64,000 bases of DNA from Aurelia coerulea (Eukaryota > Cnidaria > Scyphozoa > Semaeostomeae > Ulmaridae), in contig CM076955.1 of assembly GCA_039566865.1 (NCBI GenBank), positions 19,637,501 to 19,701,500 of the forward strand. The letters are read 5' to 3'. Under the pieces are notes generated by a model. The model did no database searches and was not told the DNA's origin. It saw only the letters and a program-made list of their open reading frames with translations. Each line of letters begins with the position of its first letter. Positions within the stretch are counted from its first letter, which is position 1. The translations under genes were made by a program, and so were the position numbers. Of this stretch, positions 1 to 64,000 are shown in pieces.

Positions 1-2268
1 GCATGCATAATCAAAATGAGGTTGAATAAGAGCATTTAAAAGCAACCTGCGAAGGGATTTATCCAGGAAGTTTTGTTTCCTGTATAGGAATTTTAGCTTG
101 CCATTTATTTTTCCAAGCATCTTAGTCGCCATCGACTCCCCAGAGAGATTTTCATCTAGGAGACATCCCAGATATGTGACTGTTGAATGTTGTTTAATCC
201 TTATGTCACCTCTCCTAATGTCCAACTTTTCAAGTTCTTGCTTTTTTTTCTTTTTTTGTCCAAAGAGAATGGATTTGGTTTTGTCCTCTCCAAAGTGAAT
301 GCTTAGTTTGTTTTCTACAAACCAATCACAGAGGGAATTGAAATTTCTATTTAAATTGCTCTCTATTAGTTCAATGTTTTTGTCTCTAACAATTAAACAA
401 GAATCGTCTGCATACAGAAGCAGGTCGCAGTCGATCGCTCGTGCCATGTCATTCACGTAAAGAAGGAATATGAGTGGGCCAAGAATTGACCCCTGAGGGA
501 CCCCACATGACAGACTACCATGATTTGAGTATTCCTTGCCAATATTGACGGCAAAAGAACGGTCCTGAAGGTAAGATTTAAACCACAAAATGGCAGATTT
601 GCTAAAGCCAAGGCATGCCATTTTATCCAGAAAGATGTTATGGTCAATTGTATCAAATGCTTTTTGAAGGTCAATTAAGATCATGCCTGTAAACATTCCA
701 GTTTCAAATCCTTGAAGGATCTTATCACTCAAGTAAGATAAGCAGGTATCTGTTGAGTGATGAGCACGAAAGCCAGATTGGTATCTGTACAATATTTTCT
801 TATCATCAAGGTACTTTTGTACTTGACCATGAATTATTTTTTCAATAATTTTAGAGAGTTGAGGAAGCAAAGAAATTGGTCGATAGTTTTTGGGATCATC
901 TTTCGATCCTTTTTTGAAAAGTGGTTTTAGTTTTGCTTGTTTGCAACTATCAGGAAACTTAGATTGTAAGATTGAGAGATTACATAGTTCGGTTATCGGC
1001 TCGGCTAAGGCGGATGCACCATCTTTGAGGAATTTCCCTGCTATATTATCCAAACCTGTCGCTTTTGAGGGGTTTATCTCTTCTAAGAGTTTGAGGACAT
1101 TTTCCGAGGATGTGGGAAGCAATTCGTTTAGTTTTCCAACAATATAGGATTTTTTCTTCTTTTTAATCAAGTTTTGGACGTGATTGCGAGCTCTCTTGAA
1201 ATTTACATAATCAATGTGAATTTTAGATGACCTAAATTTTGTCAGTAATTTGTCGCGAATTCTAATCCCCTCGAGGACTTCCTGGTCCATCCACTCCTGT
1301 GAGTTTTTTCTGATACGAATCTCCTTCACGGGGGCAATTTCATCAATGATATTTGTGACAAGTTCAACAAAATGGGAATAGGCAACATTAATATTATCAA
1401 AATCAAGGTATTTTGGAAATGTGATTTGGCTTAGTTTATCAAGAAAGAGCTGTTTTGTGTAATTCTTTAATGTACGGATCTTGATATAAGTATGATCATG
1501 TATTTTGGCGCGGGTTGTCTTTCTTGTGCAATAAATCAGTTGATGATCGGACAGACCCAAATCAAGAACCCCTTGTTGAGAAATTTTAGGAAATGAGTTT
1601 GTTAGTATGTGGTCAAGGAGGGAGGTCGATCTATCAGTGGTACGAGTAGGTGTTTTAATTATTTGCTTCAATCCATGGAGGGAGCAAAACTCTTTATATC
1701 TCTTAATTCCGTTTGATATATCATTTTCATTGTTCAAGTTGATGTTTAGATCTCCAAGAATGTAAACCTCTTGGTTGTCAAAGTTATTTGTTTTGGAAAT
1801 AGCCAGTGTTAGTTTATCTAAAAAACCAGTTGTTGTTGGAGGCCTGTAAAGGATTCCAACGAGAATTGGTTTTGATTTTGGTAGCTGGATATCAAAAAAT
1901 ATATTCTCAATGTCTGTTGAAAAATTTTCTCTTGGATTGAATACTAAATCTGTCCTTATGTAGCAAGCTACTCCTCCGCCATGTCTATTTCTGTCACATC
2001 TTTTTATCTCATACCCATCAATGCTTACTTCACCATCCAGGACAGAATTATCTAGCTTAGTTTCTGAAATCCCAATGACTGCTGCATTGGTCTTATGGGC
2101 AATCAGACGAAGTTCGTCAATTTTGGATAACAGGCTATTTATGTTTAAATGGAGAAAATGTAAACCTCTTTGCCTAAAATTTGCCCATATATCTGTGTCT
2201 GTAGTTAAAGACAAACGACGGAGATATAAGATGATTTGAATCAGGGGCCTGGGCAATCTAAATATAGC
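1..2268 (-). mobile_element. Non-LTR retrotransposon (CR1/L2/Rex-like) endonuclease-reverse transcriptase ORF, running off left edge
   Basis: On the minus strand one frame stays open from just after a TAG at 2271-2269 to base 1 and continues outside the window. It reads as an AP-type endonuclease followed by a reverse transcriptase. Endonuclease signatures, in order, are LNINSLLSKIDEL, GISETKLD (catalytic Glu), RHGGGVACYIR, LGDLNI and LGLSDHQLIY (terminal Asp-His). RT signatures are NYRPISLLPQLSKIIEK, YQSGFRAHHSTDT, LIDLQKAFDTIDH, CGVPQGSILGPLIF and the catalytic YADD at 403-414. The last visible residues, ALIQPHFDYAC, are a usual LINE motif after the RT palm, so only the C-terminal part is missing. 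No start codon was found near the 5' limit, so the copy may be 5'-truncated or start upstream. The absence of stops over about 2.27 kb indicates a young copy. The exact clade is inference. Confidence 0.94.
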
Positions 2269-2801
2269 CTATTGTATTCCATTGTATTTGATGATCTCGA
2301 GAGATTAGCAAATCAATTGGACAAATGAAAGCACTCAGCCATCTTTTGTTCTATATCATATGCCATATATCCGTCATTTGTCTATCTATAAACCATCAAA
2401 TTTACTTACTTCGGCGTAACCAGTCGAGTCTGCGCGCAGGCTACACACCCCCATGATGTCTAACATGTGAATAACAGTAACACATAGGATTGTGACAAAG
2501 ATCTCAAACAGTTTTGGAATTTATGATCAAACCAGTTGCAGTTGCAACAACACGCTAAAATCATAGACGAAAATGTAGGCCCTTCAGACTCAGACTTCAT
2601 TTGACAGGTGCTTCAACTCCAGATTAAACAAAATTTAGCGATTGCATTTGCATTTGAAGGAATATTTATTTACACAAACCTGAGAGGAAACCATGATCAG
2701 AATCAGAGTCGGACGATCCCATTATCTGGTCATGTGGCAGGCAGCGGCCGCCATGCAAAAGGCTAACATCAAAGAGTCCAAACGTCACGATTAGTTCTTT
2801 G
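2269..2801. other. No gene seen; one solitary MITE terminus
   Basis: No coding signal is visible. At 2423-2443 lies one copy of the 21-base terminus GTCGAGTCTG.GCGCAGGCTA, also found at 21821-21881, 27789-28199 and 28381-28401. No partner end is seen nearby, so this is a remnant of that Mutator-like MITE family. Confidence 0.5.
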
Positions 2802-3118
2802 TTTATGTCTCGTTCAATTCCTACCTTGACCATCCCCCCCACCGGGCAGCCCGGGGTCAACAAAAATTCCTTGGTCAAATGCCCGGGGGCCGGGAAAAAT
2901 TGCCTGTCAAATGCCCGGGGGCAGGGCAATGAGAAAATGGCATATTGACCATATTGTATAGGCAAAGGCTTGTGTTCTTGTCAAATGCTACTCAAATGCC
3001 CGTGGGCCGGGGAAAAATGTACGGTCAAATGCCCGGGGGGCGGGAATATATTTGGTGCAAATGCCCGGGGGTGTCCCGGGGGGGGGCTTGACAGGGTAGA
3101 AATTGAACGAGACATTAG
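2802..3118. mobile_element. Inverted-repeat element with internal GC-rich tandem repeats
   Basis: The ends are inverted copies of each other: ATGTCTCGTTCAATT near 2805 and AATTGAACGAGACAT near 3101. Between them the motif CAAATGCCCGGGG recurs about five times (around 2876, 2908, 2992, 3025 and 3058), each followed by a G-rich run. This makes the element far more GC-rich than its surroundings. It has no coding capacity. The small minus-strand reading frames here are products of the tandem repeats. Confidence 0.65.
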
Positions 3119-3479
3119 TCTATCCATAGTGGTATTGGTTTGAGGTTTTGCGGTGTGGGGGATGAATAGTAATTGTTGCCTAATTTCTTCGGGATCTGTT
3201 GCAGGGAGCAAGGGCTAGGGGGACTAAGAGTTACGAATATTCAGGCATGCGCGCGCGGTTTCTGCTCTGCTCTGTCTGGGGGCATCTGGGACGTATCACA
3301 AATTTCAAGTGGTGAGAACCCTGAACCAACGTGGCTACAGTATAAGTTTGACGCTACCGACTCACTGGCACGAAGTTTACTTACTTGGGCAAATGCGAAA
3401 TTCATTTGAGCAGCAGCAATAAAATAAAAACAAACATTACAGTATTAGTGTCAACTATATATGAATGATAATTTATTGC

Positions 3480-4476
3480 TGAATATTTGTAATACCTGAG
3501 CCAACTTTCTTGTCCATTTTGCAGTTGCAATGCACACGAAGGCCGAGAATGTTGCACTGAACCACTTTGACACCTTTGAACCCGCGGAACACAAGACAAT
3601 AGTCGCACAACAATAAAAGACAGTCAAAATGATGTGGGAAAGTTGATGAAGTGTCAAATGGAGAAACTGCCCATCTATCAGATTGCCAAAAAAGTTAAGA
3701 AACTCCAATACTGGGAAACTATTGATTTTAATAAAGGAAATCCTCGGCCTTTTTCACTGTATTATGAATTTTCTCCTGTATCATATTATTCGTAAGGGAC
3801 TTGAATGATGTCTAAACACTGGAAAGGCTTCAAACAACTTTGTTTTGAAATGTTCAGGAGGGCACAGGGAGTAGACATGAAGAATGTTATGGAATTTATA
3901 AGAAACTCGTAAGAAACTCTAAGTAAGTACTGAAAATTTGATAATTTTAAGAAACTCTTAGTACTGGCTTTGTTAGTTTCTTATAAAAACATACGTGTAT
4001 GCTTTCTTGAAATCGGACACCACTGCTATGAGAACGGTCTCGTAGCACTGGTGGCACTGGGGGCCCTAGGAGCACTGGCCTTCCAAGATTTACACATTCA
4101 AGAATTACTAAAGTAACTGCAAATTACTAAAGTTCCTTAGCTTTTTAAATTCAGGTAGGGTTGTTTCTTAACAAATTAATTGAGTCTGCCGTTTCTTATA
4201 AGCGGTTCTTAAAAAACACGTGCAGCTATGTGGACTTACAGTATTCTTATAAAAAAAGAGTGTATCTGTAATACCTGAGCCAACATTCTTGTCCATTTTG
4301 CAGTTGCAATGAAGGCCTAGACAGTTACTGCCTGATGTTGCACGGCGGAACCACTTTGAGCCAACGGAACAGGAGACAATAATCGTACAACAAAAGAAAG
4401 TCAATATTTCGTGAAAAAGTTGACGAAGTATCAAATGGACTTGATAAAAATAAAACACATTACGCTTCCTTGAAAT
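3480..4476 (-). repeat. Duplicated exon-like segments (3480-3680 and 4262-4470)
   Basis: Two stretches about 780 bp apart share sequence, including ACCTGAGCCAAC, TTGTCCATTTTGCAGTTGCA, ACAATARTCG and AARTTGATGAAGT. Read on the minus strand, both encode similar short peptides (a CNCKMD or CIATAKWT segment after a cysteine-rich hydrophobic stretch), and both run into CAG|GTATTACAG, a plausible splice donor. This could be a duplicated exon of an unrecognised minus-strand gene or two copies of a repeat. Each copy is bordered by an AAGAAACT-family repeat, which favours a mobile origin. Confidence 0.4.
3680..4012 (+). repeat. AAGAAACT-family interspersed repeat, copy 1
   Basis: Starts near CAGATTGCCAAAAAAGTTAA and ends near GTACTGGCTT...TTTCTTATAAAAAC. 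The interior includes TTTTGAAATGTTCAGGAGGG. Other copies or pieces lie at 9695-9912, 12650-12795, 16930-17316, 21895-22055 and 57830-58367. The motif AAGAAACTC/TTTCTTATAA recurs inside and near the ends. No coding capacity. Class unknown. Confidence 0.6.
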
Positions 4477-4499
4477 GGGACACTGCTACAAGTACGTCA

Positions 4500-4885
4500 G
4501 AGACCCGGTGGGGGGAGGGGGAGGGGAACTTCATTGTTGAATGATACAATACTGGCCGTGCCGCTCGTATGAGTGAGTTTTTTCATCTGAAATTCTCTAC
4601 ATGTGGGTCTTTTTTTAACCACAATTTTCGTAGATAGGTAGTTTTTAAGAATTTTCTAGTCAATGAGTCTCTGATAATCCGCACCAAATGACTGAAATGT
4701 TCCTTTCTTTCAAATCGACAAATTCATGCACATGGGTCAGAAATTTCTTGATATTCATGCAAATGGTTCGGAATTCTTGAATACAGTATTCTGTCATACA
4801 AATGGGCCCCAAATGGGCCCATTTCTCAAAGTCCAGATGCAGGTCGAACCACTTTCACAATGAAGTACCCCCCCGGGGGGTCAGA
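4500..4885. mobile_element. G/C-run-bounded repeat element
   Basis: A left run GGGGGGAGGGGGAGGGGAAC and a right run AAGTACCCCCCCGGGGGG are roughly inverted, with GAACTTCATT against AATGAAGTAC. The AT-rich interior repeats AAATTTCTTGATATTCATGC-like units. Similar GTACTTNA-C/G-run ends occur at 46097-46425. No coding capacity. Confidence 0.45.
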
Positions 4886-5598
4886 GAGAGACGTAGGAAT
4901 TGGGGGGTACTGGGGCACTAGGAGCACTGGCAATCCAAGCTTTATTTCCAAAGGGATGCCAGCCTCAAAACGGTTCTACCTTTAGTCTGAATTTTTTGCC
5001 AATTTTCCAAATATACAGAGCTTTGCGGTAAACACACCATGCGTTCGCTGATCGTCGATTGGTTGATTTTTGTCTTTGCCTTATTTGGAATGAATTGAAC
5101 GCGGAACGCATCTGCCAAATTACGCACAAGTTTCTACTGGCAACTCCACCTTTGTTTCAAACACAAAAGAACGAGGCCAATGTTGCTAATTGATTTATTG
5201 CCGATAATTGTTTTTGTTGAAAACATCGTTGGAATCATTAATTCACTTTCGTATTTTGTGAACAAATGAATAAACGTTTCGAAATCACGGAGAAAAGGTG
5301 GGTTTCTGCTTGTGACGTCAAAATAGGCGATGATAATAATAATGACAATGATGTCACCCTTCTTGGGACAAATTACGGACGGGACAGGGCAGCCAGCCGA
5401 AGCTGACCTTGCCTCAGTGTCGCTCTCATTTTTCGAATTAGCCTGAAATAAGGCTATTATTTAGAAAAAATTTGAATATTTCTATTTTCCTCTGGGCTGT
5501 TCATCACAAAAGGCTCAATGAGTACCTATCTACCTATAGTAAGTAGCCTGAGATCAGGCAAAAAGGCAGAAATAACATGAAGAAATAAAGGTAAAAAA
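4886..5598. other. No gene recognised
   Basis: AT-rich spacer. One short minus-strand reading frame (4942-5127) has no recognisable similarity. Inverted fragments of TAGCCTGA/AAGGCTA lie at 5440-5560, just before the hAT-like element. Nothing else is supported. Confidence 0.4.
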
Positions 5599-8277
5599 CA
5601 GGGGCGGATCCAGACCGTCTTACGGTACTTACGGAAGACGGTCAAATTCCGAAACTGAACTTTTCATAGAAACAGTGATTTATATTGCTGATTCATAATT
5701 TGTTTTATTTGTACGAGCAGCTATTTCACAGTAAATCAAATGAGATAAATACATGAATTTTTTCCTCCCCTGTCCCCCCAAACTGTCATAGTCGAGACAG
5801 GGAATGAACATCTCGCTAAAATTTTTGTCAACACATTCCCCATTTTGAAGCAGCCTCACTTTCCTTCTTTCGTTGCTATGCAAATCAACGCCATGCCATG
5901 CCAACAGACCCCTATTCTTTTGCAACACACTGCATAAATTAGTGAACAAAAACGCAAGACCAAAAGGCCAAAGATGATTGGTAAGACGGTAGTAATAAAT
6001 TAAAACCTGCGCGGACACTCTGAAACAATCAAAATTGAAATCGTCACGTGATGGTATTGTTCTCGTAAGACGGTAGATAAGATGTATGCTAGGTACCTTG
6101 GCAAAATTACAGTGAAAACGTATAGGAAAATATTTGGAAGATGGTCGAGGCGATGGTAGGCTCTTTAACACCGTCTTACGAGCTTTTGGTTGCGCCTCGC
6201 CATATGCTTTCTTGGTGTTCCTCTGCGATCCCTTTCACCTTTCACCTTTGACTGCACTGACTGCTCGAAACATTTCGCGCCAAGGATTGAAAACAATTTA
6301 TTTGACGATTTAGAGGTGGATTTGCTTGGAAAATAGAAGATCTAATCTTATCTGGTGGCGATCTTGGCATTCAAAGCTTTTCAACATAGCAGCTCATCAA
6401 ATTAGGGAGAAATGTTCCTATCAGCCGTGCTGTTGTGGAGGGCCTAGCCAAAACGAAGCTGCTGTCTCACTCTTACCTCACATTCAACATGATCGATTCG
6501 GCTTTCAAACAGGGTGAAGCATTTTCCTAGCAAGGTATTTATTCATTTGAATAATCTTGATCATTTTGAATGACCTTTATCGAGTTTTATCGAGTCGGGC
6601 TGGGGGTGTAGCAAGGGAGAGTTCAATCAGTCCCTTTAACAGCAACCGGAGAGATATGACAATTATGGAAAGGGGTACTGTATATGAGGGGCTGATTTCT
6701 AGGGTAATTGGTATGACGGTTAGGGTTCACTTACAGTTAGGAGATTTGTTTGAAGGGTTGGTATTGGGCTTCAGAATTATTAGGATCACGGCTACAAGGT
6801 TAGGTAGCCATAGGAGTAGGTTAGGTGTCATGTATCTCAGGCTGATATTTAAAACATTGTTTGGAAAGATACGGTTATGGGAAGTACCAGTAGATGTACA
6901 GTTTGAGTTTTCTTTCAGATGATTATGAAAAAAATTATGTATATTTATATGGGAAGGGACCCTAGGGGGGGGGGGGGACTTCAGTAATAGATCATGCAAA
7001 CATGTGCTTTGTTATCTACAAGACAACTGACTGGACAATTATTGCTTATCCTATTAAAAGAATATTACCAGAATTTCCTTTCCTACCTAACATTAAGCAA
7101 AAGCATAACATTGCTAGAAATTCTTGCTAAAACTACACCCTAACTCCAGAAATTCACAGAAGTAGACCCATTTCCAGAATATTTTGGCCAAAATCTATAT
7201 CAAAACCAACCCACATTCCTCTGTGGATGGATATGCTCCTTTACCATCCATTCCATCCATTATCAATATTCTATAAAACCAAAAAAGGTGATTCTTGATG
7301 GATGTGCGCAAGAAGTTAATCTGGGGGCAGGGGCAGGGTAGTGTACAAATAATAGCATTTCTTTAGTATTTGTCAGTTATGACTGATTTTTAATGTGCTG
7401 TATTGAATAGCAAAATTATTCATAGAATATTCAAAACTGTTCACCAACTTGGTATCATTATTTTGATAATCTGATTTATGCTGTGATTTTTCATATTGCT
7501 GGCTGAAAAACTTTAGGAGGATGCTAAAACTCTTTTTTGGTCTTCTGTTAAAATTTCTTTCATTTATAAATCAATGTTGGATCACAAGAATTTAAAATCT
7601 TAGTTTCTGTTTTAGTTCTCTACTCTATTTAGTTTAGTTTCTATTTTAGTTAATGATGATACTTGCACAGCAATGAGGGCATGAATGCATGTCTGTTCAG
7701 TTTCTTAGTAGCCTGATTACTTTTATTTTGTTCTTGTAATTTCTGTAATTGGTTGTTAACTGTCCATCCCAAGTTCCATAAAATATCCACACTATTTGCA
7801 ACAGATTTTCATTTCACATTTATACAGGGTTGCATCCAACAGAAACAGCTTATACAATGCCTGTTCCCTAGCAATTAATGGTGAAGAAGAAATGTGTCAT
7901 CTGTTGAGAGCACTTACATCAGCAGAATCATATCTTCACTCTGATTTTTATGCATCTCATCCCCATTTGCTCAATCTTTTGGCAAGTTAAGAAACCTCTT
8001 AAGACCATGTTCAGTGGTTCTGTCTCTTATAATGTGGATAAATTGTCCAACATGAGTGAAAATTATTCAGATAGCATTAAGATTGAGGCCCTGAAGTGGC
8101 TTTTAGCGGCAAGGAAAATATATATGATTTAGAGATCACGTTGGAAAATAGGGCGTTTTCCGAGGATCTGAAGGGTGTGGCCCGAAAAATTTTTCCGGGG
8201 GCTGCGCCCCCGGACCCCCAAACTCCTCGCGCTTCGCGCTCGTAAGACGGTCAAAATTTCCGCTGGATCCGCCCCTG
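5599..8277. mobile_element. hAT-like composite element, about 2.7 kb, non-autonomous
   Basis: The left end reads CAGGGGCGGATCCAG at 5599-5613, followed by ACCGTCTTACG. The right end is the inverse, CTGGATCCGCCCCTG at 8263-8277, preceded by CGTAAGACGGT. A CAGGGGCGG terminus is characteristic of hAT superfamily elements. The flanks are A-rich (GTAAAAAA and AAAAAGGC) and do not give a clean 8-bp duplication. No transposase was recognised. The interior carries exon-like material, including an OTU/vertnin-like segment at 7828-7984, and near the right end a GGGGGCTGCGCCCCCGGACC block that recurs near 25315 and 63030. Internal ACCGTCTTACG copies near 6060 and 6170 suggest nested insertions. Confidence 0.65.
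7828..7984 (+). pseudogene. OTU/vertnin-like exon captured in a hAT-like element
   Basis: After a TTTATACAG acceptor the frame reads VASNRNSLYNACSLAING, then EEEMCHLLRALTSAESYLHS and DFYASHPHLLNLLA, up to a possible GCAA|GTTAAG donor. The spacing of NRNSLYNACS, LR.LT and FYASHP resembles the N-terminal half of OTU-type and vertnin-like domains (DGNCLF..S ... LR ... Y). The usual catalytic Cys position is Ser here, so an active protease is not predicted. Neighbouring open stretches at 6326-6517 and 8000-8132 may be further exons, but I cannot join them with confidence. Family assignment is inference from pattern. Confidence 0.4.
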
Positions 8278-8964
8278 AAAAAGGCCCGTTAACAGGCTAT
8301 ACCTACAGTAAATCCTAGAGTCCCAGTGGATTCGTATGAATTGCGAAGTCTAAAAAAATGAAGAAAAAGGAAAGAGGAAAAGGATGAGAAGAGGGAGAAA
8401 GACTCTTTGTTTTTTCTTCCTTCTTTTTCTTTATTTTTTCATATTTTGCATTTTCCTAAACTTGCCCCAAGTAATTATTTCATCAAATGCAATAAGTCCT
8501 GTTGACGGAATAGACGGTTGCTTTGTTTATGAAATTCAAATTCGCAGCCATCATCCTGCCCTTCGTTTCTGTGGTGACAGACAAAAGCATTCATGTGAAA
8601 GGTGCTGCAATAATCTCATTCGGCCTTCTTTCTCATTCACAGAGTCTTTCGCCGGTTGAAAATCACCCATTGGCCGTAAAATTAATGACATGTGATCTAA
8701 GGGGGATCTTGGCTCTATTTTTCTGATTTTGTAACGGGGAAGATTTGCCTAATCCAATTTAGACAAAGGTTTAGTAATTTTTGCCCGTTACCTGTTATTA
8801 TTGGAAGCATAGGAAAACTTAATTTACAAATAATTCACAACTTCGAGATGCGTGAAAAGAGAAACACGTTATCTATTTGTAAGAAATACACGTATCTATA
8901 TATTTGTAAGAAATACAAGTATATAAAACACGTTATCTATTTAGAAGTTATCGGACTTTCTACC
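8278..8964. other. No gene recognised
   Basis: AT-rich spacer with short unsupported reading frames, including a hydrophobic stretch from 8384. A locally repeated GTAAGAAATACA motif lies at 8879-8915. Nothing firmer is visible. Confidence 0.35.
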
Positions 8965-9694
8965 CTTTGGCACAACCCTTCATCTCTCAGTCCTAACCAG
9001 GTTAATAGACTAGTTAAGGATAAAGTTTTCACAATTTTTCATAACTTCTGGAAGTCAGAACTAACCTCGGCACATCAAGGCTCGTTACGACATAGCAAGT
9101 TGCGCACATACAAAACTTTCAAGTCTCAACTAAAGCTACAAAAATACTTGTCAGTCAGTATTAACCTTAAATACCGTAAAACTTTGTGCAAATTTAGATG
9201 AAGTGACCATACATTGTTGATTGAGACTGGAAGACACAGAGGATTAGATGTCAATGACCGTATCTGTGAAAACTGCTCCCAAACTGCTCCCTTGGTCTCG
9301 TTGAAGATGAAGTACATTTTCTCCTTGTATGTCCCGCCTATAGCACCCCTAGATCGGACCTTTTTTCACATACCTCGGTTGAGCCCTTGCCCCTTACAAC
9401 GAACTTGCAATTCCAGGAGATAATGAGCTCTAACGATAATGAAACAATAGCCGCTCTAGCATCGTACCTCGTTCAAGCCAACCATATTAGGGAAACTCTG
9501 GCCAGATAACACCATATGGATGGATTTGTGCCTGGATATAATTTATTCACATATTTTGTTCCTGTTACATTTAATTTGGTTGATTATAGAGATTAGTTTT
9601 CTTTAAAAATTAGTTTAAATAAATATATATATAGATAGCTGCCATACATAATTTTATGTAGTGCATAATAGCAATTATGATGATGATGATGATG
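8965..9694 (+). mobile_element. LINE 3' remnant (RT C-terminal domain plus 3' UTR)
   Basis: Translation gives KLRTYKTFKSQLKLQKYL, then LLIETGRHRGLDVNDRICE and ENCSQ. After one frameshift it gives FLLVCPAYSTPRSDLF and ALASYLVQANHIRETLAR followed by a stop near 9508. This order (KLRTY..FK, ETGR, R.C..C, H/F-L..CP.Y...R) is typical of the C-terminal domain of LINE reverse transcriptases. The AT-rich 3' UTR ends in a (GATGAT)n tail at about 9678-9694, the sort of simple tail many LINEs leave. The copy is 5'-truncated and frameshifted, so dead. Confidence 0.75.
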
Positions 9695-9912
9695 TAAGAA
9701 ACTACCCAATAAGAAACTCAACTCTCAGATCGCCAAAAAATTAAGAAACTCCAGTAATGGGAAAATTTTGATAAAGGAAATCCTTGATGCATATCTTTTG
9801 TGTTTTACTTTCACTTATTTCCTGTATCATATCTAGAAAGGTGTTGTAAACCTTGTTTTGAAATGTTCACGAGGACACAGGTAGTGAAAATGAAGATTGT
9901 TGTGAAACGGCC
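9695..9912 (+). repeat. AAGAAACT-family repeat, truncated copy 2
   Basis: TAAGAAACTACCCAATAAGA, then CAGATCGCCAAAAAATTAAG, then TTTTGAAATGTTCACGAGGA match the copies at 3680 and 57830. The match stops at CAGGGGCGTAACTAGA (9913), itself a hAT-like terminus, which probably interrupts the copy. Confidence 0.55.
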
Positions 9913-10350
9913 AGGGGCGTAACTAGACCAATAATTTCGGAGGGGTGGAAAAGGTTTTTGCCCTGCAAAAGTGAGTGGTGCCCTGCAGACCTCGAGGCAA
10001 ACGTTCGTCTATTGGTTGCTACTTAAGGTTACTGTAACGGTTCAAACAAGAATTTTTCGATTTTTCGTTTTCGTCATATTCTGATGCTCCAAGTATTCGA
10101 GTACGGTTTTAGCCACCTCACTTCACTAAACGAACCCAATTACTTGCAAATTTGAGCATTTTAAAAGAAGCACTCTCGTTTCTCAAAAATTGCGCGAACA
10201 GCATTAGGCGATTAAGGTAAACTCACTTGACCTTGCGAATGATTCGCATACTCCTGTGGTTTAGAAGGCAGTAGTTTTAATCCGCACGGATATAATATTT
10301 GCTCTTCGTTTAACAAAAACTCCTTTGCTTTCGCAACTGATTCATTCGCA

Positions 10351-10584
10351 ATGGGGCGTTTTCGAAAAGCTGACTGGGCGCAGAAAAAACGACCAAAGTT
10401 TAGAAAAAGAATTAAAAAATCCTTTGAAAGAGAAGAGAAAACGAATCTTGCGTCATCAGATAAGGGGTCGTGGTTTGACCAGGAAAGTTTATATGCTGAG
10501 GAGGGATCAGAATCGGAGTTGGATGAGTCGGACGAAGAGGACACAAACGAAGACGGATTATTATATTATTATAACGAAAACTAA
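10351..10584 (+). CDS. Small highly charged ORF, 77 aa, unknown
   Basis: The ATG has a good context (GCAATGG, G at -3 and +4). The protein opens with a strongly basic stretch (MGRFRKADWAQKKRPKFRKR) and closes with an acidic one (EEGSESELDESDEEDTNEDG). No domain or homolog was recognised. The sharp basic-to-acidic switch resembles nuclear or RNA-associated tails, but that is only composition. It may be a stand-alone small gene, a first exon or a chance frame. An overlapping minus-strand frame (10212-10544) is Ser/Asp-rich because of the same composition. No splice partner was established. Confidence 0.25.
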   Translation: MGRFRKADWAQKKRPKFRKRIKKSFEREEKTNLASSDKGSWFDQESLYAEEGSESELDESDEEDTNEDGLLYYYNEN

Positions 10585-12202
10585 GGACGGAGTATACAGT
10601 ATAGTATATAGCATAAAGTACTATCTTCGTTCGTAGTTTCTCTTAGTTCTTAGTTTTTGTACCCTTGTATTTTCATCGCATCACAAAATTCGTCCAGACT
10701 GACTTCGTAGGCTCCCTAAAAAGCAATAGCAAACTTGTTAACATACCCAATTCTTTATCCACGAGAAACAAGTTAATGAAGGGGGCTTTTTAAAGACCTG
10801 TGGGCACGAGAGAGATTTTCAAATATTTTCGTAGATATGCGCATGGTTGAGGCTAAACAAAGTTTAGTTTGTTCCCAAGGAAGAGAATATATAGAATTTC
10901 ATTTATAAGTACTACGCGTATTTTTCATGAAAAGTACTGCACGCAGTCCTTTTAAAAATCAGTTTTGAAATTGGTTTCTTTGCAATTTCATTAACTTATT
11001 GATATTTACATCCTATGCCCCCCCCCCCCAACATTTATCAACGACGTTGTATGAGGCTTGCCGCTGGGGAATAATATCATGCTAAAGAGAAGTTAAATTA
11101 AAGTGGTAAAATGTTGTGGAGTGCCCTGATTTTTGAAAGAATTAGCAATGTTGGGGAGGGGGGGCCTGCCACCCTTCGGCCCCATGGCACGTACGCTTCT
11201 GTGGAGTGCCTTGACTGAAAGTAGAAGTTTCTAAGATGTTTTTTCCCAGTCCTCAAGTTTCTCAATGTCGCTAGACCTGATAGCCTTTTATAAAAAAATA
11301 TGTGTTTACTTCCTTGATTTCCCCTTTGATGTCTCCTGGTACCATATCTCTTATCAAATCCAGCACACACGTTGGAAAACTGTAATTTGGGTTCTTTGGT
11401 CCAACATTCTTTTTCTGTTTGAAAATAAAAAATTTTTGGTAGATTAGAGATTCAGTAGTTCTCCTTGCAAAGGTTTTCCGCAGAGTTACTAATTTCAAAA
11501 CGTCGCAACCTTCATCGAAGACTGCTTTTTATAGCAAGGATTATAATAAGGAACCAAAACATGAACATAAATTTAACCTCTTAGCACAGTATGGTTGGTA
11601 GTACACTTTCTGCAACTCATCTTTGCAACTCGTTAATGAAATAGGAAAAGTGTCTTTATTTCGAGTTGGCATATGAGCGCCTGAAGAGTTTCTTAACTTT
11701 CTTAAAAAGGCTATGCCCTTTATTGTTGGCGACTTCATTTGAAAAATGAAAGGGTTCTTGAAGACAGAAATATTTTCAACCTTTATTTTCGTTTTTTCCC
11801 TTTAACTTTTGTGTGGCAGGCCTGCGTACGCCTCAACAATCCTTCTCCGCGAAAGGCTGCACATTAGCATACAAAATAGTGTAATTTCCTGCTTTTGTAC
11901 TACACGAGTTGATGAGTTTTTGGTTGTACCTTAGGAAATTAAACATCTTACCATTAAGGCATGAGCCCACCAACAGTAATGAAAGTATCGATTTTGTCTC
12001 GGTTTTTTCCCTTTCTTTCTCTTGTCGTGAACGCTTTTTTCAAGGTTGTTGGCAAATTCATTTCCATCGTATCTGATGAAAAATAGCAGTGAGTTAGCGG
12101 TTACGTAATATATATTTTACTTGTTGAAGGGAGCGAGAATTCGAAGTTTGTAAAATCGTGATAGTAACTTGTCTTACCCAATGCTTTCCATTTCCTTCAG
12201 CA
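10585..12202. other. No gene recognised
   Basis: Mostly unique AT-rich DNA. C- and G-runs at 11018-11030 and 11155-11185 (with CCTGCCACCCTTCGGCCCCA) look like ends of an old inverted-repeat element, but the boundaries are unclear. Short reading frames on both strands show no similarity I recognise. Confidence 0.35.
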
Positions 12203-12358
12203 CAGTGGCGGACACTTTGCCAAATATTGGGGGGGCGAAGCTATTGTTTCAGTAAAAAAGCATTGTTTATCTCTATTGTCTTTGAACAAAAGACCTTTGT
12301 TCTAGCCAACATTGGGGGGGCGATCGCACCCCCTGGCCCCCCCAAGTGTCCGCCACTG
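12203..12358. mobile_element. hAT MITE with perfect 8-bp target duplication
   Basis: A 156-bp element starts CAGTGGCGGACACTT and ends AAGTGTCCGCCACTG, a perfect 15-bp terminal inverted repeat. It is flanked on both sides by the 8-mer CTTCAGCA (12195-12202 and 12359-12366). The CA..TG ends plus the 8-bp duplication are diagnostic of hAT transposition. There is no coding capacity, and G- and C-runs lie just inside the ends. The exact flank match indicates a recent insertion. Confidence 0.93.
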
Positions 12359-15300
12359 CTTCAGCATGACCTGCAACATCCCTTGCTCCATTTTCACATC
12401 AAGCGGAATTTCGTGACAGCCACATTCGTAAATCCCTCGTTGCTGTTTTATTGACAAAAAAATTTACCTACACCGCGCTTAATCCTTATTGCTTGACCTG
12501 TGGTTTCATGTTTGCACTTACAAGCATAATCGTTTTTCCCGCACTTTTTTCCTGAATTTGATTAAAGCCTGATTTCTCGAAACAGGATTCTGGAGTACTG
12601 GTAGGTACTAAAAACTCTTTGTGTACCCAACGGACCAATGAAATGGCTTGAAACTTGGCCCACAAACTGAAACCTCTAAGAAATTTATAAGAAACTCTGA
12701 GTACTCAAGATCTGATAATTTTATTCTAAGAAACGTTCAGTACTGGCCCAAATTCTTAGTTTTCTTATAAAAAATACATGTATGTACTGTATATGACCTG
12801 ATACTTTTGTACAATTGAGGGAAATGCAATGTACAGTATTTTCAAGTTGCTCCAAAGTAAGTGAGTTGAATAGATTGGCTATCCCTTTTTCATACATTTC
12901 AAAGAAAAGGAATTTCCACAATTCCAATTTAATCTATATTTGCAAGGCTCACAGAAATGGAAGAAAAATGACACAAAATATTCCAGTCCTTCGGCTTTCA
13001 ATCTAACAAACATTGATTTATTATTGCATAACGATTTATTATTTCCAAACATGCGAGGTACCTTTTGGTCCATATGGTCAGAGACGATTGACCGGGGCCG
13101 TGGTTAATGGCCAGTGGCTGTGGTTATTGTTGCTACAGCCATCATCAACTACGCAAAGTATCTGCTTGCATGATTGCTTTCAATAAAATACTTATCTCAC
13201 CACAGAATAGTTCAGATTTTTTGTGATTTAAAAACCGCTGAATTGCACCCTTATAACGGAGATAATCATACGATGAAATAGAAAGTGAAAGACTTTGAAG
13301 AATGCACTGAAGATTTGAATGTTGCAATTGTTGGATTGAAAGAGATACAAGGAAGAAAGTACAACTTTGGTAAGCATGTACCTCGGTCGAGAATTTGGGC
13401 CTAAAACTTCACTCACTTTTATCTTTTCAATGGCGCCGTTACGAATACGAATACAAAGGCCACAAGGAATGGTTTTGGGATTTGTATGTAATCTATGCGG
13501 TTTAAAACTATGCATTGACTTAAAAATTAAAATTAGATAGTTTAGTTTAGGTGGGCGAGAATCAATTTGACCTCCATATTAAGTTCAGGTAAAATGATAG
13601 GGGATCAAACGCAACGCGTGGTATTCTTGGTACAGTATCAAATTACTTATTTCACTCTCATATTTCACATCGTGACTGATATAACAGAACATGATACAAA
13701 ATGTGTAGGATAACATGAACATTTATGGCATTATGTTTTCTCATAAGAAAAAGGATTACATGCAGTGATTCTTTAAGTTCTTCTAGAGGAGGGCGGTAAT
13801 CTTAGAGAAGTTTTTCTTAAAATCTTTGCTCACGGTTTTCCTCTAGCTACAACCGCTCAAACTACCCTCCTTGGCATAATGAATGTTTATTTATCAGTTC
13901 ATGATCTACTGTATGTTGTCCAGTAATCATTCAGTTCCCAGGGAGTATGGAAACTGTGCAACCATCATCAGTTGGGTGTGAGCAATTTGACCATGAAAGA
14001 AATTTCCCATTGGCCGTTTCTAAGAACATTATTTAGCAATTTTCAAGTACACTGCAGACAACATGATGAAATACAACTGACTTTCCAAAGAGTAATTATC
14101 AACCACAAATGCTTTAGGAACCAAACCAGGATGATTGATTGAACTTATATTGTTTGTGGTATTTTTGTGGTCCAGCTTTGGTCTGTTTTGGTTGAGTGTG
14201 ATTTCTAAATTATGTGGTAAATGGACATCTTGGTTCAGTTTTTATTTTAGCATATTTTATTGGTCATCATCTGGCAAGGCAATTCTTAAAAAAGCCAATT
14301 TAAGCAAACAAATTCATTCATTTGATCAAATATTCATTAATAAATCATTGGAACAAATTGGAGGAGAAAAGCTGGGTACCTAATATATAAAAAGAGGTCT
14401 GAGACATTTACTGCAAATTTAGGGGTCCAGATAGAAAGAGAGGTTTGTGTGCTGGAAATGTCCAGTGCACAGAGCACGCAGTTTCTTCTGTTTTCACTGC
14501 TTATCACTGCAATATTGGGCACAAAAGTTTAACTTTTTATACAGGCATGGGGGATACAGAACATTTTTCAGGTGGAGTGGTGGATGTGGCACTCTACCGG
14601 TTCTTTTTGGCAGATATTCCCCCATAGCAGTGGGTACTAAGGCAAATTTTAGCAACTAGAAATGAGTCAAATTTAGAAGCTGAGAGGAAGAACCTTGTCC
14701 ATCAACTAGGGGCAAATTACTCCAAAAATCTTGTGGAAGAAAGTCCCAAAGCAAAGCAATGTTTAAAATTTCCAAAAATTTGAAAAAAATCTTGAAAATG
14801 TTAAAATTTTCAAAGATCTATAAGAAAAATCCCAAAAAATTTTAATTGCTCAAAAAGTACAAATCTTGCAAAATCTCAGAAATCTCTTGAAAATCTTGGA
14901 AGAAATCTTGAAAATCATTGAACAATCTAAGGGATTCTTAAAATTCCAAAATCTCTCACCTACTCTTTTGTGGATGATCCATGGAAATAAAAAAGAAAAC
15001 TACAACTTGACAAAAGTATCTAAGGCAACTTGACAATAAGTATTTTTTTAAACATATGAGGTTTCCAGGGAAAATTATTACATCATCTTACACATGTTTA
15101 GCCACACCTCAGTTCTTGGTTATCATGTGGTAGCAACATGGAATTTTATCTTTTAACTCCAAGAATTTGTTGTTTGATAACCATAAAGAAAACCTGAGAA
15201 CGCTTTACAAGCAACTCATTTTGGGCATTTCAGCTGTGACAATTTCACAACCAAATTATGAATTAATGATGGCATGCACAAAGTTCCAAAGTAACCTAAA

Positions 15301-15573
15301 TTGTCACTCCTAACAACCAATGACTCTGTAACAACATAATTCAAAACATTTTTTGATGGTCTAAATTTAAAAGCTGTGCAGACTGAAATTTGAGAATATA
15401 AGGAGAATATATCCCAGAGGGGAATTCAAAGGTCAGAATTGGTTGCATTTATAAGATTTATGTTTGAAGGAAGCAGATGAATTAGTGATAATTTACTGAA
15501 GGCTTTCACCCTGCTGAGATGTGATTTGAATTCCCTCCCTTGTCTGATTATCTCAACCATTTTATTTTTTCCC
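12359..15573. other. Upstream region of the USP gene; no further gene
   Basis: Holds the right part of an AAGAAACT-family repeat at about 12650-12795 (GTACTGGCCCAAATTCTTAG then TTCTTATAAAAAATACATG). The stretch 14757-14960 is low-complexity AAATCTTGAAAA-type DNA. No conserved coding sequence was seen. Any USP 5' exon and promoter should lie here, because the first coding exon starts behind a splice acceptor (AG at 15574-15575), but I could not identify them. Confidence 0.35.
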
Positions 15574-15585
15574 AGATAAACTGTC

Positions 15586-18500
15586 ATGGAAGTTATTCCT
15601 ACCAGTCAAATCAAGGAAGGTCTTTGTGGAGGAAAGCAAGAAACAGCTGATGAAATGACACAACACAGCTCTTATCTGAAGGATATCAACTGTAATATCC
15701 CAAAACATAATGGACTTGAAAATGAAGTAATGTCAGAGCCGCGCACAAGTCCTTCCTTACATCAGAAATCAAAGTCAACAAGTTTCTTACAGAGAATACG
15801 AAAGCTGCGAATACGAAGAAATCCATCAACAGCAAGTTATGATCTGGGGTCTGACATGTCCAATCGTTCTTCAATAAAAGAAGACTGTCTTTCAGAAAAT
15901 GAAGACAAGTTTGATGGGATAGATAGTGGAATTGCGTCAGAGGCTGGAGATTGCCCACCAAGCTCAACTTTATCTAGCTGTACAAACTATACAGGTACTG
16001 TATATCTTCTTGTAATTTAATTTAATAGTCTCCTTTGATTTCATCACAGGTGTTTGTTTTGGAACAAATCTCTTGCTAGCAGGTTAGCATTAATAATGAA
16101 CACCTTCATTTCTTAATGATATTTATAACAAGTAGGCTCGCTAAATAGGTCTTATCTTGTGAATCAGAGGCCGGGGTAGAAGGAGAGTTTTGGGATGATA
16201 TGTCCTCCCTATTTTCTCCAAATAGGTTTCGGTTGTTAATGAAAATGCCAGGAACATGCATTGATATACCTTTTGTCCTCCTTAATTTGGAAAATGTTAA
16301 AGAGTAATCCTCTGCATTTTTTAAGCCTAGTTGGCCATTTATGTGAAGATAAATATTCAGGAATTTGTACAAATAGTTTTTTCCAGGTTTTCAGATTCTG
16401 ATACCTTGAAAGGCTTACTTTTGGTTCTTAATTTATCAAACGGATCTTCCAAATCATAATCTAAGACGTTTTTTTAGATCTTTTTTTGCTAACTATACAA
16501 AAGAGAACAAAATTAAGTGATGTGCAATTTTTATTAGTTCACTTCATGTACATACGTACATAGCAGGCTTTTCGTGGAGATTTTGATGCTCTATTCTCAA
16601 GGTTTTCCTTAAGAAGCCTCTCAATATCACACTCCTTTTCCTCAGTTAAATCGCAAATTGTCACACTTTCACAATTTTCACTCCCTCTGCTTGCACAAAG
16701 ACTTTGTCACATCCCCAAATTGTATGATTTTTGTTCCAAAGGGAGTGTAGAAAAATTATCATTCAGTTTCAAAACATTTTCTGAAGAATGAAACAGTTAT
16801 AAGAATCCTTGGTGCATTATGTAACAAACTCCCATCAAAGTTTTCTAGGGGGTGCCAAAACAAGCTGTGCCCCCAGCCAATTTGGAGCCACCACGCCACT
16901 GGCCTATACTGTATACACTCATTTATTTATACGAAACTAAGGTCCAGGGCTGGTAGGCAATTTCTTAAATTTTTTAGGCCATTTGGCTACCAAAAGTTTC
17001 TTACGTGTTTCTTATATTTTTAATGCCTGCAGTGTAGAGTTAATTTCGTTTTGTCTAAAGGCCTCCCAAATTACTTAGTAAGATCTCAAAACAAGTAAAT
17101 AACATGATTTGCACTCAAAATAATGTCCAAACAGTTACTATAACTGTACAGTGTCAAAACATTTTTGAGTGCGATAGGAAAATTAAAACTGTAAATTACA
17201 GAAGTTTCTTAGCTTTCAGGTAGGGATGTTTCTTAGCTTTCGAAAAATTGAGCCTACCGTTTCTTATAAGCGGTTTCTTATAACAAAATGAGTGTAATCT
17301 TATTTTCTTGAAACAGGCAGCAGTTTTGGTGATAGAGTTCCAGGCATCCTTGGAATCCACAATTTTGGAAATACATGTTACATGAACGCAGTGCTTCAGT
17401 GCTTGGCTCACATCGACCCAGTTGTGGAATATTTTGCAATGGACAAATATCGTGATGACATGAAACAGAGACGCAAAATTTTCAAATCAAGGAAATTAGA
17501 TAATTGCGCAAAGGGAAAATTGACAGACCTCCTTGCAGAATTGCTAAAAAGTCTTTGGACATTTGGATATTCGAAAGAATTAGGCCAAGCCTTCAAAGAT
17601 GCAGTTTCAAAATATGGAGAACAATACAGGGGGACATCACAGCAGGATGCCCAAGAATTCCTTCTGTGGTTGTTGGATTTTATTCATGAAGATTTGTGCA
17701 AAAGCCCTGGTTGGAGTTTCTACAACAAATCATCTGCAAACAAAGTATGCAAATTTAGTTCATATTTCAATCTATATTTTGTATTCTGGATCAAATTATG
17801 AGGGGCCATTGACGAGGGAAAGGGAAATCCACTAATCCAGTAAAATTTTTAACAAAATCTGTTAGAAAATCAAATCCAAATTATGTCCATATTTCTCTGC
17901 CTGAAGTTTGATCAGAAATTCATTGCAGTAGAAAGATTTGAAAATCCCAGGGAAATATTGTAAAAGCTCCTAAATGTCCTTGATTCGACAAGCCAAAAAT
18001 CTCAATTTTCTGAAAAGACAGTCTCCAACCACAGAGGAGATCAATAAATATTATTGATTTTTCAAGATCCCTTTTGCCACAAGGATAGTGCCTTTTTACC
18101 CTCTTGATATTTATGGTTTATTTATCTTCAAGAAACATCTTTTAACAACCTATTTGAATGCTGCCTTCTATGAATTTGGATGCATCTGAAAAGGAACAGG
18201 TTAAGGATATGTGGTGGGTTCCCCCTTAAAAGGTAGAAAAAGAGATCCATTTTGGGAGAAGGGAATCTTTGAAGTTTCAGAGTCCCCCCATATCCCTGTC
18301 ATGCTACCTTCTGTATTGGTGCTCCCCAAGAAAAGTGTGGGAAAGGAAGGAATTTATGAATAGAGCAAATAGCTAAAAGCAAATTGGATCAAAGACTTGG
18401 AGCCAGTAAGGAAACCCTGTTATTGTACCAATCCTTTGATGATGCCCTTGTGCAATATTCAAGGAAATTTGTATAGTAGGCTTCACAAAAGATTTTGTTC

Positions 18501-21500
18501 AACAGTTTCAATAAGAAAAGTAGTTCTGATGTGATTGGTTTTGAAAAGACAGCTAATATTTAATCTTAATGAACTTCCAATATTTGTGGGCTCCTAATAT
18601 AGGTGTGAAAGGACAGGATTTCCCTTTGATTTTTACCTCACAAAACAATTGATAGTTTTATTGCCTAACTGTGGCACCATGATTTCAAAAGAGGATTTTA
18701 TGCCTTTCAAAATCATAATTTTTATGGGAAATTATTTTCTCACCCTCACAACTATAGGGATAACCAATTTTCATTACAGACAAAACAAAACAGAAGCCAC
18801 CAAAAATAGTTTTCTGAAAAGACCTTTTTCAGGATATTTAATTTTGCTAAAGTGAAAACACCTCCTGGGGGAGGTACATAGCATGATAAGGGTAGGGGTA
18901 TGTGCTGCCCATTTGGGTGGGTTTTTTTTGGGCCCCAAACTCTCTAAACAAGGGTCCTTTTTTGGCTGATTTTTCATAAATATGGGTGGGGTTTCGCTGA
19001 AATTGCCAAAAATAGTTTAAAATTGGCAGTTTTCCGCCAAAATTCATCATCAAAGTGGGTGCCAAGGCAACTTTCGGTAATTAGTAGAGGTTACCTTTCT
19101 GAAAACCAGGCGGCAAGACCCCCATCCATCCACAAGTCATGTACCCCCCCCCCCCGCAAACACCACCCTTGCATTTCAATTGGTTTTGGCAACTCACAAA
19201 CTTCTTTAAATAGAAGCAACTGTCGTTCAATTCAATTAGTTTTATACTAGACTTTTGGATTTTAAAATCTGTGCCCATAAAAACAATTTTGCTTTTGGCC
19301 TCAAGTTTCTTTTATTTGGTTTTGGTTATGGAAGAAATTGTGTTTACAGTTTTCAAGGCCTTGCAAGTCAGAACAGGCAGGGAATTCTTTTGTCAAATAA
19401 ACTCTATTATTAACTTTAGTTTCACCTTTTGAATTTTGCAAGTCAATCAGGTTCATAACTATTTTGATGTGAGCTTTAAATCTCTTTTGAAACGTATTTG
19501 GCAGTAACTTATATTATATTCAGTTGTAATACTTGAAGCTTGGATTTTAAAGCCCTACCCATGTAAAAAGTTTAATACTTTTCAAGGAAAGTTTTGTGAA
19601 AAGGAAATTTCTCTTTGGTCTATATCTTTTTTCAAAACTTTTATCATGTTTGCCCTACATTATTTCATTTCAATAAAGTTCATGCTGTGTAGAGTCTGGC
19701 CTGAAATTCTTTTGCTTGATGTGATAGAGGAGATAATGTACATGGTTTTCAAGTCCTTGCAAGTCCCAACAGGCAGGGAATTCCTTTGTCATATGAGCTC
19801 TATTATTAATGTTTGCTTCCCCATTTGAATGTTATAAATCAATCCTGTTCAAAGCAATTGTTACATGAGCTGTAAGTTCGTGTTCAGTCTAATAACAGAC
19901 CTCTTTTGAAACATAATTCTGAAGACTTATTCTCCAGATTCTGATGTTGTAATTTTAATGAAGTTGCTAAGATTCTACCATGAGTCATACGATTGCCATG
20001 GTCACTGTGTCTGAAGATATCCATAACTTCGAGTTTCAAAACTTGTTGTGTTTGTCTGAACATGAAGCTAATCAGCTTTGCAAGACTGGTTGCCACAACT
20101 AAATTCAGAGAGGGACGATCCAACATGCATAACATTATAATCCTGTACCTACAGTTACCTACAGTTGCAAAAGTCCTTGACGTTCCTCCGAACCTGGATC
20201 TCAATGTTTCGATTTCCCTCAATTTTACTTTGTACTAATAACGCATCAAATACTTATCTACATCAATAAAAAAAGGTTCCATTTATCTTCCTATAATGCA
20301 TCAGGGCCATTACGTGGCTTGAAAAATATGCCACAAACTAGAAAAAGAGATTCAAGAAATGGTTCTCACTCCCAGGAAAATATTGACCCAAACGATTTTT
20401 GGACCATCTTATGAATTCTATCAGTGAATCGTTCAGTGGCATAGCCAGGGTAAAAGAACGGGGTTTATTGAAAAGAAGGAATCTAGAAGTGAAGCCTCCA
20501 ATAAAGTTTTTGAGGAAAAGCCTCTGCTTTGGCGTAGAATGCCTTTCCTGATCCAATTTTTGCCAGTACTAAAATGTAGCCTTCCGCACTTTTGTGACAG
20601 TTTTCTTTTGTGACAATTTTCTTTTGTGACAGTTTTCTTTTGTGACAGTTTTCTTTCAGTTACCACCATCTTCAGGAAAATTTGAGTAAACACTCTTTAG
20701 TTTGGCACAGAATGCCTCTCTCCTCAATCCAATATTTGACAGTACCAAAATTTAGGCTAAGCCCAGATCTTCCTCAAGTTTTTGCTCAAACCTTCCTCCA
20801 AACCAGGTTTGTAGATTTGTAGAGTTTTTGCGTCCCTGCCCGTACCCATTTACTTTGAATTTAGAACGAACCGAATATTTCAGTGATTCTGGCAAATACA
20901 GCTTTAGCCGACCGACACGAGAGTTGCTAGAATTTAAATGTAGGACGGCAATACTGCAAATTATAAAGTGGAAACTTTCTGGCACACGTCGGTGCACCAG
21001 GAAAACAAAAAGGGTTCACATTTGAGTGAAATTTGTTTGGTATTTCTGTTATTTTCCCTGCAGCAAGGATCTAAACGTTGAAGCAGCTAGTCGGTGAATT
21101 GCATTGGCGCATAACACTTTCAAAAATCATTGTAACACATGATTGCGACGACAATGATTGGGCAAATGAACAAAAAATTCTTGAAAATGCATTAAGATTA
21201 AAAACAGCGCATCACAAAATTAGTCAATTGAAATCTTACATAGTCGTTTAGCTAAGTAAGAAACTTGTTGTCAGTGCGTACTATTCATGCCTTAGACCAC
21301 TAAACCTCGTCATAAACAGTCTAATCGTCTCGTTGAAACGGAAACGTTGTTTTTCAGTAAGAAAACGAACTTCCTTTGCGATTTCTGTAGCGGCCTAACT
21401 TCCTTTGCGATTTCTCATAGTTGGAGTAAGCCCTCTTCAAAGAGATATAGGGCCTTAGACCACTAAACCTCGTGATAAACAATCTAACTGATCTCAGCGT

Positions 21501-24500
21501 CTTATTGAAACGGAATCATTGTTTTTCAGTAAGAAAACGAACTTCCTTTGCGATTTCTGTAGCGGTTTTAGCATAGTTGAAGTAAGCCCTCTTCAAAGAG
21601 ATATATCTTTGTTGGAAATGCAAAGGAAGGCGCCATTTTTGAAAGGAGAGGACGTTTGTCACAGATTTGTGGCTTTCTGATATTCGTTGCTTCTCTATAA
21701 GTCCCAAAGATTCTATGACAAGGCTGTACAGAACCAGACTTAAGCAGCTTTGTGGCTTTCTGATTTTATTGCTTCTTTGTAAATGCTTCACGTATTTTTT
21801 GCAAGAAACTGCTTATTAGATAGCCTGCGTGCAGACTCGACTATCCTAAAGTGTAGGATAGTCGAGTCTGCACGCAGGCTACTTATAAGAAAGCAGAGAA
21901 GGTCAACTATCAGATTGCCTAAAAATCCAGAAGCTCCAGTACTGGGAAAAATATCTCCAGATATATGGAACCTCGTAAGAAACTCGTAAGAAACTCTGAG
22001 TACTCAAAGTTTGATAATTTTTAGAAACTTTCAATACCGGCTCTAATTCTAAAAAACAAAAGAAGAATGGAATGTAGAAAGAATGAAGCTTTAAAATGAA
22101 TGCATTAAGTAGTCAAGTAAAGGAAATTTGCTGACGTCAAGGTTGTGTGGCATCCTGTGTAGCATGGTCTGCGTGATGCCTCAAGTGTGATGAGACAATG
22201 AAATATTTACCCTTTAACCCTTGGTAAATTGGTTCTTATCGGTGGTTTGCCGAATTTGTTGATTGCATAATGTCGGTCTACCTCCATATACCTGCATGTG
22301 GCAGCCATGCTTATTTCTGCATCTCGTGGGGTGTATCACTCTGCCGAAAGGCGTACGAGATTTTTTGAAACAATGGGATTTTAGTGATTTTTCGTGGATT
22401 TTTCTTGAAAACAAAGTGATTTTTGCCAATGGCGTACGAGATTTTTACAGAGTGAAACGCCCCTCACTTTATCCCTCCTCTTCTCCTGGAACATTATAAG
22501 ATCCTCCATTCTCGAGTAAGGCTAAGGTATTGATAACAAGAATAGCCTCACGTTCAGAAACCGTACAGGCTTCCTCACGTAAGGACGGAAATCTCTTTTT
22601 TCCACATTTCAATTATAAAGACAAATTCAAATTGGGTCGTTTTCAGCTCTCGTGCTTTCTTTCCTCTCTGCTCCTTTTTTGAACTCCTTTTCTATTGAAA
22701 GCTTTTTCATCCGAGCAGTTGTTAACCCCTACCAACTCTGAACCCTCTTTCTGAACCCTAACTGTGGTCTTATTTCCAGGATCACGAATCTTAGAAAATT
22801 GTATTTGATTAAAGCAATTACTACTGAATTCTCATTGAATAAAAAATATGACATTTGCAAGACTGCTAATAGTTGATGAAAATCACACTAATTTCGAAGC
22901 AACCCCTCTCGTGGCATTTTAGTATGCTTAGTTCTATCTGATAGCTATTGCGTAATTTTATCCTAGACTTACAACGTGATTCCTTGTATTCGTTCAACAT
23001 TTTTAATCTGATCTTTTTATTTTCTCTCATATGAGCGATAACCATCCAATTCAATGAGCGATGCTGAAACTTATGTAATGAGTCTAACTTTATCTTTGCT
23101 TTTTCAGAAAAAGAAGCAATACACAGAAGAGGAACAGGCTGCAAGAACCCTTGCCTCGCACTGTCAGCAAAATAAGAGTTTCATCAAAAACATATTCCAA
23201 GCTCAGTACAAATCGTCAATCGCTTGTCCTAACTGTAACACGTGTTCCAGCACGTTCGATCCATTTCTTTGCATCTCGTTACCAATCCCTCAGAAAGAAA
23301 CCAAGCCTATGTACATGACGATGATATACCCTGGCAACAGTAAGCCACCGAGTAAATTCGGCGTCAGTGTTCCGCATTGCGGCACTGTACGAGATCTCAA
23401 AGCGACAGCTTCAAAACTCGTTGATATTCCCGAAGACCGATTAATTCTCGCCTTGGTTTACGAAGATGGCGATCAATGTTCGCTACATGACGAAAGTATG
23501 GTTGACTCCATCCCAGAAATGGACGATTGTTTATTCGTAATTCAGGCCCCTCCACGAGACGCTTTGAAATCGTTACCCGAAGCAACTTCTACCGAAAAAT
23601 CCGCATCTGAGGGACAGAAATTGACAGAAACTGCAAGGACACCACAGCCTAAAGCAGCAGTCGATGGCCTAGCAGCTAATTTCCAGAACAGAATGCAATT
23701 GCCTTTGCTGAGAGACGGTGATAATGACAGTGTTATTATTGTCGTGACGAATGTGGAGCTGAAAGGAAAGCGGTATCGAAGGTCAGTTAAGTCATCATTA
23801 TTTCTGTTGACAACTTCTTCAAAACTGAAAAACCTCCCGCTTTAAAAAACAGAAAAATTTCCCGCTTTCGTTGACTTTTCAAGCGTTTTTATGAGCACTG
23901 GACAATAAAGGTAAATTATACTGTTAGGCCTTTTTCAGGCATTTCACAACCGTGAAATTTTCGTTAAAGGGAATGTAAGCATATAAAAGTGGCTCAAGTT
24001 GGCGTAGATCAGTTACCCAAATATGGTGTGGCACGTGTCATTGCCGATTGTCTTTGCGTGGCTTTTTTATCAAGGGCGTATATATGCTTAGATCCCCTTT
24101 AAGTCAAATTTACCTGTATTTCATGTGCTCATAAAAGTGCGAGAAAGAATACGAAATACTTCAATCTCTCGGCTATCAAGAAGAATTTGATTCATTCAGA
24201 TCCATCAAGTACTTTTGGTGCTATGAATTTTCAAAACTGGGAACTTTTTTCTGGCTCATCTCTTATTCTTTGTATGGTCTTTTTCGTGCAGCTATAGGTA
24301 CAATGGCCTTTTTCTTGCACTTTTTTTGTTTCAGTCAGCGCAAGGAAAAAGATCCAACTTCAGTTGTGCAAAAATAGTTATGTTCCTGCGAAGCAACCTC
24401 AACCTAAAATTCTTCCTTCTATTATTTTATCAATGTTTTCTTGTGCCAGATCTCAAAGCACTATTGACTGCACAACGCATATGAGCACTAGAAGAACAAA

Positions 24501-27500
24501 ATCAAACATCGCCATTTTCTTTTGATCAGTCTTTCCTTCTTTCTTGCTTCCCTCTTTACATTTCCAATCTTTATTTTCACTGTTCATCCTGCCTTCTTTC
24601 CCCTTTCCATTTTTCGTTCTTGTTCTTCACCTCATTCCTTTTTCCTATTTCTTTCATTTCTTCTTTCCTCCCTTCTCGTTTCTGTCCAACTTTGCAGCCA
24701 GAACAGCCAGAGGTGGACAGGGTTCGATGCCCGGTAGAGCCCCACCACTTGAGCGTCATGACAAGGGGTCGTGGACTCGATTAGGTCTTCTCTACTTCTG
24801 CGATCCCAGCGCTTGACGGTAAAAGAAAAGCAACTTCACCTTCACCTTCACTTCACCTTTTCTTCCTTCAAGATAAACGAGCTTCCTGCGAAGCCGCTTC
24901 GTGCACTTTTCCACTCTGCCTAACTTTGTGATTAATTCCAGGACCGTCGAGAGGGGGGTTGGAGGGGGTAAAAGGTCCGGGGCCCGGGCCTTGAAGGGGC
25001 CCGTAAAAATATCGTTCGACAAAATTATTCATTGCTGTAAAATCTCTTTACCGCAACTTTTATGGCCATCTACCTGCCTTAAACATAGACATAAGAAAAT
25101 AGTTTTCTTATGGCTATGCTTAAAAGTTTTGTGTCCGTGCCGTGCTTTCAAAGTCACCTCGTAAAAGCGAATCTCTTCATTGTTTACCGTGAATATCACC
25201 TCCTTAATAACTTTTTCATGGAACACTTAAACAACTTTTCTAAATTAGCTGTCTTAAAAAGGGCGTTTCCCTCATTCCCCGAGAGTCTGGAGGGCATGGT
25301 CCCGGAAAAATTTCTTGGGGGCTTCGCCCCCTTGCCCCCCTCGAGACCCGATCCTAAGAATTGCTCCAGGGCCCGAGCTGGCTCTCAACGGCCCTAGTTG
25401 ATTCAGTTATTTATTTTACCTTCTTACTGATATTCTTTTCTCGTTGTCTGTCTTAGATTTGGCCTTCCCATCACGCTGCGAGTGTCACGAAATGTTAGTT
25501 TCAAGGATTTGCAGATTCTTATCAGAAGGGAAATGCCAACAGAAATCAGAAGTGCTATTAACACGGAGGTAAACTTTTTATCTGCTTTGTTTTATTTTTT
25601 GATATTTGGTAGATGAAATGCTGAAAATTGGTAAGGAGTTAGAGGCAAAGAAACGAGACTTTGAATCAGCACACTAGAAAAGTTAACGTTTTGGCTTGTA
25701 AGGGAGGTGCTTATTAGAAAGGGGGCTAAACAGATTGGGGGGCTAAATAGAGCTTTTATGGTAAGTTATCTTCTAAAACAGCATTAATTACTTCAATAAA
25801 ATCTCGAGGTTGACGTGGGGCAATAGTTTCAGTTGATAAACATAAATTTCTCTATTAATTAAACTAAAATGCCAGGATTTAATTAGACTAAACGTATCGG
25901 GCATAACCCTTCATCAGTATTCAATACATCAGTACGTCATAAACACACATTGTTTTTCACGCTTTTCCAAGGGTGGTCTTAAGCTTATGGCCATAGCTAT
26001 GGACTGAATGCCCTCTACTTCCTTTTTCCGTGAAGCAATATTCTTCACGGAGTTTCGATATTTTGCACACTAATCATAGAGGTGAATTATGCATAGATTG
26101 ATGTAAAATCCTATGATCCAGCTGAGTAACACAATTTTTGGTCGGCAGAACCACTGTAATTTCCGAATCTACATGGAAAGTTGATCTAAATGAGCTTCAA
26201 AAGAGCAAAATAGGCAGAGTGATGGGGTTCCATATCGTTACGCCAAGAAACGTTGTTGACAAAAATATGGTCTTAATTTTTTGGCCACGACTGTAATAGA
26301 GAAATAAAGAAGATCTTCAGTCTTGGAGTTTCCTATACATAACCGCGGCAAAGATATTGGGATAAATTTCGAGGATTAATATCCGCCGGGAATCATTTCT
26401 TCCCCCCGAGCACAACGCTGGTAGGTCATTCTTTGATATTTCTTCATAGGCAAAGAGCTGGAAATTGATTCTTGGACTCCGGGTGGTCGGTGGACAACTA
26501 AACAACGATTACTTAAAAGAATCTGACGTCAGACCTTTACGGCAGCCAACCGTCGAAAGGTTAGTAATTTGATGAACTCTTCACTTGTCGCTCGTTCAGT
26601 GGCCAGTAGCTAGTCATATGTTATTTTGGCCTTTTTCGTCATGATTTATTTTTAGAAGAATTTGGGTGTGTCTGGGCATGACATGCGTTTTTCAATGTTT
26701 TTGGAAACATTTCTCCGGTCAATTCCCCCGCCTATGTGACCATACTGTTATGGTTCTCCAACGAGAAAGACAGCTCAGCTCCTTGCTTCCTTTGCATTCC
26801 AAGCCCTGTAGGAAATTAACGAAAATGAAAAACAGTTTTCTAAGTGTTCTATTCACAGCTAGAATTCCTCAAATGCGTGAGAATTTTTTCATTTTTTCAC
26901 TAGTATTAATTTGCACTACAGTAACGGTAGATAGATGGGAAACATGACGAAAGTCTTTATTTTCCCACATAAATTCACTGTTTGTCGTGAATTCTCACAG
27001 TGTATTATCTCGAGCTACAAAACCTTTTGAAATTGTGTACAAAATACCAACGCTGTGATGTTGTAAACATTTTGTTCACATACACAAACAGCATTGCAAA
27101 GCAAGCAATCATGTGGATATCTTTTCTCAGTGAAAAATTCATCAACTCTTGCTGAGAAAATATTTTCTTCCTGCCAAAAGGCATCATTGAAATGTACGAT
27201 TTCATTGTTTGTGAGATCGTAACTTTTTCACGTGGAATGATATCTAGTTTGACCTAGTTGTGAGAAAGAACAGAAGACCACCACTGAGAATGTTCTTTCT
27301 TTCTACTTAAAAATCTTTTGAAAAAATAATTCCTTTATATCCTGGTCTCATGAGTATTGAATACAAGCAACGTTCTGAAAAACCGTTTGTCGTAATAAGC
27401 CGATTTCATGTAATACGTTGCTCTAAACAATAGAATCTCAGAATTGCACATGGGCAGGTTTCGACTCGTGGGTGGGTATTTCCCTTTGGAAAAGACGAAT

Positions 27501-30500
27501 GCTTTGAGCTGCCAGCAGGCAGATAGATGTTTCCAAATATAGCCCAAACGTCGATGAGAAGAAATCATGGTAAAACATTCCTGAATATTTTAAAATCTTC
27601 CGTGGCAGGGTGCCAATCAAAGCTACAAATAGTTCTGTCAGAACCGAAGAAATTACAGGATACTATCAGTGAAAGTCTTACAGATTCTTTCCAGAAGAGC
27701 TAGACTCCCGTTTAAGCGATTTGGATTCTGTGCACTAGCGATTGCAGGGTCATCGTCCTTTGTGAATTCGTGCATGCCGCAAAGCGCTTAGCCTGCGTGC
27801 AGACTATACCCAAGGAAAAGGTATAGTCTGCGCAACACCGCTCACTTTTGTGTAGTGTGTGCTTCAGCAATTATTTCGCAATAGTGATAACAAAGACAAC
27901 TTATTGTTGTAACAGCCAATAAAATGACTTTCCCGCGAAATGAGGAAGCAATCAGATTTGAGAATGGCTATCATGTGATTAAATCTCAGGCTTCACTTTG
28001 TTCTCTAGGCAAACATCATTAGCAACACAATACTCTGGAATTTTAACTCCCCTACTGCAGACAATAACCAGACGCTAAGAAGAAAGGGCCATTCAAACTG
28101 CCATTGAAATGAAATGCTGACGCATACAATACACGATATTGAGCGGCGTTGCGCAGACTATACCTTTTCCTTGGTTAGGTATTGTCTGCACGCAGGCTAC
28201 AAAGCGCTTTACCCATTCCTTTGATCAGTGAACCAATCAGACTCATCGTCTTTTCCATTGTGATTTACAAAAGGGGGAGTTCGCAGTATCCTGACTCGAC
28301 TGGTTTCTTTTTAGAGAAGTTTCTCCTCCAATAAGAGAAACTTATCCTACTGGAGTAGGAACCTCTCTCACAACAAATCAGTCGAGTCTGCACGCAGGCT
28401 AAAAAAGTGATGATGATAGCTGCAAATTATATTCAGTGCAGTGGATAAACTTAAGGCACACTCTTGTACAAATGTGGGTCAAGTACCTCCCTCCTCCTGG
28501 GGCTTGGTGTAACCGTTTCATCTTTTCTGATAGGGATAGCAACTAAAAGATTTGTTCAGAGCGCAAATTTTTGCTATGGCTAATTGTTTGGGAGATGTAT
28601 TGACGTTGGAAAATTGCTTTGCACTGCAGCAGACTTTACTTTGTGTGCTCTTAGCAACAACATAAATTTCGTTTCCAAACATTCTGTCGAGGGACAGATG
28701 CAGTAACAATTTACACCTGCCTTTTTAAAGATTCGACGCCAACGTTTGAAAATCATCATTGCTAAGTCACAGATTTCCGTGTCAATGTTTTTCTAATCAG
28801 CATTCTTTTAATCTCCTTTTCAGGGCACTGATAACTAATCTGAGTGCAGGACCGCCACATATTTCAATTGTTGCTGAATGGGAACCTGAAAGTCAAGAAT
28901 GGTAAAGATCTTTGATATATAGCAGTGATTTCTAGATTTAACTACCTTAGGAGCTTAGCACACAGACAAGGCTATCATGTCTTCTGAAACTGTAGTATTT
29001 GATACAGTTAGTCATTGGGAATATTTTATATTTTCTCAGTCTGCCTTATGTGCCACAAGCGAGTGATGACCTCAGTTTTTTATATTTGTATTTCAGCTAT
29101 ACATTGGTTCCAATATGATTTGAACTTTACTGCGACGGGTTTACTGGTCTGGTAAAAAAGCCTTCCCGCTTTTAGGGCTGTTATTAACAATGATTTCCTG
29201 ATCAAGACCAGAGGGGATGGGCCATGTATAAGAATATTTTGTTTGACAATCAAAATCCCAAGTGTTTAAGCACTTGAATTTGGTATCTTAATCCAAATAC
29301 AATTGCTTTCTTCAGGTGTTTGGCCAAGTACGGACAAGGCCACGCTGTGGAACACGAAAGTGTCAAGCTGTTAGAGGAAGAATATTCTGAAGGACAGGAT
29401 GTCACCCTGAATGATTGTCTCGAGCTACATACGAAGGAAGAAGAGGTAGATAATTTAAAACTTTACTCTTTGCTCTTCTTTGATGTGAGAGATTGCAATG
29501 TTGCAGGTTTTTACCTAGCTATGAAAGGCTCACGACAAGAGTTTTTATAAATACCGATTCCTCAATGGCACTTCTACTTGTTGACGTCGCCTTTCTTTAT
29601 CAAACATTATTTCAACATAAAGCCAAGATTTTTTGGGTAGAATGAAGGTGAAGGTGAAGTTGCATTTTTCAGCGCCAAGCGCTGGGATCGCAGAAATAGA
29701 GCAGACCTAATCGAGTCCGCGACCCCTTGTCATGACGCTCAAGTGGTGGGGTCCTACCGGGTATCGACCCCACTCCGCCTGACTGTTCTGGCTGCGAAGT
29801 TCTGGTAGAATCTTCTTATTTCAATCTTGAGCTTTCTTCCCTTTCTGGATCTGGAATACCCATTACCATGTATTCTTCTCGCGTACCTTTGCGTTGTACT
29901 TACAACGCAAAATAGCCCCTGTCTGATACATTTGCAATTAAATTTGACATTGACTATTTTTACTTCTAGTTACAATACGAAGATTCTTGGACTTGTCCAA
30001 ACTGCAAGATAGATGTAAACAGAACAACAAAGAAATTATGCTTGTGGTCGTTACCTGATGTCCTTGTCGTACACCTGAAAAGATTTCAACAGGTAAATCT
30101 TTAAAGATATTCCGAGAAATGCTTACTTACAAATTTAAAATAATTCGGTGAAATCCGATGCCTTGACCCTCAAAGTCGTTATTTCTCTACAAACAGTTGC
30201 TTGAATTTCTCTTTTTCGGAAAGGGCATGGTTTTCGACAATTTTTGCCAGAAAAAATTTCGTCAGTGTATTGAAGAACATTGTACACTTGAAGATATGAA
30301 GGTATGAGGACCCCTGAAGGTATGAGGACCCCTGATCAACAACTGCTCTAAAATTATAACGGGGCATCTTTCAACATACAAAATGGTGGGAAAGTCCCCA
30401 CCAGCCCCTCCAATGTCCCCACCATTCATGCCCATTTTCCCCACCATTGAAGTGCCCTTTTAGTCAAAAACTGTGTTCAGAATATCATGAATGTAGGTTG

Positions 30501-31881
30501 AAGACAGGGTTGATAGAAGAACTCGATAAAATAACAAACTATCCATTTTTATAGCATCCCTTTGTATCAATTTTCAGTGTGCATCGATGTTGATCTGGTA
30601 TTAGATAATTTTAGCATTGGTTCCAAATCTTTAACTCGGCATAAAAAGGTGGGTATAAAATTCAATGACCTATTTCTTCTGATTGAATGGCTTGAAAAAA
30701 ACTTTAGATAATCATTATAAATCTACCGCTAAACTTTCGAGAAATTTTGAATATTTTTCGAAATTACAGCGTATCTTACATTTCAACTCATTTGAGGATG
30801 TGACGTCATCAAATTTCTAAATCATAAACAAGATGAGTGACAGACTTTTGCTGGATACCATATTGTCGGCATTCATGAACTATGGTTTTCTTCGAAATTA
30901 CTTAATGTTGCATCAAACAGTTTAGAAATTACTATGGTTTTAAGTTTTATTGAAAATTTTTCTTGAATTCTTGAAAAAGAAGAAAAACACTCTAATTCTG
31001 AAAATATTGAAGATTTCAGAAAATTCCAACGGTAGAATTATAGAGAATTAGCTAAAGTTTCTTTGAAGTCATTCAGTTCAAAGAAATAAGTCACTCAATT
31101 TTACACCAGCCCTTTCAAAGATTTGGAACATATACTGACAGTTGTTTGTTTAAAGAAATTCATCGTTGTTCTTACCTGATGCTGTTTACTTTAAAAGATA
31201 GCTACGCCACTCTGTAGGGCCATCCTTAGTTGCCCTTTCAATGGATTCCCTACCAGTAAAAGATTCCCTGGATTGCACACCTTTTGCCAAGTGATACTTA
31301 AACCCAAATCAAGAGCAATGAAATTTTCCTTTTTGAAGATCAGTATGTCAATATGCAAAGTCTGTCGTCGTTATATTCTGAAAAGCCGAATTCGACCTTA
31401 GTTCAAGCCTATTTCTATTTACCAGGCGAATCACTGGAAAGGCAAGATCTCAGCTGATGTCCAATTCCCACTGAAAAGTCTTGACATGGGCCCACATTTA
31501 GCATCACGCTCTCAAGTGTCACCTCGGCTTGCAAAGAAATACAGCAACTCAAAGAAACACGCCTACTCCCCTCCCCCAGACGCTGATGACTGTATTTACG
31601 ACCTATTTGCAGTCTGCAACCATATTGGTCCCTACATTACCAGTGGACACTACACGGCCTATTGCAAGAACTCAGCAAATGAGAACTGGTATTGCTTCGA
31701 TGATTCAAACGTTTATGGAATTGATGAAGAACAGGTTTGCACGAGAAGTGCTTATTTAGTGTTTTATCAGAAACGTAACGCCGTATCAAGGTCAGCTTCT
31801 TCGATGAGCCTCTCTTCCGTGGGCAGTCATTGGTCGCAGTATATCAGCACACCGCAGCTCAATACTGAAAGTGAGAGGTAA
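15586..31881 (+). CDS. Ubiquitin carboxyl-terminal hydrolase, USP31/USP43-like
   Basis: A cysteine protease of the USP family that would remove ubiquitin from proteins. Coding exons are 15586-15994, 17317-17744, 23108-23781, 25457-25568, 26450-26559, 28824-28901, 29316-29445, 29970-30092 and 31426-31881. All junctions are GT-AG, phases agree throughout, and they give 839 residues. The Cys box is [15 protein letters not shown] (catalytic Cys157), with [13 protein letters not shown] after it. A zinc-ribbon half CPNC lies in exon 3 and the second, CPNC, in exon 8. The His box is [10 protein letters not shown] (His763), then [10 protein letters not shown] Ubl-like insert ([18 protein letters not shown]) matches the USP31/43 layout. 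The N-terminus is Ser-rich and basic, probably disordered. The C-terminal tail is short compared with vertebrate members (see 32250-32346). Introns hold at least twelve repeats. The start is the first in-frame ATG behind an acceptor. Whether it is USP31 or USP43 cannot be decided by eye. Confidence 0.94.
16930..17316. repeat. AAGAAACT-family repeat abutting USP exon 2 acceptor
   Basis: Contains AATTTCTTAAATTTTTTAGG, CCGTTTCTTATAAGCGG and TTTCTTATAACAAAATGAGT, then TTTCTTGAAACAG, whose AG is the 3' splice site of USP exon 2 (17315-17316). The segment TTTCTTATAA...TTTCTTGAAA resembles the right edge of the repeat at 3985-4015, suggesting that the acceptor region is repeat-derived. Confidence 0.5.
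20590..20655 (+). repeat. 17-bp tandem repeat, about four units
   Basis: TTTGTGACAGTTTTCTT is repeated about four times with single-base changes in USP intron 2. It produces a spurious repetitive minus-strand peptide and has no other meaning that I can see. Confidence 0.8.
21290..21607 (+). repeat. 163-bp tandem duplication in USP intron 2
   Basis: CCTTAGACCACTAAACCTCG starts near 21290 and again near 21453. Both copies continue through GTTTTTCAGTAAGAAAACGA and CTTCCTTTGCGATTTCTGTA to GTAAGCCCTCTTCAAAGAGA, with small differences and an extra CTTCCTTTGCGATTTCT in the first copy. This looks like a local tandem duplication, not a transposon. Confidence 0.8.
21821..21881. mobile_element. Minimal 61-bp palindromic MITE (Mutator-like family)
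   Basis: Two perfect 28-base inverted arms, beginning TAGCCTGCGTGCAGACTCGA, are separated by the 5-base loop AAGTG. The flanking 9-mers are CTTATTAGA (left) and CTTATAAGA (right), matching at 8 of 9 positions, as expected for a slightly decayed 9-bp target duplication. The arm sequence matches the ends of the 411-bp element at 27789-28199. Confidence 0.85.
21895..22055 (+). repeat. AAGAAACT-family repeat, internally deleted copy
   Basis: GTCAACTATCAGATTGCCTA, CCAGTACTGGGAAAAAT, CGTAAGAAACTCGTAAGAAA and AATACCGGCTCTAATTC align with both ends of the family; the middle is missing. It starts immediately right of the 61-bp palindrome. Confidence 0.6.
22056..23107. other. USP intron 2, 3' part; no element recognised
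   Basis: Intron DNA before exon 3. The phrase GGCGTACGAGATTTTT occurs twice (about 22351 and 22431). No coding or transposon boundary could be supported. Confidence 0.35.
23968..24098. mobile_element. 131-bp MITE flanked by TTAA
   Basis: Ends AGGGAATGTAAGCATATA and TATATGCTTAGATCCCCT are imperfect inverted repeats. TTAA lies directly outside each end (23964-23967 and 24099-24102). A TTAA duplication points to the piggyBac or Kolobok type. Intron of the USP gene. Confidence 0.7.
24690..24868 (+). mobile_element. SINE-like retroposon with (TTCACC)n tail, plus orientation
   Basis: The body runs GCCAGAACAGCCAGAGGTGG, GGGTTCGATGCCCGGTAG, CACTTGAGCGTCATGACAAG, GGGTCGTGGACTCGATTAGG and GCGATCCCAGCGCTTGACGG, and ends in repeated TTCACC. 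GGTTCGATGCC fits a pol III B-box. A clear A-box was not found. A near-identical copy lies inverted at 29642-29812. Confidence 0.55.
24939..25397. mobile_element. hAT-like element with G/C-rich ends
   Basis: The left end CAGGACCGTCGAGAG (24939) and right end CTCTCAACGGCCCTAG (25382-25397) are imperfect inverted repeats. Inside lie GGGGCCCGGGCCTTGAAGGG and GGGGGCTTCGCCCCCTTGCC. No transposase and no clean target duplication was found. USP intron 3. Confidence 0.5.
25975..26297. mobile_element. Tc1/mariner-like derived repeat, copy 1
   Basis: Right end GGTCTTAATTTTTTGGCCAC then GACTGTA resembles Tc1-type termini (inverse CAGTCGTGGCCAAAA). The left end carries GGTCTTAAGCTTATGGCCAT in the same orientation. 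Shares long stretches with 43388-43793, such as ATTTTTGGTCGGCAGAACCA versus GTCGGCAGAACCACTGTAAT and TCCATATCGTTACGCCAAGA. Non-coding. USP intron 4. Confidence 0.55.
26640..27788. other. USP intron 5, first part; no element recognised
   Basis: Unique-looking intron sequence with short unsupported reading frames on both strands. No similarity recognised. Confidence 0.35.
27789..28199. mobile_element. 411-bp Mutator-like MITE with perfect 9-bp duplication
   Basis: It begins TAGCCTGCGTGCAGACTATA and ends with the inverse TGTCTGCACGCAGGCTA. The inverted homology continues inward through AAGGAAAAGGTATAGTCTGC and GCGCAAC.CCGCTCA. The 9-mer CAAAGCGCT flanks both ends (27780-27788 and 28200-28208). 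Long inverted ends with a 9-bp duplication are the hallmark of Mutator-like elements. The interior is non-coding. USP intron 5. Confidence 0.88.
28291..28401. mobile_element. Degraded member of the TAGCCTGCGTGCAGAC family
   Basis: The right end ACGCAGGCTA (28392-28401) with AGTCGAGTCTGC before it is intact. The left end keeps only GACTCGACTGG. The interior is a fold-back: TTAGAGAAGTTTCTCCT, AGAGAAACTTATCCTACTGG and AGTAGGAACCTCTCTC. No clear duplication. Confidence 0.55.
29642..29812 (-). mobile_element. SINE-like retroposon with (TTCACC)n tail, minus orientation
   Basis: Reverse complement of the 24690-24868 repeat: GAAGGTGAAGGTGAAG, GCGCCAAGCGCTGGGATCGC, CCCCTTGTCATGACGCTCAA and CCTACCGGGTATCGACCCCA. 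The two copies lie in different USP introns in opposite orientation and could pair in pre-mRNA. Confidence 0.6.
30620..31129. mobile_element. 510-bp MITE, copy in USP intron 8
   Basis: Ends GTTCCAAATCTTTAACTCGG and AAAGATTTGGAAC are inverted repeats, extending inward as TATAAAATTCAATGACCTAT against TCACTCAATTTTACACC. A second full copy is at 55010-55519, and related pieces are near 44060-44200 and 52600-52690. The interior includes GATGTGACGTCATCAA, a CRE-like palindrome, in both full copies. Confidence 0.75.
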
Positions 31882-31970
31882 CGAGGTAGGTGTATTATCC
31901 TTGATCAGGGGATCGGTGCGTTGATTTGGATTAAAGTTGGAGTATTTGCATATAGTAAAACCTGTATGTA

Positions 31971-32170
31971 CCGGGTGCGCCAAAATAAACTATGCTCGTT
32001 TGGCAGGCCACAATAAATCGTACACTGGACCGATTTTGAAGATTTATGACTTGATCTTTAGCAGAAAGCCTGAATTAGATTCTAGGACTTTTTGCAAATT
32101 TTTTCGTTTTCAGTTTTAAGAGCTAGAAGCGAGTTTCCTAAAATGTTCGTTTTCGAAAACATTTCAAGGC
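31971..32170 (+). mobile_element. Truncated TA-CCGGGTG MITE after the USP stop
   Basis: CCGGGTGCGCCAAAATAAAC follows TA and matches the left part of the complete element at 45255-45857 (AAATCGTACACTGGACCGAT; GAAGCGAGTTTCCTAAAATG). The right end is missing. Confidence 0.65.
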
Positions 32171-32249
32171 ATGAAAACAGCAAAACGAGTAAACATCTAA
32201 ATCTTTCTTAAAGAACTAACTCTTTCTAAATCTTTCTCCTTATTTTCAG

Positions 32250-32346
32250 ATGCAGCAGGTTCCTGTTTGTACCCAATTGCAATAAACTACAGGATTTAGA
32301 ATTCACCAATGATCGACGTTCACTTTCGTGCAAAGGAAGTAGATAA
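32250..32346 (+). CDS. Possible alternative last coding exon of the USP gene
   Basis: USP exon 9 contains AGTGAGAG|GTAACG just before its stop. Splicing from there (exon ending at 31877, phase 2) to a strong acceptor, TCTTTCTCCTTATTTTCAG, at 32249 keeps the frame open for about 32 codons (CSRFLFVPNCNKLQDLEFTN...) to TAA at 32344-32346. An AATAAA at 32281-32286 lies inside it. The donor is weak, and no homology was recognised in the encoded tail. It may be real or chance. Confidence 0.35.
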
Positions 32347-34879
32347 TATACATTTGCAACAAACAAAAGTAAGTTCACAAAACAGTTTATAGATTTTATT
32401 GATAATTTGGTTTGGAAAAAAATCACAACTATATTTTGTGCAGTTGTTAGTTACTTAACATATTTATCACATTAAAATATTGTGCTTGGAGGTTAAATGT
32501 TTTCTCCGGATGCCAATGTCCTTAGTTGAACCTTCCTCGTTTCATTCTATGTATCGAATTAAGATAACCAGATTTTTCAAACCCCGTGCTGTTTATCACC
32601 TCAAAGGGGCTGTACAACCCGTTCTCTCTGCGTGGCTCTGCATGTCGAATCATCGAAGGTGTTTAGGCTAATAAATGGCGATTTTACACAGAGCATAGTA
32701 ATCCAAAGTATCTGCGACAATCTTGGCGATGGAAATTTCGGTGGAGGATTTGTTCTCTTTTTCTAACGCCAAATATTTGAAAGTGTTAATGCCATTTAAT
32801 CCAAAGTAAGTCGTTATTGCCATTTACAGCAGCCATTTTGAAGACTTGAAGTCTATTGATCAGTACCAAAACGATAGACTTGGTAGACCTGCAATTTGTG
32901 TCCGATTGACTCCGAAATTCTCAAAGCGGTGGGTTTGGCAGATCTCGAAGGCCTGCTGAAGCTTCTCTCCCAAAAGGCAGAAAGTATGGCAGACTCTTGA
33001 GAGAATCTCGTTTTCATTGGTGAATTTTCAGCTTCGCCTTGATGAATCCCACTCCTGCTATTTTAGGGAGCAATCATAAATAATTGCAAGGACCGGGGTG
33101 GAAGCAAATGAGGAGGGGTCTGTTAGGGTAAATTTATTGGGGTCTGAAACTTTTAGAGGAATTCATGCTGGGGTCTGAAAATAAATCTGCCAAATTTTTG
33201 AATATTTTCGAAAAAAAATTCAATTTTGTAGATTTTAGCTCAATTCTTTATTTATTTTCTCAAAAAAGTTAGACATCAATGTTTTTCGTCTGGTTCTTTG
33301 TTCTTTCTTCAATTTAATTCTTCTTTGATTGGTTTGATGCTTTTGTGACAGTCTGGTTCATTTTAAGTCGTTTTGTGCTGTCAGGGGTCTGAAATTTTTT
33401 GGTGAAAATTAGATGGGGTCTGAAATTTTTCATGGCTAGAATGCAGGGGTCTAAAATTTTTTGGGCGAATTTTCAAAATGCTTCCACCCCCCTCCCTGTT
33501 ATTAAAAATGACAGCTCCCTTAAAGATTATTATATCGGATTGGGAAACATATTTCCGTCTCCTCGAAGTCTACTATTTTCAGAATTAGGTAGGTTTGGAA
33601 TTAACAATCAAACACACACTTATTGACAAATGAAACCGTTAGTGACAAAAGAAAATTTAAATTAATTGCAGAAGCAGGCATGCTTTGCTGTGCTTGCGTT
33701 AAAGTCACAACACAGTTTTCTCCCAAGCTCACTAAATAGTTTGTTAGCTCAAAATGTATTTTATTAATCAATTAGAATTTAATCTTTGCATTTCTAACTT
33801 TCCAAATGTAATATTCATCTTAAGTAATCCAATAATATAACTAACAATTTTTAGCATTTTTAGTGTCTATTAAGCAGTTTGACACTTTGGTTTTGGATTG
33901 CATTTGTTAATCATATATTTTAGTAAACAAATGCACATTTGACTGGTCCGGTAGCGTTTTGCTTTGCTTGTTTACCGTATATGTTTGGGCTTGACTGTTT
34001 TCAGAATTCTGTATTTTACATTTGCGTGTTTGGTATCTTTAGACTTAATTGCTTTGCAGAAAGAGGAATTACCGGTATATACAAGGTGCACACGAACGGG
34101 TCATGCGATTAAATGTCAACGTATTTTCCCGCTCGTTTTTGTTACGTTCATAATGGGCTTTGCAGAGACGTAGCAACTGGGGGGACTGGGGGCACATGCC
34201 CCCCCCCCAATATTTTGCAATTATGCCAAAAAAGTGCCCTTTTCTTCAGGAAGTGCAGTGCCCCGTTAGATTAACGAAAGAGTGCCCTTGAAGTGTCGTT
34301 CCCCCCCCCCACCCAAGTTTAACATGCTTCCTACGGCATTGGGGCTTTGCCACTTATACAAGGCGACAAACAAGGCAGAAAACTGTTGACGACTGCCTTA
34401 TCTGCCGTGAAGTGAAGACACTTGGCATGTGGCTCAGTTTGATGGCAGTAGTTTTGAATAAAGTTGATGTGATGGCAGGTGGGTTTTTCGTCTCTATTGC
34501 GTCTTGTTCATTGCCATTTCAGCTTTGCTTCGATTTATTGTACCTAACTGACTGGACTTTCTACTCAACGTAAATTTGGATTTGGCGTGTGACCTATCCG
34601 TGTGCACCTTTAAAGACCCATTGTCACCCAGGGTCCTTTGCGTTCACGCTGAAATTTCAGACCATCTGAAAAGCAAATTTGGCCTAAGCGGAAACCACGG
34701 ATCCACACTGAACTAGCTGAGCTGGCAAAAAAGTTTTAATTTAGTTTGACTGTTCCGTCAGTTCGACTACTGCATTGTGGATGTATTGTTTCCGTTTAGC
34801 TGAGTGACAATAGCTCTTTTAGCCCTCGTGTTCCCGGCTCTCTGGAAGCCCCCATATTACCGGTGTTTATCGGTATGAT
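32347..34879. other. Spacer between USP and channel genes; one repeat element
   Basis: No conserved gene. At 33093-33503 lies an element with inverted ends GGGGTGGAAGCA and TGCTTCCACCCC and internal repeats of GGGGTCTGAAATTTTT. At 34165-34320 short C/G runs (GGGGGCACATGCCCCCCCCC) mark another small non-coding repeat. The remainder is unremarkable. Confidence 0.4.
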
Positions 34880-35059
34880 AGACCTTTTAGCTATTCTACA
34901 AAAGAGCCTGGATCGAGCGTTATTTTTATATATTTTTATACTCCACGTTTGATAGAGTGGCGTCAGAGCTTCTATCACTATTGTGCACATTCGAAAATGC
35001 TACAAAATGATGCAAAATATCGTTCGATCCTGATTCTATTCAGAATAGCTAAAAGGTCT
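34880..35059. mobile_element. 180-bp MITE, AGACCTTTTAGCTATTCT ends
   Basis: AGACCTTTTAGCTATTCTAC at the left and the inverse AGAATAGCTAAAAGGTCT at the right; inward, GAGCCTGGATCGAGCGTTAT pairs with ATATCGTTCGATCCTGATTC. Related copies lie at 41930-42093 and 45865-45985. Confidence 0.7.
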
Positions 35060-35278
35060 GTTAGACTTAATATTGAATGTTGAATATATGTATATTTATG
35101 CAAACTTTAGCACCATGTTGCTTCTCATAGTTTTGATATGAAACTTTTTAGACTGTAGGTATCTTGACATTTCATACGCATAGACGATAGTGTTCCGTGA
35201 TATTTCCCCTCTAAGCATGGGTAGTTGGACGCTGCAGTTGTTCTTGATTCCTGCAGCTTTGTTCTTTTGCATTATTTG

Positions 35279-35455
35279 CTACTATGGAGGAGCTAGCGTA
35301 CCGCAGTTTTGCTAGATTCCTACAGCTTTGTTCTTTTGCGGAGGAAAAGATTATTTACTACTATGGAGGAGCTAGCGTACCGCAGTTTTGCTCGATTCCT
35401 ACAGCTTTGTTCTTTTGCGGAGGAAAAAATTATTTACTACTATGGAGGAGCAAGC
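35279..35455 (+). repeat. 79-bp tandem repeat, about 2.5 units
   Basis: CTACTATGGAGGAGCTAGCG begins at 35279 and 35358, and a variant begins at 35437. Each unit includes CCGCAGTTTTGCT.GATTCCT and CAGCTTTGTTCTTTTGCGGA. It gives a repetitive open frame of no evident significance. Confidence 0.85.
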
Positions 35456-35912
35456 GTAAGAGATTGAGAGAAAGAAACGAATTCGTTTTCTCAATTCTTT
35501 CGGTCTTTCGTTACCAGCTCCGCAGAAAAATACAAAACATTCCCCCACAGACAGGTACATAATAGTTGCAACGCTCCTCCATAGAAGCACACCAGCAGTG
35601 TCTAGCTACCCATGCTCTAAAGTCTATCTCAAATTAAATGTCACGTGAGATTTGCGACAACGCAAAATATTCACTCAGAAGCACTTCAATTGTTTTTAAT
35701 TCGCGGACATTTTCACTTGACGTCTAATTTGAGACAACCATACACATTGTTCATACTGGAGTATAATTAATTAAAGTAAAGGTCAGTAATAAGGCAGATA
35801 TTTTAGATGTAATTCTGTAAGAACATTTTGTAATCATCTTGTCAATAAAAGCAAGAAAATATCAACTGTTTTATTTTTTTTCTGCTCAACGAGGTTTGAT
35901 TCTGTAACAACA

Positions 35913-36512
35913 TAACAAGGGCAGATTTTGTAATACAATAGCATGAGTTGCTTTTGTTGACACCTCAGTTCAAAGCAATTAGCGATTGCAGACAAAGGAA
36001 ATTCTCTCAACCAGCAATTCAAAACAAACAAAGCCGCAAAAGTTTCTTTGAAACCCAGGTAGCTAGCTCGCTCGTTGTGCATTCCAGAAACTGTTTTTAA
36101 GGGCAAACATGAGCGTAGATCGAAAGAAGAAGGATTCATCCACACATCTGCCGCGGGCATTTTATTTGTTTGGTTCACAAGCCGTTTAGGAGGCGATTCA
36201 ATTCTCTTATTTTTTTGGGTGTTATCAAAACATTTACTGCTCAGCTTCTGGACCAAAGAAATAGAATGCCCGCGGCAGATGTGTAGATATATCCTTCTTC
36301 TTTCGATCTATACTCATGTTTGCCCTTAAAAATTATTTCTGGAATGCACAGCGAGCGAGCTAGCTACCTGGGTTTCAGAGAAAATTTTGCGGCTTTGTTT
36401 GTTTTGAATCACTGGTTGATAGAATTTCCTTTGTCTGTGATCGCTAATCGCTTTGAATTGAGGTGTCAACAAAAGCAGCTCGTGCTATTATATTACAAAA
36501 TCTGCCCTTGTT
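35913..36512. mobile_element. 600-bp long-palindrome MITE with 8-bp duplication
   Basis: The left half (AACAAGGGCAGATTTTGTAA, then AATAGCATGAGTTGCTTTTG and on through GGTAGCTAGCTCGCTCGTTG) is repeated in inverse order in the right half. TAACAACA flanks both sides (35905-35912 and 36513-36520). Related copies are at 44640-45093 and 53540-53947. Open frames inside are artefacts of the palindrome. Confidence 0.75.
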
Positions 36513-36671
36513 TAACAACACTACAACCCGAATTTCCACTTTTTGAGCTTTAGTAAAAGTACTTACTTTCTGGTGTATAAGATTTAAGAACAATGCAATT
36601 AATAAAACATGTACAAAATAAACGAACTAAATAATATGCCGTAGAACTAATTGCGTTTGCAATCACCAATA

Positions 36672-37014
36672 TAGGCCTTCACACGAAAACGGCACATTTT
36701 TTGCCGGCAGATTTTGAAACGGTAGATTTTGAAAACGGAAGTTTAAGCGGCACATGTTGAAAACGGTATCGTGTGAACACTCGGAAATGATGAAAGCGGA
36801 CCATTTTTCAACGCTTTCGAAACAAGGCTGATTATTTCCTTTGGCGCCAAAATCCAGTTTTTTTCTCGTGGAGCTTGCAAAGAGCTTATTGCCGTCACTT
36901 TTTCTGCCGTTTTCAAATTTTTGCTGGCATCGTGTGAAGGCTGGCGCAAATTTTGCTACCGTCACCTTTTTCACCGTTTTCAAAATGTGCCGGCATCGTG
37001 TGAACGCAGTCTTA
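36672..37014. mobile_element. MITE just downstream of the channel-OTU gene
   Basis: TTCACACGAAAACGGCACAT at the left pairs with CACATTTTGAAAACGG / CGTGTGAACGCAGTCTT read inversely at the right. Motifs GCCGGCA and AAAACGGTA recur inside. It lies about 170 bp beyond the channel gene's stop codon and may contribute to its 3' UTR. Confidence 0.6.
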
Positions 37015-37181
37015 GATATCCGGAAAAATCCGATCTTTTCGGCCCGTGTTCGGTTGTTCCTCGCTGAACAGCCGGATTGTCTTGCTGCAAAACTGATTTC
37101 CAAAATAGCAATATCCGAATCAACTTTCAATTTGGCTAAAAACCAACAGATCAATTCGAAGAATTCCTTGGTCCAGATGTT

Positions 37182-39918
37182 CTATTTTTTTCGTTCCCTC
37201 TTCAGACCCATGACAGGCATTTCGATAGTCGCCACATCTTCTTTATCCGCGTTTAAATACAAATTCATGTTCCGTGCACTGTTTGATACATTCAGCGTGT
37301 TAATACACCGCACTGCCGCGTTCCTCATATCCGCGCGGAATCGTGAATCCGTTGCGTACATGCCACGCTTGGTGATAATCGTTGGCCAATCAGCTTTGAC
37401 AGGTAGATCTACTGTGGCATGGTAAAAATGAGGCGTCACGAATGTCAAAAACCGCGTTGATTTTGGCTCAGGTTGTCGCCTGCCGTTGTTCACCTTATAC
37501 GGCATGAAAATCTCCTTGAAATTCTTACGCGGATGACAATGTATCATGACCAAGCGGATTTTGAGTAAATTTGCAGCGGCCATGAGCACATACTGCTTGC
37601 CATAAGTGCTATCAAGTCGTAGCTGTTTTACGAATGCTTCGTACTCTGGGATATCAGGATCTTTGTCAATGATTCCTTTATAGTGCCACGGATTATGCTC
37701 GATCTCATCTGCGATTCTCTGCCGCATTGTTTTACGTACATCAAGATAGACAATCCCCATGCTATCTTGAACGAAGCTAATGCAATCCAAAAGATGATTA
37801 CTATCATGCGAATTACTAACTTCCTCTAATCCGAGTTGATCTGCAATCCAACGCACTAACGTTTTACTCTCCTCAAGATCTTTAGTCGGTACGATCAATT
37901 TTCGTCTCATCTCAACTGTGCAACGTCTTGCGTAGTTGAATCGTTTGAATTTCCTGTCCTGTCCCTTAATGCAAGCTTTCACAGTTTCAAACATGACGTT
38001 CCCGTCACGGATATTTTTCTGCAGAAGCAAAATACAGAACTGGAAATCTTTGAATCCGGGCATGCCACCGTAATATTCCGATGCCGAACCAAACAAATCG
38101 GCCATGTCATTGTTACCGAACAGTTTCCGACCGATCATCCACAAAACTCCATTCAAGGACAGCATTGTCATGCTGAAGACGACAAACGAATTTGCTATCA
38201 TCAGACCGCACAAAAATAACGCAGGCGACAAGTTGCAGCAGACATCATTCATATCGACGCCAATGTTTGCTGTACCGAAATCGCATTTGAAATTGAGTGG
38301 AAAGGTCCGGACGAAATACAGAGATGTAAACATTAAGATCGTGCTTCCTAAGCCAGCAATAGCTAACACCAAAGTCTTGATTTTATACACCGTTATGAGG
38401 TAGCTGCTTTCTGTGAGCAAGTATAGCAGTTTATTGTGCAGGATTTCGATTTTGTCTTTGTTGTGAGAATCGAACGATAGTTCTGAGGCCATTTGAAACG
38501 TATTCGGGTTGCGATAATATTTTGGCTGTATTTTGCACATTTCTTTGAATATTCCGTAAAATGCTTCGAATTTGGAGAAGATTGCTGGATGTTTGAGCCA
38601 CCCAAAATGTAGAACGGAGAATAGTGCCCATTCCACGAATAGAGCATAAGGGTAGTGCACAAGGAGCTTTCCGGTAAAGGTGTGAGTGCATTTTGAGTTG
38701 AGGTACTTCACCTGAAAGAGAAGCAGATCATTTTCTTTGCAGATTTGACGAAGATGCAGTCGAAGATCCATATGACAGAAAGTTTATTGGATTTCAGAAT
38801 TGGTGCCAATCAAACACACCGGTATTAAGGTTAGAATTCCCCATTTTATAATGATAATGACCGTATTTCTGCATTTCTGCTCGACGTTCAACCTTCTCAA
38901 AGCTAGGGAGCTTAGAATGGTACTTGATTGTTACCAGTCCTGAAAACAGTAGACTTAGGGGGGAGACTTGGTAGACTCATAATGACCATAATCTATCTTC
39001 GATTGACTCCGAAGTGTTCGTTTACACTGCACCCTGTACAAACATGCAAGGCTGATTGTAGCGTGGATTGTGACCTTTTCATGACCTTGTACTTACCATT
39101 GAAGAGAATTACAAGGCTATCAATGAGATTCAAAGTTACAACCAGTCTAACACAAGGTTTCCACAAGGTTAATTAGCATTTTTCGAGCCATTTACAAGGT
39201 TATAGCAAGGCTATTCTAGGTTAGAACAAGGTTACAAGGCCATAACTACAAGGCTTGTACATGGCTATTACATGGCCTTTTATTTTCGTACAGGACAAAA
39301 CAAAATCATACTATGGATAGCAGGAACAAAAATGTCATGGGCTAGCAGGAATAGTGTAAACGGACGACTCATCCAATACACTTTTGTTACGGACCGGTAC
39401 AGGACCGGACCTTTATGTATTTAGAGCAGACTTCATAATGATGTAGTGGGTATCAAATCGCAAAATCTCTCCAACAGGAAATCAAGGGCACTTTAAACCT
39501 TTTTTTCCTAACTGGGAATACCTTGCTTTCAATTGCTTATAATTCAATGAAAAATAATGGAAAATTTCTTGAAATTGTCAGAAATTGTAGGTAGATGTGT
39601 GTGCTATCCAAATATCTAAAAATTCAAAAATTGAGCAGATAAGATATTTGATCGTTCTCAAGGGGTACATTAACCTTAACCGTGGTCAAAGAAAAGACCA
39701 TCTGCCTATGCCTACATTACCTGCGCAAAAGAATATGATTTTTCTCTTCCCATGCATATGATGCCTTGACTTTCATGCAAAGTGACATTTGCAAATGCAA
39801 GCAGGGTAAGAAGAAGCATCCCCATGTTGAGGTAATCGATGAAAAGATCCCACCATGGTTTGAAGAAATGAATTGAAACTGAATCACCAAATTCGTACAG
39901 CTCAGATAATGCAAGCAT
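37182..39918 (-). CDS. LRRC8/pannexin-like channel fused to an OTU-like domain
   Basis: Two coding exons, 39918-39721 and 38711-37182, join in phase 0 across GT-AG sites and give 575 residues. Exon 1 (MLALSELYEFGDS..., then FFKPWWDLFIDYLNMGML) closely follows the LRRC8 N-terminus, whose hallmark is KPWWDVFTDY at the start of TM1. Predicted TM segments are about residues 23-45, 82-105, 178-201 and 229-258. The first extracellular loop has Cys55 and Cys74; the second has Cys209, Cys224 and Cys225. After TM4 a segment with YYGGMPGFKDFQFCILLLQK parallels the LRRC8 IPDVKNDFAF region. Where LRRC8 has leucine-rich repeats, residues about 355-510 look OTU-like: HDSNHLLDCISF, YGKQYVLMAAANLLKI, then TPHFYHATV. 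The OTU Cys position is His372, so catalysis is doubtful. The start is the ATG right after a TTTCAG acceptor; a 5' UTR exon probably ends at 40295. Fusion and fold are inference from motif order. Confidence 0.82.
39033..39294. mobile_element. CCTGTAC MITE in the channel-gene intron
   Basis: Ends CCTGTACAAACATGCAAGGC and TATTTTCGTACAGG are inverted repeats. The interior is a degenerate array of ACAAGG(C/T)T-type units. Other copies are at 41350-41624 (opposite orientation) and 57240-57542. Confidence 0.75.
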
Positions 39919-40295
39919 CCTGAAATAGGACATATGCGGGCTAAATGTATAACGATCTACTCGCTACTCCTACTATTTAAACTCCCCTACAGTGTGTCCC
40001 CCAAAATTATGTATCGGTTTTGCTGAGCCATACAATCATGAATTATAAACCGAGTTCAATGATTTACCTTTCATTTTACAGCCCAAAGGCTAATTAACTT
40101 AGATGGAAAAAAGTGAGTGTATCACACTTTGATCCCTGATCCGTAATTAATCTATCTGTTAACGACCACTGCAAATCGGATTTGATTGTGTTTATTAGAC
40201 GTGGTCTATGGCTTCAAGTGAATTCAAGCAAGGTAACGATAATTTGATAAGAAACACAACAATTAGTTAAGAAAGTAAGAAAGCGGAGACTTACC

Positions 40296-40402
40296 TTCTT
40301 CTCTCAAGGTTTTCTTGCAGACTGTTTTCAAACTGAAATCTGACGTCAGCAAATTCTAATTTCCCGCCAAGAATATAGCCTCTTGTTGAGGAAGAGGCAG
40401 AA
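40296..40402. promoter_or_regulatory. Candidate bidirectional promoter between channel-OTU and AVL9
   Basis: On the minus side, AAG|GTAAGT at 40297-40291 looks like the donor of the channel gene's 5' UTR exon (exon ends at 40295). On the plus side, GAG|GTGAGA at 40454-40462 looks like the donor of the first AVL9 exon. The DNA between holds a perfect CRE palindrome TGACGTCA (40341-40348) and an E2F-like TTTCCCGCC (40360-40368). No TATA box is evident. Divergent transcription is inference. Confidence 0.5.
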
Positions 40403-41062
40403 ATGTTTGTTGACGAAGAATTCGTAATGGCGGATAAATCGCCAAAAAGCTGCGAGGTGAGAAAGATCTCTTTAAATTCATATTTTGATTAGACATGGTT
40501 AGTTAAATGATATCAAAATGTTTTCAAGCAAACTGAATACAGATTTGAAAAATGAAAGAGTGTTTTCAATGGGATTTGAGCTTAAAATTTTCCAATGTAA
40601 TATTGTTTTAATTTGATAAGGCCTATCCTTTTGGCTTGGCCTAAAAAGTCATTATTGCCATAGGTCGAGTCGAATCACAAATGCTTTAGAGGTTTGATAA
40701 TAAATTTCTGTTGTGTTCAACTGCTCCTCAGCCTGCAGACATCATAAGTTTGACTGTGTACATGATATTTAGGCTGGCAAAATTTGTGCGACCAGCAAAA
40801 CTTTGAGTCTTCCATTCCAGTTTGCCGTGACTGTGACACAGCACTCTATCATTTTCCTTATTTGTAATTGATCTGCCAACTTGCACTACTAGTACTAGTA
40901 CTTACTTCTACAAAAACACCTGTTATTCCAGGAATTCTAGCGCATGTGCTGATGTATCAGTTACAGTACACTGCCCACAACATTTCATCTCTTTAATTCT
41001 TTTCCAGACTTAAAATGCTCTGATGTTATTGGGTAGAGTCAACATGAATGAACTCAGAAACG

Positions 41063-44000
41063 ATGGATAAAGAGACAATAGAAGGCACTGCACAACCTAG
41101 ACCTGTTCTGCACATTCTTGTAATTGGCTTTCATCATCAACGTGGTGCTGAGGTTGTTGTATAAATTTGTTGTCTTTTGTGCCATATTGCTACTATGTGT
41201 TTGCTGGTTTCCAGACAATGAAGATGCTGTACAAACAACCCATTCTCAAAACCAGTGTTGAAATTGTTTTTTGAAATGAACTTAACATCCAATTTTTTAG
41301 ATGGAAAATGTCTGGACAACATACAGTACTATGGACAAAAAGGTTTCAACCTGTACGAAAATAAAAGGCCATGTAATAGCCATGTACAAGCCTTGTAGTT
41401 ATGGCCTTGTAACCTTGTTATAGCCTGGAATAGCCTTGCTGTAACCTTGTAAATGACTTGAATTATGCTAATTAGCCTTGTAGAAGCCTTGTTTGGAATC
41501 TTACTGATAGCCTTGTAATTTTCTTCCAAGGTTAGTACAAGGTCATAACAAGGTCATAATCCCCTCTACAAGGCTAAAACTTGGCCTGTACAAGGCCAGG
41601 TTTAGCCTTGTATTTTTGTACAGGAAACATTTTGAAAAGTTGTAAAACAGTTTCTTTTCTTATAAGTCATTGGATAAAATCTTTTACTTGAAATGCGATA
41701 GATTATTCATGTATGTAGAATTGACCTAATTTTAACCATGGGGCTACATGTTTTGAATATATACAAGTATTGTGAGAAAAATGTATCAAAAATGTTTGCA
41801 CACTTCACTGTAATTCGGACTAAAAAAGTCAAAATTTTGTCTGAAACTTCGAATGTCCAAAACTTTGAGTTTGAATAAAGGTCAGCATGCCAGAGGAAAT
41901 AAGCCAATTGAAAGAGCATAATTATTATAGACCTTTTAAAGAGCCTGGATCGAGCATTATTTTTATACATCTTTATACGTGAGGTTCAATCAAGTGGCAT
42001 TAGAGCTTCTATCACTATTGTGCACATTCAAAAATTCTACAAAATGTTGCAAAATATCATTTGATTCTAATTCTTTTCAGAGTAGCTAAAAGGTTTATGG
42101 AAAGACCACATCGAGAACATGTGTCTTTTTAGGTTTTATGTAAAATTTATATTATATACAGTACTAGCTGTCTATATACCCTGAAAATTCAGTTTCAAAC
42201 TTTTCTACCGGGTGACCCAGAAAAAAGTGACCCAACGCAATCTGTTACAGAAAATTAAGTAAGTGGCCGATTGAAATGTTTCACACGTTGTTGTGTCGCT
42301 AAAAGGCTAGCCTATGCCATAAATATTTTTCGCAATTTTTTTTGGCGCGGTAAATTTCCAAAATTAAGGATTTCGAGGAAAAAAGCATACCTGAAATCTT
42401 CAAAAAGTCGTCACAAACAGGGGATTGATTTACAGCCATTTCAGAACTTCAAAACGACGAGGAGCGTGTTTCGTTTTAACCTGGGAATAGGCAACCCAGT
42501 CGGAAGTCTTCAGAGCAAGTTTATAGTCCCTAGGTATTTAAAAATATTCTCAGGCAAAATGAAACACGCTCCTCGTTTTTTTGAAGACCTGAAATGGCTT
42601 CAAATCGATCCCCTGTTTTTGACGACTTTTTGAGCATTTCAAGCCAGCCCTTCTCTTTAAAATCCTTAATTTGGGAACTTTACCATGCCCAAAAAAACAA
42701 AAAAAATACTCATAATGTAGGCTGGTCTTTTAGTGACAGGACAACGCTTGGAATATTTCAATCGGCCTCTTACTTTTTCTTTTCTATAACAGATTGCGTT
42801 GGGTCACTTTTTTCTGGGTCACCCGGTAGAGCAAAGCAGCCCTTGAGCTATTATTATTTGAACTGTTCTCATATTTTTTACTTTGTAGGTGGAGTTTGTT
42901 TACCCGAAGTTTCAAGATGGAAATTTAACAAAAAGCCTTCCTGCACCATGGCATCCCTTGCTTTATGTGGCTTTACCAGATGGTGCCCATAATTATGAAG
43001 CAGGTAATTTAAATTCATGATCTGCTTAATTTACATCATCTTGTTTTCTTACATCAGAAGATAAAAGAATATGTTATTTTTCAAATTTTCCTTTTCAGAT
43101 TGTATCTTCTTCAGCCTTCCCAGCTTGAAAGATGATAACACAGAACAGCCTGGCCAAGTTTTTGGTGTTGCCTGTTTCCAGCAGATTGACAGCAAAGTAC
43201 GCATTATGCTTATTGCTTATGGTAAAATTTGTTTGAATATTCATAACTGTTCAAATTTATGGAAAAGCGTGAAAAAATTCGCTGCTTATAGGGTAAGAGC
43301 CTGTGATGCTCGATAATTCAAATAATAAGATAATTCTTGAACATTGATTGGGACAACTATGTGATTTGTAACTTCAAACTAAAAATCCACGGGCTGGTCT
43401 TAAACTTATGGCCATAGCAATGGACTGAAGGCCGTCTATTACCATTTTCCTTGAAGCAATTTTCTTCGTGGAGTTTAGATATTTGCAGGGAAATCATAGA
43501 AATGAATTGTGCATAGATTGATGTAAAATCCAGCTGAGTCACACAATTTTTGGGGCACACCCCTTGTCGGCAGAACCACTGTAATTTCCGAGAATTTATA
43601 TAGATTTCATTGTGACGTCATAGCAAAATGGCGCCGAACTAAAAAAACAATATCAAAATTTTGAATCTACCTGGAAAGTTGATCTAAATGAGCTCCAAGA
43701 GAGTAAAATAGACAGATTGGTAGGGTTCCATATCGTTACGCCAAGAAACGCTGTTGACAAAAATGTGGTCTTAAATTTTTGGCCACGACTGTACAGCATA
43801 TGCTTGCTTTTTCCTTAAAATTTGTCAAAAATTTGTTGAAGGACTTAAAGGTAAAAGATGATGATGTCACAAGAACAAGTGTACAGAAGAGTGTTGTGTT
43901 GATTTTAAAAAAGGTAAACAACAGTTTTATCTTTGTTTAACATGTTTTGAAGGCGTTCTTATTGGTCCATTTTGCTGTTTGTACATCGAAAAGATACTTT

Positions 44001-47000
44001 GATAAGCTAAAGAATACGGAAACAATGTTGATAGAGCTTGCAATATAACATAGGCTCCCATTCTTTAAAATGCTCGATGTAAAATTCTATGGCCTATTTC
44101 TTTGAACCGAATAGCTTGGAAGAAACGTTAGCTACTGTACTTTGCTATAATCCCACCATTAGAATTTTTAGAAATCTCCGAAGAAAGATTTTGAACCTAT
44201 GCTTTGCAACTGTGCTCTGCTTGCTTTGCTTTAATTTAGTAACTAGGTTATGTATTTTGCTTTAAGATATTAGATGGTAAACTTTTATCACGGTCCCCTG
44301 AAAGGCAGCCTTTGCTGACGGGGTTACCGTGTGTAAAGAATATAGAATAGAAAAAATACTGTAAACTATATAGTCTTTCATAATATTCTAGCGTTCTTTG
44401 ATCCTTGTACTTTTAAAGATTTGTTGATCTTGTTTTCCAGCCACTCTTTGGTTTTATACTATCAAAGCTAAACCTTATCACACAAGCTTACTTCAATGAA
44501 AAGGATTTCTCTCAAACCACTATTCTGAAGGTATGCAATGTTCTTCTTTTTATGGGACAACAAACGTTTTAATGTTTGTTATTTGTTAATTTGTTTTGAT
44601 TGATGAAAACCCGCAAACTTCTCTCAGCTCTCCTTGTTGAATAAGTTGAATGTTCATCATGTCTACGAGGTGTCTAAGAAGTTATGTGCTTAAACGAAAG
44701 AAGAAGGGTAAATCTAAAGTTCTATCTGGCCTATTTTGTTTATTTGATTTAGGAGCCGAGCAGAAGGCATTATAATTCTCGCGTATTTAGGGCTTAAATG
44801 AAACGATTACAAAACAGCTCCTGGATAAAATAAATAAAATCTGCAAGACAGAACTTTAGATTTTGCCATTCTTCTTTCGTTATAAGCACATAACTTCTTT
44901 TAAAAATCACCTTTCGGTTGCACAAGGCGAGAGTTTGCCCTACTGGTTTCAGGGCAACATTTGTGGCTTTGTTTGTTTTAAATTACAGGTTGAGAGAATT
45001 TCCTTTGTCTGCAGTCACTAATCGCTTTGAATTGAGGTGTCAATCACACGCAACTGTTGCTATTGTATTACAAAATATGCCCTTGTTCTTTTCATCATGT
45101 TTAGGATACCTATACAGCATTGAACCAAACCTTGTCAACATCAAAGCTGAACGTATCAATGTTCTACATAGGTTAGTACTTTTGAAACTCTTTCTTCCTT
45201 GGTTTGGTTCTATCTCTAGAACTGAAATAGTCTGAGTCGAACGATGTTTTTATACCGGGTGCGCCAAAATAAACTATGCACGTTTGGCAGGCCACAATAA
45301 ATCGTACACTGGGTCGATTTTAAAGATTTATGACTTAATCGTTAGCAGAAAGCCTGAATTAGATACTTGGAGTTTTGAAAATTGTTTTATTTTCAGTTTT
45401 TAGAACTAGAAGCGAGTTTCCTAAAATGTTAGTTTTGGAAAACACTGAAAACGATCATAAATCATCGATCAAGTTTTCTAAAGAATCGACATCAATGGAC
45501 AAAGAGAGAACTTGTTCGTGGTAATTTGCGATTTAGAAATCGATTAATTGTAATTTGCTGTACGAGAGTTCGTACTAACCCCCTAAATCCCCCAGAAAAC
45601 ATTTTCTCTTTCTTGATTCATGTTGAATCTTTTCAAATTTGATCGACGTTTTTTTATCGTTTTCAATGTTCTCGAAAACGAACATTTTAAGAAACTCGCT
45701 TCTAGCTCTAAAAACTGAAAATAAAACAATTTTCAAAAACTCCAAGTATCTAATTCAGGCCTTCTGCTAAAGATTAAGTCATAAATCTTCAAAATCGGTC
45801 CAGTGTATGATTTTTTGTGGCCTGCCAAACGTGCATAGTTTGTTTTGGCGTACCCGGTACATTTTGAAGAATTTTTCAATGCACGATAGTGATAAAGGCT
45901 CTGGTGCCACTTTATTGAACGTCTCGTACAGAAATTTATGAAAATGTAGTTTGATCCAGGCTCTTTCACAGAATAGCTAATTGGTCTGTTGCAAATATTT
46001 CATACTGTTAGGATGGTTCCAACCATAGTAGAACCGTGTTAGAAGTGGGAAAGTACATTTTCTAAACTCGTTTTAACCACATTTTTCTAGAGTTATCCCC
46101 GGGGGGGGGGGTACTTGACCAGGTTTTGGTCGGGGACGTGCCATCGAAGCTTCAAAAACATACCCGTTCCTTATACCAATTTTACGAAAAAGTATACCCG
46201 ACTTTCTACCAATTTTGTGAAAAAGTATACCCGACCTTATATCAATTTTCCGAAAAAGTATACCAAAATCGTTCCTTAAAAACCAAAATCACGAAAACCG
46301 ATACCGTTCCTTATACCAAAATGGTGAAAATCGATACCGTTCCTTGTACCAAAATCGCGAAAATCGATACCCTTCCCGATGGCACACCCCGTACCCAAAA
46401 TATGTGAAGTACCCCCCCCCCCGGGAAGTTATCACTTTCAAAGGGAATTAAAAAGTTGTTGATTCCATCCGAGTGATGTTGAAGGTACCTGACAACATCT
46501 GGACATTTTGGCAAGCATAATTTTAAATCCGACTCAATTTTGCTCTTGTGTGAACCAAGCTTGATAAAACGATTTTAGACAGAGTTGAAGTTTATTAGTG
46601 CCAAGCAAGACACGAGAGAGCAGGCTCAAGTCATGCTAAAAACTAACTTCTTAAGTAATCAACGAGGCTAAATCAACAGGACTTCAAACCTAAGAACGAA
46701 GCTAATACGTTACAATTAGTAACCTAACAAACACACGAAGTTGCAAAGAGCACTGTACCTTTACAAAAGAACTTTCAAAGTTTAACCTCCAAGATCCTAA
46801 GGTATAACCAGACAGTGAATACTTCATGAGGGCAGGCCTTTTTAATGTGCACGAGTTTGCCAGCACCACTCGCAGGCACAAAAATGTAATGGTTGCTGTT
46901 TGATCGCAGGCACATTTCCCCCAACTATTTGCTCGCAGGCACCAAACATCTTTAATCTTCCAGACAGTTCAGCACCAAACCACCCAAATTTCCCATAGTG

Positions 47001-50000
47001 CTTGACTTCCCTCGTCATTGTACCGTCCAGTTGCTATGCGATGGTACAAAGCTGACGGAAGTCTACAATATAAAAGGGTTAGACCAATTGCATGGTTTGG
47101 TGTAGAACTGCCAGTCCCCTTCTTTTCTTTTTGAGTATTTGTGTGTTGCTTTCTTGTTTTGTTTTGTCCATTGTATTGCTGTATTTTTTCTTTTTTTATA
47201 TATTTATATCTTGAAGTTGTATATGCAAATTGTAAGTAACGTTCTTGGTGTAGGCCAGATGACCTTGTGTCTTCGTACACCAAGAGCGGTACAATAGTAA
47301 TGTATTTAATTTAGTTTTAATTTATTATGAATAGAAAAAAATATCTTTGATGATGCCGGAATGGGGATTTTTATTTTCATGTTTTGACATTAACATTTCT
47401 TTTCAAGATCTGTCACTTGGTGACCTGGTCATAAAACTGAAACAAAAGGTTCGTATCACATTAGTTGATCTTATACTTGATATAGTTGATCTTATGACTA
47501 TAAACAGGACAGTAAATAACAATTTAATTCAATTGAGCAAAACTTAGACGAATGCCCTCAGTGTAGGAGCCGCTCTGCTCTACATTGTTTCTCGTTGTTC
47601 CTAGAGTGTCTTCTCGTTGTATAGTGTAATTTTTGTGTGTGGAGTGGTGTGGAGTGGTGTGGAGTGGTGTGGAGTGGTGTGGAGTGGTGTGGAGTGGTGT
47701 GGAGTGGTGTGGAGTGGTGTGGAGTGGTGTGGAGTGGTGTGGAGTGGTGTGGAGTGGTGTGGTGTGGCATTGGGTTCCTTTGTTAGTTAAATCAGATTAT
47801 TGTTTATATTTATTGTAAGAGTCATTCATAGTGGGGACTAGATGACCATGTGTCTTTTCCCGCTATGATTGGCTCAGATTCTTGTATTGTAGTTTTTTTC
47901 TTAGAAATTGATATAAAATAAAAAAAGTCTTCAGGGTGTTTTCAGAAAAAATGCAACCCAACTATAATTAAAAATTGTCAAGAAATGATAAGATCTGAAA
48001 AGATGTAATGTATACTGCCTGAAAGCACGATCTATCTTCTTTCAAATTATATTCAGTTTGGATACATTGATGGAATTATTTATCATTTGATCGATATGTT
48101 AGTATACCGGGTAACCCAGAAAAAAGTGACCCAACGCAATCTGTTACAGAAAATTAAATAAGTGGCCGATTGAAATTCTTCAGACGTTGCTCTGTCGCTA
48201 AAAGACTAGCCTACGTTATGAATATTTTTCGCAATTTTTTTCGGCACAGTAAATTTCCAGAATTAAAGATTTTGAGGAAAAGGACATGCCTGAAATCCTC
48301 AAAAAGTCGTCCAAAACAGGGGATCGATTTACAGCCATTTCAAATCTTCAAAACAACGAGGAGCGTGTTTCATTTCAACCTGGGAATTGGCAACCCAGTT
48401 GGAAGTCTTCAGAGCAAGTTTATAGTCCCTAGGTACTTAAAGAATATTCTCAGGCAAAATGAAACACGCTCCTCGTTGTTTTGAAGACCTGAAATGGCTT
48501 TAAATCGATCCCCTGTTTTTGACGACTTTCTGAGGATTTTAAGCCTGCCCTTGTCCTCGAAATCCTTAACTTGGGAACTTTACCGTGCCCAAAAAATTAC
48601 GAAAAATACTCATAACGTAGGCTAGTCTTTTAGCGACAGAACAACGTTTGAAATATTTCAATCGGCCACTTACTTTCTTTTCTATAACAGATTGCGTTGG
48701 GTCACTTTTTTCTGGGTAACCCGGTAGTATGGTCCATTTCAAATGCAGCATGCTGCAAGAGCAAAATCAAGACATTTTTTATTGTAGAAGTCACGAAAGA
48801 GATTTTTGGGGAAACATTTCAGGCCTAGACGAACTTGAGGTGAAATCCTTTGGAAGCAAACATACAAATTTACTCCCATGAGATACATTTATTGAAATTG
48901 ATAGAATATGTCTAGTCACATTTCTGCATCTAAAATAGACAACATTTACTAAAACGTTAATAAAATGCTGAATGATGCCATTAATGTAACCAACTGGATA
49001 TTATTGGAAAGAAGATAGATTGTACTTGCAGATGGTATAAATTGCATCTATTCAAATCTTATCACTTATTTCTAATTTTCAATTCTAGTTGGGTTGCTTT
49101 TTTTCTGAAATATCCTTCATATCTTCTCATGTTGTAAGCAAATGCATATTTATCGATAACTTCCTGGCTCTGACTTTAAAGCTGTTTTTTTCAATTTCAT
49201 CTTCAGGTTCTTTTGTTGATTAAATTGATTCTAATGGAGAAAAAGGTGAGATATTTTGAAGCTAGAACTTCTTATCCAAAGAATAGCATGGTCCAAACTG
49301 TAAGTGTAATGTCTGTAAATACAAATGAATATATAGTCCTTCTGTGAATATCATCGCCTGTAATTATACCAAATAAGATCATTTTCGTGTAATATTTTAT
49401 AAATTATTTCCTCTGTTTATGTCCTTTTGTTAATCGATGTAGATGAGTTTTTCTTTGAAAATTTTTTGTAAATAGAGAGCTAGAAATATTTATCGATTTA
49501 AAATAAGAACAACAACAACAATAACAAGGCTATGTTTTGCTCATGAAATAGGTCGTCTTAAACGGCCTGTATGATCTAAACTTCCGAAAACCCATGACTT
49601 TCTCCCCCTGATGCAGGCAAATAGCAGTAGATACAATGCAAGTGAAGATATTTTTTGTTTGATCTTCAATGCACCAGGTGATTCAAGAAGAACAACCCCC
49701 CTCCCTCCCCCTTTTGGAAGGCCACTACTCCCTAGATATCAAGGCAATAATATTAGCAAATGTATTTACAATAATAATCATCATGCTCAAATATATTTAA
49801 ATTTTATCTGACTGAAATCAGTCACTCCGTTCAGAAATTATGAAGGATTTTCTGGGGAAAGCCCATTCATGAAAACACCAAAAAGGGATGAATTCACGAT
49901 CAAATTTTCCAAATATTTCAGCCCTACAACAATGACTTCTACACGTTTTAGTACGTGTTATCCTTTTTGGAAAAATTGAAAGATTCCAAGGAAGTTGAAG

Positions 50001-52037
50001 TTTTTCGTAACCGAAACATATCTGTTGCCTTCTTGCAAGCCTTTTATTTTTCATTCAAGGTGGTATTTTGGGGATGTCCTGTTGGTATGGTGTGTACAAC
50101 AATGATGTCATTGCTGTCATTACTGCCAGGTATTAAAATTGTTGATGGTCTTTTTCAAAAATCCTAAACTTTCTCTCCCTAATGCAGGCAAGTAGCAGCA
50201 GATACATTGCAAATGAAGATGTTTTCTACATGTTTGAACCCCGTAGAATTCGCCAGTGCAATTAGATTTTTCATGCCATCAACGATTATAAAGATACAGC
50301 TGGATTCTGAGCGACGAGTTTCAGATGTGTTTAGCCTAGACACACGGAAGGCAACGGGAAGGCTAATGAAATTGTACGCCACGCGCCAATTAAAGAGGAA
50401 TCTCTCATTGGATTTGATGATAGTGGCCAGCTGATCTTTATATTTGCTTACAAAAATCTTGTACAGCCATTTTAAAAGAAAAGTCTGAAAATTCTTTTTG
50501 TCTAAAAATACGATGTGTCGTAAAACAGTATAGCTAAAGGTAGGATTTTTACGCCATAATTTTTTCACCTCACTTCAAAAAGGATTAGACAGTGATCATC
50601 CATTAAGTTTCTTTGGTTGACACAGATACACGTACAGGAAATTTTGATAATAGGTAACTATTAACACAAGTTCTGTCTTGCTTTCAGAAGAAATTCACAA
50701 GTATCGTTGTTAGCAGATTTGTTGCCAACACCATCAGAATAGCCATACCTATTCCACACTATGTGCATACAAAACGGTTTTGTGTTGCACAGGAAAATAT
50801 AAAGCCCGAAGACTGAGGGCTTCATATTTTCCTGTACGCCTACAAAACCGATTAGTATGAGCTTTATTAGCTGATAGCTTCTAATTTTGACTTATTATGT
50901 GCATTTTTGGACTGCCAAACTCCAAAAACTTGTCATTACTTCTACTATCTCATTTGCAGGTTTTTACAACAGTGGTATTTTTCATGATCCCGATGAGCGA
51001 AAAGAACCTAATGAAATTGTGAGTCACAGTATGAAATATTCTTTTATGCCCTCAACATTGTTTTATTATGTTAGACATAAACCTTGCTTTGTAAGACTTG
51101 TACCCTCGTTCTATTGCAGTCTCCGAAAAGAGCTTTTTATGCGAGCTAACGAACGAATAATCCATTAACTTTATTCCTTATCTTATGATAATTCTTCATT
51201 TTAACATTTGCATGCCTTTTATTTTCAATTTTACTCTTTCCTCTACCGGGTGTCCCAAAATGATGTATTATCGTTTGATTGCTGGTATGTCCATAACTAA
51301 TGAACGGATTTTCAAAAACTTTGTTTTATTTGATTGCCTAAAGGCTAAATTGGATGCTAAGATGTTGATTGTGGTTTGAACAGTTTTTGAAAATTGGTTC
51401 ATCGGTTATGGACATATAAGCAATCAAACGATGATACATCATTTTGGGACACCCGGTATGTAATTGTAAACATAGGCAACGAACCTTTTTAGCTAGAGTT
51501 GAAAAGCCACCCTTTAGTTGCGGATATGCTCGTAAAAGGCATCTTTATATGTGTGTCTGATGAAATGTATTATATTGTATGTATTGTATTTATGTATGTG
51601 TATTAGTTCATACACATGGTCCCGCTTCTTGGCAGTGCAATCCGAAATTGAAAAATTTCTTAAAACCTAGGTAGATATACTTTTATCCAGTGGCTAGTTA
51701 GCTTGAATTTCAGATCAATTTTTCTGTTATGTAGCAAAATTTGTGGATTGTTTACCAAGTTTTCTCCTTTCGTAGAATGAAGGGAGTAAAGATCAGTATG
51801 GATTACCACTTGAAATATTTGGAGAGGTAATGAGTAATTTGTTATTCTTCTGCTGAAACTAAACCACCATATAACCTTGCTAAGTCTCCTAGATGATTTA
51901 CTGTCCTTTCAATATTGGTAAACATTTGTGCTGAAAGATAGATAAACCAGACTGATTACAGATTCGTAGTTATCGCTATTTATAGACTGATGGACGCTCA
52001 AACTACAGTTTTGCTCAAACCAGTTTTGAGCAAAATG

Positions 52038-52080
<43 letters not shown>

Positions 52081-55000
52081 GCGATAACTGAGACTATCTC
52101 GCAAGTCTAAATAGATACTATAAAACTCAAATGCAAAGAACGAACAAATTTTAAAAGAATAGTTCTTGTTTCTTTGCATCCGAGTTTATGATATCTATCT
52201 ACTTTCCTTTCAAGATATATTATTTGTTTTCAAGATAAATTTTATGTTTCACGCTGTCATCTTCCCTAAAAGTTTCCAAAAAGATAGAGTTTCACCACTT
52301 ATGATGTTAGTTATTCAAGGATCTTTTTGCCACACCCGGGAGTTTTTTCTTCCCTTTTTGGTTTTTAGTTTTTATGATTTTTCACAAGATTTATTTTGAT
52401 ATTTTCAGGAATACAAACTCCATCCTTACATATCGATGCAACAAATGAATTCTTTAAAATCAGATGATAGCAAAGGCTATGTTGTTGGTTCATCAAATCT
52501 TCTCTTTAAACATCGGACACATTTGATGTGGGATGCCTTAGTTGATGTAAGTCCATTGACGTTATGCTGAACTGATCAGTACGTTTTACAAACATAGGGC
52601 TCAAATCTTTAAAAGGTCGGTGTAAAATTCTATTGCAGTTTTCTTTGAAATGAATGACTCAGAAGGAACTTAGGGTTTTTTGCTGTAAATCTGCCGTGGC
52701 AATTTATTGATATCTTGATTAGTTCAGAATTGACTTATTAAACCAAGGGCGCCTACCTTGTAGGAAGTGTGTTTATTCACGGTACTTTACGCAGTGTCCT
52801 ATGACCCAGTCCTGTTAATCTTTGTATATCATAGATTTTCAAATTCTAACGTCTGTTAGAGTTGACCAATCAAAAATCACGCTGTCTGATTCCCTGTGGC
52901 CAGATCGTATAACAGTTGATATCGTGTTTCATAACACCGGAATTTGAAACCACAAACTTATGCATACGTCATCTTGACCTTGAGAGGACTGACTCTGTGT
53001 ACTTCTGGGTCACGGTACGGTTTTAGGACACTCTCTGTACTGGGTCACAGGACACCCATTACTCTACGGTACTGGGAATAAACACACTTCCTACAAGGTA
53101 GGCGCCCTTGATTAAACGCGGCAGAAATACGATGTTTAAATCAAGTCGTTCTTCTGCCTTTTGATACGACAGAGCTTGTGAACTCATGCCGTTTTATCTA
53201 TTCAAAACGGCAGGTGATTTAAACATCATTTTTATGTCGAATTTAATTGACACTTAGAAGTTTACAGCAGCATCTATTTAATTCGTCACGGCAAAAAAAA
53301 CGATGTTTTAAACTGGGCCCTATCAGAGTAACTTGTTTTGGTAATCTGCATTTTAGAGAAGTGAATTAGATATCAGTTTGAATTTTCTTTTATCATTTTA
53401 TTAGTTTTGCTGATTCTCAAAGGGATTTCAAATCTCAAAGGATCTGAAGATTTGATCGTGCACTTTTACCAAGAGAATGTTACTCTGACATTTTTAGTGG
53501 CATTGTACTTTGTTTTCTTCATTCCTTTCAACATGGACATATTTTGTAATACAATAGCAACAGTTGTATTTGATTGACACCTCAATTCAAAGCGATTAGC
53601 GACTGCGTGGTAATTGTTTCATTTAAGCCCTAAATACGCGAGAATTGAAATGCCTTCTGCTCGGCTTCTGAATCAAATAAACAAAATCCACCGGGCAGAT
53701 CGTTAGATTTACCCTTCTTGGTTCATTATAAGCACACAACTTCTCTTTAAAATCACCTTTCGCCTGCACAAGGCGAGAGTTTGCTCTACTAGTTTCAGGG
53801 AAATTTTTCGCGGCTTTGCTGCTTTTGAATTACTGGTTGAGAGAATTTCCTTTGTTTGCCATCGCTAATCGCTTTGAATTGAGGTGTCAGTCAATCGCAG
53901 CTGATGCTATTGTATTACGAAATCTTCCCATGTTACACGGTGCCATGATGTGAGCCAATCGAAGTGAGAAAAGACACATGGTCAGCTACGTTTTATTTTC
54001 TTCTTGACTATTCTAGCTTGAGAAGAATGAATTGGTAATTCCAGAAAATGATTTGAATCAGTCATTATCTCTGACAACGGAAGATCTCAGATTTGCAGAC
54101 TTTATAACTTCATCTGTCTCTGAATATCGAAATAACTCAGGAATTTGTAAGTATGAATAGTGAGTATTTTTTGTTAGTTTTTGTGTTGACTATAACATAT
54201 CCCTTGGTTTATACATTAAGCCAAAGAAACTGCTACGCACTGTTCTTGAAACCCTCTTAAAGGGGCTCCGTCGTCAAAATGTAAACAAAATGATGATTTT
54301 TGCAGTTTTTTGAAAGGTGATATCACACAGGATTTTCGTATTTTTTTCAAAATGAAATTTGCTGTTTGGGCATTAATCATTGTACTTCACTAAGGAACAA
54401 ACCAAACATTCATATCTTCTACGATTGCTCGGATATAAGTGGATTTTTAACGGTCGCTTTTTGGTGGCTTGGGTGAAGCCACCAAACAAACTGCAGAGAA
54501 CAATGGATGAACAATGGATAATCGGCGACACGTGCGAGTTTACGGATTTATTTACTGTTTGACGACGGAGCCCCTTTAAAAAAGAAGATGTTGCCTAGTT
54601 CCCTACTTATACACAGCTACAATCGCGGACAAAACTCTTAAGACACTTTGCTTTTTGGAGGAAATTTCGAGTTGGGATCCCCCCGCCCCCCCATTGCAGT
54701 GTTGAAGGCTGATGGAAATGTCATAGATGACTTGACAAGTATGTGTTCTTCAAGCAACCATCATTGCAAAGGAGGAAGGGGGGTCAGCAGCAATGGAAGG
54801 AAGTAGTTTACATGCAGGAAAGACCTCTTCCAACACAGAACTCATCTGTGCCAATGAGTTTTATCCGCGATTGTAGATTCTTGAAGATTGTTCTCGGGTT
54901 GTTTGCATCTTGTAGCAACTTACCCATAAAATTATAGATCGTACACTGTATCTGGTTTGACAGCAGAGAGAAAAAGGAATAATACTCAATTTTGTACGCT

Positions 55001-58000
55001 GCAGCATATGTTCCAAATCTTTATCTCGGCGTAAACAGGTGGGTGTAAAATTCAATGACCTATTTCTTGTGATTGAATGGCTTGAAAGAAACTTTAGACA
55101 CTTATCTATAATTCTACCCTTGGACTTTTCAGAAATTTTGAATGTTTTTCGCAATTACAGCGCATCTTACATTCAACTCATTTGAGGATGTGACGTCATC
55201 AATTTTCTAAATCATAAACCAGATGAGTGACAGACTTTTGCTTGATACCATATTGTAGGCATTCATAAACTATGGTTTTCTTCGAAATTATTTCATGTTA
55301 CGTCAAACAGTTTAGAAATTACGATGGCTTTAAGTTTGTTTGAAAATTTTTCTTGAATTCTTGAAAAAGAAGAAAATCACTCTAATTCTGAAAATATTGA
55401 AGATTTCAGAAAATTCCAACGGTAGAATTATAGAGAATCAGCTAAAGTTTCTTGTAAGTCATTCAGTTCAAAGAAATAGGTCACTCGATTTTACACCAGC
55501 CTTTTTAAAGATTTGGAACCTATGCTGTACGCTGCTGGACTTTGAATTTTATAGACCATGAATTCAGGGCTGGATTCATGAAGCAACAAGCGAAAGAGAG
55601 AAAACGGAATATTAATACAAGTTATAGAATATGGAAAATATTTCTTGTTTGAATTTTTTCATGAAATCTGACTGGTTTTTTATTCCTTTTCAGCATGGGA
55701 TGGAAGTGATGAGTGGATACGATTACAATTCAAATATTACATCTTATGTCTTTTAGCAAGCACTGCCCCTGAAAAAGGTACATTATTTTATGCAACTAAA
55801 CTTTACGATCTATCTAGATGGGATACTATCTGAAAAACAGGACAACAAATAAGGTGCAGTATCAAAATTACATTCTGTATTACGAGGATCATTTTTCTTT
55901 TGGTTTATACCATGGAAGCTTGTATAGATAACCAGTGCCTACACTAGATCAGCCAAAAAGTACGACTTTCTGGCCCATTGTAACTGATGCTCTCAGCCAA
56001 TCATGACGATTAACTTTGTTAGGAATGGTTCTAATTCGACCTCGTCAACATGTCTCATTTTTTCGTTTTGAAATCTGAACAATTTTTGCTGAAAGCATAT
56101 TCTAGCAGAGTCTTTCAACAGCGAAAAATGCTTGGTCAAATTTGAATGCCAAAGCCTGCAACTGCAGATTATGCAAAATAGGTTTTTTTATTGTAAATGA
56201 TGCCTTCTTCATAACATTGTATGTATTTTTGTAAATAGTTGTGGCCTTAATTAGCAATTATAGCTATAATGTTTTAGCCAACTTTAAATGAAAGAATTAA
56301 TAATAATATTTGATACTAATTGAAGCCTGAACTCGTACGAGAAAGAGAAGTCTCTTTTAAACGAATAGAATCTAATCAGTGTCAGTTTTGCACTAGTCTA
56401 GTCATATTTTCAACTTCCAAATTTGAACTATTTTTATTGATTTTGACATTATCTCTTCAAGGAAATTCAAGTCACATTCACAAACAATTTAACGAGGAAT
56501 TTATCACCAATTGGAAACAAACAAATAATTATAAACAATGGATTGAGCAAAAGCATCTTGGACTTGAAAGTATTCATCAAGGGTGAGCTCTCTGCATGGT
56601 TTTCCTATTTTATCTTTATCAAGTTGCAGATTAAAGGGGCTCCGTCGCCAAACTGTAAACAAATCTGATAACATCACACGTTGTCTTCTTTGGTTTGTTT
56701 GGTGGCTTCACCCAAGCCCAATGAGTGCTTGCTAAAAATCCATTTATATCCAAGCAATCGTTAGAGATATGAATGTTTGGGTTTTCACTCTGTGAAGTGC
56801 AAAGATCTATCTTCAAAATGACGCCTTCATTTTTGAAAAACAGGTAAACGTCTATGTGATACTGCCTATTAAAACATTGCAAAATCACCGTTGCGACCGA
56901 AATTTGCAAATCTTCCTTAAGGTGCATGTTATTACTTTTCAAAATGTCTTTGGGTGTTGTCTTCTCTCGTCTTTCATTGAAAATTTACCTCTTATTCTTT
57001 CTCCTAGGCATCCTTTTGAAGGTGGATTAACAATATCAGATATCAAGCTCAGGATACAGAGGTATTATATCCTTTTCCTTCCAGTTCGTTGTCATCTTCA
57101 TGCAAAGTGGACATTGAAACCTCATTTACCTATTACTTTGCAAAATCTTTCTGCAGCACAGTACGGATAAAATATAGTATGCATACCAAAAGAGCTGCTT
57201 CTGTTTTTTTACGAGCCATGCTGATCCTTGTAAAAAGATCCTGTACAAAAATACAAGGCTAAACTTGGCCTTGTACAGGCGAAGTTTTAGCCTTGTAGAG
57301 GGGATGATGACCTTGTTATGACCTTGTACTAACCTTGGAAGAAAATTACAAGGCTATCAGTAAGATTCCAAGCTGCAACCAGTCTAACACAAGGTTTCCA
57401 CAAGGCTTCTACAAGGCTAATTAGCATTTTTCAAGCCATTTACAAGGTTACAGCAAGGCTATTCCAGGCTATAACAAGGTTACAAGGCCATAACTACAAG
57501 GCTTGTACATGGCTATTACATGGCCTTGTATTTTCGTACAGGATATTTCTTGAGCTAGAGCAATTGAGAACATAAATGTTTTTTATTTTCACTTAGCCGG
57601 ATAGATGCCCTTTCAATATCTGATGAATCAAGAGAGAAAATTGGTGCAGCTGTTAAAAAAACAGGACAAGTTGTTGGTATGTGTCTCTTGCTTCTCTTTT
57701 TCCTTTCAATGATTTTCAAAAGATTATTTTTGAGAATTTGTTCGCTTGCCAAAATATTTATCTCCTCAAAATTTCCTTTCCAATTATCTAACACATTTAT
57801 TCTTACACATGTATTTTTATCAGAAACTACTTACAAGAAAGTCAACTCTCAGATCTCCAAAAAATTAGGAAAGTCCAGATTACCTGGAGCAAATTTATTT
57901 CGATCAAGGAAATCTTTTATTTTCGCTCTTTTGTTGCATACTTAGGTACTTAGGTCATGATGATTCATGAAAAAGCATGGCTAAAACTAACCAACATACC

Positions 58001-58578
58001 CTTTCATCCGCCCTAGAGAAGCAAAGCTTAATATCGCGTCTGGGGCACTGACAATAAAACAGAACAATGTGAATACAATATCTAAATACCTAAATTCTTA
58101 AAATGGTAACTATTGGTGCAAAAATAGCAATTACAGTCTTAGCAAGAATAGCAATGTAGCAGCAACAGGTAATGTCTATAAACATTGGAAGGCTTTAAAA
58201 ACTTCGTTTTGAAATGTCTATGAGGGCACAAACAGTAAACATGAAGATTGTTATGCAACCTTTAAGAACCTTGTAAGAGACTCTGGTGATTCAAAATCTG
58301 ATAATTTGTAGAAACTTTCAGTACTGGCCCAAATTCTTAGTTTTTTGTTAAAAATTGCATGTATTCTAGGAAGTGCTTTGAACTCTGCAAAGAATGCAAT
58401 TTCATCATGGAGAGGGTGGTTCAGTGGAATCGTACAAGAAATTAATGATGAAATGCAAGCAAATTCAGTTAACCTTGAACTTGTGAATAGTAATGATGAA
58501 GAAATTGATGGATCTTCTGAAGAACTTTCTCATGGTATGATAATAAGAGAAAGGACAGGTAACGGTGAATCTGCATAA
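41063..58578 (+). CDS. AVL9: AVL9 homolog, DENN-domain late-secretory trafficking protein
   Basis: AVL9 proteins are DENN-domain factors implicated in late secretory traffic and cell migration. Eighteen coding exons: 41063-41152, 42889-43003, 43099-43196, 43842-43913, 44441-44530, 45105-45171, 47408-47448, 49207-49299, 50060-50129, 50960-51018, 51776-51826, 52409-52546, 54017-54146, 55694-55777, 56462-56582, 57008-57061, 57597-57676 and 58370-58578. Phases agree throughout and give 553 residues. Recognised pieces, in order, are PVLHILVIGFHHQRGAE, ALPDGAHNYEAD, AYFNEKDFSQTTILK, LILMEKKV, MSLLSLLPG, DQYGLPLEIF, LTTEDLRFADFI, WDGSDEWIRLQFKYY, FITNWKQTNNY, HPFEGGLTISDIKLR and NSAKNAISSW, all collinear with animal AVL9. 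It is shorter than the roughly 650-residue vertebrate form because the disordered insert after MSLLSLLPG is largely absent. A 5' UTR exon (ending 40456) and AG at 41006-41007 fit a spliced leader exon. Confidence 0.95.
41350..41624. mobile_element. CCTGTAC MITE, copy in AVL9 intron 1
   Basis: Starts CCTGTACGAAAATAAAAGGC and ends ATTTTTGTACAGG. The interior is an array of CCTTGTA-type units, the reverse of the 39033 and 57240 copies. Confidence 0.75.
41930..42093. mobile_element. AGACCTTTTA MITE, copy 2
   Basis: AGACCTTTTAAAGAGCCTGG to AGAGTAGCTAAAAGGTTT, with the shared interior GCTTCTATCACTATTGTGCA. One end is shortened compared with 34880-35059. Confidence 0.6.
42208..42826. mobile_element. 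619-bp TA-CCGGGTGACCCAG palindromic MITE
   Basis: TA|CCGGGTGACCCAGAAAAAAG at the left and CTTTTTTCTGGGTCACCCGG|TA at the right. Inverted homology extends far inward (AGTGACCCAACGCAATCTGT; GTGGCCGATTGAAAT) to a centre near 42500. A second copy is at 48107-48724. The reading frames 42271-42633 and 42594-42992 are artefacts of this palindrome plus exon 2. AVL9 intron 1. Confidence 0.85.
43388..43791. mobile_element. Tc1/mariner-like derived repeat, copy 2
   Basis: Right end TTGGCCACGACTG|TA, as at 26297; left GGTCTTAAACTTATGGCCAT. About 100 bp (AATTTATATAGATTTCATTG, TGACGTCATAGCAAAATGG) is present here but absent from copy 1. It lies just upstream of AVL9 exon 4. Confidence 0.55.
44060..44345. 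repeat. MITE fragment followed by a LINE-type 3' end
   Basis: 44060-44200 matches the ends of the 510-bp MITE (GATGTAAAATTCTATGGCCT; AGAAAGATTTTGAACCTATG). 44250-44345 reads TTAGATGGTAAAC then CTGACGGGGTTACCGTGTGT and an A-rich tail, as in 3' ends of some LINEs. Confidence 0.4.
44640..45093. mobile_element. ACAAGGGCA MITE copy ending 12 bp before AVL9 exon 6
   Basis: The right end ATTGTATTACAAAATATGCC then CTTGT matches the end of 35913-36512. The left end is rearranged (GTTATGTGCTTAAACGAAAG pairs with CTTTCGTTATAAGCACATAA inside). The 3' splice site of AVL9 exon 6 (AG at 45103-45104) follows after only TTCTTTTCATCATGTTT. Confidence 0.6.
45255..45857. mobile_element. 603-bp TA-CCGGGTGCGCC MITE
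   Basis: TA|CCGGGTGCGCCAAAATAAAC at the left and GTTTTGGCGTACCCGG|TA at the right. Inverted homology continues through GCACGTTTGGCAGGCCACAA and GAAGCGAGTTTCCTAAAATG. A truncated copy is at 31971. AVL9 intron 6. Confidence 0.82.
45865..45985. repeat. AGACCTTTTA MITE, truncated copy 3
   Basis: CAATGCACGATAGTGATAAA, TTTGATCCAGGCTCTTTCAC and AGAATAGCTAATTGGTCTGT are diverged, inverted matches to 34880-35059. Confidence 0.45.
46097..46425. mobile_element. G-run-bounded element with a 33-36 bp internal tandem array
   Basis: CCCCGGGGGGGGGGGTACTT at the left and AAGTACCCCCCCCCCCGGG at the right are inverted. Inside, the unit CGTTCCTTATACCAA.. followed by ACGAAAA.CGATAC repeats about six times. The 93-codon open frame here is a by-product of the array. 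AVL9 intron 6. Confidence 0.7.
46540..47345. other. AVL9 intron 6, remainder; possible retroposon tail
   Basis: No gene. 47220-47340 (CAGATGACCTTGTGTCTTCG, then an AT-rich A-tailed end) resembles 47840-47930 (TAGATGACCATGTGTCTTTT), suggesting two related retroposon 3' ends. Confidence 0.35.
47540..47935 (+). mobile_element. LINE-type 3' end containing a 10-bp minisatellite
   Basis: ECPQCRSRSALHCFSLFLEC is encoded just upstream (about 47550-47610), with a C..C...H....C spacing like LINE C-terminal domains. Then come the array at 47637-47766, the shared TGACCATGTGTCTTTT and an A-rich tail AAAATAAAAAAAG. This is probably a 5'-truncated retroposon in AVL9 intron 7. Confidence 0.4.
47637..47766 (+). 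repeat. 10-bp minisatellite, about 12-13 units
   Basis: The unit GTGTGGAGTG is repeated almost perfectly. It yields long open frames on both strands (Val-Trp-Ser-Gly-rich; Thr-Pro-His-rich) that should not be taken as genes. Confidence 0.97.
48107..48724. mobile_element. 618-bp TA-CCGGGTAACCCAG MITE, second copy
   Basis: TA|CCGGGTAACCCAGAAAAAAG to CTTTTTTCTGGGTAACCCGG|TA. Very similar along its length to 42208-42826 (CATTTCAAATCTTCAAAACA; TATAGTCCCTAGGTACTTAA). AVL9 intron 7. Confidence 0.87.
50240..50620. other. AVL9 intron 9, part; reading frames not recognised
   Basis: An open minus-strand frame (50179-50568) and a plus-strand frame (50207-50434) overlap. Neither shows a motif I know, and 50160-50200 repeats part of 49590-49620 (CTTTCTC.CTAATGCAGGCAA). 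Possibly a duplicated intron segment. Confidence 0.3.
51246..51456. mobile_element. 211-bp TA-CCGGGTGTCCCAAAA MITE
   Basis: TA|CCGGGTGTCCCAAAATGATG and CATCATTTTGGGACACCCGG|TA. Inverted arms of about 80 bp (TCGTTTGATTGCTGGTATGT; ACATATAAGCAATCAAACGA) make almost the whole element a hairpin. AVL9 intron 10. Confidence 0.85.
52039..52081 (+). repeat. (TTG)n microsatellite
   Basis: An uninterrupted TTG/TGT tract of about 14 units in AVL9 intron 11. Confidence 0.97.
52744..53110. mobile_element. 367-bp MITE with perfect 35-bp ends and 7-bp duplication
   Basis: It starts CAAGGGCGCCTACCTTGTAG and ends with its inverse. The first 35 bases at each end are identical inverted repeats, and homology continues imperfectly. 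ATTAAAC flanks both sides (52737-52743 and 53111-53117). CA..TG ends with a 7-bp duplication would fit an unusual hAT-type element. AVL9 intron 12. Confidence 0.85.
53540..53947. mobile_element. ACAAGGGCA family MITE, third copy
   Basis: TTTTGTAATACAATAGCAAC, TTGACACCTCAATTCAAAGC and the inverse GCTTTGAATTGAGGTGTCAG, then TGCTATTGTATTACGAAATC, match 35913-36512 and 44640-45093. AVL9 intron 12. Confidence 0.65.
54261..54575. mobile_element. 315-bp MITE flanked by TTAA
   Basis: AGGGGCTCCGTCGTCAAA at the left and a perfect 18-bp inverse at the right. TTAA lies at 54257-54260 and 54576-54579. A TTAA duplication suggests piggyBac/Kolobok mobilisation. AVL9 intron 13. Confidence 0.85.
55010..55519. 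mobile_element. 510-bp MITE, copy in AVL9 intron 13
   Basis: GTTCCAAATCTTTATCTCGG to AAAGATTTGGAAC. Near-identical to 30620-31129, including GGATGTGACGTCATCAA. The two copies lie in introns of different genes. Confidence 0.78.
56635..56870. mobile_element. TTAA-type MITE, one-ended copy
   Basis: TTAA|AGGGGCTCCGTCGCCAAA followed by interior matching the right part of 54261-54575 in inverse order (GGTGGCTTCACCCAAGCC). The far end is missing. AVL9 intron 15. Confidence 0.65.
57240..57542. mobile_element. CCTGTAC MITE, copy in AVL9 intron 16
   Basis: CCTGTACAAAAATACAAGGC to TATTTTCGTACAGG, with internal ACAAGGCT-type array. The longest of the three copies. Confidence 0.78.
57830..58367 (+). repeat. 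AAGAAACT-family repeat abutting AVL9 last-exon acceptor
   Basis: ACTCTCAGATCTCCAAAAAA, then TTTTGAAATGTCTATGAGGG and TTTCAGTACTGGCCCAAATT match the copy at 3680-4012. The right edge ...TTTTTTGTTAAAAATTGCAT then GTATTCTAG supplies the 3' splice site (AG at 58368-58369) of AVL9 exon 18; the 12650 copy has the same sequence up to ACATGTATG. Confidence 0.6.
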
Positions 58579-58902
58579 GCAATCAAACGTATTTTCATAA
58601 ACATAAATCCTGTTTTGCCCAGAACTAAATGTTATACTATGTGATCCAATGAAAAGCGAAATTTTCATTTTAAAAAATCACCAAATGTGATGATGCAACT
58701 GATCTTAAACATAGCTTTTGGTGCGTGTGTGTCAAGGTTCAATTGGATTATGTAATATTTCTAAGTCTATGTGTAATTTTGCGCTTTAGGAAGTTTTGTT
58801 TTTGAGAGAGTTTCATAGGTACATTCTCTGAAACTGCAACAGACAATTATAAAGAGACTTTCACCAGTCCAATCACTCAATTTGTTTGATTATAACTCAC
58901 AG

Positions 58903-59144
58903 GTGAAGCTACTTTGTCAGTCAGGATTGAGGAATTTGTTATGAAATTGGAAAACCTAGTCTTTGGTGAAAAATACATAAGCTTTTGTGCTATACTATCG
59001 CTAGATATGGCTTTTGAAGCTCTGGTATGTTCTCTCTTCCTGACAAGGAGGAAAATAAAGATCATTCCAGAAACTGGTTTGATCTTTGATATAAAACAAA
59101 AAACAGAAACCTTTATGATTGGTAGCATAATCAATTATTGGTAA
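58903..59144 (+). CDS. Possible alternative last exon of AVL9
   Basis: AVL9 exon 18 contains ACAG|GTAACG shortly before its stop. Splicing from there (phase 1) to the acceptor ACTCACAG at 58902 keeps the frame open through EATLSVRIEEFVMKLENLVF and on to a stop at 59142-59144. An AATAAA occurs near 59053. No homology was recognised in the predicted tail, and the unspliced exon already ends where AVL9 usually does. Low support. Confidence 0.25.
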
Positions 59145-59398
59145 TCTTTGGAAAATTTTCACTTTTTATTAGGTCACCTGGTGCAATTCCAAATTTGAGG
59201 AAGGGTGGCATTTAGCTTCTAGGATGAAAAATATCCCCTACTCTCTGCAATAAAAATTAATATTTAAAAAGCCTGTAAAATAATAATGGACAAGGCAATC
59301 ATATTTTACACACACGTTTTTGTAATAATAATACCATCTCAGTATATAATGCATAAATGACAATAGCACTTAAGGTAGCAGTGACAGTCTTATATTGT

Positions 59399-61242
59399 CT
59401 AAGTCTCTGTTATTTCAACTCTATCTTCTTGAGGAACTTTGAACCAATTTGGAGACTGTTCATCAACCTTCAACCAATCAAAATCATCTATTTCATCCCA
59501 TTTGTTGACTTCTTTATTCAGACATGCTTCTTCAAAGTTGTTGGACAACTCTGGATAATTCCAATTATAAGGTGCAAAGCCGACTTCCTTGCAGTCCTCA
59601 ATGATAGCTTTCCCAGTCACATGAATGTTGAAGATCGTTTTTGTTGTTGTGTGTATCCTCAGCTGTTGGCAAATAAGTGAAAATTGGCAGTTTATACAGT
59701 CGGAAACAAATGAAGCTCTGCTAACAGGCCCTGAAAGAATCTTGCAATTTTTCAAGTTATTTACATGTAGGGCTGTTGGACAGCCATAAATCTTGATAGT
59801 GCAGCCTTCTAGGTTTGAAAGTTTTATATCTTTCTGTCTGGATTCATCTGCATTTAAGGTTAGCTCAGAATTCTTCTGATTTGCAAATCCAAAATCATTT
59901 TCATTCTTGACATTTTCATTATTTCCTTGCTTCAAACTTATTTTATTCTCTTCAGATTTTTCAGGTTTTTGTGGCTCTGCACCTTTCTTTGTTCTTGATT
60001 TGAATGCAAACTTTTTTCTTGGTATCATTTCATCACGTTTTTGATAAACATCATATTGCAACTTTCGGAGAATTTCTTGTGCTTGTCTTACTTCATATGA
60101 TGGTAAAAACATTACTGAGTCGGTTACATATTTCTGAACCTGTTCCAAGAGTACTGCCATTTCATCAAATTTGCTCGCAAGATCAGGCCTGAAAAACAAA
60201 GAAAAGATTTATGATACAAACACAACAATATGTCAAGAATTCATTGGTCAATCCAACAAATCAGAATTTGGCTAGTCTGCACTTTAGCGGACCACCTTTC
60301 AATACCAGCACATTATGTGTCATAAGGGTTTGGGTCAGGTTTTGCAAAAGGGGTTTAAGGGCAAGTTAGGGTTAAGGTAGGGATAGTTAGGGTAAGGTGG
60401 AGTTAAGTTAGGGTTAGTAGGGTATATATTTGGTTTCTGAGAAGAGATATGACATTAAGCTGGTCCACTAAAGTGCAGTTGTTTAGGCCGTATACAATGT
60501 AGTATTGTATTGCGCTTTATATAAAATGAAATGAAAATGAAATGAAAAATGTTCCTAGAATTTTATCTGGTTTTGAAAAAGTTGCTTCTTTTGGATCGGC
60601 AAGATCTTTTCAAGCAATGACATGCTCATGCTCTGTAGATACTGGTTTCAGACCAAAAATTGGAAAGCACCCAACCCCAGCAACGCTTTGGAAATGGGTT
60701 TTAACTTTAATAATGACATTCCTTCATTAAGTTTTCCGTCTTCCCAAACTAGGATCGATTCTCAGCTCTGGATGTGTCGATGAAACCAAAACAGACATTC
60801 AAATGATAACGTTAGGCACACAAGATGGGCAAATTTTGTAAACAAAGAATTTAAATGTGATCAAGACAAAACAACTTTGCAGCCTCAAGGATAGATTTCA
60901 CAACTTCTGCATGCACGGTAGCCAAATTTTTTTGCACTTTCTGTTTATTTTTATTTGATTCAGTGTATTCAGAGATGTGAAATGTATTCTTCAGAAAGGC
61001 AAATCGCTTTGCCTTTTCAAAAACGCCCTGATAGATACCTACTTGCTTAGGCCACCATCAAGATTCGTCAACATTTCGGTTATCTTGTCCATCTCTTGAG
61101 TGAAAAGTCTGCTAAATGCCTCTACATTTTCTCCGGCTGGCTGGTTTGCTGCTGAATTTTCTTTCTTCTTTTGTAACTCTGCAATTCTTGCCTCTTGTCT
61201 CTTTTCAAACTGTTGTCGCAGCTTCTCGTTGTGAGCGTCCAT
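59399..61242 (-). CDS. TBCC: Tubulin-folding cofactor C
   Basis: TBCC is the final GTPase-activating cofactor of the alpha/beta-tubulin folding complex in the cytosol. Two coding exons, 61242-61043 and 60188-59399, join in phase 2 (AA|G) and give 329 residues, close to the usual 340 or so. The N-terminal third is a charged helical spectrin-like region (KLRQQFEKRQEARIAELQKK; SVMFLPSYEVRQAQEILRKL), followed by the conserved RKKFAFKSRTK. The C-terminal C-CAP/TBCC beta-helix holds CQQLRIHTT with the arginine-finger candidate Arg244, then IIEDCKEVGFAPYNWNYPEL and the terminal WDEIDDFDWLKVD...SPNW. The start is the first ATG after an in-frame TGA, with a good context (AAAATGG). AATAAA on the minus strand at 59169-59164 could serve polyadenylation. 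It is tail to tail with AVL9, 820 bp away. Confidence 0.97.
60277..60478. mobile_element. 202-bp MITE carrying a telomere-like TTAGGG tract
   Basis: CTGCACTTTAGCGGACCACC and the inverse GGTCCACTAAAGTGCAG form the ends. The interior (about 60355-60425) is a degenerate run of GTTAGGGTTAAGG, GTTAGGGTAAGG and GTTAGGGTTAG-type units. TBCC intron. Confidence 0.65.
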
Positions 61243-62164
61243 TTTGAATTTCAACTGTGAATGCAAGAGATTGCGTCATCGCCTGCGCAGCGTCCGCGTT
61301 TGATTTTACGTTTGATATTGATTTCTTTTTTTGCAGATTTGAAGTTTATTAATTTTGCAATTTTTCCATGAGTATTTTTCCAAAAATTTGAGAAAAATAA
61401 TTTCTCCATCATACAAATAGACACTTTGCCATTTGAAACATTTGTCTTTAAAACATCTTTTAAAAATCAAAACTATTATTAAGAAGGATTATCAGAACGG
61501 AGAAAGCTTTACGGAGTTGTTAGCAACCCTTCTGTACTTGTGGCGCCCATGTGTGGCATGGCAGCAATCATTCTCCTCACCCCCCCCCCACACGCAAACA
61601 ACCTTTGTTCGAAATTAGTCAAATGGCAATTTCAGAATGTGCGCACACGGATAAAAGGGATAAAATACCACTTAGCTGAAAACGAGGTTAAGCAAAAAGA
61701 GCGTCTTTAAAAAGAGGGAGTTCCCAGTATTCGAGAAAGGTCTTTTCATAAAAGATTTCGCCACGAACGAATCGTGATTTCAGGCTGAACCGGAAGAGAA
61801 TTTTTCACACAGTGCAGCAATTTCTCAGGACAAATTTGTGGACGCTCAAAGTCCAGGATATCTCGCTGACTTCAGTTTCATCAAGTGACACGAGCAAGAG
61901 GCCTATAACTAAAAAAGACCTACTCGCAAAGAAGAGAAAGGCCATCATCATCCATTCACTGCAAATTGAATACGACGCTGTGTTTGAAGCATCACATCCT
62001 CCATCACATCTAGAACAGCAACTTGCCACACACAGGTAATAGCATGCCAAATTAATTTGACTAGGTACATATAGGCCTAGGTTTTTGTTGGAACTACACG
62101 GTTTTTTTTGGGAGTGAATTTTTCAGAATAGCCAAAAGAATCTAGATTTATAAAACAGATCTTT
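61243..62164. other. TBCC upstream region and an unrecognised ORF
   Basis: 61260-61320 is the likely TBCC promoter side and contains CGCCTGCGCAGCGTCCGCG, NRF1-like. The open frame 61812-62039 (plus; KKDLLAKKRKAIIIHSLQIE inside) ends at a possible donor CACAG|GTAATA. I do not recognise it, and it may be part of a degraded transposon gene. Confidence 0.3.
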
Positions 62165-62340
62165 GACACCTACGTGATACCGCTTGTATTCTATGGATTA
62201 GAATGTGTTAACTGCACCTTGAAATCCTTGCAAAAACTTGTCGTTTTCCAAAATCATATAATGAGATTCATGACAAACAAACAACTGTCTAATCATACAC
62301 AAATTGAAGACCTCCTTCGCTTTCGGGCCTCCTTCGTACA
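62165..62340 (+). mobile_element. LINE reverse-transcriptase fragment
   Basis: IFDTYVIPLVFYGLECVNCT then LQKLVVFQNHIMRFMT resembles the post-palm segment of LINE RTs (Y..P.L.YG.E.W, then L..FQ...LR). Short and isolated, so a remnant. Confidence 0.55.
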
Positions 62341-62627
62341 ACAAAGCTCATTCCCATCACATCTACAATTAAATCCAGACTCTTGAAGCTCTATGGTCAC
62401 ACGTGCTCATGCCTACCAATTTTCCATCATCAGCAAACAAGGGCGCTGGAGCCACGAGGTACAGGGGCAGCATGGGGGCAGCAATGTGCCCTTTCCAAAA
62501 AATTTATTTCAAAAGACTGTTAATTCATCGTGTCTGTTAAACATTGGAAGGAGTTGTTTCTCGTCCGCAGTCACAATAATAGAATGATTCCTTTTCTGCT
62601 CTCAAGATCACAATATGTTTGAAGGAC

Positions 62628-63090
62628 AGTGGCGTTGCCATGGGGTGGAGACATGGCCACCCCAGTTTTCACAATGTTGATCTTATGATTTATCGAAATC
62701 AGTTAAAAAAGCTTGGGGAGGCTAGATTTTGATAGACTTGGAAATTTTTGTGATAACTGGCCTTCCTCTTGAATTCTGAATTCCTTTATTGAAGATTTCG
62801 AGAAAGGCCCTAAATTTCAATTTCTAATCAATTCTTTCCTTCCTCGTAAATTAATATATGATGTACTTGTACTTCTCTGTTTCGTTTTTGTTGCGGAAAA
62901 ATGCCTGCTGTTATGAAAAGTACTGCTTTGCTTTTCCAGAAATATAAAAATAGATCAAATAATAAAAAGGCATTCCCACGTTTGCTCTGAGGGTCTGAAG
63001 GGTATGGTCAGGAGAATTTTTCTGGGGGCTTAGCCCTCAGACCCCCTTTTTTCTTTCCACCCCAGCTGTTTGGGCTGGTGACGCCCCATT
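62628..63090. mobile_element. hAT-like repeat, CAGTGGCGTTGCCA end
   Basis: The left end CAGTGGCGTTGCCATGGGGT at 62628 and right part GGGCTGGTGACGCCCC near 63073-63088 are roughly inverted. It contains TTTTTCTGGGGGCTTAGCCC, a block shared with 8190 and 25310. Boundaries are approximate. Confidence 0.45.
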
Positions 63091-63309
63091 CGGAATAAAT
63101 GTTTAGCACAATATCCTAAACGACGATTCCTGATTAAAACCAATGGCAAACTTTGTCACCCCAAGGTGCCCTTTCTAGGATTCCTGCCCCGGCCGCATCA
63201 TTAAGCTTCTGGCACCTCTGTCAAGCAAACAAATTTAAACCACAGCCTGCCCGTTTGCCCATGCAGCTCCTGAAGGATTTGCTACAGGCTTTAAACCTCC
63301 CAAAAAGTA

Positions 63310-63899
63310 CAGGGTGTCCCAAATAAATTGTGCCCTGTTTGTCTGAAGATTGCGACAAAACGGCAAGAGATTCTCGCCAAACTTTTGCATTATAGTGGTC
63401 TTCAGATGTTCAATTAAAGTTTGCTACCATCCCCATGAAAATCCGTTGAAAAATGATGGAGCTATGACCTTCAGGAGACCAAATTTGCCTGATGACTGAA
63501 ACCAGCTGTCTGCCATTTTATCTTACTATTTTGCAGTGATAAATAGCTGCATGGATTGAAAATGAAACAACAGCCTCCAATGTCATAGCTCTCATGAAAA
63601 TGCCAATAATCCTCGGAGAGTTCCACTATTTCTTACCTTGCAAACAATATTTTTTACCTCACCTGAAGATACTTAATTTTGTCAAAATAGCAAGACAAAA
63701 TGGCCGACCGCTGGTATCAGGCAAATTTGGTCTTCTGGAGGTCATAGCTCCATCATTTTTCAACGGATTTTTACGGGAATGGTTGCAAACTTTAATTGAA
63801 TATGTGAAGAGCAACATCATGCAAAAGTTTGGCAAGAATCTTTTGCCGGTTTGTCGCAATCTTCAGGCAAATGGGGCACAATTTTTTTGGGACACCCTG
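63310..63899. mobile_element. 590-bp TA-CAGGGTGTCCCAAA palindromic MITE
   Basis: TA|CAGGGTGTCCCAAATAAATT and TTTTTTGGGACACCCTG|TA. Long inverted arms (GAAGATTGCGACAAAACGGC; GCCGGTTTGTCGCAATCTTC) extend to a centre near 63600. The 102-codon open frame inside is an artefact of the palindrome. Confidence 0.85.
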
Positions 63900-64000
63900 T
63901 AGATACTCACCAATGGACAACCCCAAAAAAAAGATCTAAATTCAATATACAACCCCTAGAAGGTATGCCTTTTGCATAACCTATTCAGTCTGACTTATCA

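Follow-up and report, generated by a model that had tools for sequence, protein, structure and literature searches.

An LRRC8-type pore entrance joined to a putative pseudo-OTU tail in a predicted channel subunit of Aurelia coerulea

Can the pore of an LRRC8 channel be joined to a cytosolic domain other than leucine-rich repeats (LRRs)? The question is raised by a locus in the stretch of Aurelia coerulea DNA analysed here (64,000 nucleotides, hereafter the window), where a single predicted protein begins like the pore-forming part of LRRC8 and ends in a tail that resembles OTU domains. The way in which LRRC8 gating is controlled by the cytosolic repeats is, to our knowledge, not settled. A naturally occurring subunit that has this pore entrance but carries another cytosolic domain would test both the modularity of the pore and the role of the tail. 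The reading that we favour, and consider on balance probable, is that of a large-pore subunit of the LRRC8/pannexin type in which a degenerate OTU-like domain without catalytic activity stands in place of the LRRs.

Gene structure and genomic setting

The gene is read on the reverse strand as two coding exons, preceded by a candidate intron in the 5' untranslated region:

39920-40294, minus strand: candidate 5'-UTR intron (AAG/GTAAGT ... TTTCAG/gATG), read from the sequence
39721-39918, minus strand: coding exon 1, residues 1-66 (N-terminal coil, TM1, start of the first extracellular loop, C55, and F64)
38712-39720, minus strand: intron of 1009 bases, phase 0, GT...AG
37182-38711, minus strand: coding exon 2, residues 67-575 and the stop codon

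Exon 1 opens with an ATG and ends at the boundary CAG/GTAATG, TTCTCTTTCAG stands directly 5' of exon 2, and the two exons join in phase into a single frame of 575 residues that is closed by a stop. The first-pass annotation had described an unbroken frame running from the pore into OTU-like motifs, and this is borne out, as the one frame carries FFKPWWDLFIDYLNMGML, DSNHLLDCIS (369-378), YGKQYVLMAAA (from residue 436), and HFYHATV (494-500). Reading through from exon 1 is blocked by a stop two codons inside the intron, while exon 2 is stop-free over 509 codons, a run with a chance of about 1.5e-14 at the base composition of that exon. A codon score trained on the other genes of the window gave 0.100 bits per codon for the pore part of exon 2 and 0.117 for its tail part, equally positive values, and was negative in the five alternative frames of both parts. 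For the 66 codons of exon 1, the result was less clean, the score being highest in the coding frame (0.182) but slightly positive in two others (0.073 and 0.005). The join between the exons is further supported by homology, because the match of residues 56-135 to LRRC8D, which by itself scores 15.4 bits (i-Evalue 0.045), runs ungapped across the junction at residues 66/67 and has its sole gap near residue 124.

Searches for relatives of the gene covered the window itself, phages, plasmids, and viral and genome contigs. Within the window, only two chance matches were found as potential paralogues (E = 6.3 and 9.3); exon 2 had no tblastn match among phages and plasmids at E<=1; and searches for related loci by sequence pattern gave 1 and 14 pattern matches in viral contigs and 47 in genome contigs, with none confirmed. 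The NCBIfam scan returned no family.

The surroundings of the gene include a neighbouring gene at 17298-31881 (plus strand) that encodes a USP-type deubiquitinase; PF00443 was recognised in two open reading frames (ORFs), 17298-17798 and 31402-31878, and in a third, 23042-23842, at a score under the cut-off. Its position beside a gene with an OTU-like tail is probably a coincidence. A Tubulin-binding cofactor C gene (PF07986, PF16752) occupies 59402-61275 (minus strand), and a long open frame at 1-2268 (minus strand), cut by the window edge, resembles a LINE endonuclease/reverse transcriptase. At 40403-40456 (plus strand), MFVDEEFVMADKSPKSCE, followed by GTGAG, may be a short first exon transcribed divergently; its ATG and the donor of the candidate 5' exon of the channel gene are 108 bases apart, and from this arrangement, a bidirectional promoter is possible. 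Recurring translated strings (...FELRCQ... and ...TSLTQGFHK...), read by eye, mark dispersed repeats, one of them within the intron of the channel gene and others a short way downstream:

35837-36307, minus strand: dispersed repeat
36287-36550, plus strand: dispersed repeat
38928-39173, plus strand: dispersed repeat
44894-45232, plus strand: dispersed repeat
57333-57572, plus strand: dispersed repeat

The LRRC8-type pore

Pfam recognised a single family in the protein, PF12534, the pannexin-like region of LRRC8, and did so in the N-terminal half for which that family had been proposed (E = 2.1e-10; 40.6 bits against a curated cut-off of 25; best stretch, residues 1-58). Further, phmmer matched 26 PDB sequences at E<=10, of which 25 were LRRC8 chains. 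Ten of these were LRRC8D, LRRC8C, or LRRC8C chimaera chains (E = 7.6e-8 to 2.7e-5), and fifteen were LRRC8A chains (E = 0.0013-0.0045); the remaining sequence, 2r39 (E = 1.1), matched the tail by chance. Chains of innexins, pannexins, connexins, and CALHM were absent from these matches.

A profile built from human LRRC8A, C, and D placed the similarity more narrowly. Residues 1-140 scored 36.2 bits, which none of 5000 full and none of 5000 local shuffles reached, and residues 1-345 scored 29.1 bits, reached by none of 10000 shuffles. In contrast, residues 140-345, comprising TM3-TM4 and the linker, scored 3.5 bits, a value reached by 29/5000 and 81/5000 shuffles, and residues 262-345 alone gave no score. 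Identity to LRRC8 shows the same division, at 27-30 per cent for residues 1-140 versus 16-19 per cent for the TM3-TM4/linker part. At the level of sequence, the assignment of residues 1-140 to the LRRC8 type is solid. Since similarity beyond residue 140 is not significant, position is the basis on which TM3, TM4, and the linker are assigned, through the four hydropathy peaks (residues ~24-48, 82-100, 169-200, and 223-260) and the aligned cysteines C209 and C225. The earlier claim of a match to the whole LRRC8 pore-domain plan consequently stands in significant sequence similarity for its first part and in layout and cysteines for TM3 and TM4. The segments beyond exon 1 are as follows:

38610-38666, minus strand: TM2, ~residues 82-100, from hydropathy and alignment
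38310-38390, minus strand: TM3, ~residues 174-200, from hydropathy and alignment, by layout only
38124-38234, minus strand: TM4, ~residues 226-262, from hydropathy and alignment, by layout only
37875-38123, minus strand: cytosolic segment, residues 263-345, aligned at the position of the LRRC8 linker between TM4 and the LRRs

Four of the six extracellular cysteines of LRRC8A are aligned, with C54, C113, C295, and C310 falling on C55, C74, C209, and C225, in that order; C57 and C65 have no counterpart in the shortened loop. LRRC8A P22 and P147 align with P21 and P108, and E6 is also kept. Q14, Y382, and L402 are not kept, and T44 and T48 are paired with V45 and E49, beside an alignment gap. The first extracellular loop (39721-39756 and 38688-38711, minus strand) has 18 residues between C55 and C74, where the same span in LRRC8A, from C54 to C113, has 58, so that the shortened loop amounts to little beyond the part that bears the filter residue in LRRC8.

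That filter position is occupied by F64, which aligns with R103 of LRRC8A and F143 of LRRC8D. According to two published accounts, LRRC8A is narrowest at a ring formed by R103, LRRC8D has a wider ring formed by F143, and the R103F substitution lowers chloride selectivity (PMC9399500, PMC6086657). By analogy with these data, F64 at the LRRC8D F143 position would suggest a wide, weakly anion-selective pore.

The OTU-like tail

The remainder of the protein has no C-terminal LRRs, with no Pfam match to LRR families at E<=10, and its hydropathy shows one weak single window at residues 440-458. The features assigned to it are:

37395-37811, minus strand: OTU-like domain, ~residues 367-505, by profile statistics; no LRR
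37776-37805, minus strand: DSNHLLDCIS (369-378), at the position of the OTU active-site motif DGNCLFRAVS, with His372 in place of the catalytic Cys
37410-37430, minus strand: HFYHATV (494-500), candidate OTU His motif, block score not significant

Several profile comparisons point to the OTU family. With small OTU profiles of three and four domains, the real tail ranked 1 of 5001 with each, and with eight-domain and eleven-domain profiles, it ranked second of 20001. A nine-domain profile gave the tail 11.8 bits, a score reached by 0/25000 shuffles and 3/25000 local shuffles, while the reversed tail scored -1.0. As decoys, we used 2948 ORFs from 122 viral loci that had been gathered by OTU DNA patterns. 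Only one, from a locus picked for its DGNCLFRA codons and itself a weak OTU match (L001), reached the score of the tail with the nine-domain profile (19.1; next 10.0), and the eight-domain profile gave the same order (L001 16.8, tail 11.4, next 9.4). In a length-limited subset of 822 of these ORFs (150-600 residues, no X), which excludes L001, none reached the tail, and the best scored 6.8.

The stretch scored by the OTU profile spans residues ~393-457 and excludes the active-site block, so the latter constitutes a separate test. DSNHLLDCISF was the top-scoring active-site block in the tail, at 7.6 bits versus 3.9 for the next, and it stood at the family spacing; its score was reached by 44/20000 shuffles, or by 119/20000 with looser spacing. 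Further, hhalign against eleven OTU domains placed DSNHLLDCIS on the active site unprompted (P = 0.008).

Other measures did not recover the family. Neither PF02338 nor C65, the Pfam OTU families, matched the protein or the tail at E<=10, whereas all six of the known OTU domains tested matched PF02338 at 5.6e-9 or better. Probabilities from hhalign were low, at 3.5 in one comparison and at 0.1, 12.5, and 4.9 per cent in another set. Against PDB sequences, the best match of the tail was the chance match to 2r39 (E = 0.42). A full-length path through the OTU profile was reached by 8/5000 shuffles with its anchors misplaced, and a four-block OTU score of 10.4 was reached by 86/3000 (z = 2.1) and surpassed in windows of LRRC8A (up to 11.9) and LRRC8C (up to 12.9). 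The His-motif block was at chance level for the OTUD type (3332/5000) and weak for the A20 type (420/5000). AlphaFold2 models made without an alignment, for exon 2 and for the tail alone, had pLDDT values of 34.7 and 46.9, too low to use, and Foldseek with these low-confidence models gave no hit at E<=0.001 and no OTU protein among the best 50 of 86 and the best 50 of 79 matches, lists that carry no meaning at such confidence.

The OTU domain proposed in the first-pass annotation is supported by profile statistics and not by Pfam, with the block test weak and the models too low in confidence to contribute. We regard it as likely, from sequence comparison, that residues 367-505 are related to OTU domains, with the proviso that the family was picked beforehand by eye and the OTU statistics are somewhat overstated for that reason. 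Two other assignments were tried for the tail and rejected: an A20-type OTU, the A20-type profile being at chance, and an LRRC8-type sequence in residues 331-575, where the LRRC8A/C/D pore-and-linker profile was likewise at chance.

OTU proteases have their nucleophile at the start of a helix, in the fourth position of DGNC. Here, that position holds His372, with Asp369 and a candidate His494 retained, and the D-S-N-x-L-x-x-C pattern noted previously must be reread, as its Cys376 lies off the active-site position. Catalysis by the tail is unlikely on these grounds. There is precedent for such a loss: the Drosophila proteins Otu and CG3251, in which the Cys is changed to Ser, were inactive when tested, and non-cleaving roles of OTU proteins are discussed in the same source (PMC4654579). 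Given the His at the catalytic position and this precedent, the tail is probably a pseudo-OTU domain.

Rival readings and relation to known systems

The most serious competitor to the favoured reading keeps the LRRC8-like pore and gives the tail a different or new alpha/beta domain, with its OTU likeness arising fortuitously or by convergence within a helical stretch. It draws on the missing Pfam match, on the want of a meaningful PDB sequence match, on the weak four-block test, on a His motif at chance, and on an uninformative tail model; however, it must also account for an OTU profile score that no full shuffle and 3/25000 local shuffles attained, that one viral ORF in 2948 reached, and that one in a locus selected for OTU motifs, as well as for an active-site block independently placed at the family spacing and set there unprompted by hhalign. 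We consider this explanation possible but doubtful. A membrane-anchored ubiquitin protease that is still active, through Cys376 or another nucleophile, could appeal to the position of Cys376 one helical turn past the lost residue and to the presence of a candidate His, yet the nucleophile position itself is a His, and the two Cys-to-Ser Drosophila proteins are inactive (PMC4654579), which makes such an enzyme highly improbable.

The pore half invites its own doubts. TM3-TM4, half of the pore, are strongly diverged, as might be the case in a non-conducting subunit that acts as a scaffold or as a partner modifying other innexin- or LRRC8-like channels, but the elements that line the pore (N-terminal coil, TM1, filter helix, and TM2) are the best conserved, and we judge this role quite improbable. 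Hardly credible is a gene-model error, pseudogene, or assembly artefact that fused two unrelated pieces: although neither AATAAA nor ATTAAA occurs within 1 kb 3' of the stop codon, TM2-TM4 and the tail lie together in one unbroken exon whose coding signal is as strong in the tail as in the pore part, and homology crosses the sole coding splice junction.

Under the favoured reading of an LRRC8-type subunit with a dead OTU-like tail, the subunits would form a hexamer-like ring, and the pore at its centre would be wide, weakly anion-selective, and LRRC8D-like at its entrance. In the cytosol below, at the place of the LRR pairs in LRRC8A, the OTU-like tails would hang and might control gating or recruit partners, as is thought for the LRRs. 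Lacking a catalytic Cys, the tail could be a binding domain that leaves its partner uncut, whether that is ubiquitin, a ubiquitin-like protein, or something else, and such binding, for which ubiquitin is the obvious candidate, may alter the gating or location of the channel. If the tail is a pseudo-OTU domain, a large-pore channel would be tied to ubiquitin-type recognition. The stronger proposal, a new class of channel in which ubiquitin or a ubiquitin-like protein, acting through a pseudo-deubiquitinase tail, gates or positions a large pore of the LRRC8 type, is decidedly speculative, and we think it unlikely. If true, it would mean that animals have combined the LRRC8 pore, as a module, with cytosolic sensors of more than one kind.

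In the open-access literature, outside which most subscription papers lie, we found no recognisable report of an LRRC8-OTU protein, and within that scope the earlier statement that no family with this architecture has been described stands. Its two halves can each be set beside known proteins. With OTUD1, 3, 4, 5, and 6B and yeast Otu2 (PF02338), the tail shares three elements in the same order and at the same spacing, namely, active-site block, arginine helix, and TYG.... helix; unlike these deubiquitinases, it has His for the catalytic Cys, similarity below the level of Pfam, and a non-significant His block. With Drosophila Otu, CG3251, and human FAM105A, it would share an OTU domain whose catalytic triad is not intact, although the fly proteins have Ser where His stands here, and the excerpts of the source on these inactive proteins do not mention a channel fusion (PMC4654579).

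The pore, in turn, has in common with LRRC8A-E, the subunits of volume-regulated anion channels (PF12534; A, C, and D compared), the N-terminal coil, the KPWWD.F.DY.. TM1, the filter helix before TM2, TM2 itself, the four-TM layout, and four of six extracellular cysteines, whereas the Aurelia protein differs in its absence of LRRs, its short first extracellular loop, its OTU-like tail, and a TM3-TM4 part that is not significantly similar. LRRC8 had been taken in the first-pass annotation for a chordate invention, which is too strong: a review (PMC9399500) credits Abascal and Zardoya (2012) with finding LRRC8-like genes in Nematostella vectensis, for which it suggests horizontal transfer. Like those Nematostella genes, the Aurelia gene is LRRC8-like outside the chordates, and since it apparently comes from an invertebrate animal, it bears on where LRRC8 pores first arose.
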